Origin: Paraescarpia echinospica
Lineage: Eukaryota > Annelida > Polychaeta > Sabellida > Siboglinidae
Assembly: GCA_020002185.1 (NCBI GenBank)
Contig: CM034533.1
Coordinates: 50,244,418-50,308,417, forward strand
Length of the DNA: 64,000 nt
Direction of reading: 5' to 3'
A program made the translations under genes and the position numbers. Shown piece after piece: positions 1 to 64,000 of this stretch. The notes beneath the pieces are model-generated. The model was not told the origin of the DNA, searched no databases, and saw nothing but the letters and a program-made list of their open reading frames with translations. The stretch's first letter is position 1. Every line of letters starts with the position of its first letter.

Positions 1-428
1 TCGGAACTTTTTAGTGTCGGTAGTACTCGGAACTTTTTAGTGTCGGTAGTACTCGGAACTTTTTAGTGTCGTTAGTACTCGGAACTTTTTAGTGTCGGTA
101 GTACTCGGAACTTTTTAGTGTCATTAGTACTCGGAACTTTTTTGTGTCGGTAGTACTCGGAACTTTTTAGTGTCGTTAGTACTCGGAACTTTTTAGTGTC
201 GGTAGTACTCGGAACTTTTTAGTGTCGGTAGTACTCGGAACTTTTTAGTGTCGGTAGTACTCGGAACTTTTTAGTGTCGGTAGTACTCGGAACTTTTTAG
301 TGTCGATAGTACTCGGAACTTTTTAGTGTCGGTAGTACTCGGAACTTTTTAGTGTCGGTAGTACTCGGAACTTTTTAGTATCGGTAGTACTCGGAACTTT
401 TTAGTGTCGGTAGGACTCGGAACTTTTT
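1..428. repeat. 26-bp minisatellite, about 16 copies
   Basis: A 26-bp unit beginning TCGGAACTTTTTAGTGTCGG and ending TAGTAC repeats head to tail from the first base, with scattered single-base variants such as GTCGT, GTCAT and TTTTGTG. It runs off the left edge, so the true copy number is larger. The unit junction contains the palindrome AGTACT. No coding capacity is suggested. Confidence 0.97.
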
Positions 429-1739
429 AACACACGACCATAGCAAGCGAATTTGAAAACTGCTACGATCGAAAACGACTATGTCAATAACATGTAAGGA
501 CAACCACCTGACAGGACTTCATTCAATGAGGTGCCAAACATCACATACCTTCATGTCAAGAGATGATCATTTGGTCGGATTCACGTCCAACGAGGCGACC
601 ATAGGACTCGTATGAGGTATCGCTTCTTTTAATGGAAAACATATGTATATGAAGCAGCCGTCTTTTCAACGTAACAATTCCATATTTTCAAATAGTGCGA
701 GCGACCAGATACGATACGACCTTCTCGAGAGTCGAAAAAGGAAAGACCATAATCGTCGGAAGCACGGTATATACACTAGTTTTCGGCGTGATCTCATTTG
801 CATAATCAATCAGACCGAACGTACATCACGTGACTTCCCTTAACACAAAAACTGAAACAAGTTTGTGTTAAATGAACTATACTGGGAGTAGTGTATAAAA
901 AGGTGCCAACAAAGTTGATTTTACAATAATTTTTAAAATTCATAGTATAAATGTTCCACAACATTCCAAATATTTTAGGGATCTTCTTGAGTTAAATACA
1001 CCAATAAGGACTGAAAAGTTTTTTTTAAATATGCGTTACTTTTAAAGTTTTGTAATTTTATAACTTTATTTCCATCATACAATGGCCATTTTATTTGTCA
1101 TCGAAATGGGAGTTCGACAGAAACAAATTCAATAACTTTTACTCTAAATGACGAGCAGAAATAATGATGGCACTCCCTGTACCAAATAAAACATGATGTT
1201 ACACTGATGCAATATATTTTAATATTTTGTCGACAATAATGTTATTATGCTGTTTGTAGATCTACTAAAATAAACTAAAATTAAAACTTATGTACATAAC
1301 CACCTATGCTATTTTAATATTGTACATTATTTCATGTGATGTACAGGGTTGTATAATGTTGTATTTATACTGCTTATGGAAATAGCAGCTGGATTTAAGG
1401 TGCAAACAAATTGCTTTCATTATTGAATGTTTCTCGGCTTCAATAAGTTTCTGTTATCTAAACGTTTCAGTAAAACTAAATTTAAAAATTTATAGCCAGA
1501 TGTGCCAGGAGAAAAAGGAACATGATAGTACCATAGGTGAGATTTGGTATGTTTTTATATTCCAACAAAAACAATGCCAATCATTCAATATGTCATTGGC
1601 AGCTTCATGCGTGGAGATCTGGTGTTTTTTTTAAAATCAATCCGTCTGTCATGAGCGTTATATTCATTCTCCATTTATTCCATATATTTTCCTTCTTTTC
1701 TTTGCTAAATCTGTGACATAAACAGCAGCTGGGCCACGT
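429..1739. other. AT-rich intergenic DNA, no gene seen
   Basis: I see no reading frame with recognisable protein similarity, no splice-bounded exon and no tandem repeat here. The short open frame at 643-843 has no family signature. The sequence right of about 850 is strongly AT-rich. Confidence 0.5.
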
Positions 1740-1930
1740 TTCCTTTTGATAATTTTATCGGTCATGACTCATTCGCATGGCGGTGGCTAATCCAAATACA
1801 CATATGTTGATGATGTTTTTCTTGCATCTATTAACTCGACGTAGCTAATCGAAGTCTGACGGACAGTACCGAATATTCATGAGAATGCTCTATACGGATC
1901 GTGAAAGTGGAAACTGCGCGTATGTGCAGT
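1740..1930. repeat. Dispersed repeat, inverted partner at about 16970-17130
   Basis: The stretch around 1850-1885 (AGTCTGACGGACAGTACCG, then AATATTCATGAG) is the reverse complement, with few mismatches, of sequence at 17028-17062. The similarity continues outwards, for example GCAAGAAAAACATC at about 17082 against its complement near 1811-1825. It is an interspersed repeat of unknown class with no coding sequence visible. Confidence 0.65.
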
Positions 1931-2360
1931 TATTTTTCCGATATATTGTTAGAGTCATTAGTGATTACTAAAACATAATTCTAATGAAATAAAGGCATAC
2001 AATTACATGAGATAATCATATTAACAGGATTATTTAATAACTGTGTACATTACAAAGAGATTAAAATTATCAAAGAATCACTTTAAGTTTTACTATTATT
2101 ATCTTTAATGTATACATCATGGATAGCACAGTACAGCATATAAAACAATATACATCATTAAATTTTGCAACAAATTGTTAGTAAACACAAAATAATATAT
2201 ACTGACTGCATCATATTATGATAAATTACCTCTGGTAGACAATATTAAAATGCAGCAATAATTACTCAAACTAATAACCGTACTAAATACCCTCAGCTGC
2301 TGTCAACATTAAGTTTAACGTAACCTTATTTAATTAATTATTTTAATGAAATATTGTGTA

Positions 2361-2407
2361 TTTTATTGACTATGACAATAATAATTATTGTCAAAAAGTC
2401 AATAAAA
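2361..2407. repeat. 47-nt imperfect hairpin
   Basis: TTTTATTGACT (2361-2371) is the exact complement of AGTCAATAAAA (2397-2407). Inside it, GACAATAAT (2374-2382) pairs with ATTATTGTC (2384-2392) around a single-base centre. It could be the core of a small foldback element or a structured RNA. Confidence 0.7.
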
Positions 2408-3433
2408 TGGTGAATTGTGGTCTATCCCCACGTCTGAAGGCATCCATAAAATAAAGTGGCGCCACCTACCGGAGTTTCCGGTGGAATTATTACATGTAAA
2501 AACGAGTGAATTTCTTGTACATTTTGATGAATAAAAAACAGTAAATTATTTTGTTTTGATCACGTGATAATTGTAGGTGTTGTAGATATATTATGGTGTG
2601 AAGTTTGGTGACTGTAGGTGACCGTTTTCTTGGTTTTTTCGAGGTGCGGGCCTAGGCTAAGAATTACTAAATTAACTGCAAAACTTACCAAAAGCAAAAG
2701 TACCCGAATTTATTTCGTATAACTACAAGGGCAAGGCATTCATTACTGTAGGCCTACAAAAAACTACGTATAATTCTAACGCTATGCCTAAGCACGCTTT
2801 GTGTAGACCCTTTCAGTTACCACCCAAACATTAAATTGTGAACCATAAATAATTCTTACGAAGGCCTAATATGTATATGGCAGCTTGGCCATTACCAATT
2901 AAACGTAAGGCCTAGATAAAACGTCCGGTAATCACCATAATCGGCATCAGACATAATGTCCGGGCGTGATCAATAATGACAGTAGTCAGTATGCCGATTG
3001 CCGAACATCCCACATAATCATTATAATTGTGTTCTAGTCAGTTACGGTTGACGCATTCTACTTGGCATGCTCACTTTTCGAATAAGAATGCAACGAGCTA
3101 TCGAAGGTAGCATTATATCATGATGTACTAAAGTCTAAAACATAAACTAACATATTTCTCAAACTGGCATATTTCACAAACCGTTTCCCTCCATTTTCCG
3201 TTCGTTAACCCGCTAACGGCGCCGTATCTGACTATATTCATGCGCGGCATGTAAATGACGAAAATGCACGTAAATGGGTGACGTAATGTGCATGAACACT
3301 CTGGCATTTAACGTTTCCCGTTTACGCACTCGCCATCGTCACAACCTCCAATACCACATGTACGCTGCATGACGACACTCAACTTTACGCCAAGTGTCCA
3401 TCATCCCAACACAGAGATGCACTTCTACGCATT
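2408..3433. other. Intergenic DNA, no gene seen
   Basis: No coding similarity was found. Several AGGCCTA-type palindromes lie at about 2650, 2750, 2864 and 2908, and a small hairpin CCACCTACCGGA...TCCGGTGG lies near 2465. Neither could be tied to a known element. Confidence 0.4.
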
Positions 3434-3676
3434 AACGAGTGTCAATGTGCGTGCGAGTTCAAACAGTGGCAAACCATCAACAAACTTCTGCTCAACAAGG
3501 ATAAAACTGAGGCTATCATATTTCGATCCTCCGGTGTACGAGCGCCAACTGTCGACACTGTTATCAGTGTTTTTGTGGCGCTTCGATTTAAGATGGTTGT
3601 ACGCGATTTTGGCGTCACCTGTTCCACATCGCCAAAATACGCGCAAGCCTCACAACTACGGCGTGTAATACTCTAG
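3434..3676 (+). pseudogene. Non-LTR reverse transcriptase fragment
   Basis: An 81-codon frame ends at TAG 3676. It contains WQTINKLLLNKDKTEAIIF, which matches the segment just after the RT active site in CR1/L2/Jockey-type retrotransposons (W..NKL.LN.DKTE). The YxDD-bearing segment and the rest of the protein are absent, so this is a short relic. The part after about residue 40 no longer resembles the family. Confidence 0.7.
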
Positions 3677-3699
3677 TGCACTCGCTCGTGACGCCAAGA

Positions 3700-5060
3700 A
3701 TAGACTAATAATAATGACAAACTTTTATAGCGCCTAAATCCCCAGGAATCTGAGCTCAGAGGCGCAACATACAAGAATCATTTGGCAAAATCGTTAATAG
3801 GGACATGCAAGATTCGTCATTTGAGCAAGGGACCGCCAAAGGTTAGGGTAGGATTGCAATGTCAAATAAATAAGTCTTCAGTTTTTTACGAAAAGCATTT
3901 ATATACAGTAGTCTCAGATGATTTTAAAGCGATAGGGAGTTGATTCCATATTTTTGATGCAGCTACAAAAAAAGCATGTTTGCCGATATTAAGCTTGGTT
4001 TTCGGAACAAAAAGTCGTGAAACAGATGATCTGAGATTCCTGGGGATTTCGGAAAAACGAAGGAGACTAAACAAATAGGATGGGTGTTGCGTAGAAAGGG
4101 TACGATATATGTGATAGTGGCTAATTTGAATTGTATTCGATATGTAACTGGAAGCCAATGCAACTGTCTAAGTAGGGGTAGAGATGGTAAGAAACGAGGT
4201 GCTTTTAGTACTACACGTACTAAACAATTATGTACACGTTGGAGTTTAACTAAGTCCTTTTTAGCAATATCGTTTAGGATTGAGTTGCAGTAGTCAAGGC
4301 AACTGCTAATTAGATATACTGATATTGTTTTAGCAGTAAATAAAGACAAATGACGCCGAATTCGGCGGAAATCACATATAAGGTAGAAACAGGATTTACA
4401 TACTTGAGAAATGTTCTGGTGAAAGCTGAAATCACTGTCAAAGATAACACCTAGATTACGCACAGTATATGATGGTGATGTATCATTACCAAGCAATTTA
4501 TCTGGAAAGTAGTTAACCACCTTGTGTCGTTGTTGTTTTGTGTCAATAATAATTAGATAAGTTTTATCTGGATTTAGCTTCAATTTATTTGCTTCCACCC
4601 ACAGCAAGTTGTCAGTGAGACAGTCATTTAAAGTTGATAGAGATGTCTGTGTATGAGTTGGTAAAAGTTATACATATACACCTGTGTGTCGTCAGCATAC
4701 AAGTGATGATTTATACTGTATTATGATTAGTTATGACTCAACTAAGTGATGTAGTGTATAAGCTAAACAAAACAGGGTCAAGGACAGAACCTAGTGAGAC
4801 ACCAATGGAAGATGTTCTTGACATGACAGTGAGCCAGATATGTTAATGCTTTGGTATCGGTCTGACAAATATGAACTAAACCAGAGCCATGCCAGATATA
4901 CCAAAATGTATATTAAGTCGATGTAAAAGAATGTCGTGATCTATTTATCAAAAGCAGCTGTTAGATCTAGTAAGGTGAGAGCAGTCAGTTTGCTATTATC
5001 CATATTGCATACAGTGTCATTGTGTATTTTAAGAAGGGTCAGAATAGTTCTACAGATCCA
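3700..5060 (-). mobile_element. 5'-truncated CR1/L2-like non-LTR retrotransposon
   Basis: Reading leftwards on the minus strand, fragments of reverse transcriptase appear in order: LLDLTAAFD near 5000, GSVLDPVLFSLY near 4790, the active-site motif HHLYADDTQVY near 4700, then ANKLKLNPDKT, NLGVIFDSD and SSCLDYCNS, and the C-terminal WNQLPIAL block near 3950. There are several frameshifts and stops, so the element is dead. The 3' end lies near 3705, with an ATT-repeat tail (AATAATAAT on plus). Its 5' side abuts another RT fragment on the opposite strand at about 5060. Confidence 0.9.
3886..4607 (-). pseudogene. Reverse transcriptase C-terminal half, frameshifted
   Basis: Two overlapping frames (4607-3963 and 4158-3886) together encode the thumb and C-terminal region typical of CR1/L2-type RTs: KLKLNPDKT, LGVIFDSDFSF, CLDYCNSIL, LQRVHNCLVR and LHWLPVTYRIQFKL. 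A frameshift near 4020-4060 separates the last block, IWNQLPIALKSS. It should not encode active protein. Confidence 0.88.
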
Positions 5061-5680
5061 GCGCAGCCACTGGCATCAGAGCACCACCGCAGAACTTAAA
5101 TTTCTTCACTGGACACTGATCACTGCCACGTGCCACGCCGGTCGCTACGATCTGCAGGCCGCGCCCTTGTGAATGTGCCACAATTCAACCTGGTGCGATA
5201 TGGCCGGCGATCTTTTCTCGAGCCGGACCACGTCTGTGAAATGCGTTGCCGGAGGAACTGCGGCTGATCACCTCACTGGACGCTTTCAAAGCACGCACCA
5301 AAACACATTATTTTAAACTCGCTTTTAATGTGTAGATGTGTAACGTGCTTTAAGGCCATCTTCCTATGTCATTGCATAATTTACTTTAGTTTTACTCGCG
5401 TTTTAACTTGGTTTACAACTTTATATTTCACTCTCAATTTTTTGTATAAATATGTGGTGTCATTTAGTTTGCTTTATATACAGCACTTATAGCCATCATG
5501 TTTTAGTTTTAACGATGCTATTTTTTAAAAGTATTTTTAAGGTAAATCTACGACTATATCACTACATCTTATGTATGTACGTTTGTTGTTATATTTTAGC
5601 GACTCTGTACAGTGTACACACTATTGAGCAGAGTAGTACTGTGGATACTAGTGTATAAATAAAGTTAATTATTATTATCG
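5060..5680 (+). mobile_element. 3' end of a CR1/L2-like non-LTR retrotransposon
   Basis: On the plus strand, broken frames give GRALVNVPQFNLVRYGRRSF and then NALPEELRLITSLDAFKA ending ...LAFNV-stop near 5335. This is the standard C-terminus of these RTs (LWN.LPEELR...LDAFK.RLKTHLF). A 3' untranslated stretch follows, ending TAAATAAAGTTAATTATTATTATC near 5680, again with an ATT-rich tail. The element is heavily 5'-truncated and frameshifted. Confidence 0.82.
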
Positions 5681-6179
5681 CTGAGAGGAAAGAGTTCCAC
5701 TAGATGATATCCTAGATCTTGTAGGTGGGTGGAGTTTCATGATTTGGTGAGCCTCGATGGGCTGCAGTTAGAGGTTTTGGGAGCACTCCTCCTCCATCCC
5801 TCCTTCCCTCCCAGTCGACCACGTTACTCGTGCACGTTTACGCGTGCGTGCGTGCGTACGTGCTTATTAACATGATCGATACGTATGAGTGCGCGCGCAC
5901 CCTTGTTTATGCGCGTGTACGTGTGCGTGTGCGATACAATGCAGTATGCTGAAACAGCGTTGTTAATCATGGCATAATTTATTGAACGAAAATCTCTTAT
6001 TAGACCCTCTATAGCTCTACTACTTCTCATAAATACGCCTCTATAATCTATGTTTCAGTTTTAAGAGACTTACAAATAGAACACCTGGACATGATACGTG
6101 CGCTTGCACTACTGGACGTTCTAACTGAACCATATCTGAGGGTTTTGCTATGTGCGTGGGCACATGGGCGCGCATGGAT

Positions 6180-7595
<1,416 letters not shown>

Positions 7596-9134
7596 CCATT
7601 GATGGTATACCAATACACTGACCATTGGTGGTATACCAATACACTGACCATTGGTGGTATACCAATACACCGACCATTGGTGGTATATCAATACACCGAC
7701 CATTGGTGGTATACCTATACACTGACCATTGGTGGTATACCAATACAATGACCATTGGTGGTATACCAATACACTGACCATTGGTGGTATACCAATACAC
7801 TGACCATTGGTGGTATATCAATACACTGACCATTGGTGGTATACCAATACACTGACCATTGGTGGTATACCAATACACTGACTATTGGTGGTATACCAAT
7901 ACACTGACCATTGGTGGTATACCAATACATTGACCATTGGTGGTATACCAATACATTGACCATTGGTGGTATACCAATACACCGACCATTGGTGGTATAT
8001 CAATACACCGACCATTGGTGGTATACCTATACACTGACCATTGGTGGTATACCAATACAATGACCATTGGTTGTATACAAATACACTGACCATTGGTGGT
8101 ATACCAATACACTGACCATTGGTGGTATATCAATACACTGACCATTGGTGGTATACCAATACACTGACCATTGGTGGTATACCAATACACTGACTATTGG
8201 TGGTATACCAATACACTGACCATTGGTGGTATACCAATACACTGACCATTGGATGTATACCAATACACTGACCATTGGTGGTATACCAATACACCGACCA
8301 TTGGTGGTATACCAATACACCGACCATTGGTGGTATACCTATACACTGACCATTGGTGGTATACCAATACAATGACCATCGGTGGTATACCAATACACTG
8401 ACCATTGGTGGTATACCAATACACTGACAATTGGTGGTATACCAATACACTGACTATTGGTGGTATACCAATACACCGACCATTGGTGGTATACCAATAC
8501 ACCGACCATTGGTGGTATACCTATACACTGACCATTGGTGGTATACCAATACAATGACCATCGGTGGTATACCAATACACTGACCATTGGTGGTATACCA
8601 ATACACTGACAATTGGTGGTATACCAATACACTGACTATTGGTGGTATACCAATACACCGACCATTGGTGGTATACCAATACACCGACCATTGGTGGTAT
8701 ACCTATACACTGACCATTGGTGGTATACCAATACAATGACCATTGGTGGTATACCAATACACTGACCATTGGTGGCATATCAATACACTGACTATTGGTG
8801 GTATACCAATACACTGACCATTGGTGGTATACCAATACACTGACCATTGGTGGTATACCAATACACTGATCATTGGTGGTATACCAATACACTGACCATT
8901 GGTGGTATACCAATACACTGACCATTGGTGGTATACCAATACACTGACCATTGGTGATATACCAATACACTGACCATTGGTGGTATACCAATACACTGAC
9001 CATTGGTGGTATACCAGTACACTAATCATTGGTGGTATACCAGTACAATGACCATTGGTGGTATATCAATACACTGACCATTGGTGGTATACCAATACAC
9101 TGACCATTGGTGGTATACCAATACACTGACCATT
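7596..9134. repeat. 26-bp minisatellite with higher-order repeats, about 59 copies
   Basis: The unit CCATTGGTGGTATACCAATA plus CACTGA repeats with few variants, and each unit contains the 10-bp palindrome TGGTATACCA. The variant CCTATACAC marks higher-order units. It occurs at about 7714, 8026, 8338, 8520 and 8702, giving spacings of 312, 312, 182 and 182 bp (12, 12, 7 and 7 units). The minus strand has no stop in most frames, so long open frames rich in VYHQW and GIPPM appear. A 26-bp unit shifts frame every repeat, so these are not evidence of a protein. Confidence 0.98.
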
Positions 9135-10517
9135 ATGTTACAGATATTGCACTAGCAACTAAGCCCAAGTGTTGTGTGTTTGAGTGCGACTTGACGTTTG
9201 ACTTGATCCCTGTAGTGACGTTGCACTTGACACGGAATTCACGAGTTGACTCGAGTTTCACGCCTATCATTACCTGCAAGTCGCGCTTTCTTAGATCGAA
9301 TTTCTCGCTGTTTTAAATCCCCAGTTATGAACGAGATTGGATTGTGTAATTTTTTATTGGTTATAGCAGTTCCAACAATGCTCAATACAAAGTTACTGCG
9401 ACAATATCGTTGCGTTCTCTTAAAGGCTCTGCGCTCGAACTATCGATGGTGCATATTCAAAATCCCAAGAAATCAACATCAGCTCCTTTATTCTTGGGAA
9501 ACGAGCGACGTTTGATGATGTACTCGTCACATGTCATTGGCATAAACCCCGGCTTGATGACACCGCCCTCGCAACAAACATCCCAGTCTTTTCTGCAGAC
9601 CAAACGAACAACTGACAAAATCAGATAATACGCTATTATTTTCATTTATATATTCGACATGGTGTACTTTGAAAAGTAGTTTTGTGTACATGCACGGCCT
9701 TTCTTAACTAATTTTAAATATTTCATGTTAGGATACCACAAGCAGTATGATAGTCAAAAACTAGTAGATAACATAATATAAGCAAATACGTTTTAGCAAC
9801 GTTCTTATAAAACAACAACTTCCAGGAAATGGAGTCTCGTTAATGTATCATCTATTGTTAGTTATATCTCGATTCTGCTTTTAGGCGTAATCGAATTGAT
9901 AATAACTAGAAGAATGGCCCCATCCTTGCAAGAACACGTAATTTACTCTTCCCGGCATCTCCACTAGTTTTCCCCTTGGTAAGTGCTCAGTCACAAACTC
10001 ACCACATTGTAGTATCTCATCTCTCATCTTCCCAGCAACACAACCCCAGCTCACGAGTTCTACTCTTATGTAACAACCACTTTACATCACCACTGCGTAT
10101 TACGTTGGGATACATCTTCTGTCTTTCCATTTCATTCCCTCTCACTGACTTACTGATCTCACTTGTATCTTACTATTTCTCTCTCCGCCTGATTTCGATT
10201 ACTTTCCCAGTATCCCATCCTTGTCGACCCAACTTATTTGTTTCCCACAAATCAACTCGGACTCAAAACCCCACTAGGCAGAAACGATCGTACAAACCTG
10301 TAGGCCATCTGGCCACAACACCCGCGGATCGTGTCGAAGAGACGGGCCACTCTCAACACTCCGTCGCAGCACATATGTCGTGTCTCGTCATACAGCGTGC
10401 CCTTGCACGTCGCTGCAACACCAATGAAGAATAAAGACAAGGTAAGACATTGACGGAATGATAGCCATCTTCTGTCGAATTATGCATACTTAGGTACCTA
10501 TATATGTGTGGCAATTA
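9135..10517. other. Intergenic DNA, no gene seen
   Basis: Open frames at 9246-9515 and 9976-10434 lack any recognisable family. The latter is rich in Ser, Pro and Thr codons from a pyrimidine-rich strand. No repeats stand out. Confidence 0.4.
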
Positions 10518-10740
10518 TATATAAGCATATATATATATATATATATGCTTATATATATCATTTAAAATTGGATCTGGCGCTATATTAAATAAAATATATA
10601 TTACACACACACGCACGCACGCACGCACGCACGCACGCACACACACCCACACACCCACCCCCCACACACACACATATAATGTATATATATATATATAATA
10701 TATTTTATTTATTATTGCGCCAGATCCAATTTTAAATTGT
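10518..10740. repeat. Large inverted repeat around AT and (ACGC)n simple repeats
   Basis: ATTTAAAATTGGATCTGGCG (from about 10560) reappears as its reverse complement ending near 10737, giving arms of about 43 bp. The loop holds ATATAT runs and an ACGC/CACA microsatellite (about 10603-10680). The left flank, AGCATATATATATATGCT type, is itself a palindrome at about 10518-10558. It resembles a foldback or MITE-like insertion that carries simple repeats. Confidence 0.85.
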
Positions 10741-11159
10741 TCGTGGGGCTTTACAACATGCAAGACGAATACAATTTTATAAAATTGCTAAATAAACACA
10801 CGTTCACTACAAATAGTATAAAAGCTACTTTAAAGAAAAACCTAAAATCTATGCATCTTGTATAATGAACATAACATGTAATAATCATATACTAATTTAA
10901 TATAATTATATTTACATAAATAAGTTAATTTTTTTAAATGCATAAATACTAACATTAGTAAAATACAAATTAATACAGTAATTAAATAAATATACTAATA
11001 TCATTATTTTAATTATAGTTCAATAGAGCTAACAGTAAGTACAAATAAGCCAATGTAAATACATATCGACTAACTAATGTATAAGTAGTTATACATATTA
11101 TAATAAATAAACATATAATTAAGTTAATACAGATAATTGCATTAATGCAGGAACTATAC

Positions 11160-11235
11160 TGTTGGACTAGAAAGAGTGTCGATAAAAATTGGTCTTTAGA
11201 CGTGTCTTGAAAGTAGAGAGAGTGTCCGACATTTT
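11160..11235 (-). pseudogene. Possible RT C-terminal remnant
   Basis: On the minus strand the sequence reads DTLSTFKTRLKTNFYRHSF, which resembles the extreme C-terminus of CR1/L2-type reverse transcriptases (L..FK.RLKTHLF). Only this block is preserved, so the call is tentative. Confidence 0.5.
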
Positions 11236-11277
11236 AATGTCATAATATATATATATATATATATATTTATTAACTGC

Positions 11278-11706
11278 CATCTGTCTAAAAGGACAATGTT
11301 TAACGTTAGCTAATTTCGAACAACACATATTGTTGGAAGACATTACTCATTGTAGCAAAATTATATATATATATATATATTATATATATGTGTGTGTGTA
11401 TGTATATACCAAAACTTTACCATTAACGACACTTTAGCAAAAGAAACTGTTATGTTGAAGTCCATGTCATGTTACTCTATGATCAGGACTATGACTTAAA
11501 TGGATGTGTCGTGTGAAAATGGCCAAAATTGGGGCCTATTGCCTGGGAAAGTTCTAAATTAATGTAAATTCTAAGAACGACTATATGTAGGGGAGGCATA
11601 CTGTTAATACTTTCAACAGCGGATGCTACAAAGAGTAATGTCTTCCAACAATATGTGTTGTTCGAAATTAGCTTTAACATTAAACAATGTAACTTTTAGA
11701 CAGATG
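11278..11706. repeat. Inverted repeat, ~80-bp arms, ~265-bp spacer
   Basis: The left arm (about 11278-11357) contains TAATTTCGAACAACACATAT followed by TGTTGGAAGACATTACTC. The right arm (about 11625-11706) carries the reverse complement with a few substitutions and short indels. The spacer has AT microsatellite runs near 11365-11390. It is consistent with a foldback element or inverted duplication. Confidence 0.88.
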
Positions 11707-12039
11707 TCGACACTTGATTAGGACGTTGTTTACTGAGGGGCACTTCCTAGTTTATCGCTCGTAGACGTTAATTCTGAGAAAACAAATTGACTTGCACCCA
11801 TCTACTGTTATTGCTATTGACATGTCGAAGAACAACTCACGGCAAGTTTCGGTCACACGGAGCAGTGAAATTCGTGTGAGAAGTGAAAACGTGACCGAGG
11901 GCTGCCCGTTGCCACATGACGGCAGTGTGTCAATATATTAACGCCCACAGAGTTGACTCAATTGAGGCATCGTGTGAATTCAGTGCGGCCGCCATAAGTA
12001 ATAATAATCTAAGCATCGAAGAGATTAACACAGCGCTAT

Positions 12040-12520
12040 GACTCACGAGAGGGTCATGCAGGCGAGGGTGGCAGATTATGAAGAAAGATTAAACGCGATG
12101 GAAAGACGAAGTCGGGAATGGCGAATACGAGTATTTGGGGTGGTTGAATCTAAGGGTGAGGATGTGTAGAACATACTAACGAAAGATGTTCTACTTAAAC
12201 ACAACCTCGGTGGCATCGTCACGCTAGAACAAGCACTGGAGAGCGTTGAACATTGCCACAGGATCGGCCCGTCTGGCAAAAGTGTCAGACCAATTATTGC
12301 GACCATTGTTACGCGACCACTCCGCAATGCAATCGTATTTTCGGCCAAATCTGACCTAAACAGATCGACGCGGGGGCCCGTGTATACCTGCTGGAGGACA
12401 CAACTAAGCTCGACTATGAAAGAAGGAAAAGAGCCCGAGGGCAGATGCAGAGAGCCATCGTTGAAGGGAAACGGGCAGTGTTCCGCAGAGGAAAACTAAT
12501 AATAAACGGAGTTGTTGTGC
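12040..12520 (+). pseudogene. L1-type ORF1-like (transposase_22) pseudogene
   Basis: The frame begins with a charged, coiled-coil-like stretch (ADYEERLNAMERRSREWRIR), then RVFGVVESKGEDV. It continues EHCHRIGPSGKSVRPIIATI and, after a frameshift near 12360, VYLLEDTTKLDYERRKRARG and AVFRRGKLIINGVVV. This order (coiled coil, RNA-recognition fold, C-terminal domain ending with a 'k.vffr..kL.i.G' block) is that of L1-like ORF1 proteins, which bind RNA during retrotransposition. A TAG after GEDV and the frameshift make it inactive. Most of the N-terminus is missing. Confidence 0.75.
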
Positions 12521-12663
12521 CTATTAGTGTAGGCCCTTGTGTAATTTCGTGCAGAATGTTTGTTAAAAGCAAACTTTCACCTGATTATGAATCTTTGTTA
12601 TAAAGGTTTAAACAAATTAGGGTGACATTTTTTCTAAGCAGGATACGTCCACCAAATTCAAGA
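12055..12663 (+). mobile_element. Left part of an ORF1-only retroelement (copy X)
   Basis: This contains an ORF1-like pseudogene (12040-12520) followed directly by noncoding sequence shared with copies near 21.1-21.7 kb and 18.8-19.1 kb. No reverse transcriptase follows ORF1 in this copy. The element breaks off at CAAATTCAAGAT (12663), where a minus-strand CR1/L2-like element begins. It resumes at GGCCGCC (about 16103). Confidence 0.75.
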
Positions 12664-15600
12664 TAATAATAATAATGGATATTATACAGCAAAAAAACTC
12701 AATGCGCTAGAACATATCATTCATACTCACGTATATACATAACATAGACTATACAGATACATACATGGACCACTTAGACTAGGGAGAACGCTTGTCGGAA
12801 CAGATATGTCTTTAACCGGGGTTTAAATTCAGAAAGAGTAGGTGTATTTCGCAGACTGACTGACGGTGAATTCCAGAGAGTGGGTGCGATGAAGCTAAAA
12901 TAGCGCTCACCAACATATTTAAGGTTATGTTTAGGTATACTTAACAGCTTCTCGCTGGAGGACCGGAGGGTGCGTGACGTTTTGTATGTGGAGAGCAGGG
13001 CCGAAAGGTAAGGTGGGAGTGACCCGTCAAAATGGCGGTACGCAAAAGTTGCCATCTTGTACTGGCATCGAAACGTTACAGGCAGCCGATGGAGTTCCTG
13101 CAACATTGGAGTCACATGGTCTCGCTTACGTTTTTTTTAGAACTAGCCGTGCTGCACTGCTCTGAACCCTCTGTAATCGACTTATCTGTTCAGCAGGCAG
13201 ACCATTAAAAACAGAATTGCAATAATCAAGACGGGACGTTATTAAAGCAGTGACAAGTCTAGCAGAAGCGCTTTTAGAAAGATACGGCCGGATGGACGGA
13301 ATACGTCTTAATTCAAGAAAAGAGGCTCGACAAACACTGCTGATTTGTTCCTGCATGGAGAGTGTCTGATCAATTTTAACTCCAAGGTATTTTACTGAAG
13401 TTTTGAGGGGGATATTACTACCACCGATGTTTACAGAATCACTGTCTACCAACCTGAGACGAGATGAAGCCAACAGTCATTACTTCTGTTTTGTTAGTGT
13501 TCAACATCAGCATATTGCTGTTTATCCAAGATAAGACGTCATCAATACAATCACGAATGCTTGACTCGACTGTACAAAACTCATTAGGAGGAGCACTTTT
13601 TGACAGCTCCGTATCATCAGCATACTTGTGAAAATTGCACTCATGAGCAGAAATCACATCTGACAGGGGCTGGGAGTACAATGTAAACAAAACAGATCAC
13701 AAAACGGAACCCTGAGGTACTCCGAACTCAAGTTGAATCGGGGCAGACAACGCACCATCAACAACAACAGACTGACAACGATCACTAACATAGGATGCAA
13801 ACCATTCAAGAGCAATGCTTCTTATCCCAAAAGTAACCTCTAACATCTTCAGGAGAATGGAATGATCAAGCGTTTCGAATGTTGCGCTGAGGTCCAATAA
13901 GGCAACCAAAGAAACAAGCCTCTTATCCGCCTTCACCAACAGACCATCAAGAATACCCAGCACAGTAGTCTCCGTGCTATGATCCTTCCTATAGGCAGAC
14001 TGGTGCATTTCAAGAAGACAGTTTTCAGACAACTTTCTCTAAAATCTTAGAGATGAATGGAAGATTATATATTGGTCGAACATGTTTCAGATTATTTCTG
14101 TCAAGCCCATGCGTCTTCAAAATTGGTATAACCACAGCCCGCTTGAACTGCTTAGGGGCGGTACCTGTGGTAAGAGATGCATTGACAATATCAGTTATTA
14201 TCGGTACAAGATCAACAAGACATTGTTTTGTGAGGAAGGTTGGGATGGGATCCAACATACAACTCTTGGCTGGCGATTTAACAATCAGCTCAGATAGTCC
14301 TTCTCTGTAACAGGATCAAAATGAGAGAGTATGGGGCCATCATACGCAACAAAGGTAGGTTGTTCACATGAGCGAGAGTTCAAATCATCACGTACAAGTC
14401 TAATTTTACGAGAGAAGAAATCACAGAAACGCTGTGGCAGTTCTGATCGCGGGACGTCAGATGGGAGGATGTTGTTCTGGATCTTCCTAAAAGTTAATTG
14501 GACACTAAGAAAAACTGTTTACTGGAAGATACTACGGAGTCGATTTTGTTACAGTAGAATTGTCTCTTGACCGCATCGACACACGACGTCACAACAGCCC
14601 TCTCCTTAACGAAGATCTCTCTGTGCGCTGTGAGGTGTGTCTTTCTCCATCGTCGTTCAGCTCGTCTCCTCTTGCGGCGTGCTCCCCTGACCTCCTCAGA
14701 CATCCACAGTGCGGAAGGATGATCTCTCACGCGCCTGGTGACAGACGTAGCGTGTCGATCGAGAAGGTTTTGAAGCCCATCATTGTAGACGTCGACGAGG
14801 CCCACCAGATCCAGATCAGGACGTTGTTCACTTGTGGCACCAGCCAAGGCCTTCACATCAGCCTTGAAGTCAGACAGGCATACAGTCTTAAGGTGCCTGG
14901 ACGTCACGAGCCGTGAGGCACGTGGAAGCTTGGTGACCGCTAGACGACAGACGGCAAGGTAGTGGTCAGAAAGACCAGCACAGTCCTGCACTCTCTCCAT
15001 GGACAGAAGGCTGCCTTCACTACGGACCACAACCCAGTCTAGGGTGTGGCCACGACGGTGAGTGGGGACTTTGACAAGCTGGCACAGGCTGTAGTCACGC
15101 AACATAGTCTTCAGTCAGTTCACTTGAGAATCACAACAGTCATCAAAATGAAAGTTGAAGTCTCATAGAAAGCTGACATCGCTGCGAGAATCAGCATAGT
15201 TTCGGGAATTCCCGAAGGAATGTGGAGTTTACTAATTTGTTTGTTTTACTCGGAGGTGGTATGTACAAGCAGACACACGAGACAGAAGTAGAGTTCGTTG
15301 ACAGACGCATTTCAACACTTTCAAACGATGTGTAGTCAAGAGGTCTGGATGACACAGAGCAGGAAATACTAGTTCTGATGATGAAGGCGATCCCACCTCC
15401 TCTCGATCCCGTACGGGGATATGAATGACAGTCATAGCCAGCGGGTGTCATAGCGGCGATGGAAATCTCATCACCCTGCAGCCACGTTTCTGTCAGCATA
15501 AACACATCACATCGGCGTCGTTGTTCAAAATCATATCGTGAATGTCCGTAGATATATTGCGGCATGATTGCGCATTGAAACACAACACTTTTAGATCACT

Positions 15601-16102
15601 ACGTTTGCGTTGTTTACTCGTTCGCCGATACCGCTTCCGGGGCAAGCCAGCACCGATCTGGAGCGAGCGAAGGCGTGACATCAAATCTGCAGTCAGGCGT
15701 GATGGTGCGACTGCAAGGAGTTGAGTGCGTTCATACCGTAAATGTACATATTCATGTTCAAATTCGCGTTGATTTCGCTCACCAGAGTCACCATGGGTCA
15801 AAAGTCGTTCTCCCCGCTGGTTGTCACGTCTCACGACAGCTGGGTGTTCTTGCTGCATGGTCAAGGAGCACGAAGAGGGTGAACAAAATGGCGGAGTCTG
15901 ACTGGTAGTAAACAAGGCGTACAGAAATCGCAAACGGAGAGAGCAGGGGGGCATAAAATGCCCACCACACGACAGCGTCCCACATCATGACGAAGCAGTC
16001 CAAAAATCACATTGAGACAACAACCACAACCACACAAACAGACATTATAAACAGGAGCTTGAGATCACTCAAACCACGCCGGCGAATGACCTCTGACACC
16101 CT
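12664..16102 (-). mobile_element. Near-complete CR1/L2-like non-LTR retrotransposon nested in copy X
   Basis: Read on the minus strand, it has a 5' leader, an apurinic endonuclease and a reverse transcriptase, and ends in an ATT-repeat tail (AATAATAATAATAAT on plus at 12664). Its boundaries can be placed because the flanks CAAATTCAAGAT (left) and GGCCGCCAATCAT (right) are contiguous in the empty relative at about 21200-21230. No clear target-site duplication is visible, as is common for CR1-superfamily elements. At least six frameshifts or stops make it inactive. Confidence 0.88.
12774..15640 (-). pseudogene. ORF2 (endonuclease plus reverse transcriptase), multiply frameshifted
   Basis: The endonuclease begins LKVLCFNAQSC near 15594 and continues with MLTETWLQGD, SRGGGIAFIIR (15583-15191) and the terminal LSDHYLAV block (about 14960). 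The RT shows AVVIPILKTHG and RPIYNLPFISKILE (14258-14025), HQSAYRKDHSTET, LLDLSATFETLDHSILL and GVPQGSVL (14032-13697). The active site KYADDTE follows near 13620, then LNTNKTEVM, VKYLGVKIDQ and SRLDYCNSV (13473-13126). The C-terminus is LHRLPVTFRCQYKM to LKTYLFRQAF (13115-12774). Domain order and content are complete, but the pieces sit in several frames. Confidence 0.92.
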
Positions 16103-16300
16103 GGCCGCCAATCATACAAATTGCGGTTATTCTTCAATACAATTTAATTGTTAATAATTCCTTAGTGTTAGTGTTTATAATGGTATCTGGAACCCTTAAC
16201 AATGACAATACCCTTTTATATTAATGTTTGTATATTTAGATACATGTAAAAGGTTGTAGAGAGCCGCCATCTTGAATTTCAAAATGGCAGAATTACCTAG
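16103..16300 (+). mobile_element. Right part of ORF1-only retroelement copy X
   Basis: GGCCGCCAATCATACAAATTGCGG onwards matches the complement of 21100-21220 (ATTGCGGTTATT, then AATTCCTTAGTGTTA, then CCCTTTTATATTAATG). Beyond 16235 it also matches the complement of 18770-18830, including CATCTTGAATTT, so the element extends at least to about 16300. It is noncoding. Confidence 0.75.
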
Positions 16301-16969
16301 CGTTCACTGTATTAATATGTTCAGAATACACTTTTCTCTTACCAGTGAGTCTTGATATCCTCAGAGTATCCGTTAATTTGAAATAAAATATAAATAGGGT
16401 GGCAAATTCAAGATGGCCGCCACATGAACATCACCATTTATCACGGAGTAGTTGGCTTTAAAGTTGTATTCTGAGATCGTCCATATTTTAATGACAAAAG
16501 TCCAGTGAATCCACATGCCCCATACACTACACTGCTCTATACATCACTTTCCCCAACTCCATATAAAGTTTGTTTCAATTAATAATTTGTTTCGCACAAC
16601 TTTAGAAAAAACGGCGCAAAAGACGTAGTATTATATCCGCCTTATTATTCAGAGGGCCGGACCTGGTAATTTGGCGAAAAGTCTAATTTATCAAATAACA
16701 TATAAAATGCCAAAGTGACCTATACGGTAGCAAGTATGATAAAATAAATATTGTTTGTGTTGCACATCATACCTTTTTCAGAACAGTTTTACAGGTTTAC
16801 TCAGAATGCAACTCGAGGGAATTCTTTGAGAATTTAATTTTTTTTATTATATAAAATTACTCATTAAGCCTATTAATGCGACTAATTCGTGTTATTCTAT
16901 ACATTTATTTTATGAGATTCATGTCTAATTAATAAAAAATGGCCATCATAATATATAGATATAATAACT
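16300..16969. repeat. Noncoding repeat-derived DNA
   Basis: A further AAATTCAAGATGGCCGCC motif lies at 16408-16426, so part of this stretch probably belongs to the same repeat family. I see no coding similarity in the rest. Confidence 0.4.
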
Positions 16970-17130
16970 CCACGTACGCGGAGTTTCCAGTTCGCGCCAA
17001 CGTTTAGGTCCATATAAGGCGTGCTCATGAATATTCGGTGCCGTCCGTCAGACTTCTGTTACCACCGCTGAAATTTAGGGGGCAAGAAAAACATCCAGCA
17101 TACTTATATGGATTCATGGGTTGATTTTTT
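16970..17130. repeat. Inverted partner of the 1740-1930 repeat
   Basis: It contains ATGAATATTCGGTGCCGTCC followed by GTCAGACTT (17031-17062), the complement of 1850-1885, and a more diverged extension on both sides. Class unknown. Confidence 0.65.
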
Positions 17131-17950
17131 GGGCAAAACATTGCCACCGTCCTCTAAGGTTGCGGGAACTTATTTTGTTAAGTTGGTACACAATAACATG
17201 TGTGAAGTTACTTTGTAACCCATTGGCGATATTAAATTGGTTTATGTTATTATGAAACTCACTGGCAATACTCTTGGTCATTTGTAGCAATTTTGCAAAT
17301 CTTTATGGGTGCACATATTGATTACCTACATGTCACGTAAGGTCATACTCGCGTTTTTGTCCTTAAAACACGTTTTAAGCCTATATAACAAACGTTTAGC
17401 CAAATGTAATAGTTTTTACTATTGCAGCACATTTTCATATATTTCTCCTGGTCATATTGAATAATTTTATAGCTTCCTCTGGGTACAAGCATAGATTGTG
17501 TAGTCAAAACAGTGTCCCACCGTATAATGTAGCGAGTGCCTTTGTTGTTCCCACAATGCATGTTAAAGCACCAGTGTAAAATAGTCTTAAGTATAGCAAG
17601 TGGCGACATTTTGCTCACATTTGTGTGTGCAGATATTGATTTTCTGGCAGAAACATTACCCCACTGTGAAAAGGTGCGTGTGTATTTTTGTTCCCAAAAT
17701 ATATGTTGAGACACCACTTTAAAGTGTTAGGCAAATCATATTGGTATTTTGTTGTTGTGGCAAACATAGACATAACACCAGGTCATAGTGCGCCATCGTG
17801 CACATTTCTCTAGGTGAAACATTGATTCTCTGGCTAAAACAATCTTCAACCTTGTTATGTCGAGAGTGCCCTATTTGGCCCCTGTGATACACATTAAAAC
17901 ATCATTGTAAAGTGTAGCCAAACTAAATTAACATTGTTCTGATGTGACAC
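17110..17950. repeat. Degenerate tandem repeat, unit about 170-190 bp
   Basis: A block built on TTGATTTTCTGGCAGAAACAT recurs at about 17121, 17640 and 17822, each followed by a GTGCCNNTTTGTT.CCC and 'TTAAA.CACCA.TGTAAAGTGT' type sequence (about 17545, 17690 and 17870). Divergence is high and the edges are blurred. A further inverted match to 17112-17140 lies at 18262-18290 (CAAATCAACCCATGCA), so the whole 17.1-18.3 kb may be one old transposon. Confidence 0.5.
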
Positions 17951-18290
17951 CTCTAGATATTAATTTGTAATTTGCTTTACATATTTTGTACCTTTCTATT
18001 TCCGTGGGTTGCATCTGTGAATTTTCTAAATTAGAACTTTTACACCTTTGACAAAAAGGTACCCGTGACATAACAGGATGGCCAGATATAAATATATATA
18101 CTCGATGAGAGGTGCCAAATGGCTTTAGATAGCTAAATATACTGATAATTGGTGACACAGTAACAAATAACAATTTTATGCGGTTAAATGGTTAAACTGT
18201 TACCTTGATGGATGTTTGTTTGACAAAATAAGCAATCGTGACTTTATTGGGTAGTATAGTGTTTTGGCCACAAATCAACCCATGCACCCA

Positions 18291-18769
18291 CACAAAATGC
18301 CAAATATCTCTAAACGACCAGGAATAATGTATATGTATACAACAATGATTTAATGCTTGACGCAACCAATTTCACTCTCTAACAGGAAGATTTTTTAGCG
18401 ATGAAATACATTTGATCTTTGTTCAAGGTCATTTAAGGTGAACAGAAGAAAGTCAACATCCATGTTCTCTCTGCTAAGGCTTATTAGAATATAGTTATAA
18501 AGGTGGCCATATATTAACATCACATGCCTACTACATTGGCCTCCCGCACTATTAGTTGTTGCGCAGATACATCAATGTTGCTACCACGATAATCTGTCCA
18601 GCATGTATAACATATAGAAAGTCATAAAACATTGGTAAAAATGTGTTTTAAAAAACTACTTTATTTAACGATGATAACATAACTCGAGCACACAAAATAT
18701 GATTAGTAAAAGAACAATATAGATAGAACATAACAGTACAATCACCTGTACTTAGTTATCATAATTCGC
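18291..18769. other. Intergenic DNA, no gene seen
   Basis: No coding similarity, tandem repeat or splice-bounded exon is visible. Confidence 0.4.
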
Positions 18770-19130
18770 CTTTTTGTGACCGCCATTTTAAAATTCAAGA
18801 TGGCGGACCTACATTAGCACTCACATGTATCTAAGACAATCATGTGTTAATATAAATGGATATTGTCAATGGTAAGAGCACCAGGCACCATTATAAATAT
18901 GTAGGCAATCAGTTTAAATAATATTATAATGGAAAACTAGCGCAATTTGCATGGTGGGTGGCCATCTTGAATTTAGTACACTTATCCTGCGTAGAAAAAT
19001 TGCCACCTTAATTTTGTTAGCCCGTTACTACCTAAAGATGCAAAATCAAGTGAAAGTTTGCTTTTAACAACGATTCTACGCGAACGCAGTGTTTTCGACA
19101 TAGCGGCCTACACTATATTGCCTAACAAAT
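18770..19130 (-). mobile_element. Diverged copy Z of the ORF1-only retroelement, 3' part
   Basis: 18955-19080 (GGCCATCTTGAATTTAG, ATCCTGCGTAGAAAAATTG, GTGAAAGTTTGCTTTTAACA) matches the complement of 12540-12660 and the copy at 21236-21330. 18776-18950 matches the complement of 16110-16300. The ORF1 part is missing. Confidence 0.7.
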
Positions 19131-19892
19131 TAGGTGACAGACACCTTTGTTGACGCATTGCCTTATACGTGACAATTTCTACTTGATCTCCTCGACTGTC
19201 GACATACACAGACTGCGGTTTTCATCTGATTTATTGTTTTGTTTATTAGTTACTCCTAACATGTAGACATTCTTTAGTATGAAAGGTTACATCTTTGTTT
19301 TGCATTTATGTATGTCATTCAGGGTTACGATGTATTCTAGCAAAGCTGAGAAAATGTTACCAGTTTATATGGAAGTAATCAATAGTGATGGGTGAAAACA
19401 AGGAATTAGCGAATATTTTACCATTCTGTACATTGTCCAAACTCCAGTTAACTGCGGAATATCAACTCCCAAGAATTTTTTTTAGAAAACACATAACTTT
19501 CAGCCTTGTCTGGATAAAGTACTATCTAATGAGGTGATAACAACGCTAAATTGCAAATATTATGATTTGACAGAATTTATTGAAGCAAGATACATAACAG
19601 ATGGACTAATAAATATTACTCTTATCAATCTACAAAGCTCCTTTAAAAACATATAATCTGCTAAAAGCACATCTTGACACAATACATATAACATTTGATG
19701 TAATTGCGATAACTGAGGCAGGATTGAATAACTTGGACATGTGTGCGATTTAAAGAATATAATTTCTACAATCGACTATATTTCTACTATTTACTATATT
19801 TCTACTAATATCTACTATCATTAAATAACAATAAAGGCGGAGTTGCCGAATATATCAAGAAGGACTTATGCGTACATGAACGATATGATTTA

Positions 19893-21100
19893 ATGCTTGG
19901 GGATAACTCTAGGTTGGACAATATTTGGTTTGAAATAGTGAAAGATGGTGTACGTTTTGTGATTGGGAATGTGTATAGACATCCAGATTACAGCACACAG
20001 GTTATTTCTGATTTCTTTGGCTCAAACATGTCCATTGTCAAACAGGAGGGTAAATTGTGTTGTATTTGTGGTGATATTAATACAGATCTACTACGACAGG
20101 ACTCGTGTCAAAAACAAAAGAAAACTTGGACGCGTTAATTAGGGGAAATCTGCTACCGTGTATCACTCTGCCAACCAGAATAACAAATCGTTCTGCAACT
20201 CTAATTGCTCATATTAATATATATCGACCCTTAAAGTACTTGACAAAATTATATAATTTCAGGAAACCTGTTTGTAGACATAACGTACCACTTACCTAAC
20301 CTCATCATTATGAAACGTACATCTAAAGATAAAGTCATCAGAGACCGACCAAAACTGAGAACTTTTAGAGAACGTAATAATACGTTTTACCCGTGAAGTG
20401 GAGAAAATAAAATGGGAAAATGTGATGACCGGTAAGGACACTGATGAATATGATATGTTTGTAGCCAAATACGACCAAATAGTGAATAAATGCTTCCCAC
20501 CGTCTAGGATGTCAAATAAACGCTGCAAGGACAAACAGTGGACGACTAAAGGCATAAGAAATAGTATTAGGATAAAACTATTTTATGTAAGAAACAAACC
20601 AAATGAAAACAATAAAACAGTATATGGACAGTATAAGATTAAGCTTACATATATCATACGTCAGACTGATAAATCATATTTCAATAATTTATATTACAAG
20701 CAAAGCATTCTACCAGGGAGTTATGGAAAATATATGCGGAACTTGTTAATAAGGGTAACCGGAACATTCTCAGCATTAAAAAGTTGGTCGTCAATGACAT
20801 TAAATTAAAAGACGACGAAAGTATCGCTAATGAAATGAACAAATACTTTGCGACAGTTGGCAAAGAAATGTCAACATCATATAATCATGGATATGAATAT
20901 AGGCAATGTCTAAGTGACCCGATAAACAATACTATGTTTCCTGCACCAGTTTGTCATCAACAAGTGATCAATGAAATAAACAAACTAGCTAATTCTAATG
21001 TATTGGGTATTGACAATTTTCCTTCGAAAATTGTTAACCTGTCATGCCACTTCATTTATAAGCCTCTGACTTACATATGTAAGTCACAAACATTAATATA
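19893..21100 (+). pseudogene. Endonuclease and RT N-terminal part of non-LTR ORF2
   Basis: Three frames (19893-20138, 20105-20299 and 20398-20808), followed by 20784-21101, carry the conserved endonuclease blocks YRHPD, GDINTDLL and PTRITNRSATLI. The domain between endonuclease and RT follows, then the start of RT (NSNVLGIDNFPSK). Frameshifts fall at about 20120, 20260 and 20790. The endonuclease would nick target DNA in a live element; this copy is inactive. Confidence 0.85.
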
Positions 21101-21690
21101 AAAGGGCATTGTCATTGTTAAGGGTTCCAAATACCTTTATAAACATTAACACTAAGGAATTATTAAAAATAATATTTTATTGAAAAATAACCGCAATTTT
21201 TATGATGGGCGGCCATCTTGAATTTGGTTAACTTATCCTGCTTAGAAAAATTGTCACCCTAATTTGTTTAAACCTTTATAACATAAAGATTCAAAATCAG
21301 GTGAAAGTTTGCTTTTAACAAACATTCTGCACGAAATTACACAAGGGCCTACACTAATAGGCACAGCAACGCCGTCTATTATTAGTTATCTGCGGAACAC
21401 TGCCCGTTTCCCTTCAGCGATGGCTCTCTGCATCTGCCCTCGGGCTCTTTTCTTTCTTTCATAGTCGAGCTTAGTTATGTCGTCCAGCAGGTATACACAG
21501 GCCCCCGCGGTCGATCTGTTTAGGTAAGATTTGGTCGAAAATACGATTGCATTGCGGAGTGGTCGCGTAACACTGGTCGCAATGACTGGTCTGACACTTT
21601 TGCCAGTCGGGCCGATCCCGTGGCAATGTTCAACTCTCGCCAGTGCTTGTTCTAGCGTGACGATGCCACCGAGGTTGTGTTTAAGTTTTC
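21093..21690 (-). mobile_element. ORF1-only retroelement copy Y inserted in an RT gene
   Basis: The minus strand carries ORF1-like sequence (KHNLGGIVTLEQALARVEHC, KSVRPVIATSVTRPLRNAIV, YLLDDITKLDYERKKRARGQ, RAIAEGKRAVFRR) followed immediately by the same noncoding 3' sequence as copy X. It contains CAAGATGGCCGCC at about 21216 and ends at about 21093. It splits the RT frame of the 19.6-22.0 kb element. The host RT reads up to PLTYICKS on the left and resumes IVPRALKC on the right. Confidence 0.8.
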
Positions 21691-22036
21691 CGAGGCCATT
21701 GTACCACGAGCATTAAAATGTCAAAGTAATATCAGTATTTAAGAAAGGATCAAGGTGTATATCAGTAACTATAGACCAATAAGTTTTACGAGTATCTTCA
21801 ATACAAACATAGACAAAATAATGTTGAAAAGTTTATTAGACTTCCTGGAGAGAAATGATGTTTTGTCTAATCATCGTTTTGGATTTCGCAAAGAGCATTC
21901 CACTACATTAGCGCTTATCTAAATGGTAGAAAAACAGTAGGAAATATGTCGAACATGGCGATTTAATTACGGGGGTCCACGTTGACCTAAGTAAGGCTTT
22001 GGACACTGTTGATCATGAAATACTGTTCTCACCAGT

Positions 22037-23128
22037 GTAATAGCGACACACACTCACCAGTCTAGTAGCGACCCGCACACACCAGCCTAGTAGCGACACA
22101 CTCACCAGTGTAGTAGCGACCCACATTCACCAGTATGGTAACGACCCACACTCAGCAGTTTGGTACCGACCCACACTCATTAGTGTAGTAGCGACCCACA
22201 TTCACCAGTGTAGTAGCGACTGACACTCACCAGTGTAGTAGCGACCCACACTCACCAGTGTAGTACTAGTAGCAGCGACACGCACTCACCGGCCTAGTAG
22301 CGACCCGCACAAACCAGCTTAGTAGCGACCCACATTCACCAGTGTAATTGCGACCTACACTCACCAGTATGGTAACGACCCACACTCAACAGTTTGGTAC
22401 CGACCCACATTCACTAGTGTAGTAGCGACCCACATTCACCAGTGTAATAGCGACCGACACTCACCAGTGTAGTAGCGACACGCACTCACCAGCCAAGTAG
22501 CGACCCACATTAACCAGTGTAGTAACGACCCACACTCAGCAGTGTGGTACCGACCCACACTAACGAGTGTAGTAGCGACCCACACTCACGAGTGTAGTAG
22601 CGACCCACACTCAACAGTGTAGGAGCGACCCTCACTCAACAGTGTAATAGCGACCCACACTCACCTGCCTAATAGCGACCCACATTCAGCAGTGTAGTAG
22701 CGACCCACACTCACCAGTGTTATAGCGACCCACACTAACCAGAGTAATAGCGACACATACTCACCAGCGTAATAGCGACCCACACTCACCAGTGTAGTAG
22801 CGACCCACACTCACCAGTGTAGTAGCGACCCACACTCACCAGTGTAGTAACGACCCACACTCAACAATGTAGTAGCGACACACACTCATCAGTGTGATAA
22901 CGACCCATACTCACCAGTGTGGTACCGACCCACACTCACCAGTGTAGTAGCGACCCCCACTCACCAGTGTAGTAGCAACCCACACTCACCAGTGTAGTAG
23001 CGACCCACACTCACTAGTGTGGTAGCGACCCACACTCACCAGTGTAGTAGCGAAACACACTCGACAGTGTAGTAGCGACCCATACTCACCAGTGTAGTAG
23101 CAACTCGCACTCACCAGTGTAGTAGGCT
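22037..23128. repeat. 25-bp satellite, about 43 copies
   Basis: The unit CAGTGTAGTAGCGACCCACA plus CTCAC is repeated with moderate divergence. An irregular unit lies near 22262-22275. Each unit junction ACACTCACCAGTGT has complementary 5-bp arms (ACACT/AGTGT) around CACC. The array starts directly at the truncated reverse transcriptase. Confidence 0.97.
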
Positions 23129-23387
23129 CGTCCGTTGACGGGGAACGGAAACTGGGCAACGAGCAGCAGTTGCAGCGTGACAAGGACGACCAGCATTGCG
23201 ACGACCTGAAGCAAGAGTAACACACGATCTCCACATTACGCCCCTTGTGACAAGTTATAATAGTGAGTCCGTGTAAAGTGGCATAAACTGTCTGATTGAG
23301 AAAACGAACGTGAAAACGACGACCCCATACAGACCCTTACTGTACTACATAATCTTTCTACAGTAGTAATGTTTATTCAATAAGGGT

Positions 23388-23470
23388 AAGAACCGCGGTG
23401 GCGTACTAGTTAGAGCATCGGACTCTCATTCGAGAGATTCCTAGTTTGAATCTGACATTTCTAACAGGCA
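23388..23470 (+). repeat. tRNA-derived SINE head
   Basis: GGTGGCGTACTAGTTAGAGC resembles a pol III A box, and AGTTTGAATCT about 30 bp downstream resembles a degenerate B box (GGTTCGAATCC). The intervening CTCTCATTCGAGAG is the anticodon-arm region. Clover-leaf stems are imperfect, so this is a SINE head or tRNA pseudogene rather than a working tRNA. The body may extend to about 23690. Confidence 0.6.
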
Positions 23471-23690
23471 AGTTCATTCACTCTACATAGTTCCAGTTCA
23501 CTCATCTGTACGAATCCGTACACAGTGTTGGATTATGGAGTTGTCTTCACGCAGTAAACGCAGCGTGGCCAGTGCACAAACAGAAGTGGTGGCCTGTCAC
23601 GGAAATCTCAATGCCCAGAGATATAAAAACGAAGTAGTGAAGTCATATAAATTTGTATGGAGTCACTATTCCTGAACTGGAGAAGTTCAC

Positions 23691-24126
23691 AAACCATCAT
23701 CAGAATCTGAGTTTGTTTTAGCTGGACAATGTCCGACGGCGACATCATGCCGCACGATTAATGCAAGCGTAGGCTCCTGCCTGCAGCTGCAGTTGCGGTT
23801 TCCGTTTAGCCTATGCTTGTCTAACATTGAACAGGCCTAATATTGAACAGGTGAAAACCTATTTGCACACGTATACACTGTTAGTGTTATAGTTATACAA
23901 ATAATTGACAAGACTTTTGTAAGTGCTAACCAGATAAATCTATTTACTGCACGTTATCATGCCATTTTAACGTTTCACCCAAATTATGCATTACATATGA
24001 AAATTGGTACACGAAAAACATTGTATAAAATTATGTATTGAATTAATTGTAAAGTTACTGCATCTATATGTAAATCTGCACTTGTTGTACGCTGGGACAC
24101 TCGTTCTTAACATAGTTGATCCTAGA
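23691..24126. other. Intergenic DNA, no gene seen
   Basis: AT-rich with no recognisable coding or repeat structure. Confidence 0.4.
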
Positions 24127-24215
24127 TCAGCGGTGCTTAACCTTTTTGGACTGCGACGCAAGTATCTGTTCGTGGGACTTGCGTGGCGACCCGTGCTTTC
24201 AAACAGCTTACTTCT
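24127..24215 (+). mobile_element. hAT-like terminal segment
   Basis: CAGCGGTGCTTAACCTTTTT followed by GGACTGCGACGC matches the well-known hAT/Charlie-type terminus (CAG.GGTTCTCAACC...GCGACCC). The inner ACGCAAGT...ACTTGCGT forms a small hairpin. I did not find the opposite terminus, so this is probably one end of a fragment. Confidence 0.55.
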
Positions 24216-24469
24216 GACAAATTATAAAATAGACAACAATTAAATAAACAGGCATAATATAAATACATAATCAATAAGAACAGTTATCAAATAAACTTGC
24301 TGAACATGGAGATATCATTAAATGACCGCTGATCATAGGCTTATCGACGTAGAGAGAGGACAATCCTTGCAAACCAAAAGGCTAGTTGGCAAACAAAGTA
24401 AGGATAGCCAGCCGTAGAACAGTTTTGCTTATTATCACGCCACACAGGGACACAGCCCCGTGTCACAAT

Positions 24470-25275
24470 CTAGCTACGGGCCGGTTCAAAGGGTGTGTGG
24501 GAACATTTGGAGGTTTTTAGACGCATCAGCCCCCATATTCACAACGTTTCAACGTTTATGCATAGGTGCTGGAACCGGGAGGCTGAGCCCCCAATATTTG
24601 GGGGCGGGGGAGTTGGAGACATGATTAGTCCCTCAATATCGTGGCAAGGGGTGTTACTTTGTTGATTTGTTGTGCTTCTCAAGGGGGCTCTGTTTGAGAT
24701 TTTTGACGAGTCTCAAGTGGGTGCAGTTTGAGGTTTATTATTAGCGATTTTTAGCGCGTCTCAAGGGTTGGAGGTTTAAGTGAACTCAACAATTCGGAAC
24801 GTCAAAGTGAACATTTTCAACAGTACATCCACCTTTCCCGTTGTCCGATGTCATGGTACGAAACAACGCAGTTATGTGAATGGTGCTGAAATTCCGGATG
24901 AGCTCATCCAATATTAATTTCGTTCTGGCGTTAGTGTTCTGTCATGTCCTACGTATAATTTTTCGAGGATTATGTATAGTTTAATTTCGTGAATCGTAAT
25001 TATAATAAATATGCCAATATTAACATGTTTAGATAAAAACGTACCTTGCAATAGACGCACCTTTCCGTGAGCTTACGTGGTATTCAGAATGATACATCCA
25101 GTCGTCTGTATAAGCACCTGACTTCAAACACCAGTCGAGTAGCTGTTCACAATCGGAAGAAGCACTTGATGACGTCTGACCATCTCAAAGTGTTTCGTAC
25201 AAAATATGTGGCCCCTGTCACGCGATGGCTAACAATTAGGCTAGGTTGGTCAGAATAACATGTACGTTTACTCAA
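24470..25275. repeat. Diverged duplication, copy 1
   Basis: 25068-25275 (TCCAGTCGTCTGTATAAGCA and flanks, ending GGTCAGAATAACATGTA) matches 26430-26640 at about 85 percent by eye. 24470-24560 (AGCTACGGGC, AGCCCCCATATTCAC) matches 26150-26230, and 24945-25060 matches 26250-26340. The middle (about 24560-24940) is absent from copy 2. No coding sequence seen. Confidence 0.75.
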
Positions 25276-25324
25276 GCTAACGAGCATGCTGAACTAAGCT
25301 TATAGAATAATGTTGCACTTGTAC

Positions 25325-25405
25325 ATATATATATATATTATATATATATATATTATATATATATATACATGTATATATTGTATATATATGTATGCATGTA
25401 TATAA
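25325..25405. repeat. (TA)n palindromic tract
   Basis: Runs of TATATATA broken by single-base changes, able to fold on itself. Confidence 0.9.
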
Positions 25406-25564
25406 TAATAATATGAAGGGTTTCACGGCAAAACGCGATAAACGCCATTTTTGAAATTTCGCTCAAACCAGGACTAAACGTTTGTTTAAATACATGTTGA
25501 GCTAGGATATTTTCTAATTTATACAAAAACGCAATAAATCTCCATGGAATAACGTGCACAAAAG

Positions 25565-25796
<232 letters not shown>

Positions 25797-26149
25797 TACT
25801 TTCATGCCTGTCGCTGATAGCAAATCACGCTTTCTCACACTTAAACTTATACCCGTTTTTAATTCCCAGTTATGAACGTAAAATGTTGACTCCATCTATA
25901 GACCCACACTACAGTAGCAACATTTGTTCGCTACGGGTACTACGTAATTGCAACAAGAAACCATTTGTTTACTGTGGGAAGACTCCAGGAGGCAGAGCAC
26001 CAACTTCAGCTGGTAATACCATCGTCACACGATGCCACGACTTTTGGAGTACCTAGCAAGGTCGTGCCATTACGTTCTATGCATGGACATTAAATATGTC
26101 ACGGGAACAATGAAACCGTGCACAGACATAAATGATGCCACCCATGTCA

Positions 26150-26660
26150 CAAGCCAGCTACGGGCATGCTCAAGGGGGAGCGTGTGACTGTTTTTGGTAA
26201 GCCTCAGCCCCACCCAATATACACGACGATGCGACGCCTATGTAACGTCCTATGTATTAATTTATTGAGTATCATGTATTACGTGATTGCGTAATTCTGT
26301 ATGATACATATTAAGATGTTTAAATAAAAAATAATGTTTACATTGAAATAGAGATGACGCGGCTATCTAAACTCTTGCGTTTGAGTGTGCGCGCGTGTGT
26401 GTGCGTGCGTGCATGCGTGCAGGCGATTCCGTGAGATGACGCGGTATTCTGAGTGATACGTCCAGTCGTCTGTATAAGCACTGGACTTCAAACAGCAGTC
26501 GAGTGGCTGTTCACATTCGAACGAAGCACTTCATGATGACGTCTGGCCATCTAAAATGTTTGGTCCAAAATATGTGGCATCGATTACGGGATGGTAATAA
26601 TTAGGCTAGGTTAGTCGGAATAACATGTAAATTTGTGTGTTTTACTCAAGTTCATGCGCG
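26150..26660. repeat. Diverged duplication, copy 2
   Basis: Partner of 24470-25275, in the same orientation. A GCGTGT simple repeat (26385-26425) has expanded inside it. A piece of the same family (GGCTATCTAAACTCTTGCGT) recurs near 27788. Confidence 0.75.
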
Positions 26661-27005
26661 TGTGTATATGTGTGTGTGCGCGTGTGCGCGTGTGCGCTTG
26701 TGCCTGTGTGCCTGTGTGCCTGTGTGCCTGTGTGCCTGTGTGCCTGTGTGCCTGTGTGCCTGTGTGCCTGTGTGCCTGTGTGCCTGTGTGCGCGCGTGTG
26801 CCTGTGTGCGCGCGTGTGCCTGTGTGCGCGCGTGTGCCTGTGTGCGCGCGTGTGCGCGTGCGTTTGCGTGCCGAGTGGGTGTTTATGAGGGTGTACGGGT
26901 CCGGGCACTGTTGCGTCTATGTGACTGTGTACAGATGCGTGCGTAGGTGTTTGCATGTGAGTGCGAGAATGTGTGTGCTTGCGTGCGTGCGTGCGTGTGT
27001 ATGCG
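26655..27005. repeat. GTGTGCCT / GTGTGCGC minisatellite
   Basis: An 8-bp unit TGTGCCTG (about 26698-26790) passes into a 16-bp compound unit ending in TGTGCGCGCG (about 26790-26855), flanked by irregular GTGC repeats. All three plus frames stay open with Cys-Val-Pro repeats only because the composition has no stops. Confidence 0.97.
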
Positions 27006-29240
27006 TGCGTACGAGCATGCATATAGCATTAATTAGTATCACGTTAATTATAGCTAGCGCGTCTCTTGAGTACCTCCTACATTATTTGAATTTTCCATGC
27101 AACTAACAAGATACATTCTCCATTCATCTGCACCTAGATGTGCTCGTTGTTTTAAATGTCATCTTCCCGGGGTGTTTTGCGTAGGCCCTACATTGTGATA
27201 GATACAGCTTATACATTGTCGTGATGCTTTTAGTTCCATCTGGTTGTCATTTCTGTACAACCACCGGTATATGCGTGTGCGCACGCACACACCCACACAC
27301 GTGCGTAGGAAAGCTTTCACGCACGTAGACATGTAATTTAACCCAAGCTTACGCGCTAATTATCCAGTCTGCTTGTAAGTAGTCGTTTACGCCCTGGACA
27401 CAACGCTATACGGAAAACCAACTAAGGATTGTTATAAATCTTGCGCCCCAATAACGGAAAATTAAGTATTTTAAATGTGTGATCATTTCCGCGGTGTTTG
27501 GACATAACGAGTCCATTGTCCCACGGACAATGCTTACAGCAGGACCTACGTAGGCCTATCTGCGGGATATCTCAGGGAAGGGCAAGGAGCAAGTCATATA
27601 GGTGTAGTCAGTTGTCACGGTTTTGTTTTCATGCCCATGGCCATGCTAAACATTTTCACTGTATTCATCATCAAGTGCAGTTTGTTTGAGCATGGCAACG
27701 GAAGTCCAATATTTTTGGTAACACTCATTTGAATAAATATATTTAATTATATGCTATTAGTATTTCGGTGTGTCTAATATTAAACAGGCTATCTAAACTC
27801 TTGCGTGTGCATGCGTGCGTGCGTGCGTGCGTGTGTGCGTGCATGCGTGTAAGCAAGTGTGCTATGTAGTAGGCCTAACATCGACCCGGATGTTACATAA
27901 TTCCAAAGTTCCTTGTCGGCATTCCCGTAATCACAATTGACGTAAGTTAATGGCGTACCAATATCTTTTAGTTACTCCACTCCATGTCTTGCTATAACAT
28001 GTCCGTTGGCGAAGTGTCTGCTGGCAAAATATCAGAATAACCACCGTCCGAGTACCATTGACTTGGCCGTTGTGTGAACTGCTTCTCAGGGTGGGTTTCT
28101 TGTCAGAATGGGTGAAAGCAGTCGTGCTACCGGCAAGTAAGGTGGACCGACGGACAAAGACGTTAATTTCCGTTGTCCAGTTCGTTTGCGTACATGGAGG
28201 CATGCTAATACGATACAAGCTATTAACGTCGGCGTCACTCGTAAAGTTATAAACACTTTACTCTCTACTGGCCGAGGCGGTGGTGTAGGTGGAAGAGGAA
28301 GTCGCAGCTACTTACGCCACCACCACCGCCGCCACCGGCACTCACGCACCACCGCCACCAGTTCCTACAACCAGGAATACGAATACCGTACATGTCAACT
28401 CTCCGCAGTTCATACTGGGTCTCCGCAAGAATACTATATATCAATAGGAGACACACCAATGCCATTGAATCACACACAATTTACAAATATATTTTGGCGA
28501 CGTTGTTAACACAAATAACAGATAAATCTCCAGCCGAATGTACTACCACAAAAGTTGCGTGACCTCTTGCATTGGCGCAATTTTACTGTGAAATATACGC
28601 CACATTTAGCGAATATTCGTATCGTAACTGTTTCGAGAATACCACTTGCGAAACATTCCATTTGAAGAATATGTTTTGAATGTACATTAATCCAGACAGA
28701 CCACTATTATATGCAAACTGAGCAAAACAAGAGATGCAGGCCAATGCTGATCAAGCTGTCAAAACCAGCTGAATGGTGTTGCTAGTTCGCACTTTCGCTG
28801 GATTACGCGAATGGCGGTCGATATGAGCCGAGTGGACTATCGTATTGATATATAGTATTATTGGTCTCCGTCATTCTGATATGACCTCCGTCCCGTAGAT
28901 CGAAAAAGGTAAAACTATACTTAGGTCAGTTAATATATTACACATGCACGCGCACGCGCACGCGCACGCACGCGCGTGTATATGGTAGGGTGCAGAATCA
29001 TCATTGCACAATGTAAAATACTGTTGTCCATCTAGTCCAAATGGGTCCATTAATAACATATATTTGTAAAACAAATTATTCTTGTGCAATAGGGCGTCAA
29101 ACGTATCGATAGCGTTATTTGCAAACATCCTACGATGTAAACACCCGAGAACAAGTGTCTGGGCGACAACACACCCAGTAAAGCACCGCCACTTGGCGTC
29201 AAAGCAATTGTTAAATATGACGCAGCTTAATTAAATGAGG
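27006..29240. other. Intergenic DNA with short simple repeats
   Basis: It contains a GCGT repeat (27800-27850), an imperfect CGCACG repeat (28945-28978) and CACCGC-rich sequence (28315-28360). None of the open frames here carries a recognisable domain. A 38-bp segment at 29056-29095 recurs at 30588-30625. Confidence 0.5.
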
Positions 29241-29247
29241 GTGAATC

Positions 29248-29912
29248 TTGTTAACTTTGACCCAGTCGACCGAACCCAATACCACATCAGACGGTGGTTA
29301 TAAAAAACACTTACAGTGTTCACCCTCGAATGGAAAAATCGCTTGTCAGGATGCATGGGACAGGGTGCAGGCGAAGATCTACAGTCCCGCCTGCATTGCG
29401 ATAGGCGAATGCGGCCTTGATTACTCGGAACCAACACATTCACTTCTCAGTAAACGACAGCTGTTTGAAAAGCATTTTGCCCTGGCTAAAGAGTTGGAGA
29501 AGCCTCTGGTTCTCCAATTGCGTGCGAACGCACGCGTTCCCTTCTCGCGCGTGTATGAGGCAATGGCGGTGTTGGGGAAGAACACAGACCAGCGCCAACT
29601 GATACATGTGCACTGGTTCACCGGTAGTCTGGCAGACTACAGACAGTGGGTACGGCAATTTACGAACAGTTGTTCGGGATCACCAACAACTCGGTGTCCG
29701 TGCCAGGGTTTGGCGATCTGGCACGACAGATCGACCTATACCGGCAGGTGCTGGAAACAGACGCCCCCTTGTTGTCACCACTGGGTCCTAACCACGGGCA
29801 CCTGTACGAGCTGGTGCACCAGACACGGTATATTGCAGCATTGCGCAATCTGCCAAGCTGGGTAGTGCTTCGCGTGGCCACCCTCAAAGCGCAGGCCTTT
29901 TACAAGGTGTAG
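29248..29912 (+). pseudogene. TatD-type metal-dependent hydrolase, N-truncated and frameshifted
   Basis: The first frame reads ACIAIGECGLDYSEP, then LFEKHFALAKELEKPLVLQL, then LIHVHWFTGSLADYRQWVRQ. After a frameshift near 29650-29690 the second frame reads FGITNNSVSVPGFGDLARQI, VLETDAPLLSPLGPNHGHL and LRVATLKAQAFYKV-stop (29912). This is the order of the TatD fold: metal-binding Glu in GECGLDY, a His region in LVLHxR, the HCFTGS block and the Asp of ETDAP. The N-terminal HxH strand is missing, LVLH has become LVLQ, and HCFTG is HWFTG, so activity is unlikely. No introns interrupt it, and it lies about 380 bp before a probable 3' LTR. It could be a retrocopied host gene or a domain carried by an LTR element. 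Confidence 0.82.
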
Positions 29913-30280
29913 AACGCGTACATCACAGCAGCCAGGCAGCAGCCCTTGTTGTCAACAACACACTGCACTTACACTACTTGGTCAAATATGACTAGTGCAA
30001 CAACATTTCGTTGCCCACCATGATTATTATGTTTATACTGAGTTTTGGTTTTTGAAGGTTTATTGTTATTAACTCTATTCACAACAATCACTTGTAATAT
30101 GCTAATAACACGTTGTATAAGTATTTAACGATTGGCAAATTCATTAGGTTTGTTACATCGACTAGGTTTGTTAGATTGACTAGTTGGTCACGTATTACTT
30201 ATATATTTATGTAAGTTTTAAAATGGAATTCAAGTTGGGTGCTTTAAAAAAGGGATATGTGGTAGGCGATCATGCGTCAT

Positions 30281-30293
30281 AAGGAGGGAGGAA
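30281..30293 (+). other. Probable polypurine tract
   Basis: AAGGAGGGAGGAA lies immediately before a TG that opens the candidate LTR. This is where plus-strand priming would occur in an LTR retrotransposon. Confidence 0.55.
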
Positions 30294-30589
30294 TGTGGTA
30301 GTCACCAGTTGACAGCACTGCACATCATCACCCACCCATTACCCCTTTCACACACCACTGCACACCAATAACCCAGCCCTGTATATAAACTCCAACCCCA
30401 CCCACATCGAGCGCGCCACAAAATCCACAACGACAGCGTCACACGTCCGTCCCTGACCGACACGCCACGCCCAGCTGCTGGATCATTGTGTCAGCCACCG
30501 CTGGACATTTCTTCTACACACGTGCGACAACCCAGAGCAGAGCGAGCCACGTAAGTTACCATTACATTACCAGCTCGCTCTCCACAACA
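30294..30589 (+). mobile_element. Candidate 3' LTR
   Basis: It starts TGTGGTAG and ends CCACAACA, giving short inverted termini TG...CA (TGTGG/CCACA). It contains a TATA-like TGTATATAAAC at about 30380-30390 and is preceded by a polypurine tract. The matching 5' LTR is not in the window and no gag or RT is visible upstream, so the assignment rests on structure only. Confidence 0.5.
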
Positions 30590-30980
30590 ATATATTTGTA
30601 AAACAAATTATTCTTGCGCAATAGGTAAACACGCCAAACGTTTTCCGTATTGACGTGCCTGCATGCTGCACGAATAGAAATTAGAACAGTTTTAGGTAAC
30701 AGACTCGTTGACACAACCTCCACGCTGAGTGGGGAGGGCTGCTTTGTCTGGCCACTACACTGTCAATATCTTTTACGCCACTTTATATTAGCACATCAAC
30801 AAATATATCAAGTATGAATATGAGGATTTCGCGGCAAAACGTAGTAGGACTTAATGCCACCGGACATAATGTACCCGGTGAAAGTGCCACATGTCATGAT
30901 TTCACAGAGAGAAAATCCGGGGAAAATGCCAGTAATATAAAGTATTACTTTTACATTGAAAACGAGCTAGTCAAATAACT

Positions 30981-31285
30981 GTTATAAGTAGGAACATTGA
31001 ACATAGAATAGTGTGGAGCACAGCGCACCGCCGCCTATCTGTTATAAGTAGGAACATTGAACATAGAGTAGTGTGGAGCACAGCGCACCGCCGCCTATCT
31101 ATGTTATAAGTAGGAACATTGAACATAGAATAGTGTGGAGCACAGCGCACCGCCGCCTATCTGTTATAAGTAGGAACATTGAACACAGAGTAGTGTGGAG
31201 CACAGCGCACCACCGCCTATCTATGTTATAAGTAGGAACATTGAACACAGAGTAGTGTGGAGCACAGCGCACCACCGCCTATCTA
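30981..31285. repeat. Five tandem copies of a 60/62-bp repeat
   Basis: The block GTTATAAGTAGGAACATTGA ... CAGCGCACCGCCGCCTATCT starts at 30981, 31041, 31103, 31163 and 31225. Spacings alternate 60, 62, 60, 62, the longer units having an extra AT before GTTATAAG. The copies are nearly identical, so the expansion is recent. Confidence 0.95.
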
Positions 31286-32910
31286 TGCATGTGTTACAGT
31301 ATGCTTCATTCCCATTCGACCAGTCAAGCGATACAACACGATAGCAAACCATTTGGTCGCGTTCTGTTTTTACAGAAATAGCTCGACCACAAATGTTTAC
31401 CAATTTGAATTTGTTACCCACATTATTATAATAAATGCTACAGTAAGTGGTTCCATATGAAAAGTGCGTTAACTAATAAAAAATGTGAAATAGCCTTTCG
31501 CAAATGACATGTAGTTTACTACGACAGGCAGCATTAGATAATGAGAGCGATTACGTGACTTAATTATGTTTTTGTAATTCCGCAATTCGCACCCCTTAAG
31601 TAGGACAAAGTGCAACTCAGTAGTAAATTACAATAGAAGTGTTTGTTGCATAAACTAACCAAATTAATATTTATCAAAATATTTTGACAACTGTATGGAA
31701 TGAACCCTGTCAACTGACTAATACATAATTGCGCGCTGGTTTTGTGATAACTGTATCATATCATATCGTATCAAACCTCTAACTGAATGGATAATAAACA
31801 ACGATATTGGACATCAATAGGCTCAATGTTCCAATAACTGTAAACAATATTTATATTATAGACTTAACATAGCATACCACATGCTATACACTAATGGGAC
31901 CAAAATGCACCGGGTGCACTTTGACCCACATGACGACCTTTGCAATATCAAATCAAATCAAATCAAATGTTATTTTGCAACAACAACAAACAGCAACATA
32001 AGCGAATACACAAACAATCGTAAAAAAAATAATGTGTTGCGTCACATGGCATGTTAGATGCCGTCTTCCTGTGACACCACAAGAATAAATGTAAACTACG
32101 ACACACATATACACGTGTACGAAAACTATATTACAACGATGACCGTGTAACAGCGGACAGGAGGTATGATGGAATGAATAATAATAAAAAACATATTATA
32201 GAAAATAACTATCAGATTTATCTGGATCTAACGTAGATATAAAACATATCTAACTGTAATATTGCAATATGTGTAAGGCTGCCACTAAAACCTTATTTTT
32301 GTTTGCTATGTAGTTACAGCTGTACTACGATTCTGTAATTCGAATACTATTTATATAAGATATGCGTCTATAGTTGCCCCACACTTCTCTACGGCTATTC
32401 ACTTTGTGGCAATACGTTTGTCTTTAAACGCTGAATATTCGTAATAAAACAGGATGTTATGGGTAATCTATTTCGTTGTCAGCCAATGTTTGCTAGTCGA
32501 CATTATGTCACAGGTCAGTATTGACGGTCTCTTCGTCGCACGCGCAATATATAGCTCATTCAAGTGCCCCGGTTCCACAACAACAATTCAGTCCAATCAT
32601 TACCACTGAGCCAATTGTCCGTCATCGAGTGAACAACACAGGGACCGTGTGCCATACCCACACAAGTCATCTCTAGCGTGCTGCTCTTCATACGGAAGTC
32701 CCTCCACAATTGATTAAGCCCATTGCGAATCGGGGCAGTTGATTTTCAAAGCTGTATTATGCTAATAGTCTGTCCACGATCGTGTTTTATAACAATGGCA
32801 AATTGTTGTTGTTAAGAGCTTCGCAAGAATTGCCTGTGGTTGTTATACCTGACAAACTGCGGAACAGTGAATAGAACAATAGAGGTGTAGCAACGTTTTG
32901 TTCATTTCCA
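31286..32910. other. Intergenic DNA, no gene seen
   Basis: A short (AATCA)n run lies at about 31950-31970. No open frame with a recognisable domain is present. Confidence 0.45.
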
Positions 32911-32911
32911 A

Positions 32912-32975
32912 ATAGGCAAGACGACATGCTGAGGCCTTTGCCCAATCACGGGACACTACGGCTGCACAATGATGA
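32912..32975 (+). mobile_element. RTE 3'-end fragment, plus orientation
   Basis: GCTGAGGCCTTTGCCCAATC through CTACGGCTGCACAATGATGA is the inverted counterpart of 33036-33095, which is the 3' end of the minus-strand RTE element. It is therefore a very short 5'-truncated RTE copy abutting the other tail to tail. Confidence 0.7.
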
Positions 32976-33033
32976 TATATATATTTGTATATATATTATA
33001 TGTATATATATATAATATATATATATATAGTGA
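32976..33033. repeat. (TA)n tract between two RTE 3' ends
   Basis: TATATA with occasional G or T interruptions, forming the loop of a ~55-bp-arm inverted repeat. Confidence 0.85.
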
Positions 33034-34255
33034 CCTCATCATTGTGCAGCCGTAGTGACCTGTGGTTGGGCGAAGGCCTCAGCTTGTCGTTTCCAAATCT
33101 GCCTGTCTTGCGCTATCCTCTGCCAGATGGTGCCCTTCCGGTACTAGTTCGTCTCTCCACCGTCTGGCTGGTCTTCCTCTAGGTCGTTTCCCTTCGTAAG
33201 GTCTCCAGGTTGTGATACGCGATGTCCATCGGTTATCTCGTAGTCTGCTAATGTGCCCTGCCCAGGTCCACTTCTGTCTTCTGATTTGTTGTATCACGTC
33301 TATGACTTTTGTCTTCTGTCTTACCCAAATGTTTGTTTTTCTCTCCCGATATGTGATGTTTAAAATACTTCTTTCCACCTTTGTTTGTGCGGCTGCTAGC
33401 TTGTTCTTTGTTTGGATGGTGAGTGCCCATGTTTCCGCGCCGTATGTCATCGCCTGAAGTACGCATGAGTTGAAGACTTGTCTCTTCAAGTAGATTCCAA
33501 AGTTACCCTTGAAGATGTCCCGGTGTTTGGCGAAAGCTGTCCAGCCGGCGGTGATCCTTCTTTGAATCTCCTTGTCTTGGTTTTTGTCTCTGATAGTGTA
33601 TTGCTGTCCCAGATAGACGTAGCTTTCAACGTTCTCTATCTGCGTCGTGTTGGTATATATTGGTGTGTCATTTTATAGCATCACTTTTGTATTCGAAATG
33701 TTCATCCTTAGACCTTGTTTTTCACTTTCATCAGCTAGCTCCTGCAGCATGTTTTGTAGTTCTTGCGGTGTAGTAGCGCATATGACTATGACGTTGGCGA
33801 AGCGAAGATGGCTGAGATATTCTCCGTCTATCCTCAAGCCTCTGGTTTCCCAGGTCAGTCTTCGGAATATGCTTTCGAGTGTTGCCGTGAACAGCTTGGG
33901 CGATATATACCATACTCCTCTCTTGATGTTGATCGTGTTGCTCTTTTTGTGTAGGTGGACTGTCACTGAGCTGAGCGGTGCGATGCAGAGCGGGATATTA
34001 TATTCTCTGCACATCTCTTTCAGTTGGTTTACGACGTGTATGTGATCTGTCGTTGAGTACCTGCTTCGGAATCCTGCTGGCTCTCGTGGTTGGTTTTCGT
34101 CGAGTGTCTTCTCGACTCTAGCCTATTCGTTAGTATCTTTGTGAGTAATTTGTAGATGTTTGATAACAGACATATCGGTCTGTAGTTCTGCAAGTCTTTC
34201 TTATTTCCCTTTTTGAAGATAATTACAATTTTTGCGTTCTTCCAAACATTGGGTT
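33034..34255 (-). mobile_element. 5'-truncated RTE-clade non-LTR retrotransposon
   Basis: Minus-strand RT pieces in order are [40 protein letters not shown] (about 34230-34130), a palm region with RGVWYISPKLF, EYLSHLRFANVIVI and ELADESEKQGLRMN (34014-33673), and QIENVESYVYLGQQYTIRDK. The hallmark C-terminus follows (33489-33079): RQVFNSCVLQAMTYGAETWA, ERKTNIWVRQKTKVIDVIQQ, WTWAGHISR and KRPRGRPARRW. The usual active-site FADD reads FANV, and there are frameshifts, so it is dead. The 3' end is at about 33034. Confidence 0.9.
33079..34014 (-). pseudogene. RTE reverse transcriptase pseudogene
   Basis: Two frames (34014-33673 and 33489-33079) encode the palm and the C-terminal region of an RTE-type endonuclease/reverse transcriptase. 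The expected catalytic Asp pair is altered (FANV). The region between the two frames is readable in a third frame (VYLGQQYTIRDKNQDKEIQR). It is non-functional as it stands. Confidence 0.88.
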
Positions 34256-34403
34256 TACAACATTAGCTATGTAGCTCTGTAATTAGTAGGTATAATAGCC
34301 TATAGTGTTTGCGTTTTTTTTAATGAAAAATAAGGTGGTAGGGTTAGTGGTTTGGTTTTGTATGATATGTTTGTGACCCGCTACAGCGAACCGTGTATTA
34401 AGT

Positions 34404-35125
34404 ATGACAGACCCATTTTGCACGCGAGGCAAAAATAGCTGTCTAGGTCGAGTCCCATCAACTTTGTGATTTTTGCAGAAACGTATACCTTATTATCTAA
34501 TCATTTTGTGTGCGGATTATTTCCCTTGACAAATAATCCAAAAGTACAAAAAACATACTTTTATGAACCCACACATTAAAAAACAATTCACAGACACAGT
34601 ATCATGAGTATGACTAAAATTGACGTCTTTTCTTCGCCAAATGCTGAGCAAATACGCGACATAACATCGTTCAGCGCATACCGCGGGAATGCGTAACTCT
34701 TCGAGAATCTAATTATAATAATTATGACATCGTTGTCATCCAATGAAATGAACTTTAACAACGTTTTTAGATGTACACAAATAAATCTTGTTGCTATGCG
34801 TGCAACGTTTCAACACCGCTTATTGGTTGAAATGGGTCATGTGATCCAAACACTTCGATGTTGTAATGGGCGCCACTGACAAGTTGAAGATATTCTCTGC
34901 TCGCCGACTGAACATAAAACTGGCAAACTGACTCCTGAGTGCATGCACCTTGCACGGCGTGAACAATTCTACAGACAGACCCATTTTGCACGCGAGGCAA
35001 AAATAGTGCTCTGACTCCTGAGTGCATGCACCTTGCACGGCGTGAACAATTCTACAAACAGACCCATTTTGTACGAGAGGCAAAAATAGCTGTCCAGCCA
35101 GGTCGAGTCCCATCAATTTTGTTGT
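34404..35125. repeat. Local duplications of a CAGACCCATTTTG block
   Basis: ACAGACCCATTTTGCACGCG with AGGCAAAAATAGCTG occurs at 34404, 34975 and 35058. Around the last two, an 83-bp unit starting CTGACTCCTGAGTGCATGCA is tandemly duplicated (34928 and 35011). Open frames across it are shadows. Confidence 0.88.
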
Positions 35126-35423
35126 GGCAGGTGTTGCTCCTTGAAGTTGCGCTAGATTATTTTATTCTTGATGAATCAGACCATTAAGTACGCCCACTGG
35201 TATGTATAAATTTAATTAATATAATAATTCGTGAAATTAGTTCTCAATAATTGTATGCATGTTATAGACGGAGACACGGTTCCGACGTCATCTTGACCTA
35301 GATCAGAGTTGCGAGTAAATAAACGCACGTGCGTACGATACAAAGCAAATCACAGGATACAAGACTTTGGTGTTGCTCATTCAACTGATTAATGCCAAGT
35401 ATTTTACGATATAAATCAGACTT

Positions 35424-36100
35424 ACGATATACCAAGGTGTATATAAATGAACAGTGAATTATTATAACTTATTCTTAAGTGAATATTCGATCTTATCTGC
35501 TCATTTAAGGCTATTTAAAGCAGTTTAATTTAATAGTACTTTTTTACAACCTCTCCATTTGATTTGACCATGGCATTGGTTACAGTTAGGGCAAGATATC
35601 CTCTAGCTAGTTGGGCCCTATATGAAAATATGTGACCCCCTTCATTACTCAGCATAAGGGGGGGGGGTGCAATTCCAAATTCTCATTTCATCCTCCCATC
35701 GGCCCTGAGATACCAAGGTGTGTACAAATGAACACTGCATTATTCTAACTTATACTTAAATGAATAATTTATATTATCGTTTGATTTAAGCCTGCTATTT
35801 AAAGTTCCTCCAAGTTTTGTTGTTGGATGTCATGTAATCAAGATCTGGGGCATTGTCGGCAAATGGTGTTGTGGCAGGTGTTGGTTTGATTTTGGTGTTT
35901 GCGGTTGCCTTCTTGCCCTTCTCTCTGCCTCGAGACACTCTTGGGCGTGAATGCTGTTGGATATCACCTGTTTGGAAAAACAGTTTAATTTAATAGTATT
36001 TTTTTACAACCTCTCCATTTGATTCGACCATGGCACGGGTCACAGTTAGGGCAAGATCCTTTAGCTAGTTGGGCTAAAAATATGTGACCCCCTTCATTAC
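35424..36100. repeat. Two interleaved local duplications
   Basis: ATACCAAGGTGTATATAAAT (35430) recurs with changes at 35710 over about 95 bp. CAGTTTAATTTAATAGTACT (35521), through the GTGACCCCCTTCATTAC block, recurs at 35981 over about 125 bp. A run of nine or so G lies near 35660. No coding sequence. Confidence 0.85.
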
Positions 36101-38939
36101 CTATCAATGGATGGGTGTAAAATATCCCACTAAGTTAACCATTCACAGGAAATGAGGCATAACGATGATACAATTTCGTTGCGTTTTGCCATGCTGTGAG
36201 CCTTCAACTGTCGGCTGTGGCGCCTTTCATTGATTGTTTTTTACCATTCCACAGTCGTGAACTTTTCCAATCAAAAACAACTTTTTCTAATAATGTTTAA
36301 CAAAATCGCACGAAATTGTATCAACTTAAGGTGGCTGCACCAGCTATTATATGCTTCTTTTGAATTAATCATTTATAATATAAGTTTTGAAGATAAGTTA
36401 ACCATTTTTTCTCAGAGTTTGCCTCAGATACTAAACAATACTGTAGACGAAAAAATATGTCAAAAATCACCATAAAATGGCATTTTATTTCATTTTGAGA
36501 AACTCACCAAAAGAAAAGAAAAATGTGTATGGTTGTAAGTACGAACATGTTATTGACATTTAGACGGGTTTGTTTTGTAAACAAATGCATATTAAGTTTG
36601 ATACAGTTTCATAAACATTTTGCTACAATGTTGAAAGACAAAGGTTTTCCCACCAAGTTGTGTCATGATATTGTGTTACGAAGGGCCATGTGTTGAACTT
36701 GTTGTGGTAGACTAGATTGATTGACACCTGCTGAGGTCAGTCACGTGGCTGAGGTTGGGCATTATCGGAAAATAAACAAAACTGCCGCCAGTATTTGGTG
36801 ATTTGACAGCGTGATGCATTTAGGTAATTATAATACAACATCATAGTGGCATGAGAATAACCAGACTATATGATCTGCATTCATGGTGAATAAATTTATG
36901 TTTGAACTGGGCTGACGCACACGTGATCGTCACTATGGAAACATCGTCAGTTTCCAAGAATCTGTAAAGGGACTTCCCACAGACACACTAAAAATACTAG
37001 TTCATATGTTCATACTGACACCTACTAATGTTCTATGAAGAAAAAAATAAAGAAATCAACTGACATGATACCCGGTGCAGCTACCTTAATACTATAAACA
37101 GCAAACTGTATAAACGTATATGTACTTATGAATGAATATATGTATCAAAACGTGCTTGTAACTGACATAAGAAAAGGCACATTAACATAGAAATGGCTAT
37201 CTATATCGACGCATGTGTATTTATTATCTCGTTTTCGAAAACTTATTTAAGATGGTTGATGCCCATATATGGTAAAACCGTTTCTTCGTGTATGGTTATC
37301 TACTCTCCAGCTTGGTTTACATGCTACTATAATACAGGACAACATTCCTTGCGTCTTATGGAAACTACATACAATTTTATTTGCAACTGTGATGATAATA
37401 ACATGAATTTGTTTTATTTATCTTATTGCAAAAAAATCAGCATTAGAAACATTTTCTCAGTGCATTCATTAACTGAAATTGTGTGAACACATTGTTATGG
37501 CTTATGCATACATGGAATAAACCTACACACTTTGGTACATGTAGCTCAATGTTAAATGTATTGTTGCTGTGTACATTGGTTTTTCACACTGCCCAATCTG
37601 TAAACCTATTTTCCTCGAAATGTCGCCTTTATAAAGTTTGCTTCTTTTTTTAGCAATAAATCAATAACTACTGAAGATATTTCATTTTAAAGCTTGTGGT
37701 CTCTGGAATAAAAATAGGCACAACACTAAATTTCGTAATACACACTTCACTGTGGCAGGTGACATATTACATTCTTTCTGTGACAAACTAATGACATTTT
37801 ATTTGGAAATGAACTGTGATTGTTGCAAGACAAAACATTGTCATGAGCCACACGTGTAAGAAAATGATTTGAACTATTTACACCTTCGGTCACTAAACCA
37901 ACTTAAGAGAGAGAGAGCATTTTGATTTTGTATGGAAAAATATTACATTTTTTGTGAGAAAATCTAGTGTTATTTTATTTGGAAATGAGCTAGAATTGTT
38001 GTGAGGTAAACATGATTATCATGCACCAGATGTGTAAGTAATGATTTGAACTAATGCCCACCCTTCACGAAACCAAACTAAATTGTTAATATATCTTAGT
38101 ATATGTTGTGTTTTTCTTTCAACTTCCTCTACAATATTGAAGTGCCCATTAACCACAAATACGTATCTAACCATTCGAAACATGTTATACCAAAATTAGC
38201 TATGTAGCCTTATAATTAGTATATAATAAAATATAAATACAAGGTACATTAAATATAAGGATGACACAAGAAAATGCAAGCAGTTGTTTCTATTGTCCTT
38301 GGACAAACAAACAATTACATGACACAGATATTAATAGAATATGACAAAATATCAGAATAAAACAATAATAAATAAATATTAGTTACTGTTCAGATGTCAA
38401 AAGACATTGATAATTATAATATTAAGAAGCGAAGGAGATTACCCCCTGATTATAAGCACTGTTAAGTCATTTGAGAAACCGACTCATGTACGCAATTTCT
38501 CATACAAACACATGCATAGAATGTCATGCTTTTTTTTATTATTCCTACTTCAATACAGCTGTTAAAAGAGACTTGGTCATTAATTACGTTGTCGCTTGAC
38601 CAGAAAACGTATGAAAACATTCAAGACCGAGATACTTAAAACTATTATTATCGTACTTTTTTGTCTTGTGATATTAGTATGCTAGTCGGCATAATCTTGT
38701 GAGGTAAATACATGTTTAAGGAACTAATAACACATGTAATAGGCCCACTAATGCAGTGATTAACTTTTCGATATGACAAAAAATGACACAGCAGCATTAT
38801 ACTTACAGTACACAAGGTTGTGCGTGTAACATGAACATATACATTATGCAAACAATGTATTGCATCATGGTAACATCACTACATCAGCTACAACTACTCC
38901 TAATGGTAAAATTGTGTATCGTAGTACTTAATACAAAGA
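36101..38939. other. AT-rich intergenic DNA with diverged short repeats
   Basis: A block with ATTTTATTTGGAAATGA, a CATGAGCCA-type sequence and ATGATTTGAACTA occurs at about 37790-37900 and 37970-38060, with a diverged third copy near 44370-44470. TAGCTATGTAGCCTTATAAT (about 38200) recurs near 34262 and 44595. No gene recognised; the frame at 37193-37486 has no family signature. Confidence 0.5.
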
Positions 38940-39039
38940 TTTAAAAAGATTTAGATTTAACAAGATTGCCACCCAGAGAATTAACTCTAGGTGGCAGGTG
39001 GACAATGAAGCCCTTTGGCTTATCGAGAGTCCGACCCTT

Positions 39040-41838
39040 TTATCTATGTGTATCCCGCCCGTCTGAGGTATGTGTCGATTTTATTTTTAAACATATTCAT
39101 GCTACTAGCACCCACACAATCAGCAGGTAATCTGTTCCATTCATTTACAGTCCTTTGTGAAAATGAAAACTTTCTTATATCCAATCTACTCTGCTCCTTT
39201 GCCAATGTAAGTTCATGTCCTCTAGTCCTTCTATCTTTCTTAACTGAGAAAAAAATATTTCTATCAATATTTTCATAACCCTTCAATATTTTAAACACTT
39301 CTATCTGATCTCCTCTCAATCTCCTGGTCTCTAGTGTTGTTAAACCGCATTTTTTAGGCGTATTTCGTAACTAAGATCCCTCAGTTTTGGTATCATTTTA
39401 GTTGCTCTCCTCTGCACTCTTTCTAGCATATCTATGTCCTTCCTGCGATATGGCCTCCACGCTTGAATACAATATTCTAAATGAGGCCTAACTATTGTTT
39501 TGTACAGCGGTATTATTAGCACTTTTTCCTTATACGTTATGTTTCGCCTAATTAATCCAAGGATTTGATTTCCCTTTGAAGCTGCAATTCCGCACTGCTC
39601 TGAAACCTTCATATCAGCACTAATGGTTAACCCTAAGTCCTTTTCTTTTACAGTAGTACTTAGTACAGTACCCCCCATTGTATATTCTACTTCTTCGTTC
39701 CCATGTCCTGTGTGGAGGCATTTACATTTCCCAAAATTGAACAGCATTTGCCACTTTTCAGACCATTTGATCAACCTGTCAAGATCATCTTGTAAATGCT
39801 GTCTATCTCCATCACTTTTAATCCTTCTAAACACTTTTGTATCATCCGCAAATTTCAACACCTTGCTTATTATTTCATCATCCAAATCGTTGATATATAT
39901 TAAGAATAATATAGGACCTAATACTGATCCCTGTGGTACCCCACTCAATACTGATTTCCAGTTTGAAGCCTCCCCATCAACTACTACGTTGTCTTCTGTC
40001 AATCAACCATTGTTCTATCCAGTTTATTATACCATTTCCTATGCCATGGGCCTTTAGTTTAAGCAGTAATCTTTGATGTGGTACTTTGTCGAAAGCTTTT
40101 TGAAAATCTAAGTAGACGATATCTACTGGTGATCCCTCATCTACCCACTTAGTGATGTCTTCCAAAAACATAACATATTTGTTAAGCATGACCTCGCTTT
40201 AAAAAAACCATGTTGAGATGGGTTTATCAAGTTTTGTTTAACAAGAAAATCCACCATGTGATCTTTAATTAGTCTTTCTAACAATTTACAAATCACTGAT
40301 GTTAAACTCACTGGTCTATCGTTCTCTGACTTGTTTCTCGAACCTTTTTTAAATAACGGTATAATGTTTGCTTCTTTCCATTCTAAAGGAACCACTCCCT
40401 CTTCTATTGACAAATTGAAAACTGTTGCAAGCGGTATGCTAATTTGTTCTACAATTTCCAATAGTAGTTTGGGTGGAATACCATCCACTCCAGGTGATTT
40501 ATTTTCCTTCATAGCCCATATTTTCTTACCTACCATTTCCGGGGTTACAATTAATTGTCCTAAATAGTCTGAATCTGCCCCCTTGAACTTAGCCTCTGGT
40601 ACTGGCAGTGAACTAATATCTTCCCTGGTAAACACTGAACTAAAGTACTCATTCAGGTCTTCTGCCATTAAGAATCCCTCTGATATTATATTTCCAGCAC
40701 TATCTTCTAGAGGACCGACTTTATCTTGAACTTTCTGTTTGCTTCGAAAATACGCATAAAAACTCTTGCTGTCATGTTTTATATTACTAGCTAATTGTTG
40801 TTCATAGCTTCTCTTTGAATGTCTAATTTCAGCTGTAGCTTGGTTAAGTGCTTCTTTATAACTGTTGTAGTCTTCATCATTTCCAGTACATCTGTATGAC
40901 TTCCACATCATTTGTTTGTACTTAATTTTTCTAATGGCTTCTTTCGATAAGTGTTTCTTTTTGGACCGTTTTTCTTGTTTTTTGAAGGGTACAAATTTAT
41001 CGACTATGCACTTAATTTCACTCTTTAATACATTCCAGCATTCTGTTGCCGTCTTATTTTTCAGTGTGTTATTCCAGTCTATCTTTGCTAAATATTTCCT
41101 CATGTCCTTATACCTTCCTTTGTGGAAATTTCTCCTATACTGCTTTTTACTATTCCTTTCTGATTTTACTTTGATGATAAAATGTATCTGGTTGTGATCG
41201 CTACTCCCCAGTGGCTCACATATCTTGACATTGTCAACTAATTCATTCTGTGAGGACAAAACTATGTCTAACACATTCTCACCCCTGGTTGGTTCTAGCA
41301 CATGTTGAGAAAGGAATGTATCTTGAACTAAAACTAAAAACTTGTGGTCCTCACTCCCCATACTCTGTAGAGATTTCCATTGTATATGCCCATGGTTAAA
41401 ATCCCCCATAATAATACAGTCCCGTTTGCTTACTTCCCTTATAGCGTTTTGTATTTTTTCATTCTCTTCTATGCTTATGTTTGGACTTCGATAAACTAAC
41501 CCAACTGTTAACGTTGAGTTTCCTGTAACTATGTTACACCAAACAGCTTCTTCGCAATCTGCTTCTCTTTCTAATTTTATTTCATAAGCCTGAATAGATT
41601 CTTTAATATATAAAATAACTCCACCTCCCTTTCTTCCTATTCTATCTTTTCTAAACATTACATATCCTGTCAGTCCCAATTCAGCATCTGATATATCGGT
41701 GGTGGTCCAGGATTCGGTTATACCTATTATATGAGGGTCAATATCTTCTACCATAATGTTTAGTTCATTTCTTTTGTTTACTATACTCCTTGCATTTAAA
41801 CAAACACATTTATATCCAGCTTCAGAAGAGTTTTCCAC
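39040..41838 (-). pseudogene. CR1 ORF2: endonuclease plus reverse transcriptase, three frameshifts
   Basis: The first frame (41838-40141, 565 codons) holds the full endonuclease: CLNARSIVNKRNEL, GITESW, GGGVILYIKE, VYRSPN, MGDFNH and the terminal SSDHNQIHF. The RT start follows (KENKSPGVDGIPPKLL, NIIPLFKKGSRNKSENDRPV). It continues in 40189-39977 (VYLDFQKAFDKVPH), then 40002-39340 (GVPQGSVLGPILFLIYINDL, active site KFADDTKVF, RPHLEYCIQAW). It ends in 39319-39044 (FSFSQRTVNEWNRLPADC). Single frameshifts near 40195, 40000 and 39330 break it; otherwise it is complete. Confidence 0.93.
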
Positions 41839-41916
41839 ACTGTTATTTGCTGATTTATTTGTGCTGTCTTTATCTATGCCTCCATTTTCAGGCTTTTCTG
41901 TGAGTCCCCTGCGAAT

Positions 41917-43121
41917 CTAGTTTAAATAGATGCAACCTGTCCCACTGTCAACAGATCGCAGCAGGTTCTCTGAGAAAACTGCTGCCCCCTTTCCACTAAG
42001 ATGGAGGCCATCTCTCATGTACATATCTTCCCTCCCAACAAAGTATCCCCATAAATCTGTGAATCCCACCCCCTCTTCATCACACATCTGCTCAACTAGT
42101 ACGTTGATCGCCATCCTCTTACAGTTTCTATACGTTGCCCCCCTTCCTCCCATTACTGGCAAAATTCCTGACAGAATAACCTGTTCAACTCTCGTCTTCT
42201 GTAGCTTCCTCACTAACTGTCTATACTTCTGTACTATCGCAGTTGTTCCCTCCCTGTCTGCATTATTTGTTCCTACATGTACCAGTATAGACCCCCCTTG
42301 CCATGTCCCAATACCTTCTCTACCCTGTCAGTTACATGTTCAATCCTAGCCCCCGGTAAACAAACAACGATGTCCTTCCCCTCGCTCAGTGCCTTGTCCG
42401 TCTTTCTCATAATGGAGTCGCCCATAAACACCCTCTCTTTCCTCATTGCCCCCTCTATCACTGCCTTAGAATAGCTCCTTCTTCGGTTTGCATCTGTCTG
42501 CTTGTTGTCTTTCCCCCCTGTCGTCTTCTCTCCTGTCACATTCTCTTCCGATCCATTCTTTCCTGTCGCTTTTTCTCTTGTCACCTTCCCTTTTATCGAC
42601 TTCTCTTCTATCACATTTTCTCTCACTTCCTTTTGTCCCTTCTTCGTTCGTCCCATCTCGTTTTCCTCTCTCCTCTCCCTTCCCATCTTCCCTCCCTCCT
42701 TCTCTACGGTCACTTTCTTCCCTGTCACCTTCACGCTTGTCACGTTTTCTGTTGTCGATTTTCCAATTTCTTCTCCTCCAATCACCTTCCCTCCTCTCAA
42801 TCTCCTTTCCTTAGTTTTCTTGCCTCTGCTATTCTCCTTCAGTCTTGCAGTATTCTCACCTCTCTCCCTGTCGTCTCTCTCCATTCGACCTGCCTCCTTG
42901 CTAATTCCCATCTCCATTCCCTTCACAATATCTGTCAACCTAACTATCTCCTTCTGCAGACACTCCACCTTCCAACACCCAATGCACTGAAAGGTGAATC
43001 CTTCCTCCATGGTTTCTGCCCATGACTTCCCACAGCCGGACAATGCAAAATCTACCCAGCTGTGGCAGTGATCGCACACCAAGTGTCGCTTTGCCTTGAC
43101 TTGCCGCTTGCAAGGCGCCAT
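41917..43121 (-). pseudogene. CR1 ORF1: zinc-finger plus SGNH (GDSL-type) esterase, one frameshift
   Basis: The frame starts MAPCKRQVKAKRHLVCDHCH at 43121. A Cys/His cluster (CDHC..., CGKSW, CIGC, residues about 16-48) resembles the PHD-like finger of CR1 ORF1. A long Lys/Glu/Gly-rich charged linker follows. The esterase domain shows block I VFMGDSIM, block III GTNN and block V DGLHLSGKG, consistent with a Ser-Asp-His triad. A frameshift near 42290, at a run of six C on plus, separates the two halves; the second ends at 41917. PHD and esterase domains are established components of CR1-like ORF1 proteins. Confidence 0.88.
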
Positions 43122-43130
43122 ATCCCGATC

Positions 43131-45301
43131 AGAATTTATTTAATAACTTAACTAACTTAGTCTTTATAAAGACTGTTTCCTGTGTACTACAGCACACTTT
43201 AGGTTACAAATTTCAATTACACAGCCAACTATTTATCCTGACACGAACGCTAACATTACCGGTAGTGACCTAATTTAAATACAATCAATTACGTTACGTT
43301 AGGCTGCTTTATTTATTTAGGTTACGCCGCCCGACTATCGCCCTTGCTTAATTTTAACAACAATGCTACCTAATCAAAATATCTAGCAAGTACTGGCTTA
43401 CACAGATATTATCTTATGTAAGTAGTTTGATGGTTGTTACTTTATCTCCTATATATTCTACCACATAATCAGGTTTGTTAAATCTTGTTTTCAAATTATC
43501 GAAGCCTAAGTGAGTTACCCTATTATCACTCACTATACTAAGGTATTCTAAAATACTATAACTAACTAACTTTAAGCACAACTGCTACTCAATCTATGTT
43601 TATTGCAACTTTATGAATGATATTAAGGCAAGAATAATACTTATCAATCAGTAATTCCACTTGTTTATCAACTTTTCTGCACCACCAATTTCTACGATCT
43701 ATCTCCGCCAAATATAGCCTCAAAGTCCCAATAATTTGGGCTTCAAGGAAAAATATATTGAATGATAGGGTTATAGGTGTAACCATGGACACCAAATATA
43801 ATTGGTGTCCATTAGATGATGTACCAGACGGAAACAACAGGTGGTGATATTTCCATCAAAGTCACCAGATTGCCAGCCACCAATAAGGTCAACATAATCA
43901 CGAATACATGTTCACTTAGAAATCTTCCAAATTAATGATATGTGTATTAATGGTTCACGTGTAACAAGGTTGTGCAAATGACAATTGGAGACACCAAACT
44001 TACCCTCACTATACATTGCTTGCTGCGTTTGAAAAGAGGCCAGTGACATCATGACATGATGCTATCTGCCAGTTTCTGCACACTATAAACACATTATCTT
44101 GAAAGATGACAGTGTTGCAGCTGTGACATGTGATACGTGTAAAGCAAGTGGTATCCTAAAATATAGATATAGGTATGTGGTTGAAAGTGTAACCAATGTG
44201 GACACCAAAAGTTACACGCACAACCACAAGTTTGCAGCCCTTATCACTGCTACACATGGTATCCCATCAATTTCTTTGATCCAAGTAATACACACATTGA
44301 ACTATGCCAGGATGCATCAAATAGAATGCAAGATGTTTCATTTACTGCTTGGCACTAAAACAAATGTAGTGTTTTATTTGGAAATTAATTGGGAAGTTTT
44401 GATGTAGAATAATTGTCATGTGCCACGGTCACAATACCTAACTGATATGTTTTGTACTATTGTACACCTTCGGTCACAATACCTAACTGATATGTTTTGT
44501 GCGTTTATTTTCAATTCTATTTAATATAATGATTTAAAAATTTGCTGTGCATGCGTGCCTCGATTTTTCACAAATGCTGACACAAAATAGTATCGTGTAG
44601 CCCTATAATTAGTATATATTATAGTCGATTATGTACTTGTTGAAAAACATTCAAAAAGGCCTGCTTCCATTTTCACAAAATAGCCCACTATGCCCTAAAA
44701 ATCAAAATAGAAAGTGTCATATGGGCTGGTTGTGACGGGTAAATGTCATAGATGAAGTCTGGTGTGGGTGAGAACTTATAACATTTAGGTACTCCTGAAG
44801 TGATTTTTCAGATTGTTTGCCTAGTCTATAATAAAAAAATTTTTTTTTTACATAACACGCTTTTATTTAAAACAAACTATTATAAAACAGCTGCCTCACA
44901 GATTGTTTTCAGTCTACAAAATAAAAATCCATACAAATTACCCAATGTTAAATTCAAATTTTTGTGATTTTTTATCAATTTCATTCAAATTGAGACCATT
45001 TTGTTTTTCAATTAATTCTACTTCATGATTGACCCATTCGACCCTACATACCTGTGCATGCCATATCAAATATCATTGATAAATTTTGTGTGGGTTCTAT
45101 TAATGCATCTGTAATTGTAATTGCAAAATGTAGTAGTTTAATTGTAATTGATTTGATTTTATGTAATTGGACACAGCCCCTCGCAAAAATAATTCAACCA
45201 TAAAATTAACAGATCAATGTAGCATACGTCAGCTATATTGGTTGTGGTCGCATGGAATTAGCCTTTATCATTATTCCTACATTCTTGCAGGACTCGGGAA
45301 G
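43131..45301. other. Upstream region of the cysteine-rich gene
   Basis: No coding sequence recognised. It contains diverged copies of short repeats also seen near 34.26, 37.8 and 38.2 kb (at 44370-44470 and 44595-44630). I cannot pick out a promoter with confidence. Confidence 0.4.
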
Positions 45302-45380
45302 ATGAAGCCCAGTGGGGAGTGGCGACCCAGCCTTCTGATGGCGATGTTGGTTGCAGCCTCCATTACTACAGCACTGTCAG
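45302..45380 (+). CDS. Exon 1: signal peptide
   Basis: ATG at 45302 encodes MKPSGEWRPS, then the hydrophobic LLMAMLVAASITTALS. The exon ends CAG with donor GTAGGA at 45381, in phase 1. Joined to exon 2 the sequence continues A-C-T-D, giving a plausible cleavage after ALS-A. The frame is open upstream of the ATG but without another Met, which supports this start. Confidence 0.8.
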
Positions 45381-48300
45381 GTAGGAAATGGAATACGACA
45401 CAGCGTGGAATGTGTCAAATCCTCTCGCATTGAACTTTTGAACAGACAAACATTGCACATATGGATACTTATGTAAGTGTTTAATTAGTCTCAAAGTAAA
45501 AATAAAATACAAAACAAAAGGACCGCTCAAAAAGAGTTGAGGGACTTATCAAAAAATTAATGTACAAATAACAATACTTTGCAATCTAATGTGCGATATT
45601 TTGGGTAGGGTGTTGCCAGTTTTACTGATTATATTGTCATTACTCAATAAATATTTAAAGTTATCTGGATCATTCATATTACTAAAAAACTCGAATAATG
45701 TTCTTGTAGTTCATTAAAATATAAAGCGCATTTCATTAAAATGTGAAACTCGTTTTCTATTTCATCAGTGCAATTATAACATGTTCTAACTTCAGGTGGA
45801 GAGTAATTACATTCAATACATGCAGTTTCAAATCTGATTGGTGCCACGCCACTTCAACATTTTGCAAGTGTTGATCGGTTACATTCATTCATAATTTTGA
45901 ACTTAAAACCGTAATGTGCACATAATAATTACGTGCACGTTACGGTTTTAAGTTCAAAACCGTCAAGGAACAAACTGATTTACCCCATAAAGGTGTCTTT
46001 ACAGATATTGGGTATTTTTAAAACATATAGGTTTTATGTCCTACTCTAAGGGTCGTTGATTAATTCCTGAAAGTTTTGTGCTCTATGCTCAAGCTGTCTA
46101 ACAGGCAAACGTTAACATACTCAACGCTAGATCGATTATAGTTAGATGCTCAGCTACAAATTTAGTTTTGAACTGTTTATAGGTTCTTAGTTTGTTTCTA
46201 CTGCTATTTCTGCCATCTTTTCTATTAATAATATAAAGCCATTGCTGTTGCGTAATTCACACATAAAACATCAGTGTATTCATTTATATCCTTTATATTA
46301 ACATAGCCACCTATATAAGTCAGATTATGCAGATGCAAATCATTCTAGCGATGGTATAGTTCGTTACCCCAATTTCGTGTTCCACTTTCGAATTTCATAA
46401 TTGATCAAAACACATTCTGTCACTCTTGATATATCCATATTGTTTAAAGGACACCAGAGCCTTGTAACAGTTAACCTTTGTTCGCGAGTCGATGTTTTCC
46501 ACGCCATTTCACCCTGTACTACTGCTAATGGGGTATATTTACTCACACTTAGGAAAAATCGACAGGTCCTATTATGTATACTATCTATGACAGAATATTC
46601 TTTGGTAGCCTATCCAACACAACAGAACCACAATTTATAACAGTGAGCACCAAACCATCGAATAGTTTTGTAAAACAGTTAAGGCATTCCTCCATTACAT
46701 TTGTCTTAATAAAACCGAAGCTGTGTTCGATGCAGTAGCTACGTTTTTTACGTTCTCCTTATAATCAAGGTGTTCTGTAAAAGTATAGATGCATGCAGTG
46801 CACCTTTTTATTATATGCGTTTAGATTTCTCTCTCGTTGGTTAATACTTGACTGGTTAAAAAACAGTTGTATTCTCAATACAGGAGCGGGTTGAATATGA
46901 TAACTATGCATTTCTTCTTCCAGCGTGTACCGATGGAGCAGACAATTGTGCAACGTGCACTGGTTCAACTTGTGGCACGTGTGCAAATGGATACTATGTT
47001 GATGGAGGCGGCTCATGTGCAGGTGAATAATTGAATATACTAAACTAAAAGTCAAATTTCAATCCGTGGTAGACTAGAAATGCTTCTTCAATATATTGTT
47101 ATCAACGGAAGTAACTTATCAAAAGCGTTTTAATTTTTCATTCAAACATTAATAATCGATATTGTAGTAACTTAAATAAAAAATAATCTGTTCTACGGCC
47201 CTGGAAAATGAATGGTGATTGTGAAAAGAAATAATGTACAAAGTAGCCTATTTTCTGAGGTTTGAATAAAATAACTGTCGACGATGGAGGTACCAGTGCA
47301 GAGTGCTCCGTCTGCATGGCCGGATACTACCTAGATACCACTACGTGCACTGGTAACAAAAATACTTGTAATACTATTTTGGTTACTACACATGTTTCCT
47401 CTGCATATAGGTTGGGAAATGAAAACAACACAAAGCCTATATGTGTAACTTTGATGTTGAATTGTCAGACGTGCCATGCTTGATAATCTATGGACCCTAT
47501 CGAAAACGACTGATCTGTTTTACGGCTCTGGCCAGCGATTGGTGATAATGATGTTGTCGGTGAAAGGATGTAATATATAAATTAGCCTGTTTTTGAACAT
47601 TTGAACCATATGTCAGTATCGAGACTTGTTTATTCAGCAGGTGGTACAAAATATTTCACGTCCAATGCAGGCGCTAAGACACAATGTCCTGGCTGTTTGG
47701 AGAAATAATACCCAAATGCCACAACGCTTATTGGAGAAAATCCTACTCCTAATAATCTTGGATGCTATAAGTGTTATTTATTAATGTTATCATCAGTGTA
47801 AGAAATTAACAAAATGAACTTGTTTTGTAATTTTTAAAGAAATGACAAATTCGATAATTGTTTTTTTTTCAGCATGTGCTACTGAATGTACTGCGTGCAC
47901 TGGAGGTACAAGTGCAGAGTGCTCCGCCTGCACGGCTGGATACTACCTAGATACCACTACGTGCACTGGTAACAAAAATACTTCTAATACTATTTTGGTT
48001 ACTACACATTTTTCCTGTGCATATAGGTTGGGAAATGAAAACACAAAGCCTATATGTGTAACTTTGATGTTGAAGTGTCCGAAGTGCCATGCTTGATAAT
48101 CTATGGACCCTATCGAAAACGACTGATCTGTTCTACTGCTCTGGCCAGCGAATGGTGATAATGATGATGTTGGTGAAAGGATGTAATATATAAATTAGCC
48201 TGTTTTTATTTTTTCAGCAGTTGGTACTAAATGTTTCACGTGCAATGCAGGCGCTGAGACACAATGTCCTGGTTGTTTGGACAGTTAATACCCAAATGCC

Positions 48301-51300
48301 ACAACGCTTATTGGAAATAATCCTATTCCTACTACTCGTTTGGATGCTATAAGTATTATTTATTTATGTTATCAATGTAAGCAATTAACTAAATGAACTT
48401 GTTTTGCACTTTTTAAAGAAATGACAAATTTGATAATTGTTTTTTTAGCATGTGCTACTGAATGTACCGCGTGCACTGGAGGTACCAGTGCAGAGTGCTC
48501 TGCCTGCTCGGCCGGATACTACCTAGATACCACGACGTGCACTGGTAACAAAAATACTTCTAATACTATATTGATTACTACACGTGTTTCTTCTGCATAT
48601 AGGTTGGGAAATGAAAACAACACAAAGCCTATATGTGTAAATTTGATGTTGATGTGTCAGACATGCCATGCATGATAATCTATGGAACCTATGGAAAACG
48701 ACTGATCTGGTCTACTGCTCTGGCCAGCCAATGNNNNNNNNNNNNNNNNNNNNNNNNNNNNNNNNNNNNNNNNNNNNNNNNNNNNNNNNNNNNNNNNNNN
48801 NNNNNNNNNNNNNNNNNNNNNNNNNNNNNNNNNNNNNNNNNNNNNNNNNNNNNNNNNNNNNNNNNNNNNNNNNNNNNNNNNNNNNNNNNNNNNNNNNNNN
48901 NNNNNNNNNNNNNNNNNNNNNNNNNNNNNNNNNNNNNNNNNNNNNNNNNNNNNNNNNNNNNNNNNNNNNNNNNNNNNNNNNNNNNNNNNNNNNNNNNNNN
49001 NNNNNNNNNNNNNNNNNNNNNNNNNNNNNNNNNNNNNNNNNNNNNNNNNNNNNNNNNNNNNNNNNNNNNNNNNNNNNNNNNNNNNNNNNNNNNNNNNNNN
49101 NNNNNNNNNNNNNNNNNNNNNNNNNNNNNNNNNNNNNNNNNNNNNNNNNNNNNNNNNNNNNNNNNNNNNNNNNNNNNNNNNNNNNNNNNNNNNNNNNNNN
49201 NNNNNNNNNNNNNNNNNNNNNNNNNNNNNNNNNNNNNNNNNNNNNNNNNNNNNNNNNNNNNNNNNNNNNNNNNNNNNNNNNNNNNNNNNNNNNNNNNNNN
49301 NNNNNNNNNNNNNNNNNNNNNNNNNNNNNNNNNNNNNNNNNNNNNNNNNNNNNNNNNNNNNNNNNNNNNNNNNNNNNNNNNNNNNNNNNNNNNNNNNNNN
49401 NNNNNNNNNNNNNNNNNNNNNNNNNNNNNNNNNNNNNNNNNNNNNNNNNNNNNNNNNNNNNNNNNNNNNNNNNNNNNNNNNNNNNNNNNNNNNNNNNNNN
49501 NNNNNNNNNNNNNNNNNNNNNNNNNNNNNNNNNNNNNNNNNNNNNNNNNNNNNNNNNNNNNNNNNNNNNNNNNNNNNNNNNNNNNNNNNNNNNNNNNNNN
49601 NNNNNNNNNNNNNNNNNNNNNNNNNNNNNNNNNNNNNNNNNNNNNNNNNNNNNNNNNNNNNNNNNNNNNNNNNNNNNNNNNNNNNNNNNNNNNNNNNNNN
49701 NNNNNNNNNNNNNNNNNNNNNNNNNNNNNNNNNGATTTTCTTGTTAAACATAACTTGATAAACCCATCTCAACATGGGTTTCTAAAAGCGAGGTCATGCT
49801 TAACAAATATGTTATGTTTTTTGGAAGATATCACTAATTGGGTAGATGATGGATCACCAGTAGATATCATCTACTTAGATTTTCAAAAAGCTTTCGACAA
49901 AGTGCCACATCAGAGATTACTGCTTAAACTAAAATCCCATGGCATAGGAAATGGTATAATTAACTGGATAGAAAAATGGCTGATTGACAGAAGACAACGG
50001 GTAGTTGTTGATGGGGAGGCTTCAAACTGGAAATCAGTTTGAGTGGGGTTCCACAGGGATCAGTACTGGGACCTATATTATTCTTAATATATATAAACGA
50101 TTTGGACGATGATATAGCTAGCAAGGTGTTGAAATTTGCAGATGATACAAAAGTGTTTAGAATGATTAAAAGTGATGGAGATAGACAGCATTTACAAGAT
50201 GATCTTGACAGGTTGATCAAATGGTCTGAAAAGTGGCAAATGCTGTTCAATTTTGGGAAATGTAAATGCCTCCACACAGGACATGGGAACGAAGAGGTAG
50301 AATATACAATGGGGGGTACTGTACTAAGTACTACTGTAAAAAGAAAGACTTAGAGGGCCGACAATTAGTGCTGACATGAAGGTTTCAGAGCAGTGTGGAA
50401 TTGCAGCTTCAAAGGGAAATCAAATCCTTGGATTGATTAGGCGAAATATAGCATATAAAGAAAAGAACTAATAATACCGCTGTACAAAACAATAGTTAGG
50501 CCTCATTTAGAATATTGTATACAAGCGTGGAGGCCATACCGCAAGAAGGACATAGATATGCTAGAAAGAGTACAGAGGAGAGCGACTAAAATGATACCAA
50601 AACTGAGGTATCTTAGTTATGAAAAACGCCTAAAAGAATGTGGTTTAACAACACTAGAGACCAGGAGATTGAGAGGAGATCAGATAGAAGTGTTTAAAAT
50701 ATTGAATGGTTATGAAAATATTGATAGAAATATGTTTTTTCAGTTAAGAAAGATAGAAAGATTAGAGGACATGAAGTTACATTAGTAAAGGAGCAGTGTA
50801 GATTAGACGTGAGAAAGTTCTCATTTTCACAAAGGACTGTGAATGAATGGAACAGATTATCTGATGATTGTGTGGGTTCTAGTAGTGTGAATATGTTTAA
50901 AAATAAAATCGACACATACCTCAGAAGGGCTGGATATATGTAGATAAAAGGGTTGGACTCTCGATAAGCCAAAGGGCTTCCTTGTCCACCTGCCATCTAG
51001 AGTTAATTGTCTGGATGGCAATCTTGTTAAATCTTGTTAAATCTTGTAAACTTTGATGTTGAAGTGTCAGACGTGCCATGCATGATAATCTATGGACCCT
51101 ATCGAAAACGACTGATCTGTTCTACGGCTCTGGCCAGCGATTGGTGATAATGACGATGATGGCGAAAGAAAATAGTGTACAAAGTAACCTATTTTCCAAG
51201 GTTCGAACAAAATGCCTGTATGTGTGTTTTTAACAGATGCTACTGAATATTTCATGTGGAATGCAGGTACCTAAATACCACAATGTGCATTGAAAACAAA

Positions 51301-54300
51301 TCATACACCTATTACTCTTTTGGATGCTATAACTGTTATTTATTAATATTATCATCAATGGAACCAATGAACTTGTTTGGCACATTTTAAAGAAATTACA
51401 AACTCGATAATTGTTTTTTTAGCATGTGCTACTGAATGTACCGCGTGCACTGGAGGTACCAGTGCAGAGTGCTCCGCCTGCACGACCGGATACTACCTAG
51501 ATACCACGACATGCACTGGTAACAAAAATACATCTAATACTATTTTGTTACTACACATTTTTCCTCTGCATATACGTTGGGAAATGACTGCAACACAAAA
51601 CCTATATGTGTAACTTTGATGTTGAAGTGTCCGAAGTGCCATGCTTGATAATCTATTGACCCTATCGAAAACGACTGATCTGTTCTACTACTCTGGCCAG
51701 CGAATGGTGATAATGATGATGTTGTTGAAAGGATGTAATATATAAATTAGCCTGTTTTTGTTTTTTGAGCAGTTGGTACTAAATGTTTCACGTGCAATGC
51801 AGTCGCTAAGACACAATGTACTGGTTGTTTGGGCAGTTATTACCCAAATGCCACAGTGCTTATTGAAAAAATCCTACTCCTACTACTCGTTTGGATGCTA
51901 TAAGTATTAATTATTTATGTTATCAATGTAAGCAATTAACTAAATGAACTTGTTTTGCACTTTTTAAAGAAATGACAAATTTGATAATTGTTTTTTTTAG
52001 CATGTGCTACTGAATGTACCGCGTGCACTGGAGGTACCAGTGCAGAGTGCTCCGCCTGCACGGCTGGATACTACCTAGATACCACTACGTGCATTGGTAA
52101 CAAAAATACTTCTAATACTATTTTGGTTACTACACATTTTTCCTCTGCATATAGGTTGGGAAATGAAAGCAACACAAAGCCTATATGTGTAACTTTGATG
52201 TTGAAGTGTCCGAAATGCCATGCTTGATAATCTACGGACCCTATCAAAAACGACTGATCTGTTCTACTGCGCTTGCCAGCCAATGGTTATAATGACGATG
52301 TTGGTGAAAGTATGTAATATATAAATTAGCCTGTTTTTGAAGGTTTGAACCATATGTCAGTATCGAGACTTGTTTATTCAGCAGGTGGTACTAAATATTT
52401 CACGTCCAATGCAGGCGCTAAGACAAAATGTCCTGGCTGTTTGGAAAAATAATACCCAAATGCCACAACGCTTATTGGAAAAAATTACATTCCTAATAAT
52501 CTTGGATGCTATAAGTGTTATTTATTAAAGTTATCATCAGTGTAAGAAATTAAGTAAATGAAATTGTTTTGTACTTTTTAAAGAAATAACAAATTCGATA
52601 ATTTTTTTTTTTCAGCATGTGCTACTGAATGTACCGCATGCACTGGAGGTACCAGTGCAGAGTGCTCCGCCTGCACGACCGGATACTACCTAGATACCAC
52701 GACATGCACTGGTAAGACAAATACTTCTAATACTATTTTGGTTACTACATGTATTTCTTCTGCATATAGGTTGGGAAATGAAAACAACACAAAGCCTATA
52801 TGTGTAACTTTGGTGTTGATGTGTCAGACATGCCATGCATGATAATCTATGGTCCCTATCGAAAACGACTGATCTGTTCTAATGCTCTGGCCAGCGAATG
52901 GTGATAATGATGATGTTGGTGAAAGGATGTAATCTATAAATTAGCCCGTTTTTATTTTTTTAGCAGTTGGTACTAAATGTTTCACGTGCAATGCAGGCGC
53001 TGAGACACAATGTCCTGGTTGTTTGGACAGTTAATACCCAAATGCCACAATGCTTATTGGAAAAAATCCTATTCCTACTACTCGTTTGGATGCTATAAGT
53101 ATTATTTATTTATGTTATCAATGTAAGCAATTAACTAAATGAACTTGTTTTGCACTTTTTAAAGAAATGCCAAATTTGATAATTGTTTTTTTAGCATGTG
53201 CTACTGAATGTACCGCGTGCACTGGAGGTACCAGTGCAGAGTGCTCTGCCTGCTCGGCCGGATACTACCTAGACACCACGACGTGCACTGGTAACAAAAA
53301 TACTTCTAATACTATATTGATTACTACACGTGTTTCTTCTGCATATAGGTTGGGAATTAAAAACAACACAAAGCCTATATGTGTAACTTTGGTGTTGAAG
53401 TGTCCGAAGTGCCATGCTTTATAATCAATGGACCCTATCGAAAACGACTGATCTGTACTAATGCTCTGGCCAGCGAATGGTGATAATGATGATGTTGGTG
53501 AAAGGATGTAATATATAAATTAGCATGTTTTTATTTTTTCAGCAGTTGGTACTAAATGTTTCACGTGCAATGCAGGCGCTGAGACACAATGTCCTGGTTG
53601 TTTGGACAGTTAATACCCAAATGCCACAACGCTTATTGGAAACAATCCTATTCCTACTACTCGATTGGATGCTATAAGTATTATTTATTTATGTTATCAA
53701 TGTAAGCAATTAACTAAATGAACTTGTTTTGCACTTTTTAAAGAAATGACAAATTTGATAATTGTTTTTTTTAGCATGTGCTACTGAATGTACCGCGTGC
53801 ACTGGAGGTACCAGTGCAGAGTGCTCCGCCTGCACGGCTGGATACTACCTAGATACCACTACGTGCATTGGTAACAAAAATACTTCTAATACTATTTTGG
53901 TTACTACACATTTTTCCTCTGCATATAGGTTGGGAAATGAAAGCAACACAAAGCCTATATGTGTAACTTTGATGTTGAAGTGTCCGAAATGCCATGCTTG
54001 ATAATCTACGGACCCTATCAAAAACGACTGATCTGTTCTACTGCGCTTGCCAGCCAATGGTTATAATGACGATGTTGGTGAAAGTATGTAATATATAAAT
54101 TAGCCTGTTTTTGAAGGTTTGAACCATATGTCAGTATCGAGACTTGTTTATTCAGCAGGTGGTACTAAATATTTCACGTCCAATGCAGGCGCTAAGACAA
54201 AATGTCCTGGCTGTTTGGAAAAATAATACCCAAATGCCACAACGCTTATTGGAAAAAATTACATTCCTAATAATCTTGGATGCTATAAGTGTTATTTATT

Positions 54301-57300
54301 AAAGTTATCATCAGTGTAAGAAATTAAGTAAATGAAATTGTTTTGTACTTTTTAAAGAAATAACAAATTCGATAATTTTTTTTTTTCAGCATGTGCTACT
54401 GAATGTACCGCATGCACTGGAGGTACCAGTGCAGAGTGCTCCGCCTGCACGACCGGATACTACCTAGATACCACGACATGCACTGGTAAGACAAATACTT
54501 CTAATACTATTTTGGTTACTACATGTATTTCTTCTGCATATAGGTTGGGAAATGAAAACAACACAAAGCCTATATGTGTAACTTTGGTGTTGATGTGTCA
54601 GACATGCCATGCATGATAATCTATGGTCCCTATCGAAAACGACTGATCTGTTCTAATGCTCTGGCCAGCGAATGGTGATAATGATGATGTTGGTGAAAGG
54701 ATGTAATCTATAAATTAGCCCGTTTTTATTTTTTTAGCAGTTGGTACTAAATGTTTCACGTGCAATGCAGGCGCTGAGACACAATGTCCTGGTTGTTTGG
54801 ACAGTTAATACCCAAATGCCACAATGCTTATTGGAGAAAATCCTATTCCTACTACTCGTTTGGATGCTATAAGTATTATTTATTTATGTTATCAATGTAA
54901 GCAATTAACTAAATGAACTTGTTTTGCACTTTTTAAAGAAATGCCAAATTTGATAATTGTTTTTTTAGCATGTGCTACTGAATGTACCGCGTGCACTGGA
55001 GGTACCAGTGCAGAGTGCTCTGCCTGCTCGGCCGGATACTACCTAGACACCACGACGTGCACTGGTAACAAAAATACTTCTAATACTATATTGATTACTA
55101 CACGTGTTTCTTCTGCATATAGGTTGGGAATTAAAAACAACACAAAGCCTATATGTGTAACTTTGGTGTTGAAGTGTCCGAAGTGCCATGCTTTATAATC
55201 AATGGACCCTATCGAAAACGACTGATCTGTACTAATGCTCTGGCCAGCGAATGGTGATAATGATGATGTTGGTGAAAGGATGTAATATATAAAGTAGCAT
55301 GTTTTTATTTTTTCAGCAGTTGGTACTAAATGTTTCACGTGCAATGCAGGCGCTGAGACACAATGTCCTGGTTGTTTGGACAGTTAATACCCAAATGCCA
55401 CAACGCTTATTGGAAACAATCCTATTCCTACTACTCGATTGGATGCTATAAGTATTATTTATTTATGTTATCAATGTAAGCAATTAACTAAATGAACTTG
55501 TTTTGCACTTTTTAAAGAAATGACAAATTTGATAATTGTTTTTTTAGCATGTGCTACTGAATGTACCGCGTGCACTGGAGGTACCAGTGCAGAGTGCTCT
55601 GCCTGCTCGGCCGGATACTACCTAGATACCACGACGTGCACTGGTAACAAAAATACTTCTAATACTATATTGATTACTACACGTGTTTCTTCTGCATATA
55701 GGTTGGGAAATGAAAACAACACAAAGCCTATATGTGTAACTTTGGTGTTGAAGTGTCCGAAGTGCCATGCTTTATAATCAATGGACCCTATCGAAAACGA
55801 CTGATCTGTTCTAATGCTCTGGCCAGCGAGTAGTGATAATGATGATGTTGGTGAAAGGATGTAATATATAAATTAGCCTGTTTTTGAAGGTTTGAACCAT
55901 ATGTCAGTATCGAGACTTGTTTATTCAGCAGGTGGTACTAAATATTTCACGTGCAATGCAGGCGCTAAGACACAATGTCCTGGTTGTTTGGACAGTTAAT
56001 ACCCAAATGCCACAATGCTTATTGGAAAAAATCCTACTCCTACTACTCGTTTGGATGCTATAAGTATTATTTATTTATGTTATCAATGTAAGCAATTAAC
56101 TAAATGAACTTGTTTTGCACTTTTTAAAGAAATGACAAATTTGATAATTGTTTTTTTAGCATGTGCTACTGAATGTACCGCGTGCACTGGAGGTACCAGT
56201 GCAGAGTGCTCTGCCTGCACGGCCGGATACTACCTAGATACCACGACGTGCACTGGTAACAAAAATAGTTCTAATACTATATTAATTACTACACGTGTTT
56301 CTTCTGCATATAGGTTGGGAAATAAAAACAATAACACCAAGCGAGTATGTGTAACCTTAATGTTGAAGTGTCAGACTTGCAACCCTTGATAATCTGTCGA
56401 CACTTGCGAAAACGTATCATCTGTTCTACGGCTACAGTCAACGATTGGTGATGATGACGATGATGGCGAAAGAAAATAGTGTACAAAGTAACCTATTTTC
56501 CAAGGTTCGAACAAAATGCCTGTATCTACACTAGTGTTTTTTTAACAGATGCTACTGAATATTTCACGTAGAATGCAGGTACTAAGACAAAATGTCTTGG
56601 CTGTAAATATAGATACTACCTAAATGCCACAATGTGCATTGAAAACAAATCATACACCTATTACTCTTTTGGATGCTATAACTGTTATTTATTAATATTA
56701 TCATCAATGGAAGCAATAAACTAAATGAACTTGTTTGGCACATTTTAAAGAAATTACAAACTCGATAATTGTTTTTATGTGGGACAGTGTTCCTTGTTAA
56801 TGTAGTGGTGTTACTGACTCAGAATCGTAGCTAGTTTGCTGTAAATAACAAGGCAGATGTAAGTTTGTACCAGAGCTTTGTATTAAGCCAAACATTAAAC
56901 CATACAATACAATATGTACATGAATTGCCTTAGCCTATATAATTCTAATAAATAATTTACCGCAAAGGTGAGGGGAACCAACCACACACAGGTGGTGGAA
57001 CTCACCCATAAATTGCCAAACTAAAACCCTATGCAGAAGGGGAAAGCGTCAATGCGCCCAAAAACCCCTTCGCTACCTCATGTAGGGAGATGAATACCAG
57101 AAAACGCCCGTGAGGTCAGTAGGAATTGTCCAATGTCAACCGTATAACTACAAACATTCTATACAAATATCCAACATGCATATACAATGTAACATGTAAA
57201 AACGCCAAACATAATTCTACCAAAAAACCTGCAATTGTAAACATGACATGTTAAGTTGACAAGACATGCTAGCGGTCAGATGCAGCAAACAAATCCCACT

Positions 57301-60300
57301 AGAGATTAATCACCTAGGTGCAGATGGGGTAGGCGGGTGGGAACAACAGATCTAGATGCAATGTAACCGCAAATTATCGCAGGATATAATAAACTCTCTC
57401 AAATCAGAGTAAACGATCAATATGTAAGAGACAAATGTAATACCTTTTCTCCGTGACAATTTCAAAGTGGGAAGCTAAAATGGTGTCATGCCTTTATATA
57501 CGCAGGAATTGTCACGTGACTTAGTTCCCCGGATATACCGTAAAAACAAAATTTAGGAGTCGGGCCAATGCCCACATAAAAGTCATTTGATGTGCATCAT
57601 AATGTCATATTTTCAGCATGTGCTACTGAATGTACCTCTTGCACTGGAGGTACCAGTGCAGAGTGCTCCACCTGCACGACCGGATACTACCTAGATACCA
57701 CGACATGCACTGGTAAGACAAATACTTCTAATACTATTTTGGTTACTACACGTATTTCTTCTGCATATAGGTTGGGAAATGAAAACATCACAAAGCCTAT
57801 ATGTGTAACTTTGGTGTTGATGTGTCAGACATGCCATGCATGATAATCTATGGTCCCTATCTAAAACGACTGATCTGTTCTAATGCTCTGGCCAGCGAAT
57901 GGTGATAATGATGATGTTGGTGAAAGGATGTAATATATAAATTAGCCTGTTTTTATTTTTTGAGCAGTTGGTACTAAATGTTTCACGTGCAATGCAGGCA
58001 CTAAGACACAATGTCCTGGTTGTTTGGACAGTTAATACCCAAATGCCACAACGCTTGTTGGAAAAAATCCTATTCCTACTACTCGTTTGGATGCTATAAG
58101 TATTATTTATTTATGTTATCAATGTAAGCAATTAACTAAATGAACTTGTTTTGCACTTTTTAAAGAAATGACAAATTTTACAATTGTTTTTTTAGCATGT
58201 GCTACTGAATGTACCGCGTGCACTGGAGGTACCAGTGCAGAGTGCTCTGCCTGCACGGCCGGATACTACCTAGATACCACGACGTGCACTGGTAACAAAA
58301 ATACTTCAAATACTATATTGATTACTACACGTGTTTCTTCTGCATATAGGTTGGGAAATGAAAACATCACAAAGCCTATATGTGTAACTTTGGTGGTGAT
58401 GTGTCAGACATGACATGCATGATAATCTATGGAACCTATGGAAAACGACTGATCTGTTCTACTGCTCTTGCCAGCCAATGGTGATAATGGTTATGTTGGT
58501 GAAAGTATGTAATATATAAATTAGCCTGTTTTTGAAGATTTGAACCATATGTCAGTATCGAGACTTGTTTATTCAGCAGGTGGTACTAAATATTTCACGT
58601 CCAATGCAGGCGCTAAGACAAAATGTCCTGGCTGTTTGGACAAATAATACCCAAATGCCACAACGCTTATTGGAAAAAATTATATTCCTAATAATCTTGG
58701 ATGCTATAACTGTTATTTATTAATATTATCATCAATGGAAGCAATAAACTAAATGAACTTGTTTGGCACATTTTAAAGAAATTACAAACTCGATAATTGT
58801 ATTTTCAGCATGTGCTACTGAATGTACCTCTTGCACTGGAGGTACCAGTGCAGAGTGCTCCGCCTGCACGACCGGATACTACCTAGATACCACGACATGC
58901 ACTGGTAAGACAAATACTTCTAATACTATTTTGGTTACTACACGTATTTCTTCTGCATATAGGTTGGGAAATGAAAACATCACAAAGCCTATATGTGTAA
59001 CTTTGGTGTTGATGTGTCAGACATGCCATGCATGATAATCTATGGTCCCTATCTAAAACGACTGATCTGTTCTAATGCTCTGGCCAGCGAATGGTGATAA
59101 TGATGATGTTGGTGAAAGGATGTAATATATAAATTAGCCTGTTTTTATTTTTTTAGCAGTTGGTACTAAATGTTTCACGTGCAATGCAGGCGCTGAGACA
59201 CAATGTCCTGGTTGTTTGGACAGTTAATACCCAAATGCCACAATGCTTATTGGAAAAAATCCTATTCCTACTACTCGTTTGGATGCTATAAGTATTATTT
59301 ATTTATGTTATCAATGTAAGCAATTAACTAAATGAACTTGTTTTGCACTTTTTAAAGAAATGACAAATTTGATAATTGTTTTTTTAGCATGTGCTACTGA
59401 ATGTACCGCGTGCACTGGAGGTACCAGTGCAGAGTGCTCTGCCTGCTCGGCCGGATACTACCTAGACACCACGACGTGCACTGGTAACAAAAATACTTCT
59501 AGTACTATATTGATTACTACACGTGTTTCTTCTGCATATAGGTTGGGAAATAAAAACAACACAAAGCCTATATGTGTAACTTTGGTGTTGAAGTGTCCGA
59601 AGTGCCATGCTTTATAATCAATGGACCCTATCGAAAACGACTGATCTGTTCTAATGCTCTGGCCAGCGAATGGTGATAATGATGATGTTGGTGAAAGGAT
59701 GTAATATATAAATTAGCCTGTTTTTATTTGTTCAGCAGTTGGTACTAAATGTTTCACGTGCAATGCAGGCGCTGAGACACAATGTCCTGGTTGTTTGGAC
59801 AGTTAATACCCAAATGCCACAACGCTTATTGGAAACAATCCTATTCCTACTACTCGATTGGATGCTATAAGTATTATTTATTTATGTTATCAATGTAAGC
59901 AATTAACTAAATGAACTTGTTTTGCACTTTTTAAAGAAATGACAAATTTGATAATTGTTTTTTTAGCATGTGCTACTGAATGTACCGCGTGCACTGGAGG
60001 TACCAGTGCAGAGTGCTCTGCCTGCTCGGCCGGATACTACCTAGATACCACGACGTGCACTGGTAACAAAAATACTTCAAATACTATATTGATTACTACA
60101 CGTGTTTCTTTTGCATATAGGTTGGGAAATCAAAACAATAACACCAAGCGAGTATGTGTAACCTTAATGTTGAAATGTCAGACTTGCAACCCTTGATAAT
60201 CTGTCGACACTTGCGAAAACGTATCATCTGTTCTACGGCTACAGCCAACGTTTGGTGATGATGACGATGATGGCGAAAGAAAATTGTGAACAAAGTAACC

Positions 60301-63300
60301 TATTTTCCAAGGTTCGAACAAAATGCCTGTATCTACATTAGTGTTTTTTTAACATATGCTACTGAATATTTCACGTAGAATGCAGGTACTAAGACACAAT
60401 GTCTTGGCTGTAAATATAGATACTACCTAAATGCCACAATGTGCTTTGAAAACAAATGATACACCTATTACTCTTTTGGATGCTATAACTGTTATTTATT
60501 AATATTATCATCAATGGAAGCAATAAACTAAATGAACTTGTTTGGCACATTTTAAAGAAATTACAAACTCGATAATTGTTTTTTCAGCATGTGCTACTGA
60601 ATGTACCTCTTGCACTGGAGGTACCAATGCAGAGTGCTCCGCCTGCACGACCGGATACTACCTAGATACCACGACATGCACTGGTAAGAAAAATACTTCT
60701 AATACTATTTTGGTTACTACACGTATTTCTTCTGCATATAGGTTGGGAAATGAAAACAACACAAAGCCTATATGTGTAACTTTGGTGTTGATGTGTCCGA
60801 AGTGCCATGCTTTGTAATCAATGGACCCTATCGAAAACGACTGATCTGTTCTACTGCTCTGGCCAGCGAATGGTGATAATGATGATGTTGGTGAAAGGAT
60901 GTAATATATAAATTAGCCTGTTTTAATTTTTTCAGCAGTTGGTACTAAATGTTTCACGTGCAATGCAGGCGCTGAGACACAATGTCCTGGTTGTTTGGAC
61001 AGTTAATACCCAAATGCCACAAAGCTTATTGGAAAAAATCCTATTCCTACTACTCGTTTGGATGCTATAAGTATTATTTATTTATGTTATCAATGTAAGC
61101 AATTAACTAAATGAACTTGTTTTGCACTGTTTAAAGAAATGACAAATTTGATAATTGTTTTTTTAGCATGTGCTACTGAATGTACCGCGTGCACTGGAGG
61201 TACCAGTGCAGAGTGCTCTGCCTGCTCGGCCGGATACTACCTAGATACCACGACGTGCACTGGTAACAAAAATACTTCTAATACTATATTGATTACTACA
61301 CGTGTTTCTTCTACATATAGGTTGGGAAATGAAAACAACACAAAGCCTATATGTGTAACTTTGGTGTTGATGTGTCCGAAGTGCCATGCTTTGTAATCAA
61401 TGGACCCTATCGAAAACGACTGATCTGTTCTACTGCTCTGGCCAGCGAATGGTGATAATGATGATGTTGGTGAAAGGATGTAATATATAAATTAGCCTGT
61501 TTTAATTTTTTCAGCAGTTGGTACTAAATGTTTCACGTGCAATGCAGGCGCTGAGACACAATGTCCTGGTTGTTTGGACAGTTAATACCCAAATGCCACA
61601 ACGCTTGTTGGAAAAAATCCTATTCCTACTACTCGTTTGGATGCTATAAGTATTATTTATTTATGTTATCAATAAAAGCAATTAACTAAATGAACTTGTT
61701 TTGCACTTTTTGAATAAATGACAAATTTTACAATTGTTTTTTTAGCATGTGCTACTGAATGTACCGCGTGCACTGGAGGTACCAGTGCAGAGTGCTCCGC
61801 CTGCACGGCTGGATACTACCTAGATACCACTACGTGCACTGGTAAAAAAAATACTTCTAATACTATTTTGGTTTCTACACATTTTTCCTGTGCATATAGG
61901 TTGGGAAATGAAAACACAAAGCCTATATGTGTAACTTTGATGTTGAAGTGTCCGAAGTGCCATGCTTTATAATCAATGGACCCTATCGAAAACGACTGAT
62001 CTGTTCTACTGCTCTGGCCAGCGAATGGTGATAATGATGATGTTGGTGAAAGGATGTAATATATCAATTAGCCTGTTTTTATTTTTTCAGCAGTTGGTAC
62101 TAAATGTTTCACGTGCAATGCAGGCGCTAAGACACAATGTCCTGGTTGTTTGGACAGTTAATACCCAAATGCCACAACGCTTGTTGGAAAAAATCCTATT
62201 CCTACTACTCGTTTGGATGCTATAAGTATTATTTATTTATGTTATCAATAAAAGCAATTAACTAAATGAACTTGTTTTGCACTTTTTGAATAAATGACAA
62301 ATTTTACAATTGTTTTTTTAGCATGTGCTACTGAATGTACCGCGTGCACTGGAGGTACCAGTGCAGAGTGCTCTGCCTGCACGGCCGGATACTACCTAGA
62401 TACCACGACGTGCACTGGTAACAAAAATACTTCAAATACTATATTGATTACTACACGTGTTTCTTTTGCATATAGGTTGGGAAATCAAAACAATAACACC
62501 AAGCGAGTATGTGTAACCTTAATGTTGAAATGTCAGACTTGCAACCCTTGATAATCTGTCGACACTTGCGAAAACGTATCATCTGTTCTACGGCTACAGC
62601 CAACGATTGGTGATGATGACGATGATGGCGAAAGAAAATAGTGTACAAAGTAACCTATTTTCCAAGGTTCGAACAAAATGCCTGTATCTACACTAGTGTT
62701 TTTTTAACAGATGCTACTGAATATTTCACGTGGAATGCAGGTACTAAGACACAATGTCTTGTCTGTAAATATAGATACTACCTAAATGCCACAATGTGCA
62801 TTGAAAACAAATCATACACCTATTTCTCTTTTGGATGCTATAACTGTTATTTATTAATATTATCATCAATGGAAGCAATTAAATAAATGAACTTGTTTGG
62901 CACATTAAAATAAATTACAAACTCGATAATTGTTTTTTCAGCATGTGCTACTGAATGTACTGCATGCACTGGAGGTACCAGTGCAGAGTGCTCTGCCTGC
63001 ACGACCGGATACTACCTAGATACCACGACGTGCACTGGTAACAAAAATACTTCTAATACTATATTGATTACTACACGTGTTTCTTCTGCATATAGGTTGG
63101 GAAATGAAAACAACACAAAGCCTATATGTGTAACTTTGATGTTGATGTGTCAGACATGCCATGCATGATAATCTATGGAACCTATGGAAAACGACTGATC
63201 TGTTCTACTGCTCTGGCCAGCCAATGGTGATAATGATGATGTTGGTGAAAGGATGTAATATATAAATTAGCCTGTTTTTGAAGGATTGAACCATATGTCA

Positions 63301-63653
63301 GTATCGAGACTTGTTTATTCAGCAGGTGGTACTAAATATTTCACGTCCAATGCAGGCTCTAAGACAAAATGTCCTGGCTGTTTGGACAAATAATACCCAA
63401 ATGCCACAACGCTTATTGGAAAAAATTATATTCCTAATAATCTTGGATGCTATAAGTGTTAATTATTAATGTTATCATCAGTGTAAGAAATTAATTAAAT
63501 GAAATTGTTTTGTACTTTTTAAAGAAATGACAAATTCGATAATTGTTTTTTTTTCAGCATGTGCTACTGAATGTACCGCGTGCACTGGAGGTACCAGTGC
63601 AGAGTGCTCCGCCTGCACGGCTGGATACTACCTAGATACCACGACGTGCACTG
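45302..63653 (+). CDS. Secreted protein with tandem 32-residue six-cysteine modules (multi-exon, 3' end beyond window)
   Basis: A signal-peptide exon (45302-45380) is followed by a 99-nt exon (46924-47022) and at least 22 intact 96-nt A exons between 47873 and 63653. All boundaries are phase 1, so any number of exons can be joined in frame. Each A exon encodes C-x3-C-x2-C-x7-C-x2-C-x10-C; exon 2 has C-x6-C-x2-C-x4-C-x2-C-x11-C. The product would be an extracellular cysteine-rich rod resembling furin-like, growth-factor-receptor or TNFR-type repeats. I do not recognise a named orthologue or infer a function. No transmembrane or GPI signal is seen, because the 3' end is outside the window. The array is interrupted by a CR1 copy beside an assembly gap (48734-51047) and an insertion at 56.8-57.6 kb, so the true exon number is larger. 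An alternative reading as many small single-exon genes is less likely (see rejected items). Confidence 0.8.
45480..46720 (-). pseudogene. Non-LTR reverse transcriptase remnant inside intron 1
   Basis: Minus-strand pieces read SKYTPLAVVQGEMAWKTSTR and EQRLTVTRLWCPLNNMDISR (46546-46364), and further left SGVAPIRFETACIECNYSPP followed by CYNCTDEIENEFHILMKC (about 45860-45720). The latter is the C-terminal Cys/His region of many invertebrate non-LTR RTs (GVAPIR.ETGRYE...C..C...IEDE.H.L..C). Frames are broken throughout. It lies antisense within the first intron. Confidence 0.75.
45895..45959. repeat. 27-bp-arm hairpin in intron 1
   Basis: TTTTGAACTTAAAACCGTAA plus TGTGCAC (45895-45921) pairs with GTGCACG... 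(45933-45959) with one mismatch. The loop is 11 nt. It sits in the retroelement remnant and looks like a local inverted duplication. Confidence 0.93.
46924..47022 (+). CDS. Exon 2: six-cysteine module
   Basis: Acceptor TTCTTCTTCCAG precedes 46924 and donor GTGAAT follows 47022. The 99-nt phase 1-1 exon encodes A-CTDGADNCATCTGSTCGTC, then ANGYYVDGGGSCA. Cysteine spacing differs from the A exons, but the C..C and GYY landmarks are shared, so it is probably the least derived member of the array. Confidence 0.8.
47281..47352 (+). pseudogene. A1: chimeric A exon without acceptor
   Basis: The 3' two thirds of an A exon (GGTSAECSVCMAGYYLDTTT) with donor GTAACA is fused to intron sequence of the C type (TTTGAATAAAATAACTGTCG). 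No AG acceptor precedes it, so it should be skipped. Confidence 0.75.
47873..47968 (+). CDS. A exon (A2)
   Basis: Acceptor TTTTTTTTCAG, donor GTAACA. The module has all six cysteines and the TAGYY variant at positions 20-24. It is the first intact A exon after exon 2. Confidence 0.8.
48449..48544 (+). CDS. A exon (A3)
   Basis: Acceptor TTTTTTAG, donor GTAACA, six cysteines, SAGYY variant. It is the last intact exon before the assembly gap. Confidence 0.8.
48734..49733. other. Assembly gap, exactly 1000 N
   Basis: A round-number run of N, probably a placeholder of unknown true length. Open frames reported across it are meaningless. It falls between a B/A unit of the array and the body of a CR1 copy. 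Confidence 0.99.
49734..51047 (+). mobile_element. CR1 retrotransposon, 3' part, inserted in the exon array
   Basis: The plus strand reads FLVKHNLINPSQHGFLKARS, VDIIYLDFQKAFDKVPHQRL, GVPQGSVLGPILFLIYINDL, KFADDTKVF, RRATKMIPKL and FSFSQRTVNEWNRLSDDC. It ends with the tail AATCTTGTTAAATCTTGTTA at about 51030-51047. It closely matches the minus-strand CR1 at 39-40.3 kb. The right junction runs straight into array intron sequence (AACTTTGATGTTGAAGTGTC). The left junction is hidden in the gap. Frameshifts lie near 50040, 50345 and 50780. Confidence 0.92.
51237..51270 (+). pseudogene. C-type exon remnant, internally deleted
   Basis: After acceptor TTTTTAACAG the sequence encodes DATEYFMWNAG and then jumps to CTAAATACCACAATGTGC, having lost the middle of the C exon. 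It is not usable. Confidence 0.6.
51423..51518 (+). CDS. A exon (A4)
   Basis: Acceptor TTTTTTTAG, donor GTAACA, six cysteines, TTGYY variant. First A exon after the CR1 insertion. Confidence 0.8.
51770..51865 (+). pseudogene. B exon without the stop codon
   Basis: The only complete B copy in which the TAA is TAT, so the full 96-nt frame is open: VGTKCFTCNAVAKTQC, then TGCLGSYYPNATVLI. It still lacks a GT donor (TTATTGAAAAA) and its acceptor is the weak TTGAG. It shows what the ancestral B module looked like. Confidence 0.65.
52001..52096 (+). CDS. A exon (A5)
   Basis: Acceptor TTTTTTTTAG, donor GTAACA, TAGYY variant, Thr31 changed to Ile. First exon of the 1774-bp duplicated block. Confidence 0.8.
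52616..52711 (+). CDS. A exon (A6)
   Basis: Acceptor TTTTTTCAG, strong donor GTAAGA, TTGYY variant, six cysteines. Confidence 0.8.
53195..53290 (+). CDS. A exon (A7)
   Basis: Acceptor TTTTTTTAG, donor GTAACA, SAGYY variant, six cysteines. Confidence 0.8.
53775..53870 (+). CDS. A exon (A8), duplicate of A5
   Basis: Lies 1774 bp downstream of A5 and is identical to it, including Ile31. Donor GTAACA. Confidence 0.8.
54390..54485 (+). CDS. A exon (A9), duplicate of A6
   Basis: Lies 1774 bp downstream of A6. Donor GTAAGA, TTGYY variant. Confidence 0.8.
54969..55064 (+). CDS. A exon (A10), duplicate of A7
   Basis: Lies 1774 bp downstream of A7. Donor GTAACA, SAGYY variant. Confidence 0.8.
55548..55643 (+). 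CDS. A exon (A11)
   Basis: Acceptor TTTTTTTAG, donor GTAACA, SAGYY variant, six cysteines. Confidence 0.8.
56160..56255 (+). CDS. A exon (A12)
   Basis: Acceptor TTTTTTTAG, donor GTAACA, TAGYY variant. Its downstream intron carries the divergent CAATAACACCAAGCGAGTAT block shared with A17 and A21. Confidence 0.8.
56549..56641 (+). pseudogene. C-type exon, in-frame stop
   Basis: After acceptor TTTTTTTAACAG the 93-nt frame reads DATEYFT then TAG, where the copy at 62711 has Trp. It ends ATTGAAAAC with no donor. It lacks the first cysteines of the A module. Confidence 0.7.
56774..57590. mobile_element. Insertion in array intron, TGTGGG...CCCACA termini
   Basis: Between ATAATTGTTTTTA and TAAAAGTC the normal array intron is interrupted by about 815 bp of unrelated sequence. 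It starts TGTGGGACAGTG and ends CAATGCCCACA, with inverted termini and TA on both sides. A TATA-like CCTTTATATACG lies near 57490. It could be a solo LTR (TG...CA) or a non-autonomous DNA transposon with a TA target site. No coding sequence seen. The A12-A13 distance is 1457 bp instead of about 615. Confidence 0.7.
57617..57712 (+). CDS. A exon (A13)
   Basis: Acceptor ATATTTTCAG, donor GTAAGA. CTSC variant at position 7, Thr at position 18, TTGYY. Six cysteines kept. Confidence 0.78.
58196..58291 (+). CDS. A exon (A14)
   Basis: Acceptor TTTTTTTAG, donor GTAACA, TAGYY variant. Confidence 0.8.
58809..58904 (+). CDS. A exon (A15)
   Basis: Acceptor GTATTTTCAG, donor GTAAGA, CTSC and TTGYY variants, the same subfamily as A13 and A18. 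Confidence 0.8.
59388..59483 (+). CDS. A exon (A16)
   Basis: Acceptor TTTTTTTAG, donor GTAACA, SAGYY variant. Confidence 0.8.
59967..60062 (+). CDS. A exon (A17)
   Basis: Acceptor TTTTTTTAG, donor GTAACA, SAGYY variant, followed by the divergent AACACCAAGCGAG intron type. Confidence 0.8.
60356..60448 (+). pseudogene. C-type exon, lost acceptor and stop
   Basis: The acceptor AACAG has become AACAT, and ACGTAG gives an in-frame stop as in the copy at 56549. Not usable. Confidence 0.65.
60588..60683 (+). CDS. A exon (A18)
   Basis: Acceptor TTTTTTCAG, donor GTAAGA, CTSC variant, Ser13 changed to Asn, TTGYY. Confidence 0.8.
61167..61262 (+). CDS. A exon (A19)
   Basis: Acceptor TTTTTTTAG, donor GTAACA, SAGYY variant. 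Confidence 0.8.
61746..61841 (+). CDS. A exon (A20)
   Basis: Acceptor TTTTTTTAG, donor GTAAAA (only copy with this donor), TAGYY variant. Confidence 0.78.
62322..62417 (+). CDS. A exon (A21)
   Basis: Acceptor TTTTTTTAG, donor GTAACA, TAGYY variant, followed by the divergent AACACCAAGCGAG intron type. Confidence 0.8.
62711..62803 (+). pseudogene. C-type exon with open frame but no donor
   Basis: Acceptor TTTTTTAACAG. The 93-nt frame encodes DATEYFTWNAGTKTQC, then LVCKYRYYLNATMCI, open throughout. It keeps only three cysteines, and the 3' edge ATTGAAAAC has no GT, so normal exon definition is unlikely. Confidence 0.65.
62942..63037 (+). CDS. A exon (A22)
   Basis: Acceptor TTTTTTCAG, donor GTAACA, TTGYY variant. 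Confidence 0.8.
63558..63653 (+). CDS. A exon (A23), last in window
   Basis: Acceptor TTTTTTTTCAG, donor GTAACA, TAGYY variant. A further B copy starts at 63936, so the array continues past the window. Confidence 0.8.
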
Positions 63654-64000
63654 GTAACAAAAATACTTCTAATACTATTTTGGTTTCTACACATTTTTCC
63701 TGTGCATATAGGTTGGGAAATGAAAACACAAAGCCTATATGTGTAACTTTGATGTTGAAGTGTCCGAAGTGCCATGCTTTATAATCAATGGACCCTATCG
63801 AAAACGACTGATCTGTTCTACTGCTCTGGCCAGCCAATGGTGATAATGATGATGTTGGTGAAAGGATGTAATATATAAAATGGCCTGTTTTTGAAGGTTT
63901 GAACCATATGTCAGTATCGAGACTTGTTTATTCAGCAGGTGGTACTAAATATTTCACGTCCAATGCAGGCGCTAAGACAAAATGTCCTGGCTGTTTGGAC

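What the first reader, a model, noticed from the sequence alone, without database searches (positions are those of the whole stretch)
45302..63653. Gene built from a runaway array of identical phase 1-1 six-cysteine exons
A signal-peptide exon and a distinct first module are followed by at least 22 intact 96-nt exons. They encode nearly the same 32-residue module, each with good splice sites and symmetric phase. Adding or removing units keeps the frame, so copy number can vary freely between individuals. Introns are as similar as exons, which points to recent amplification and homogenisation. I recognise no named family with this exact cysteine spacing; a surface, mucus, adhesive or defence protein are all open possibilities.
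Basis: partly seen in the sequence, partly recalled or inferred. Interest (0 to 1): 0.85.

Follow-up and report, generated by a model that had tools for sequence, protein, structure and literature searches.

The report
Mucin-like gene with giant exon array
A worm gene for a mucin-4-like cell-surface protein appears to have replaced its usual sugar-carrying repeat with about 170 copies of one small cysteine-rich exon, each copy separated by the remains of a dead sister exon, so the locus shows how an animal can build a giant surface protein by copying an exon.

Summary
The signal exon, a distinct first module and exactly 22 open 96-nt phase 1-1 exons lie in the window. In the assembly the array runs on for 87.8 kb: 168 open copies over 103.6 kb, no stop, all 1,008 cysteines kept, AG acceptor in 168 of 168 and GT donor in 167. 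Between copies lies a dead sister exon: none of 168 keeps a GT donor and 155 have a stop. The live exon is under purifying selection (pN/pS 0.26, against 1.16 for the dead exon). Downstream, in compatible phase, come EGF, NIDO, AMOP-like, VWD with a GDPH site, MUC4-type C8-3, EGFs, a SEA-like part and a transmembrane segment, collinear with tubeworm "mucin-like protein". The module is of the known furin-like/VSP class. Best reading: a MUC4-like membrane protein, probably of an annelid, whose mucin repeat is replaced by a Thr/Cys-rich exon array. Two paralogues nearby show short runs of other repeated modules before assembly gaps. Unplaced contigs carry rearranged arrays, suggesting copy-number alleles. 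Expression and true copy number are untested.

The parts
45302..45380 (+). Signal-peptide exon (coding part) MKPSGEWRPSLLMAMLVAASITTALS|G, ends in phase 1 before GTAG
   Evidence: sequence; hydrophobic core LLMAMLVAASIT; no signal-peptide predictor was run; a 151-base query over it matches contig C495 at 100% and two paralogues at 90-93%
46924..47022 (+). First six-cysteine module M1 (CTDGADNCATCTGSTCGTCANGYYVDGGGSCA), 99 nt, phase 1-1
   Evidence: sequence; homologous exon in paralogue p32
47285..47352 (+). Decayed 5'-truncated A copy
47873..47968 (+). A exon 1
48449..48544 (+). A exon 2
48734..49733 (.). 1000-N assembly gap inside the array
49734..51050 (+). Non-LTR retrotransposon fragment inside the array; looks like the same element family as 40144-43139 (-)
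   Evidence: sequence by eye; related copy on contig C174
51423..51518 (+). A exon 3
51772..51865 (+). Dead B exon copy that happens to be open but has no GT donor
52001..52096 (+). A exon 4
52616..52711 (+). A exon 5
53195..53290 (+). A exon 6
53775..53870 (+). A exon 7
54390..54485 (+). A exon 8
54969..55064 (+). A exon 9
55548..55643 (+). A exon 10
56160..56255 (+). A exon 11
57617..57712 (+). A exon 12 (after an insertion of roughly 0.85 kb)
58196..58291 (+). A exon 13
58809..58904 (+). A exon 14
59388..59483 (+). A exon 15
59967..60062 (+). A exon 16
60588..60683 (+). A exon 17
61167..61262 (+). A exon 18
61746..61841 (+). A exon 19
62322..62417 (+). A exon 20
62711..62803 (+). Example of the B3 type of dead exon (one of the open ones); AAAACA where a donor would be
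62942..63037 (+). A exon 21
63558..63653 (+). A exon 22; the array continues beyond the window to 151493 in the same numbering (C3:50395910)

Best explanation
This is the 5' part of one large gene for a MUC4-like (NIDO-AMOP-VWD) type I membrane protein, most likely of an annelid. Its N-terminal repeat region is not an ordinary mucin repeat. It is an array of about 168 near-identical 32-residue six-cysteine modules of the furin-like/VSP class, one module per phase 1-1 exon. The array grew and is reshuffled by unequal exchange between roughly 600-bp units, each holding one live exon (A) and one dead sister exon (B). Because the live exon is symmetric, any number of units keeps the frame. Proposed working: the array forms a long, acidic, Thr/Ser-rich, disulfide-braced N-terminal chain; the VWD domain is cut at GDPH as proposed for MUC4; and the C-terminal EGF/SEA/transmembrane part tethers the chain to the cell surface as a protective or adhesive coat. 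Shown from sequence: exon anatomy, open frames, selection on A, decay of B, downstream domains, compatible phases. Inferred: joint splicing of all units, unequal exchange as the cause, GDPH cleavage, O-glycosylation, coat function, copy-number alleles.
For: 168 open A copies, 0 stops; AG 168 of 168, GT 167 of 168. 0 of 168 B copies have GT at or within a few bases of the matching place, though 167 of 168 keep an AG. A pN/pS 0.262 against 1.16 for 151 gap-free B copies; 0 of 31 amino-acid-changing variants touch a cysteine. A donor phase 1 fits the first EGF exon at 152155. Pfam: EGF 9e-39, NIDO 2e-16, VWD in two exon pieces above cut-off, C8-3_MUC4 9e-8. The order of exons matches tubeworm mucin-like proteins from about 154987 to 198076; transmembrane segment and tail align to three of them. 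Best homologues of the 3' part: Lamellibrachia and Ridgeia mucin-like proteins, 40-48%. The VWD ORF reads YGDPHINTLDG; cleavage of human MUC4 at GDPH is called putative in PMC8660890 (passages). Array protein: S+T 35.5%, Cys 18.75%, 3 K+R against 503 D+E in 5,376 residues.
Against: No RNA evidence at all: that the A exons are joined to one another and to the EGF exons is not shown. One A donor is ATAAAA (113069). The assembly has a 1000-N gap and may have dropped, added or reordered units. AMOP scores below its Pfam cut-off (20.3 against 25), so does the one SEA-like piece that matched (22.9 against 26.4), two other SEA-like pieces did not match SEA, and the Ig-like piece is below cut-offs. 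None of the 18 tubeworm relatives carries the module pattern or matches the array region, so the fusion is seen in this one genome only; but several of those models look incomplete at the N-terminus and the search accepted only proteins of about 790-2,520 residues, so relatives with long arrays would have been missed. A classical mucin repeat needs Pro, and the array has 2 Pro in 5,376 residues.
Confidence: 0.72

Rival explanations
1. Two genes: a secreted array protein that ends within or just after the array, followed by a separate MUC4-like gene that starts at the EGF exons.
For: The last A copy (151896) has lost its acceptor, and the tubeworm relatives seen show EGF domains but no module before NIDO.
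Against: The donor of the last open A exon (151493) and the EGF exon at 152155 are in the same phase, so the spliced reading stays open; in the 204 kb read, the only match to the signal exon lies before the array. No signal peptide was noticed by eye between array and EGF exons, but no predictor was run.
Confidence: 0.13
2. The array is a menu of alternative exons (Dscam-like): each transcript uses one or few A exons.
For: Near-equal exons of one length, each with good splice sites.
Against: Symmetric 96-nt exons need no mutual exclusion, and copies are almost identical in protein (27 distinct sequences among 168), so choosing one would add little variety.
Confidence: 0.08
3. A non-expressed satellite that captured a coding exon; the open frames only reflect recent copying.
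For: Tandem units, many at 99% or more (106 of 166 units have such a partner); rare A variants are nearer to neutral (23 changing, 10 silent) than common ones (8 and 9).
Against: Neutral parts of the unit differ by about 10% on average while the A protein is held (pN 0.026, pS 0.100), and the B exon in the very same units has decayed.
Confidence: 0.05
4. Assembly artefact: copy number inflated by mis-joined reads or by alleles placed in a row.
For: Gap inside the array; four unplaced contigs hold more array.
Against: Copies carry distinct variants in one continuous stretch; the contigs differ in unit order and are not simple copies of the main array.
Confidence: 0.08

Closest known systems
Mucin-4 / MUC4-like NIDO-AMOP-VWD membrane proteins (including annelid 'mucin-like protein')
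   Same: Large N-terminal repeat region, NIDO, AMOP-like, VWD with GDPH, C8-3_MUC4, EGF domains, transmembrane segment and tail in the same order.
   Different: The repeat region is cysteine-rich furin-like/VSP modules, one per exon, with almost no Pro; MUC4's repeat is recalled as a Ser/Thr/Pro repeat inside one exon.
Furin-like / Giardia VSP cysteine-rich repeats (Pfam PF03302)
   Same: Module class: cysteine-rich CxxC modules, Pfam score above cut-off for M1 plus 14 modules.
   Different: About 25-42% identity to the proteins listed, many of them protist; modules here are near-identical and encoded by separate exons of an animal gene.
Human LPA kringle IV type 2 coding VNTR
   Same: In-frame exon-intron unit repeated in tandem inside a gene; 1-40 units per allele (PMC11462820, start of abstract in search listing).
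   Different: Unit is 5.6 kb with kringle domains; here about 0.6 kb, more than 160 units, and each unit carries a dead exon.
Tetrahymena 90-bp phase-2 LRR exon arrays
   Same: Clonal expansion of exons of one exact length and one intron phase, shuffled by recombination (PMC6564038, passages).
   Different: 1 to 51 such exons per gene in T. thermophila, spread over many LRR genes; here one animal gene with 168 copies of a six-cysteine exon.
Multi-module proteins of Paralvinella palmiformis and Intoshia linei
   Same: Matched by the modules; dozens of cysteine-rich modules in animals recalled as annelid or annelid-allied.
   Different: Modules are divergent, and Pfam found no MUC4-type domain, nor VSP, in the three proteins scanned.

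Membership tests
MUC4-like NIDO-AMOP-VWD membrane protein family | NIDO domain | tested here: met
   61 bits against cut-off 25
MUC4-like NIDO-AMOP-VWD membrane protein family | AMOP domain | tested here: inconclusive
   20.3 bits, below cut-off 25; collinear with tubeworm AMOP region at 31-51% identity in the three proteins listed
MUC4-like NIDO-AMOP-VWD membrane protein family | VWD domain with GDPH site | tested here: met
   Two exon pieces at 23.5 and 24.6 bits against 22.9; GDPH read in the ORF
MUC4-like NIDO-AMOP-VWD membrane protein family | MUC4-type C8-3 domain | tested here: met
   31.7 bits against 25
MUC4-like NIDO-AMOP-VWD membrane protein family | C-terminal transmembrane segment and tail | tested here: met
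   Kyte-Doolittle 3.12 over 19 residues; tail aligns to P0122, P0127 and P0133; no BLAST hit of the tubeworm proteins on this exon
Mucin in the strict sense (Pro/Thr/Ser-rich repeat) | Ser/Thr/Pro-rich tandem repeat | tested here: not met
   S+T 35.5% but 2 Pro and 1,008 Cys in 5,376 residues; so it is not filed as a PTS mucin
Furin-like/VSP repeat class (PF03302) | Profile score over the curated cut-off | tested here: met
   81.3 bits against 31.4, 12 stretches, for M1 plus 14 modules; three modules alone 23.9
Giardia VSP proper | Conserved short cytoplasmic tail CRGKA (recalled) | tested here: not met
   Tail reads KAVKKLKVPPTPVDD...; so not a Giardia-type VSP
Coding exon VNTR (LPA KIV-2 kind) | Tandem in-frame exon unit | tested here: met
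   168 symmetric exons
Coding exon VNTR (LPA KIV-2 kind) | Copy number differs between alleles | tested here: inconclusive
   Contigs C174, C1140, C1230 and C495 show other unit orders, but allelism is not proven
Coding exon VNTR (LPA KIV-2 kind) | Units are transcribed and spliced together | not testable with these tools
   no RNA data

The most novel reading that the evidence does not exclude
A new way to build a mucin-like coat: instead of a Pro/Thr/Ser repeat within one exon, a MUC4-type membrane protein carries some 170 or more acidic, Thr-rich, Lys/Arg-poor, disulfide-braced modules, grown as an array of alternating live and dead exons. Neighbouring sister genes have begun or completed their own amplification of other six-cysteine exons, so this gene family repeatedly turns whichever symmetric module it holds into a variable-length surface polymer.
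Probability: 0.45. Interest if true: 0.8.

Novelty: new variant of a known kind. Interest (0 to 1): 0.7.

Why it matters
If transcribed as one message, this gene would have at least 170 exons before the EGF part, nearly all alike, a strong case of a protein grown by exon copying. Each unit holds its own internal control: a live exon kept clean and a dead sister exon beside it that decayed, so selection and neutral drift can be compared unit by unit. It also suggests that a mucin-type N-terminal region can be replaced by disulfide-braced modules. Repeated modules in two paralogues offer further cases in one genome.

Tried and rejected
Rejected: Dscam-like choice of exons (little variety between copies). 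Rejected: pure satellite (selection on A, decay of B). Rejected: 'introns as similar as exons'. Rejected: naming the species; a 1.09-Gb tubeworm, Paraescarpia echinospica (PMC8476170, passages), was considered, but tubeworm relatives are only 40-48% identical and the published contig counts do not obviously fit. A search for mitochondrial COX1 in the genome found nothing, and two number searches in papers found nothing. Structure: AlphaFold2 on one 33-residue module gave pLDDT 58.2 and pTM 0.28, so no fold claim and no fold search. PDB sequence search gave only a weak R-spondin-1 match, E 0.037. A first Pfam query had one extra Gly per module from a wrong join and scored 21 bits for VSP, below cut-off; the corrected query is. 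A first script for B exons timed out and was replaced; one search set no score threshold, and a recheck gave scores of 69 to 73 for five copies and more than 100 for the rest, with no GT near the donor place in any. Paper searches for a description of such an array showed none in the rows listed (10 of 40, 48: 3 of 3, 79: 10 of 111, 80: 1 of 1); they cover only the open library.

Not reached: copy number of the paralogue exons, number of MUC4-type C8-3 loci, the rest of contigs C495 and C174, and whether the paralogues have MUC4 3' parts; the genome machine stayed busy.
Full report
Numbering. Positions above 64000 continue the window numbering into the fetched neighbouring DNA (window plus L009-L022, 204,000 bases, C3:50244418-50448417). 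Genome position is 50244417 plus the number given.

Observation. The window holds an ATG at 45302, a signal-like exon ending in phase 1 at 45380, a first module exon at 46924-47022, and 22 full-length A exons at 47873-63653, each 96 nt and phase 1-1. The module is ACATECTACTGGTSAECSACTAGYYLDTTTCT with spacing C-x3-C-x2-C-x7-C-x2-C-x10-C. A truncated relic precedes the first copy. A 1000-N gap (48734-49733) and a non-LTR retrotransposon fragment (49734-51050) break the array, so its true length there is unknown.

Extent. The same exon continues to 151493. In all, 169 places match; 168 are open and full-length, and the last (151896) is decayed and has lost its acceptor. The 168 span 103,621 bases. 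None has a stop; AG is kept in 168 of 168 and GT in 167 of 168. There are 44 distinct DNA and 27 distinct protein versions. Spacing is 540-629 bp in all but three of 168 intervals, and a scan of the intervals found no further copy with A-like score (N stretches removed).

The dead sister exon. Between successive A copies lies a second exon-like stretch, B, sorted into three types. Of 168 copies none has GT at the matching donor place or within a few bases of it, while 167 keep an AG at the start. 155 have a stop, 12 are open (one of these frame-shifted) and one has no acceptor. Five copies are short or weak matches (scores 69-73 against a median of 182). In the one unit tested, B aligns to A with score 50 against at most 24 in 30 shuffles. 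In paralogue p31 two module types alternate and both are alive, which fits the idea that B was once a coding partner of A.

Selection. Over all pairs of the 168 copies pS is 0.100 and pN 0.026. The same measure on 151 gap-free B copies gives 0.127 and 0.147. Within single B types the values were uneven: B1 0.008 and 0.035, B2 0.017 and 0.012, B3 0.015 and 0.026. Counting each codon variant once, A has 31 changing and 19 silent, B 61 and 10, Fisher p 0.004. Rare A variants alone (23 changing, 10 silent) look closer to neutral than common ones (8 and 9). None of the 31 changing variants hits a cysteine, p 0.0016 if variants fell at random over the 32 codons. Copies are related by exchange, so these figures are guides and not independent tests. 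Recent exchange is visible as well: 106 of 166 units have a partner at 99% or more and 24 are identical to another.

The rest of the gene. After the array come five phase 1-1 EGF exons (152155-155104), NIDO pieces (about 155900-158000), AMOP-like pieces (158603-161267), VWD pieces with GDPH (162127-164943), MUC4-type C8-3 (167445-167648), an Ig-like piece (173771-173975), more EGFs up to 195628, SEA-like exons near 196.5-198.1 kb and a transmembrane exon with tail ending near 202147. Pfam gives EGF, NIDO, VWD and C8-3_MUC4 over their cut-offs; AMOP, SEA and the Ig-like piece fall below theirs, and two further SEA-like pieces gave no SEA match. Tubeworm mucin-like proteins map in order onto 154987-198076 (all 18 were compared, three were listed). 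No tubeworm hit passed the threshold on the transmembrane exon; it was aligned separately to three of them. None of the 18 matches the array region, and none holds the module pattern; several of these models look incomplete at the N-terminus. That the array and this part form one protein is inferred from phase, order and the single matching signal exon.

Relatives. The 3' part finds proteins named as Lamellibrachia satsuma and Ridgeia piscesae first: 18 of the 120 rows listed (164 proteins passed), 40-48% identity, followed by MUC4-like proteins of many other animals. This points to an annelid; the species is not identified. The search accepted only proteins of about 790-2,520 residues, so relatives with long arrays would be missed. 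The modules alone find distant proteins, mostly unnamed metagenome entries and protists, about 25-42% identity in the 120 rows listed of 158. A longer query also finds Paralvinella palmiformis and Intoshia linei proteins with divergent modules (120 rows listed of 453); Pfam finds neither a MUC4-type domain nor VSP in those three.

Paralogues. The signal exon occurs at 100% on contig C495 and at 90-93% at two places 0.57 and 0.70 Mb downstream on the same chromosome. Paralogue p31 shows three X exons (96 nt) alternating with two A-like exons (102 nt), all open, and then 5,000 N. Paralogue p32 shows an M1-like exon and four Y exons (99 nt, 98-100% identical, introns 84-98%) and then 1,000 N. DNA homology with the focal gene is seen for the signal exon in both, M1 in p32 and A in p31. 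The lengths of their arrays are unknown. Their 3' parts were not reached, so it is not known that they are MUC4-like.

Alleles. Contigs C1230 and C1140 were read whole, and 10 kb each of C495 (of 72,463) and C174 (of 47,436). They hold 107 more A copies: 0 stops, 105 AG, 107 GT, 106 with all six cysteines. By best match of units, C1230 ends with the same last six units as the main array but a different order before them. C174 carries units 1, 5, 3, 4, 8 where the main array has 1 to 8. C1140 lacks two units inside an otherwise matching run. Best matches among near-identical units are not always unique. This is what alleles of different length would look like, but duplicated loci or assembly error are not excluded.

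Mechanism. The modules give a 5,376-residue chain: 28% Thr, 35.5% Ser plus Thr, 18.75% Cys, 503 acidic and 3 Lys/Arg residues, no N-glycosylation motif. By analogy with MUC4, described as putatively cut at GDPH into a repeat-bearing alpha part and a membrane-bound beta part (PMC8660890, passages), the array would be the outer, releasable coat and the EGF/SEA/transmembrane part its anchor. Copy number changes by unequal exchange would alter coat length without touching the frame. Coat function, glycosylation and cleavage are inference.

Known or new. Exon arrays of one size and phase are known in Tetrahymena LRR genes, and coding exon repeats of variable number in human LPA. Furin-like/VSP modules and MUC4-like proteins are both known. 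New here, as far as four paper searches and three protein searches show in the rows listed (34, 36, 63), is their union in one animal gene at this scale, with a live and a dead exon in each unit. I rate it a new variant of a known kind.

Noticed in passing
window 40144-43139 (-): A non-LTR retrotransposon with endonuclease and (below cut-off) reverse transcriptase matches and an upstream ORF without a Pfam match; similar-looking pieces sit inside the array (49734-51050) and near 170-173 kb and 175.8-177.5 kb.
   Followed up: partly
window 29245-29909 (+): A TatD-related DNase sequence split over two reading frames (Pfam 6e-15, and 5e-5 below cut-off), probably a disrupted gene or retrocopy.
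   Followed up: no
window 1-429, 7595-9134, 22028-23125: Three minisatellite arrays with 25-26 bp units.
   Followed up: no
window 56256-57616 and contig C1140 about 11921-13281: A-to-A spacing is 1,457 bp in both places against about 600 elsewhere, so the same insertion of roughly 0.85 kb probably lies in both arrays.
   Followed up: partly
L031 (C3:50863400-50868399): Paralogue with alternating live X and A-like exons, period about 785 bp, running into 5,000 N; long simple repeats in its introns.
   Followed up: partly
L032 (C3:50986800-50991799): Paralogue with an M1-like exon and further six-cysteine Y exons; four Y exons are seen in L032 plus L033 before an assembly gap.
   Followed up: partly
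position 113069 (C3:50357486): One of 168 A exons has lost its donor (ATAAAA): an early step of the decay that B shows, or an assembly error.
   Followed up: no
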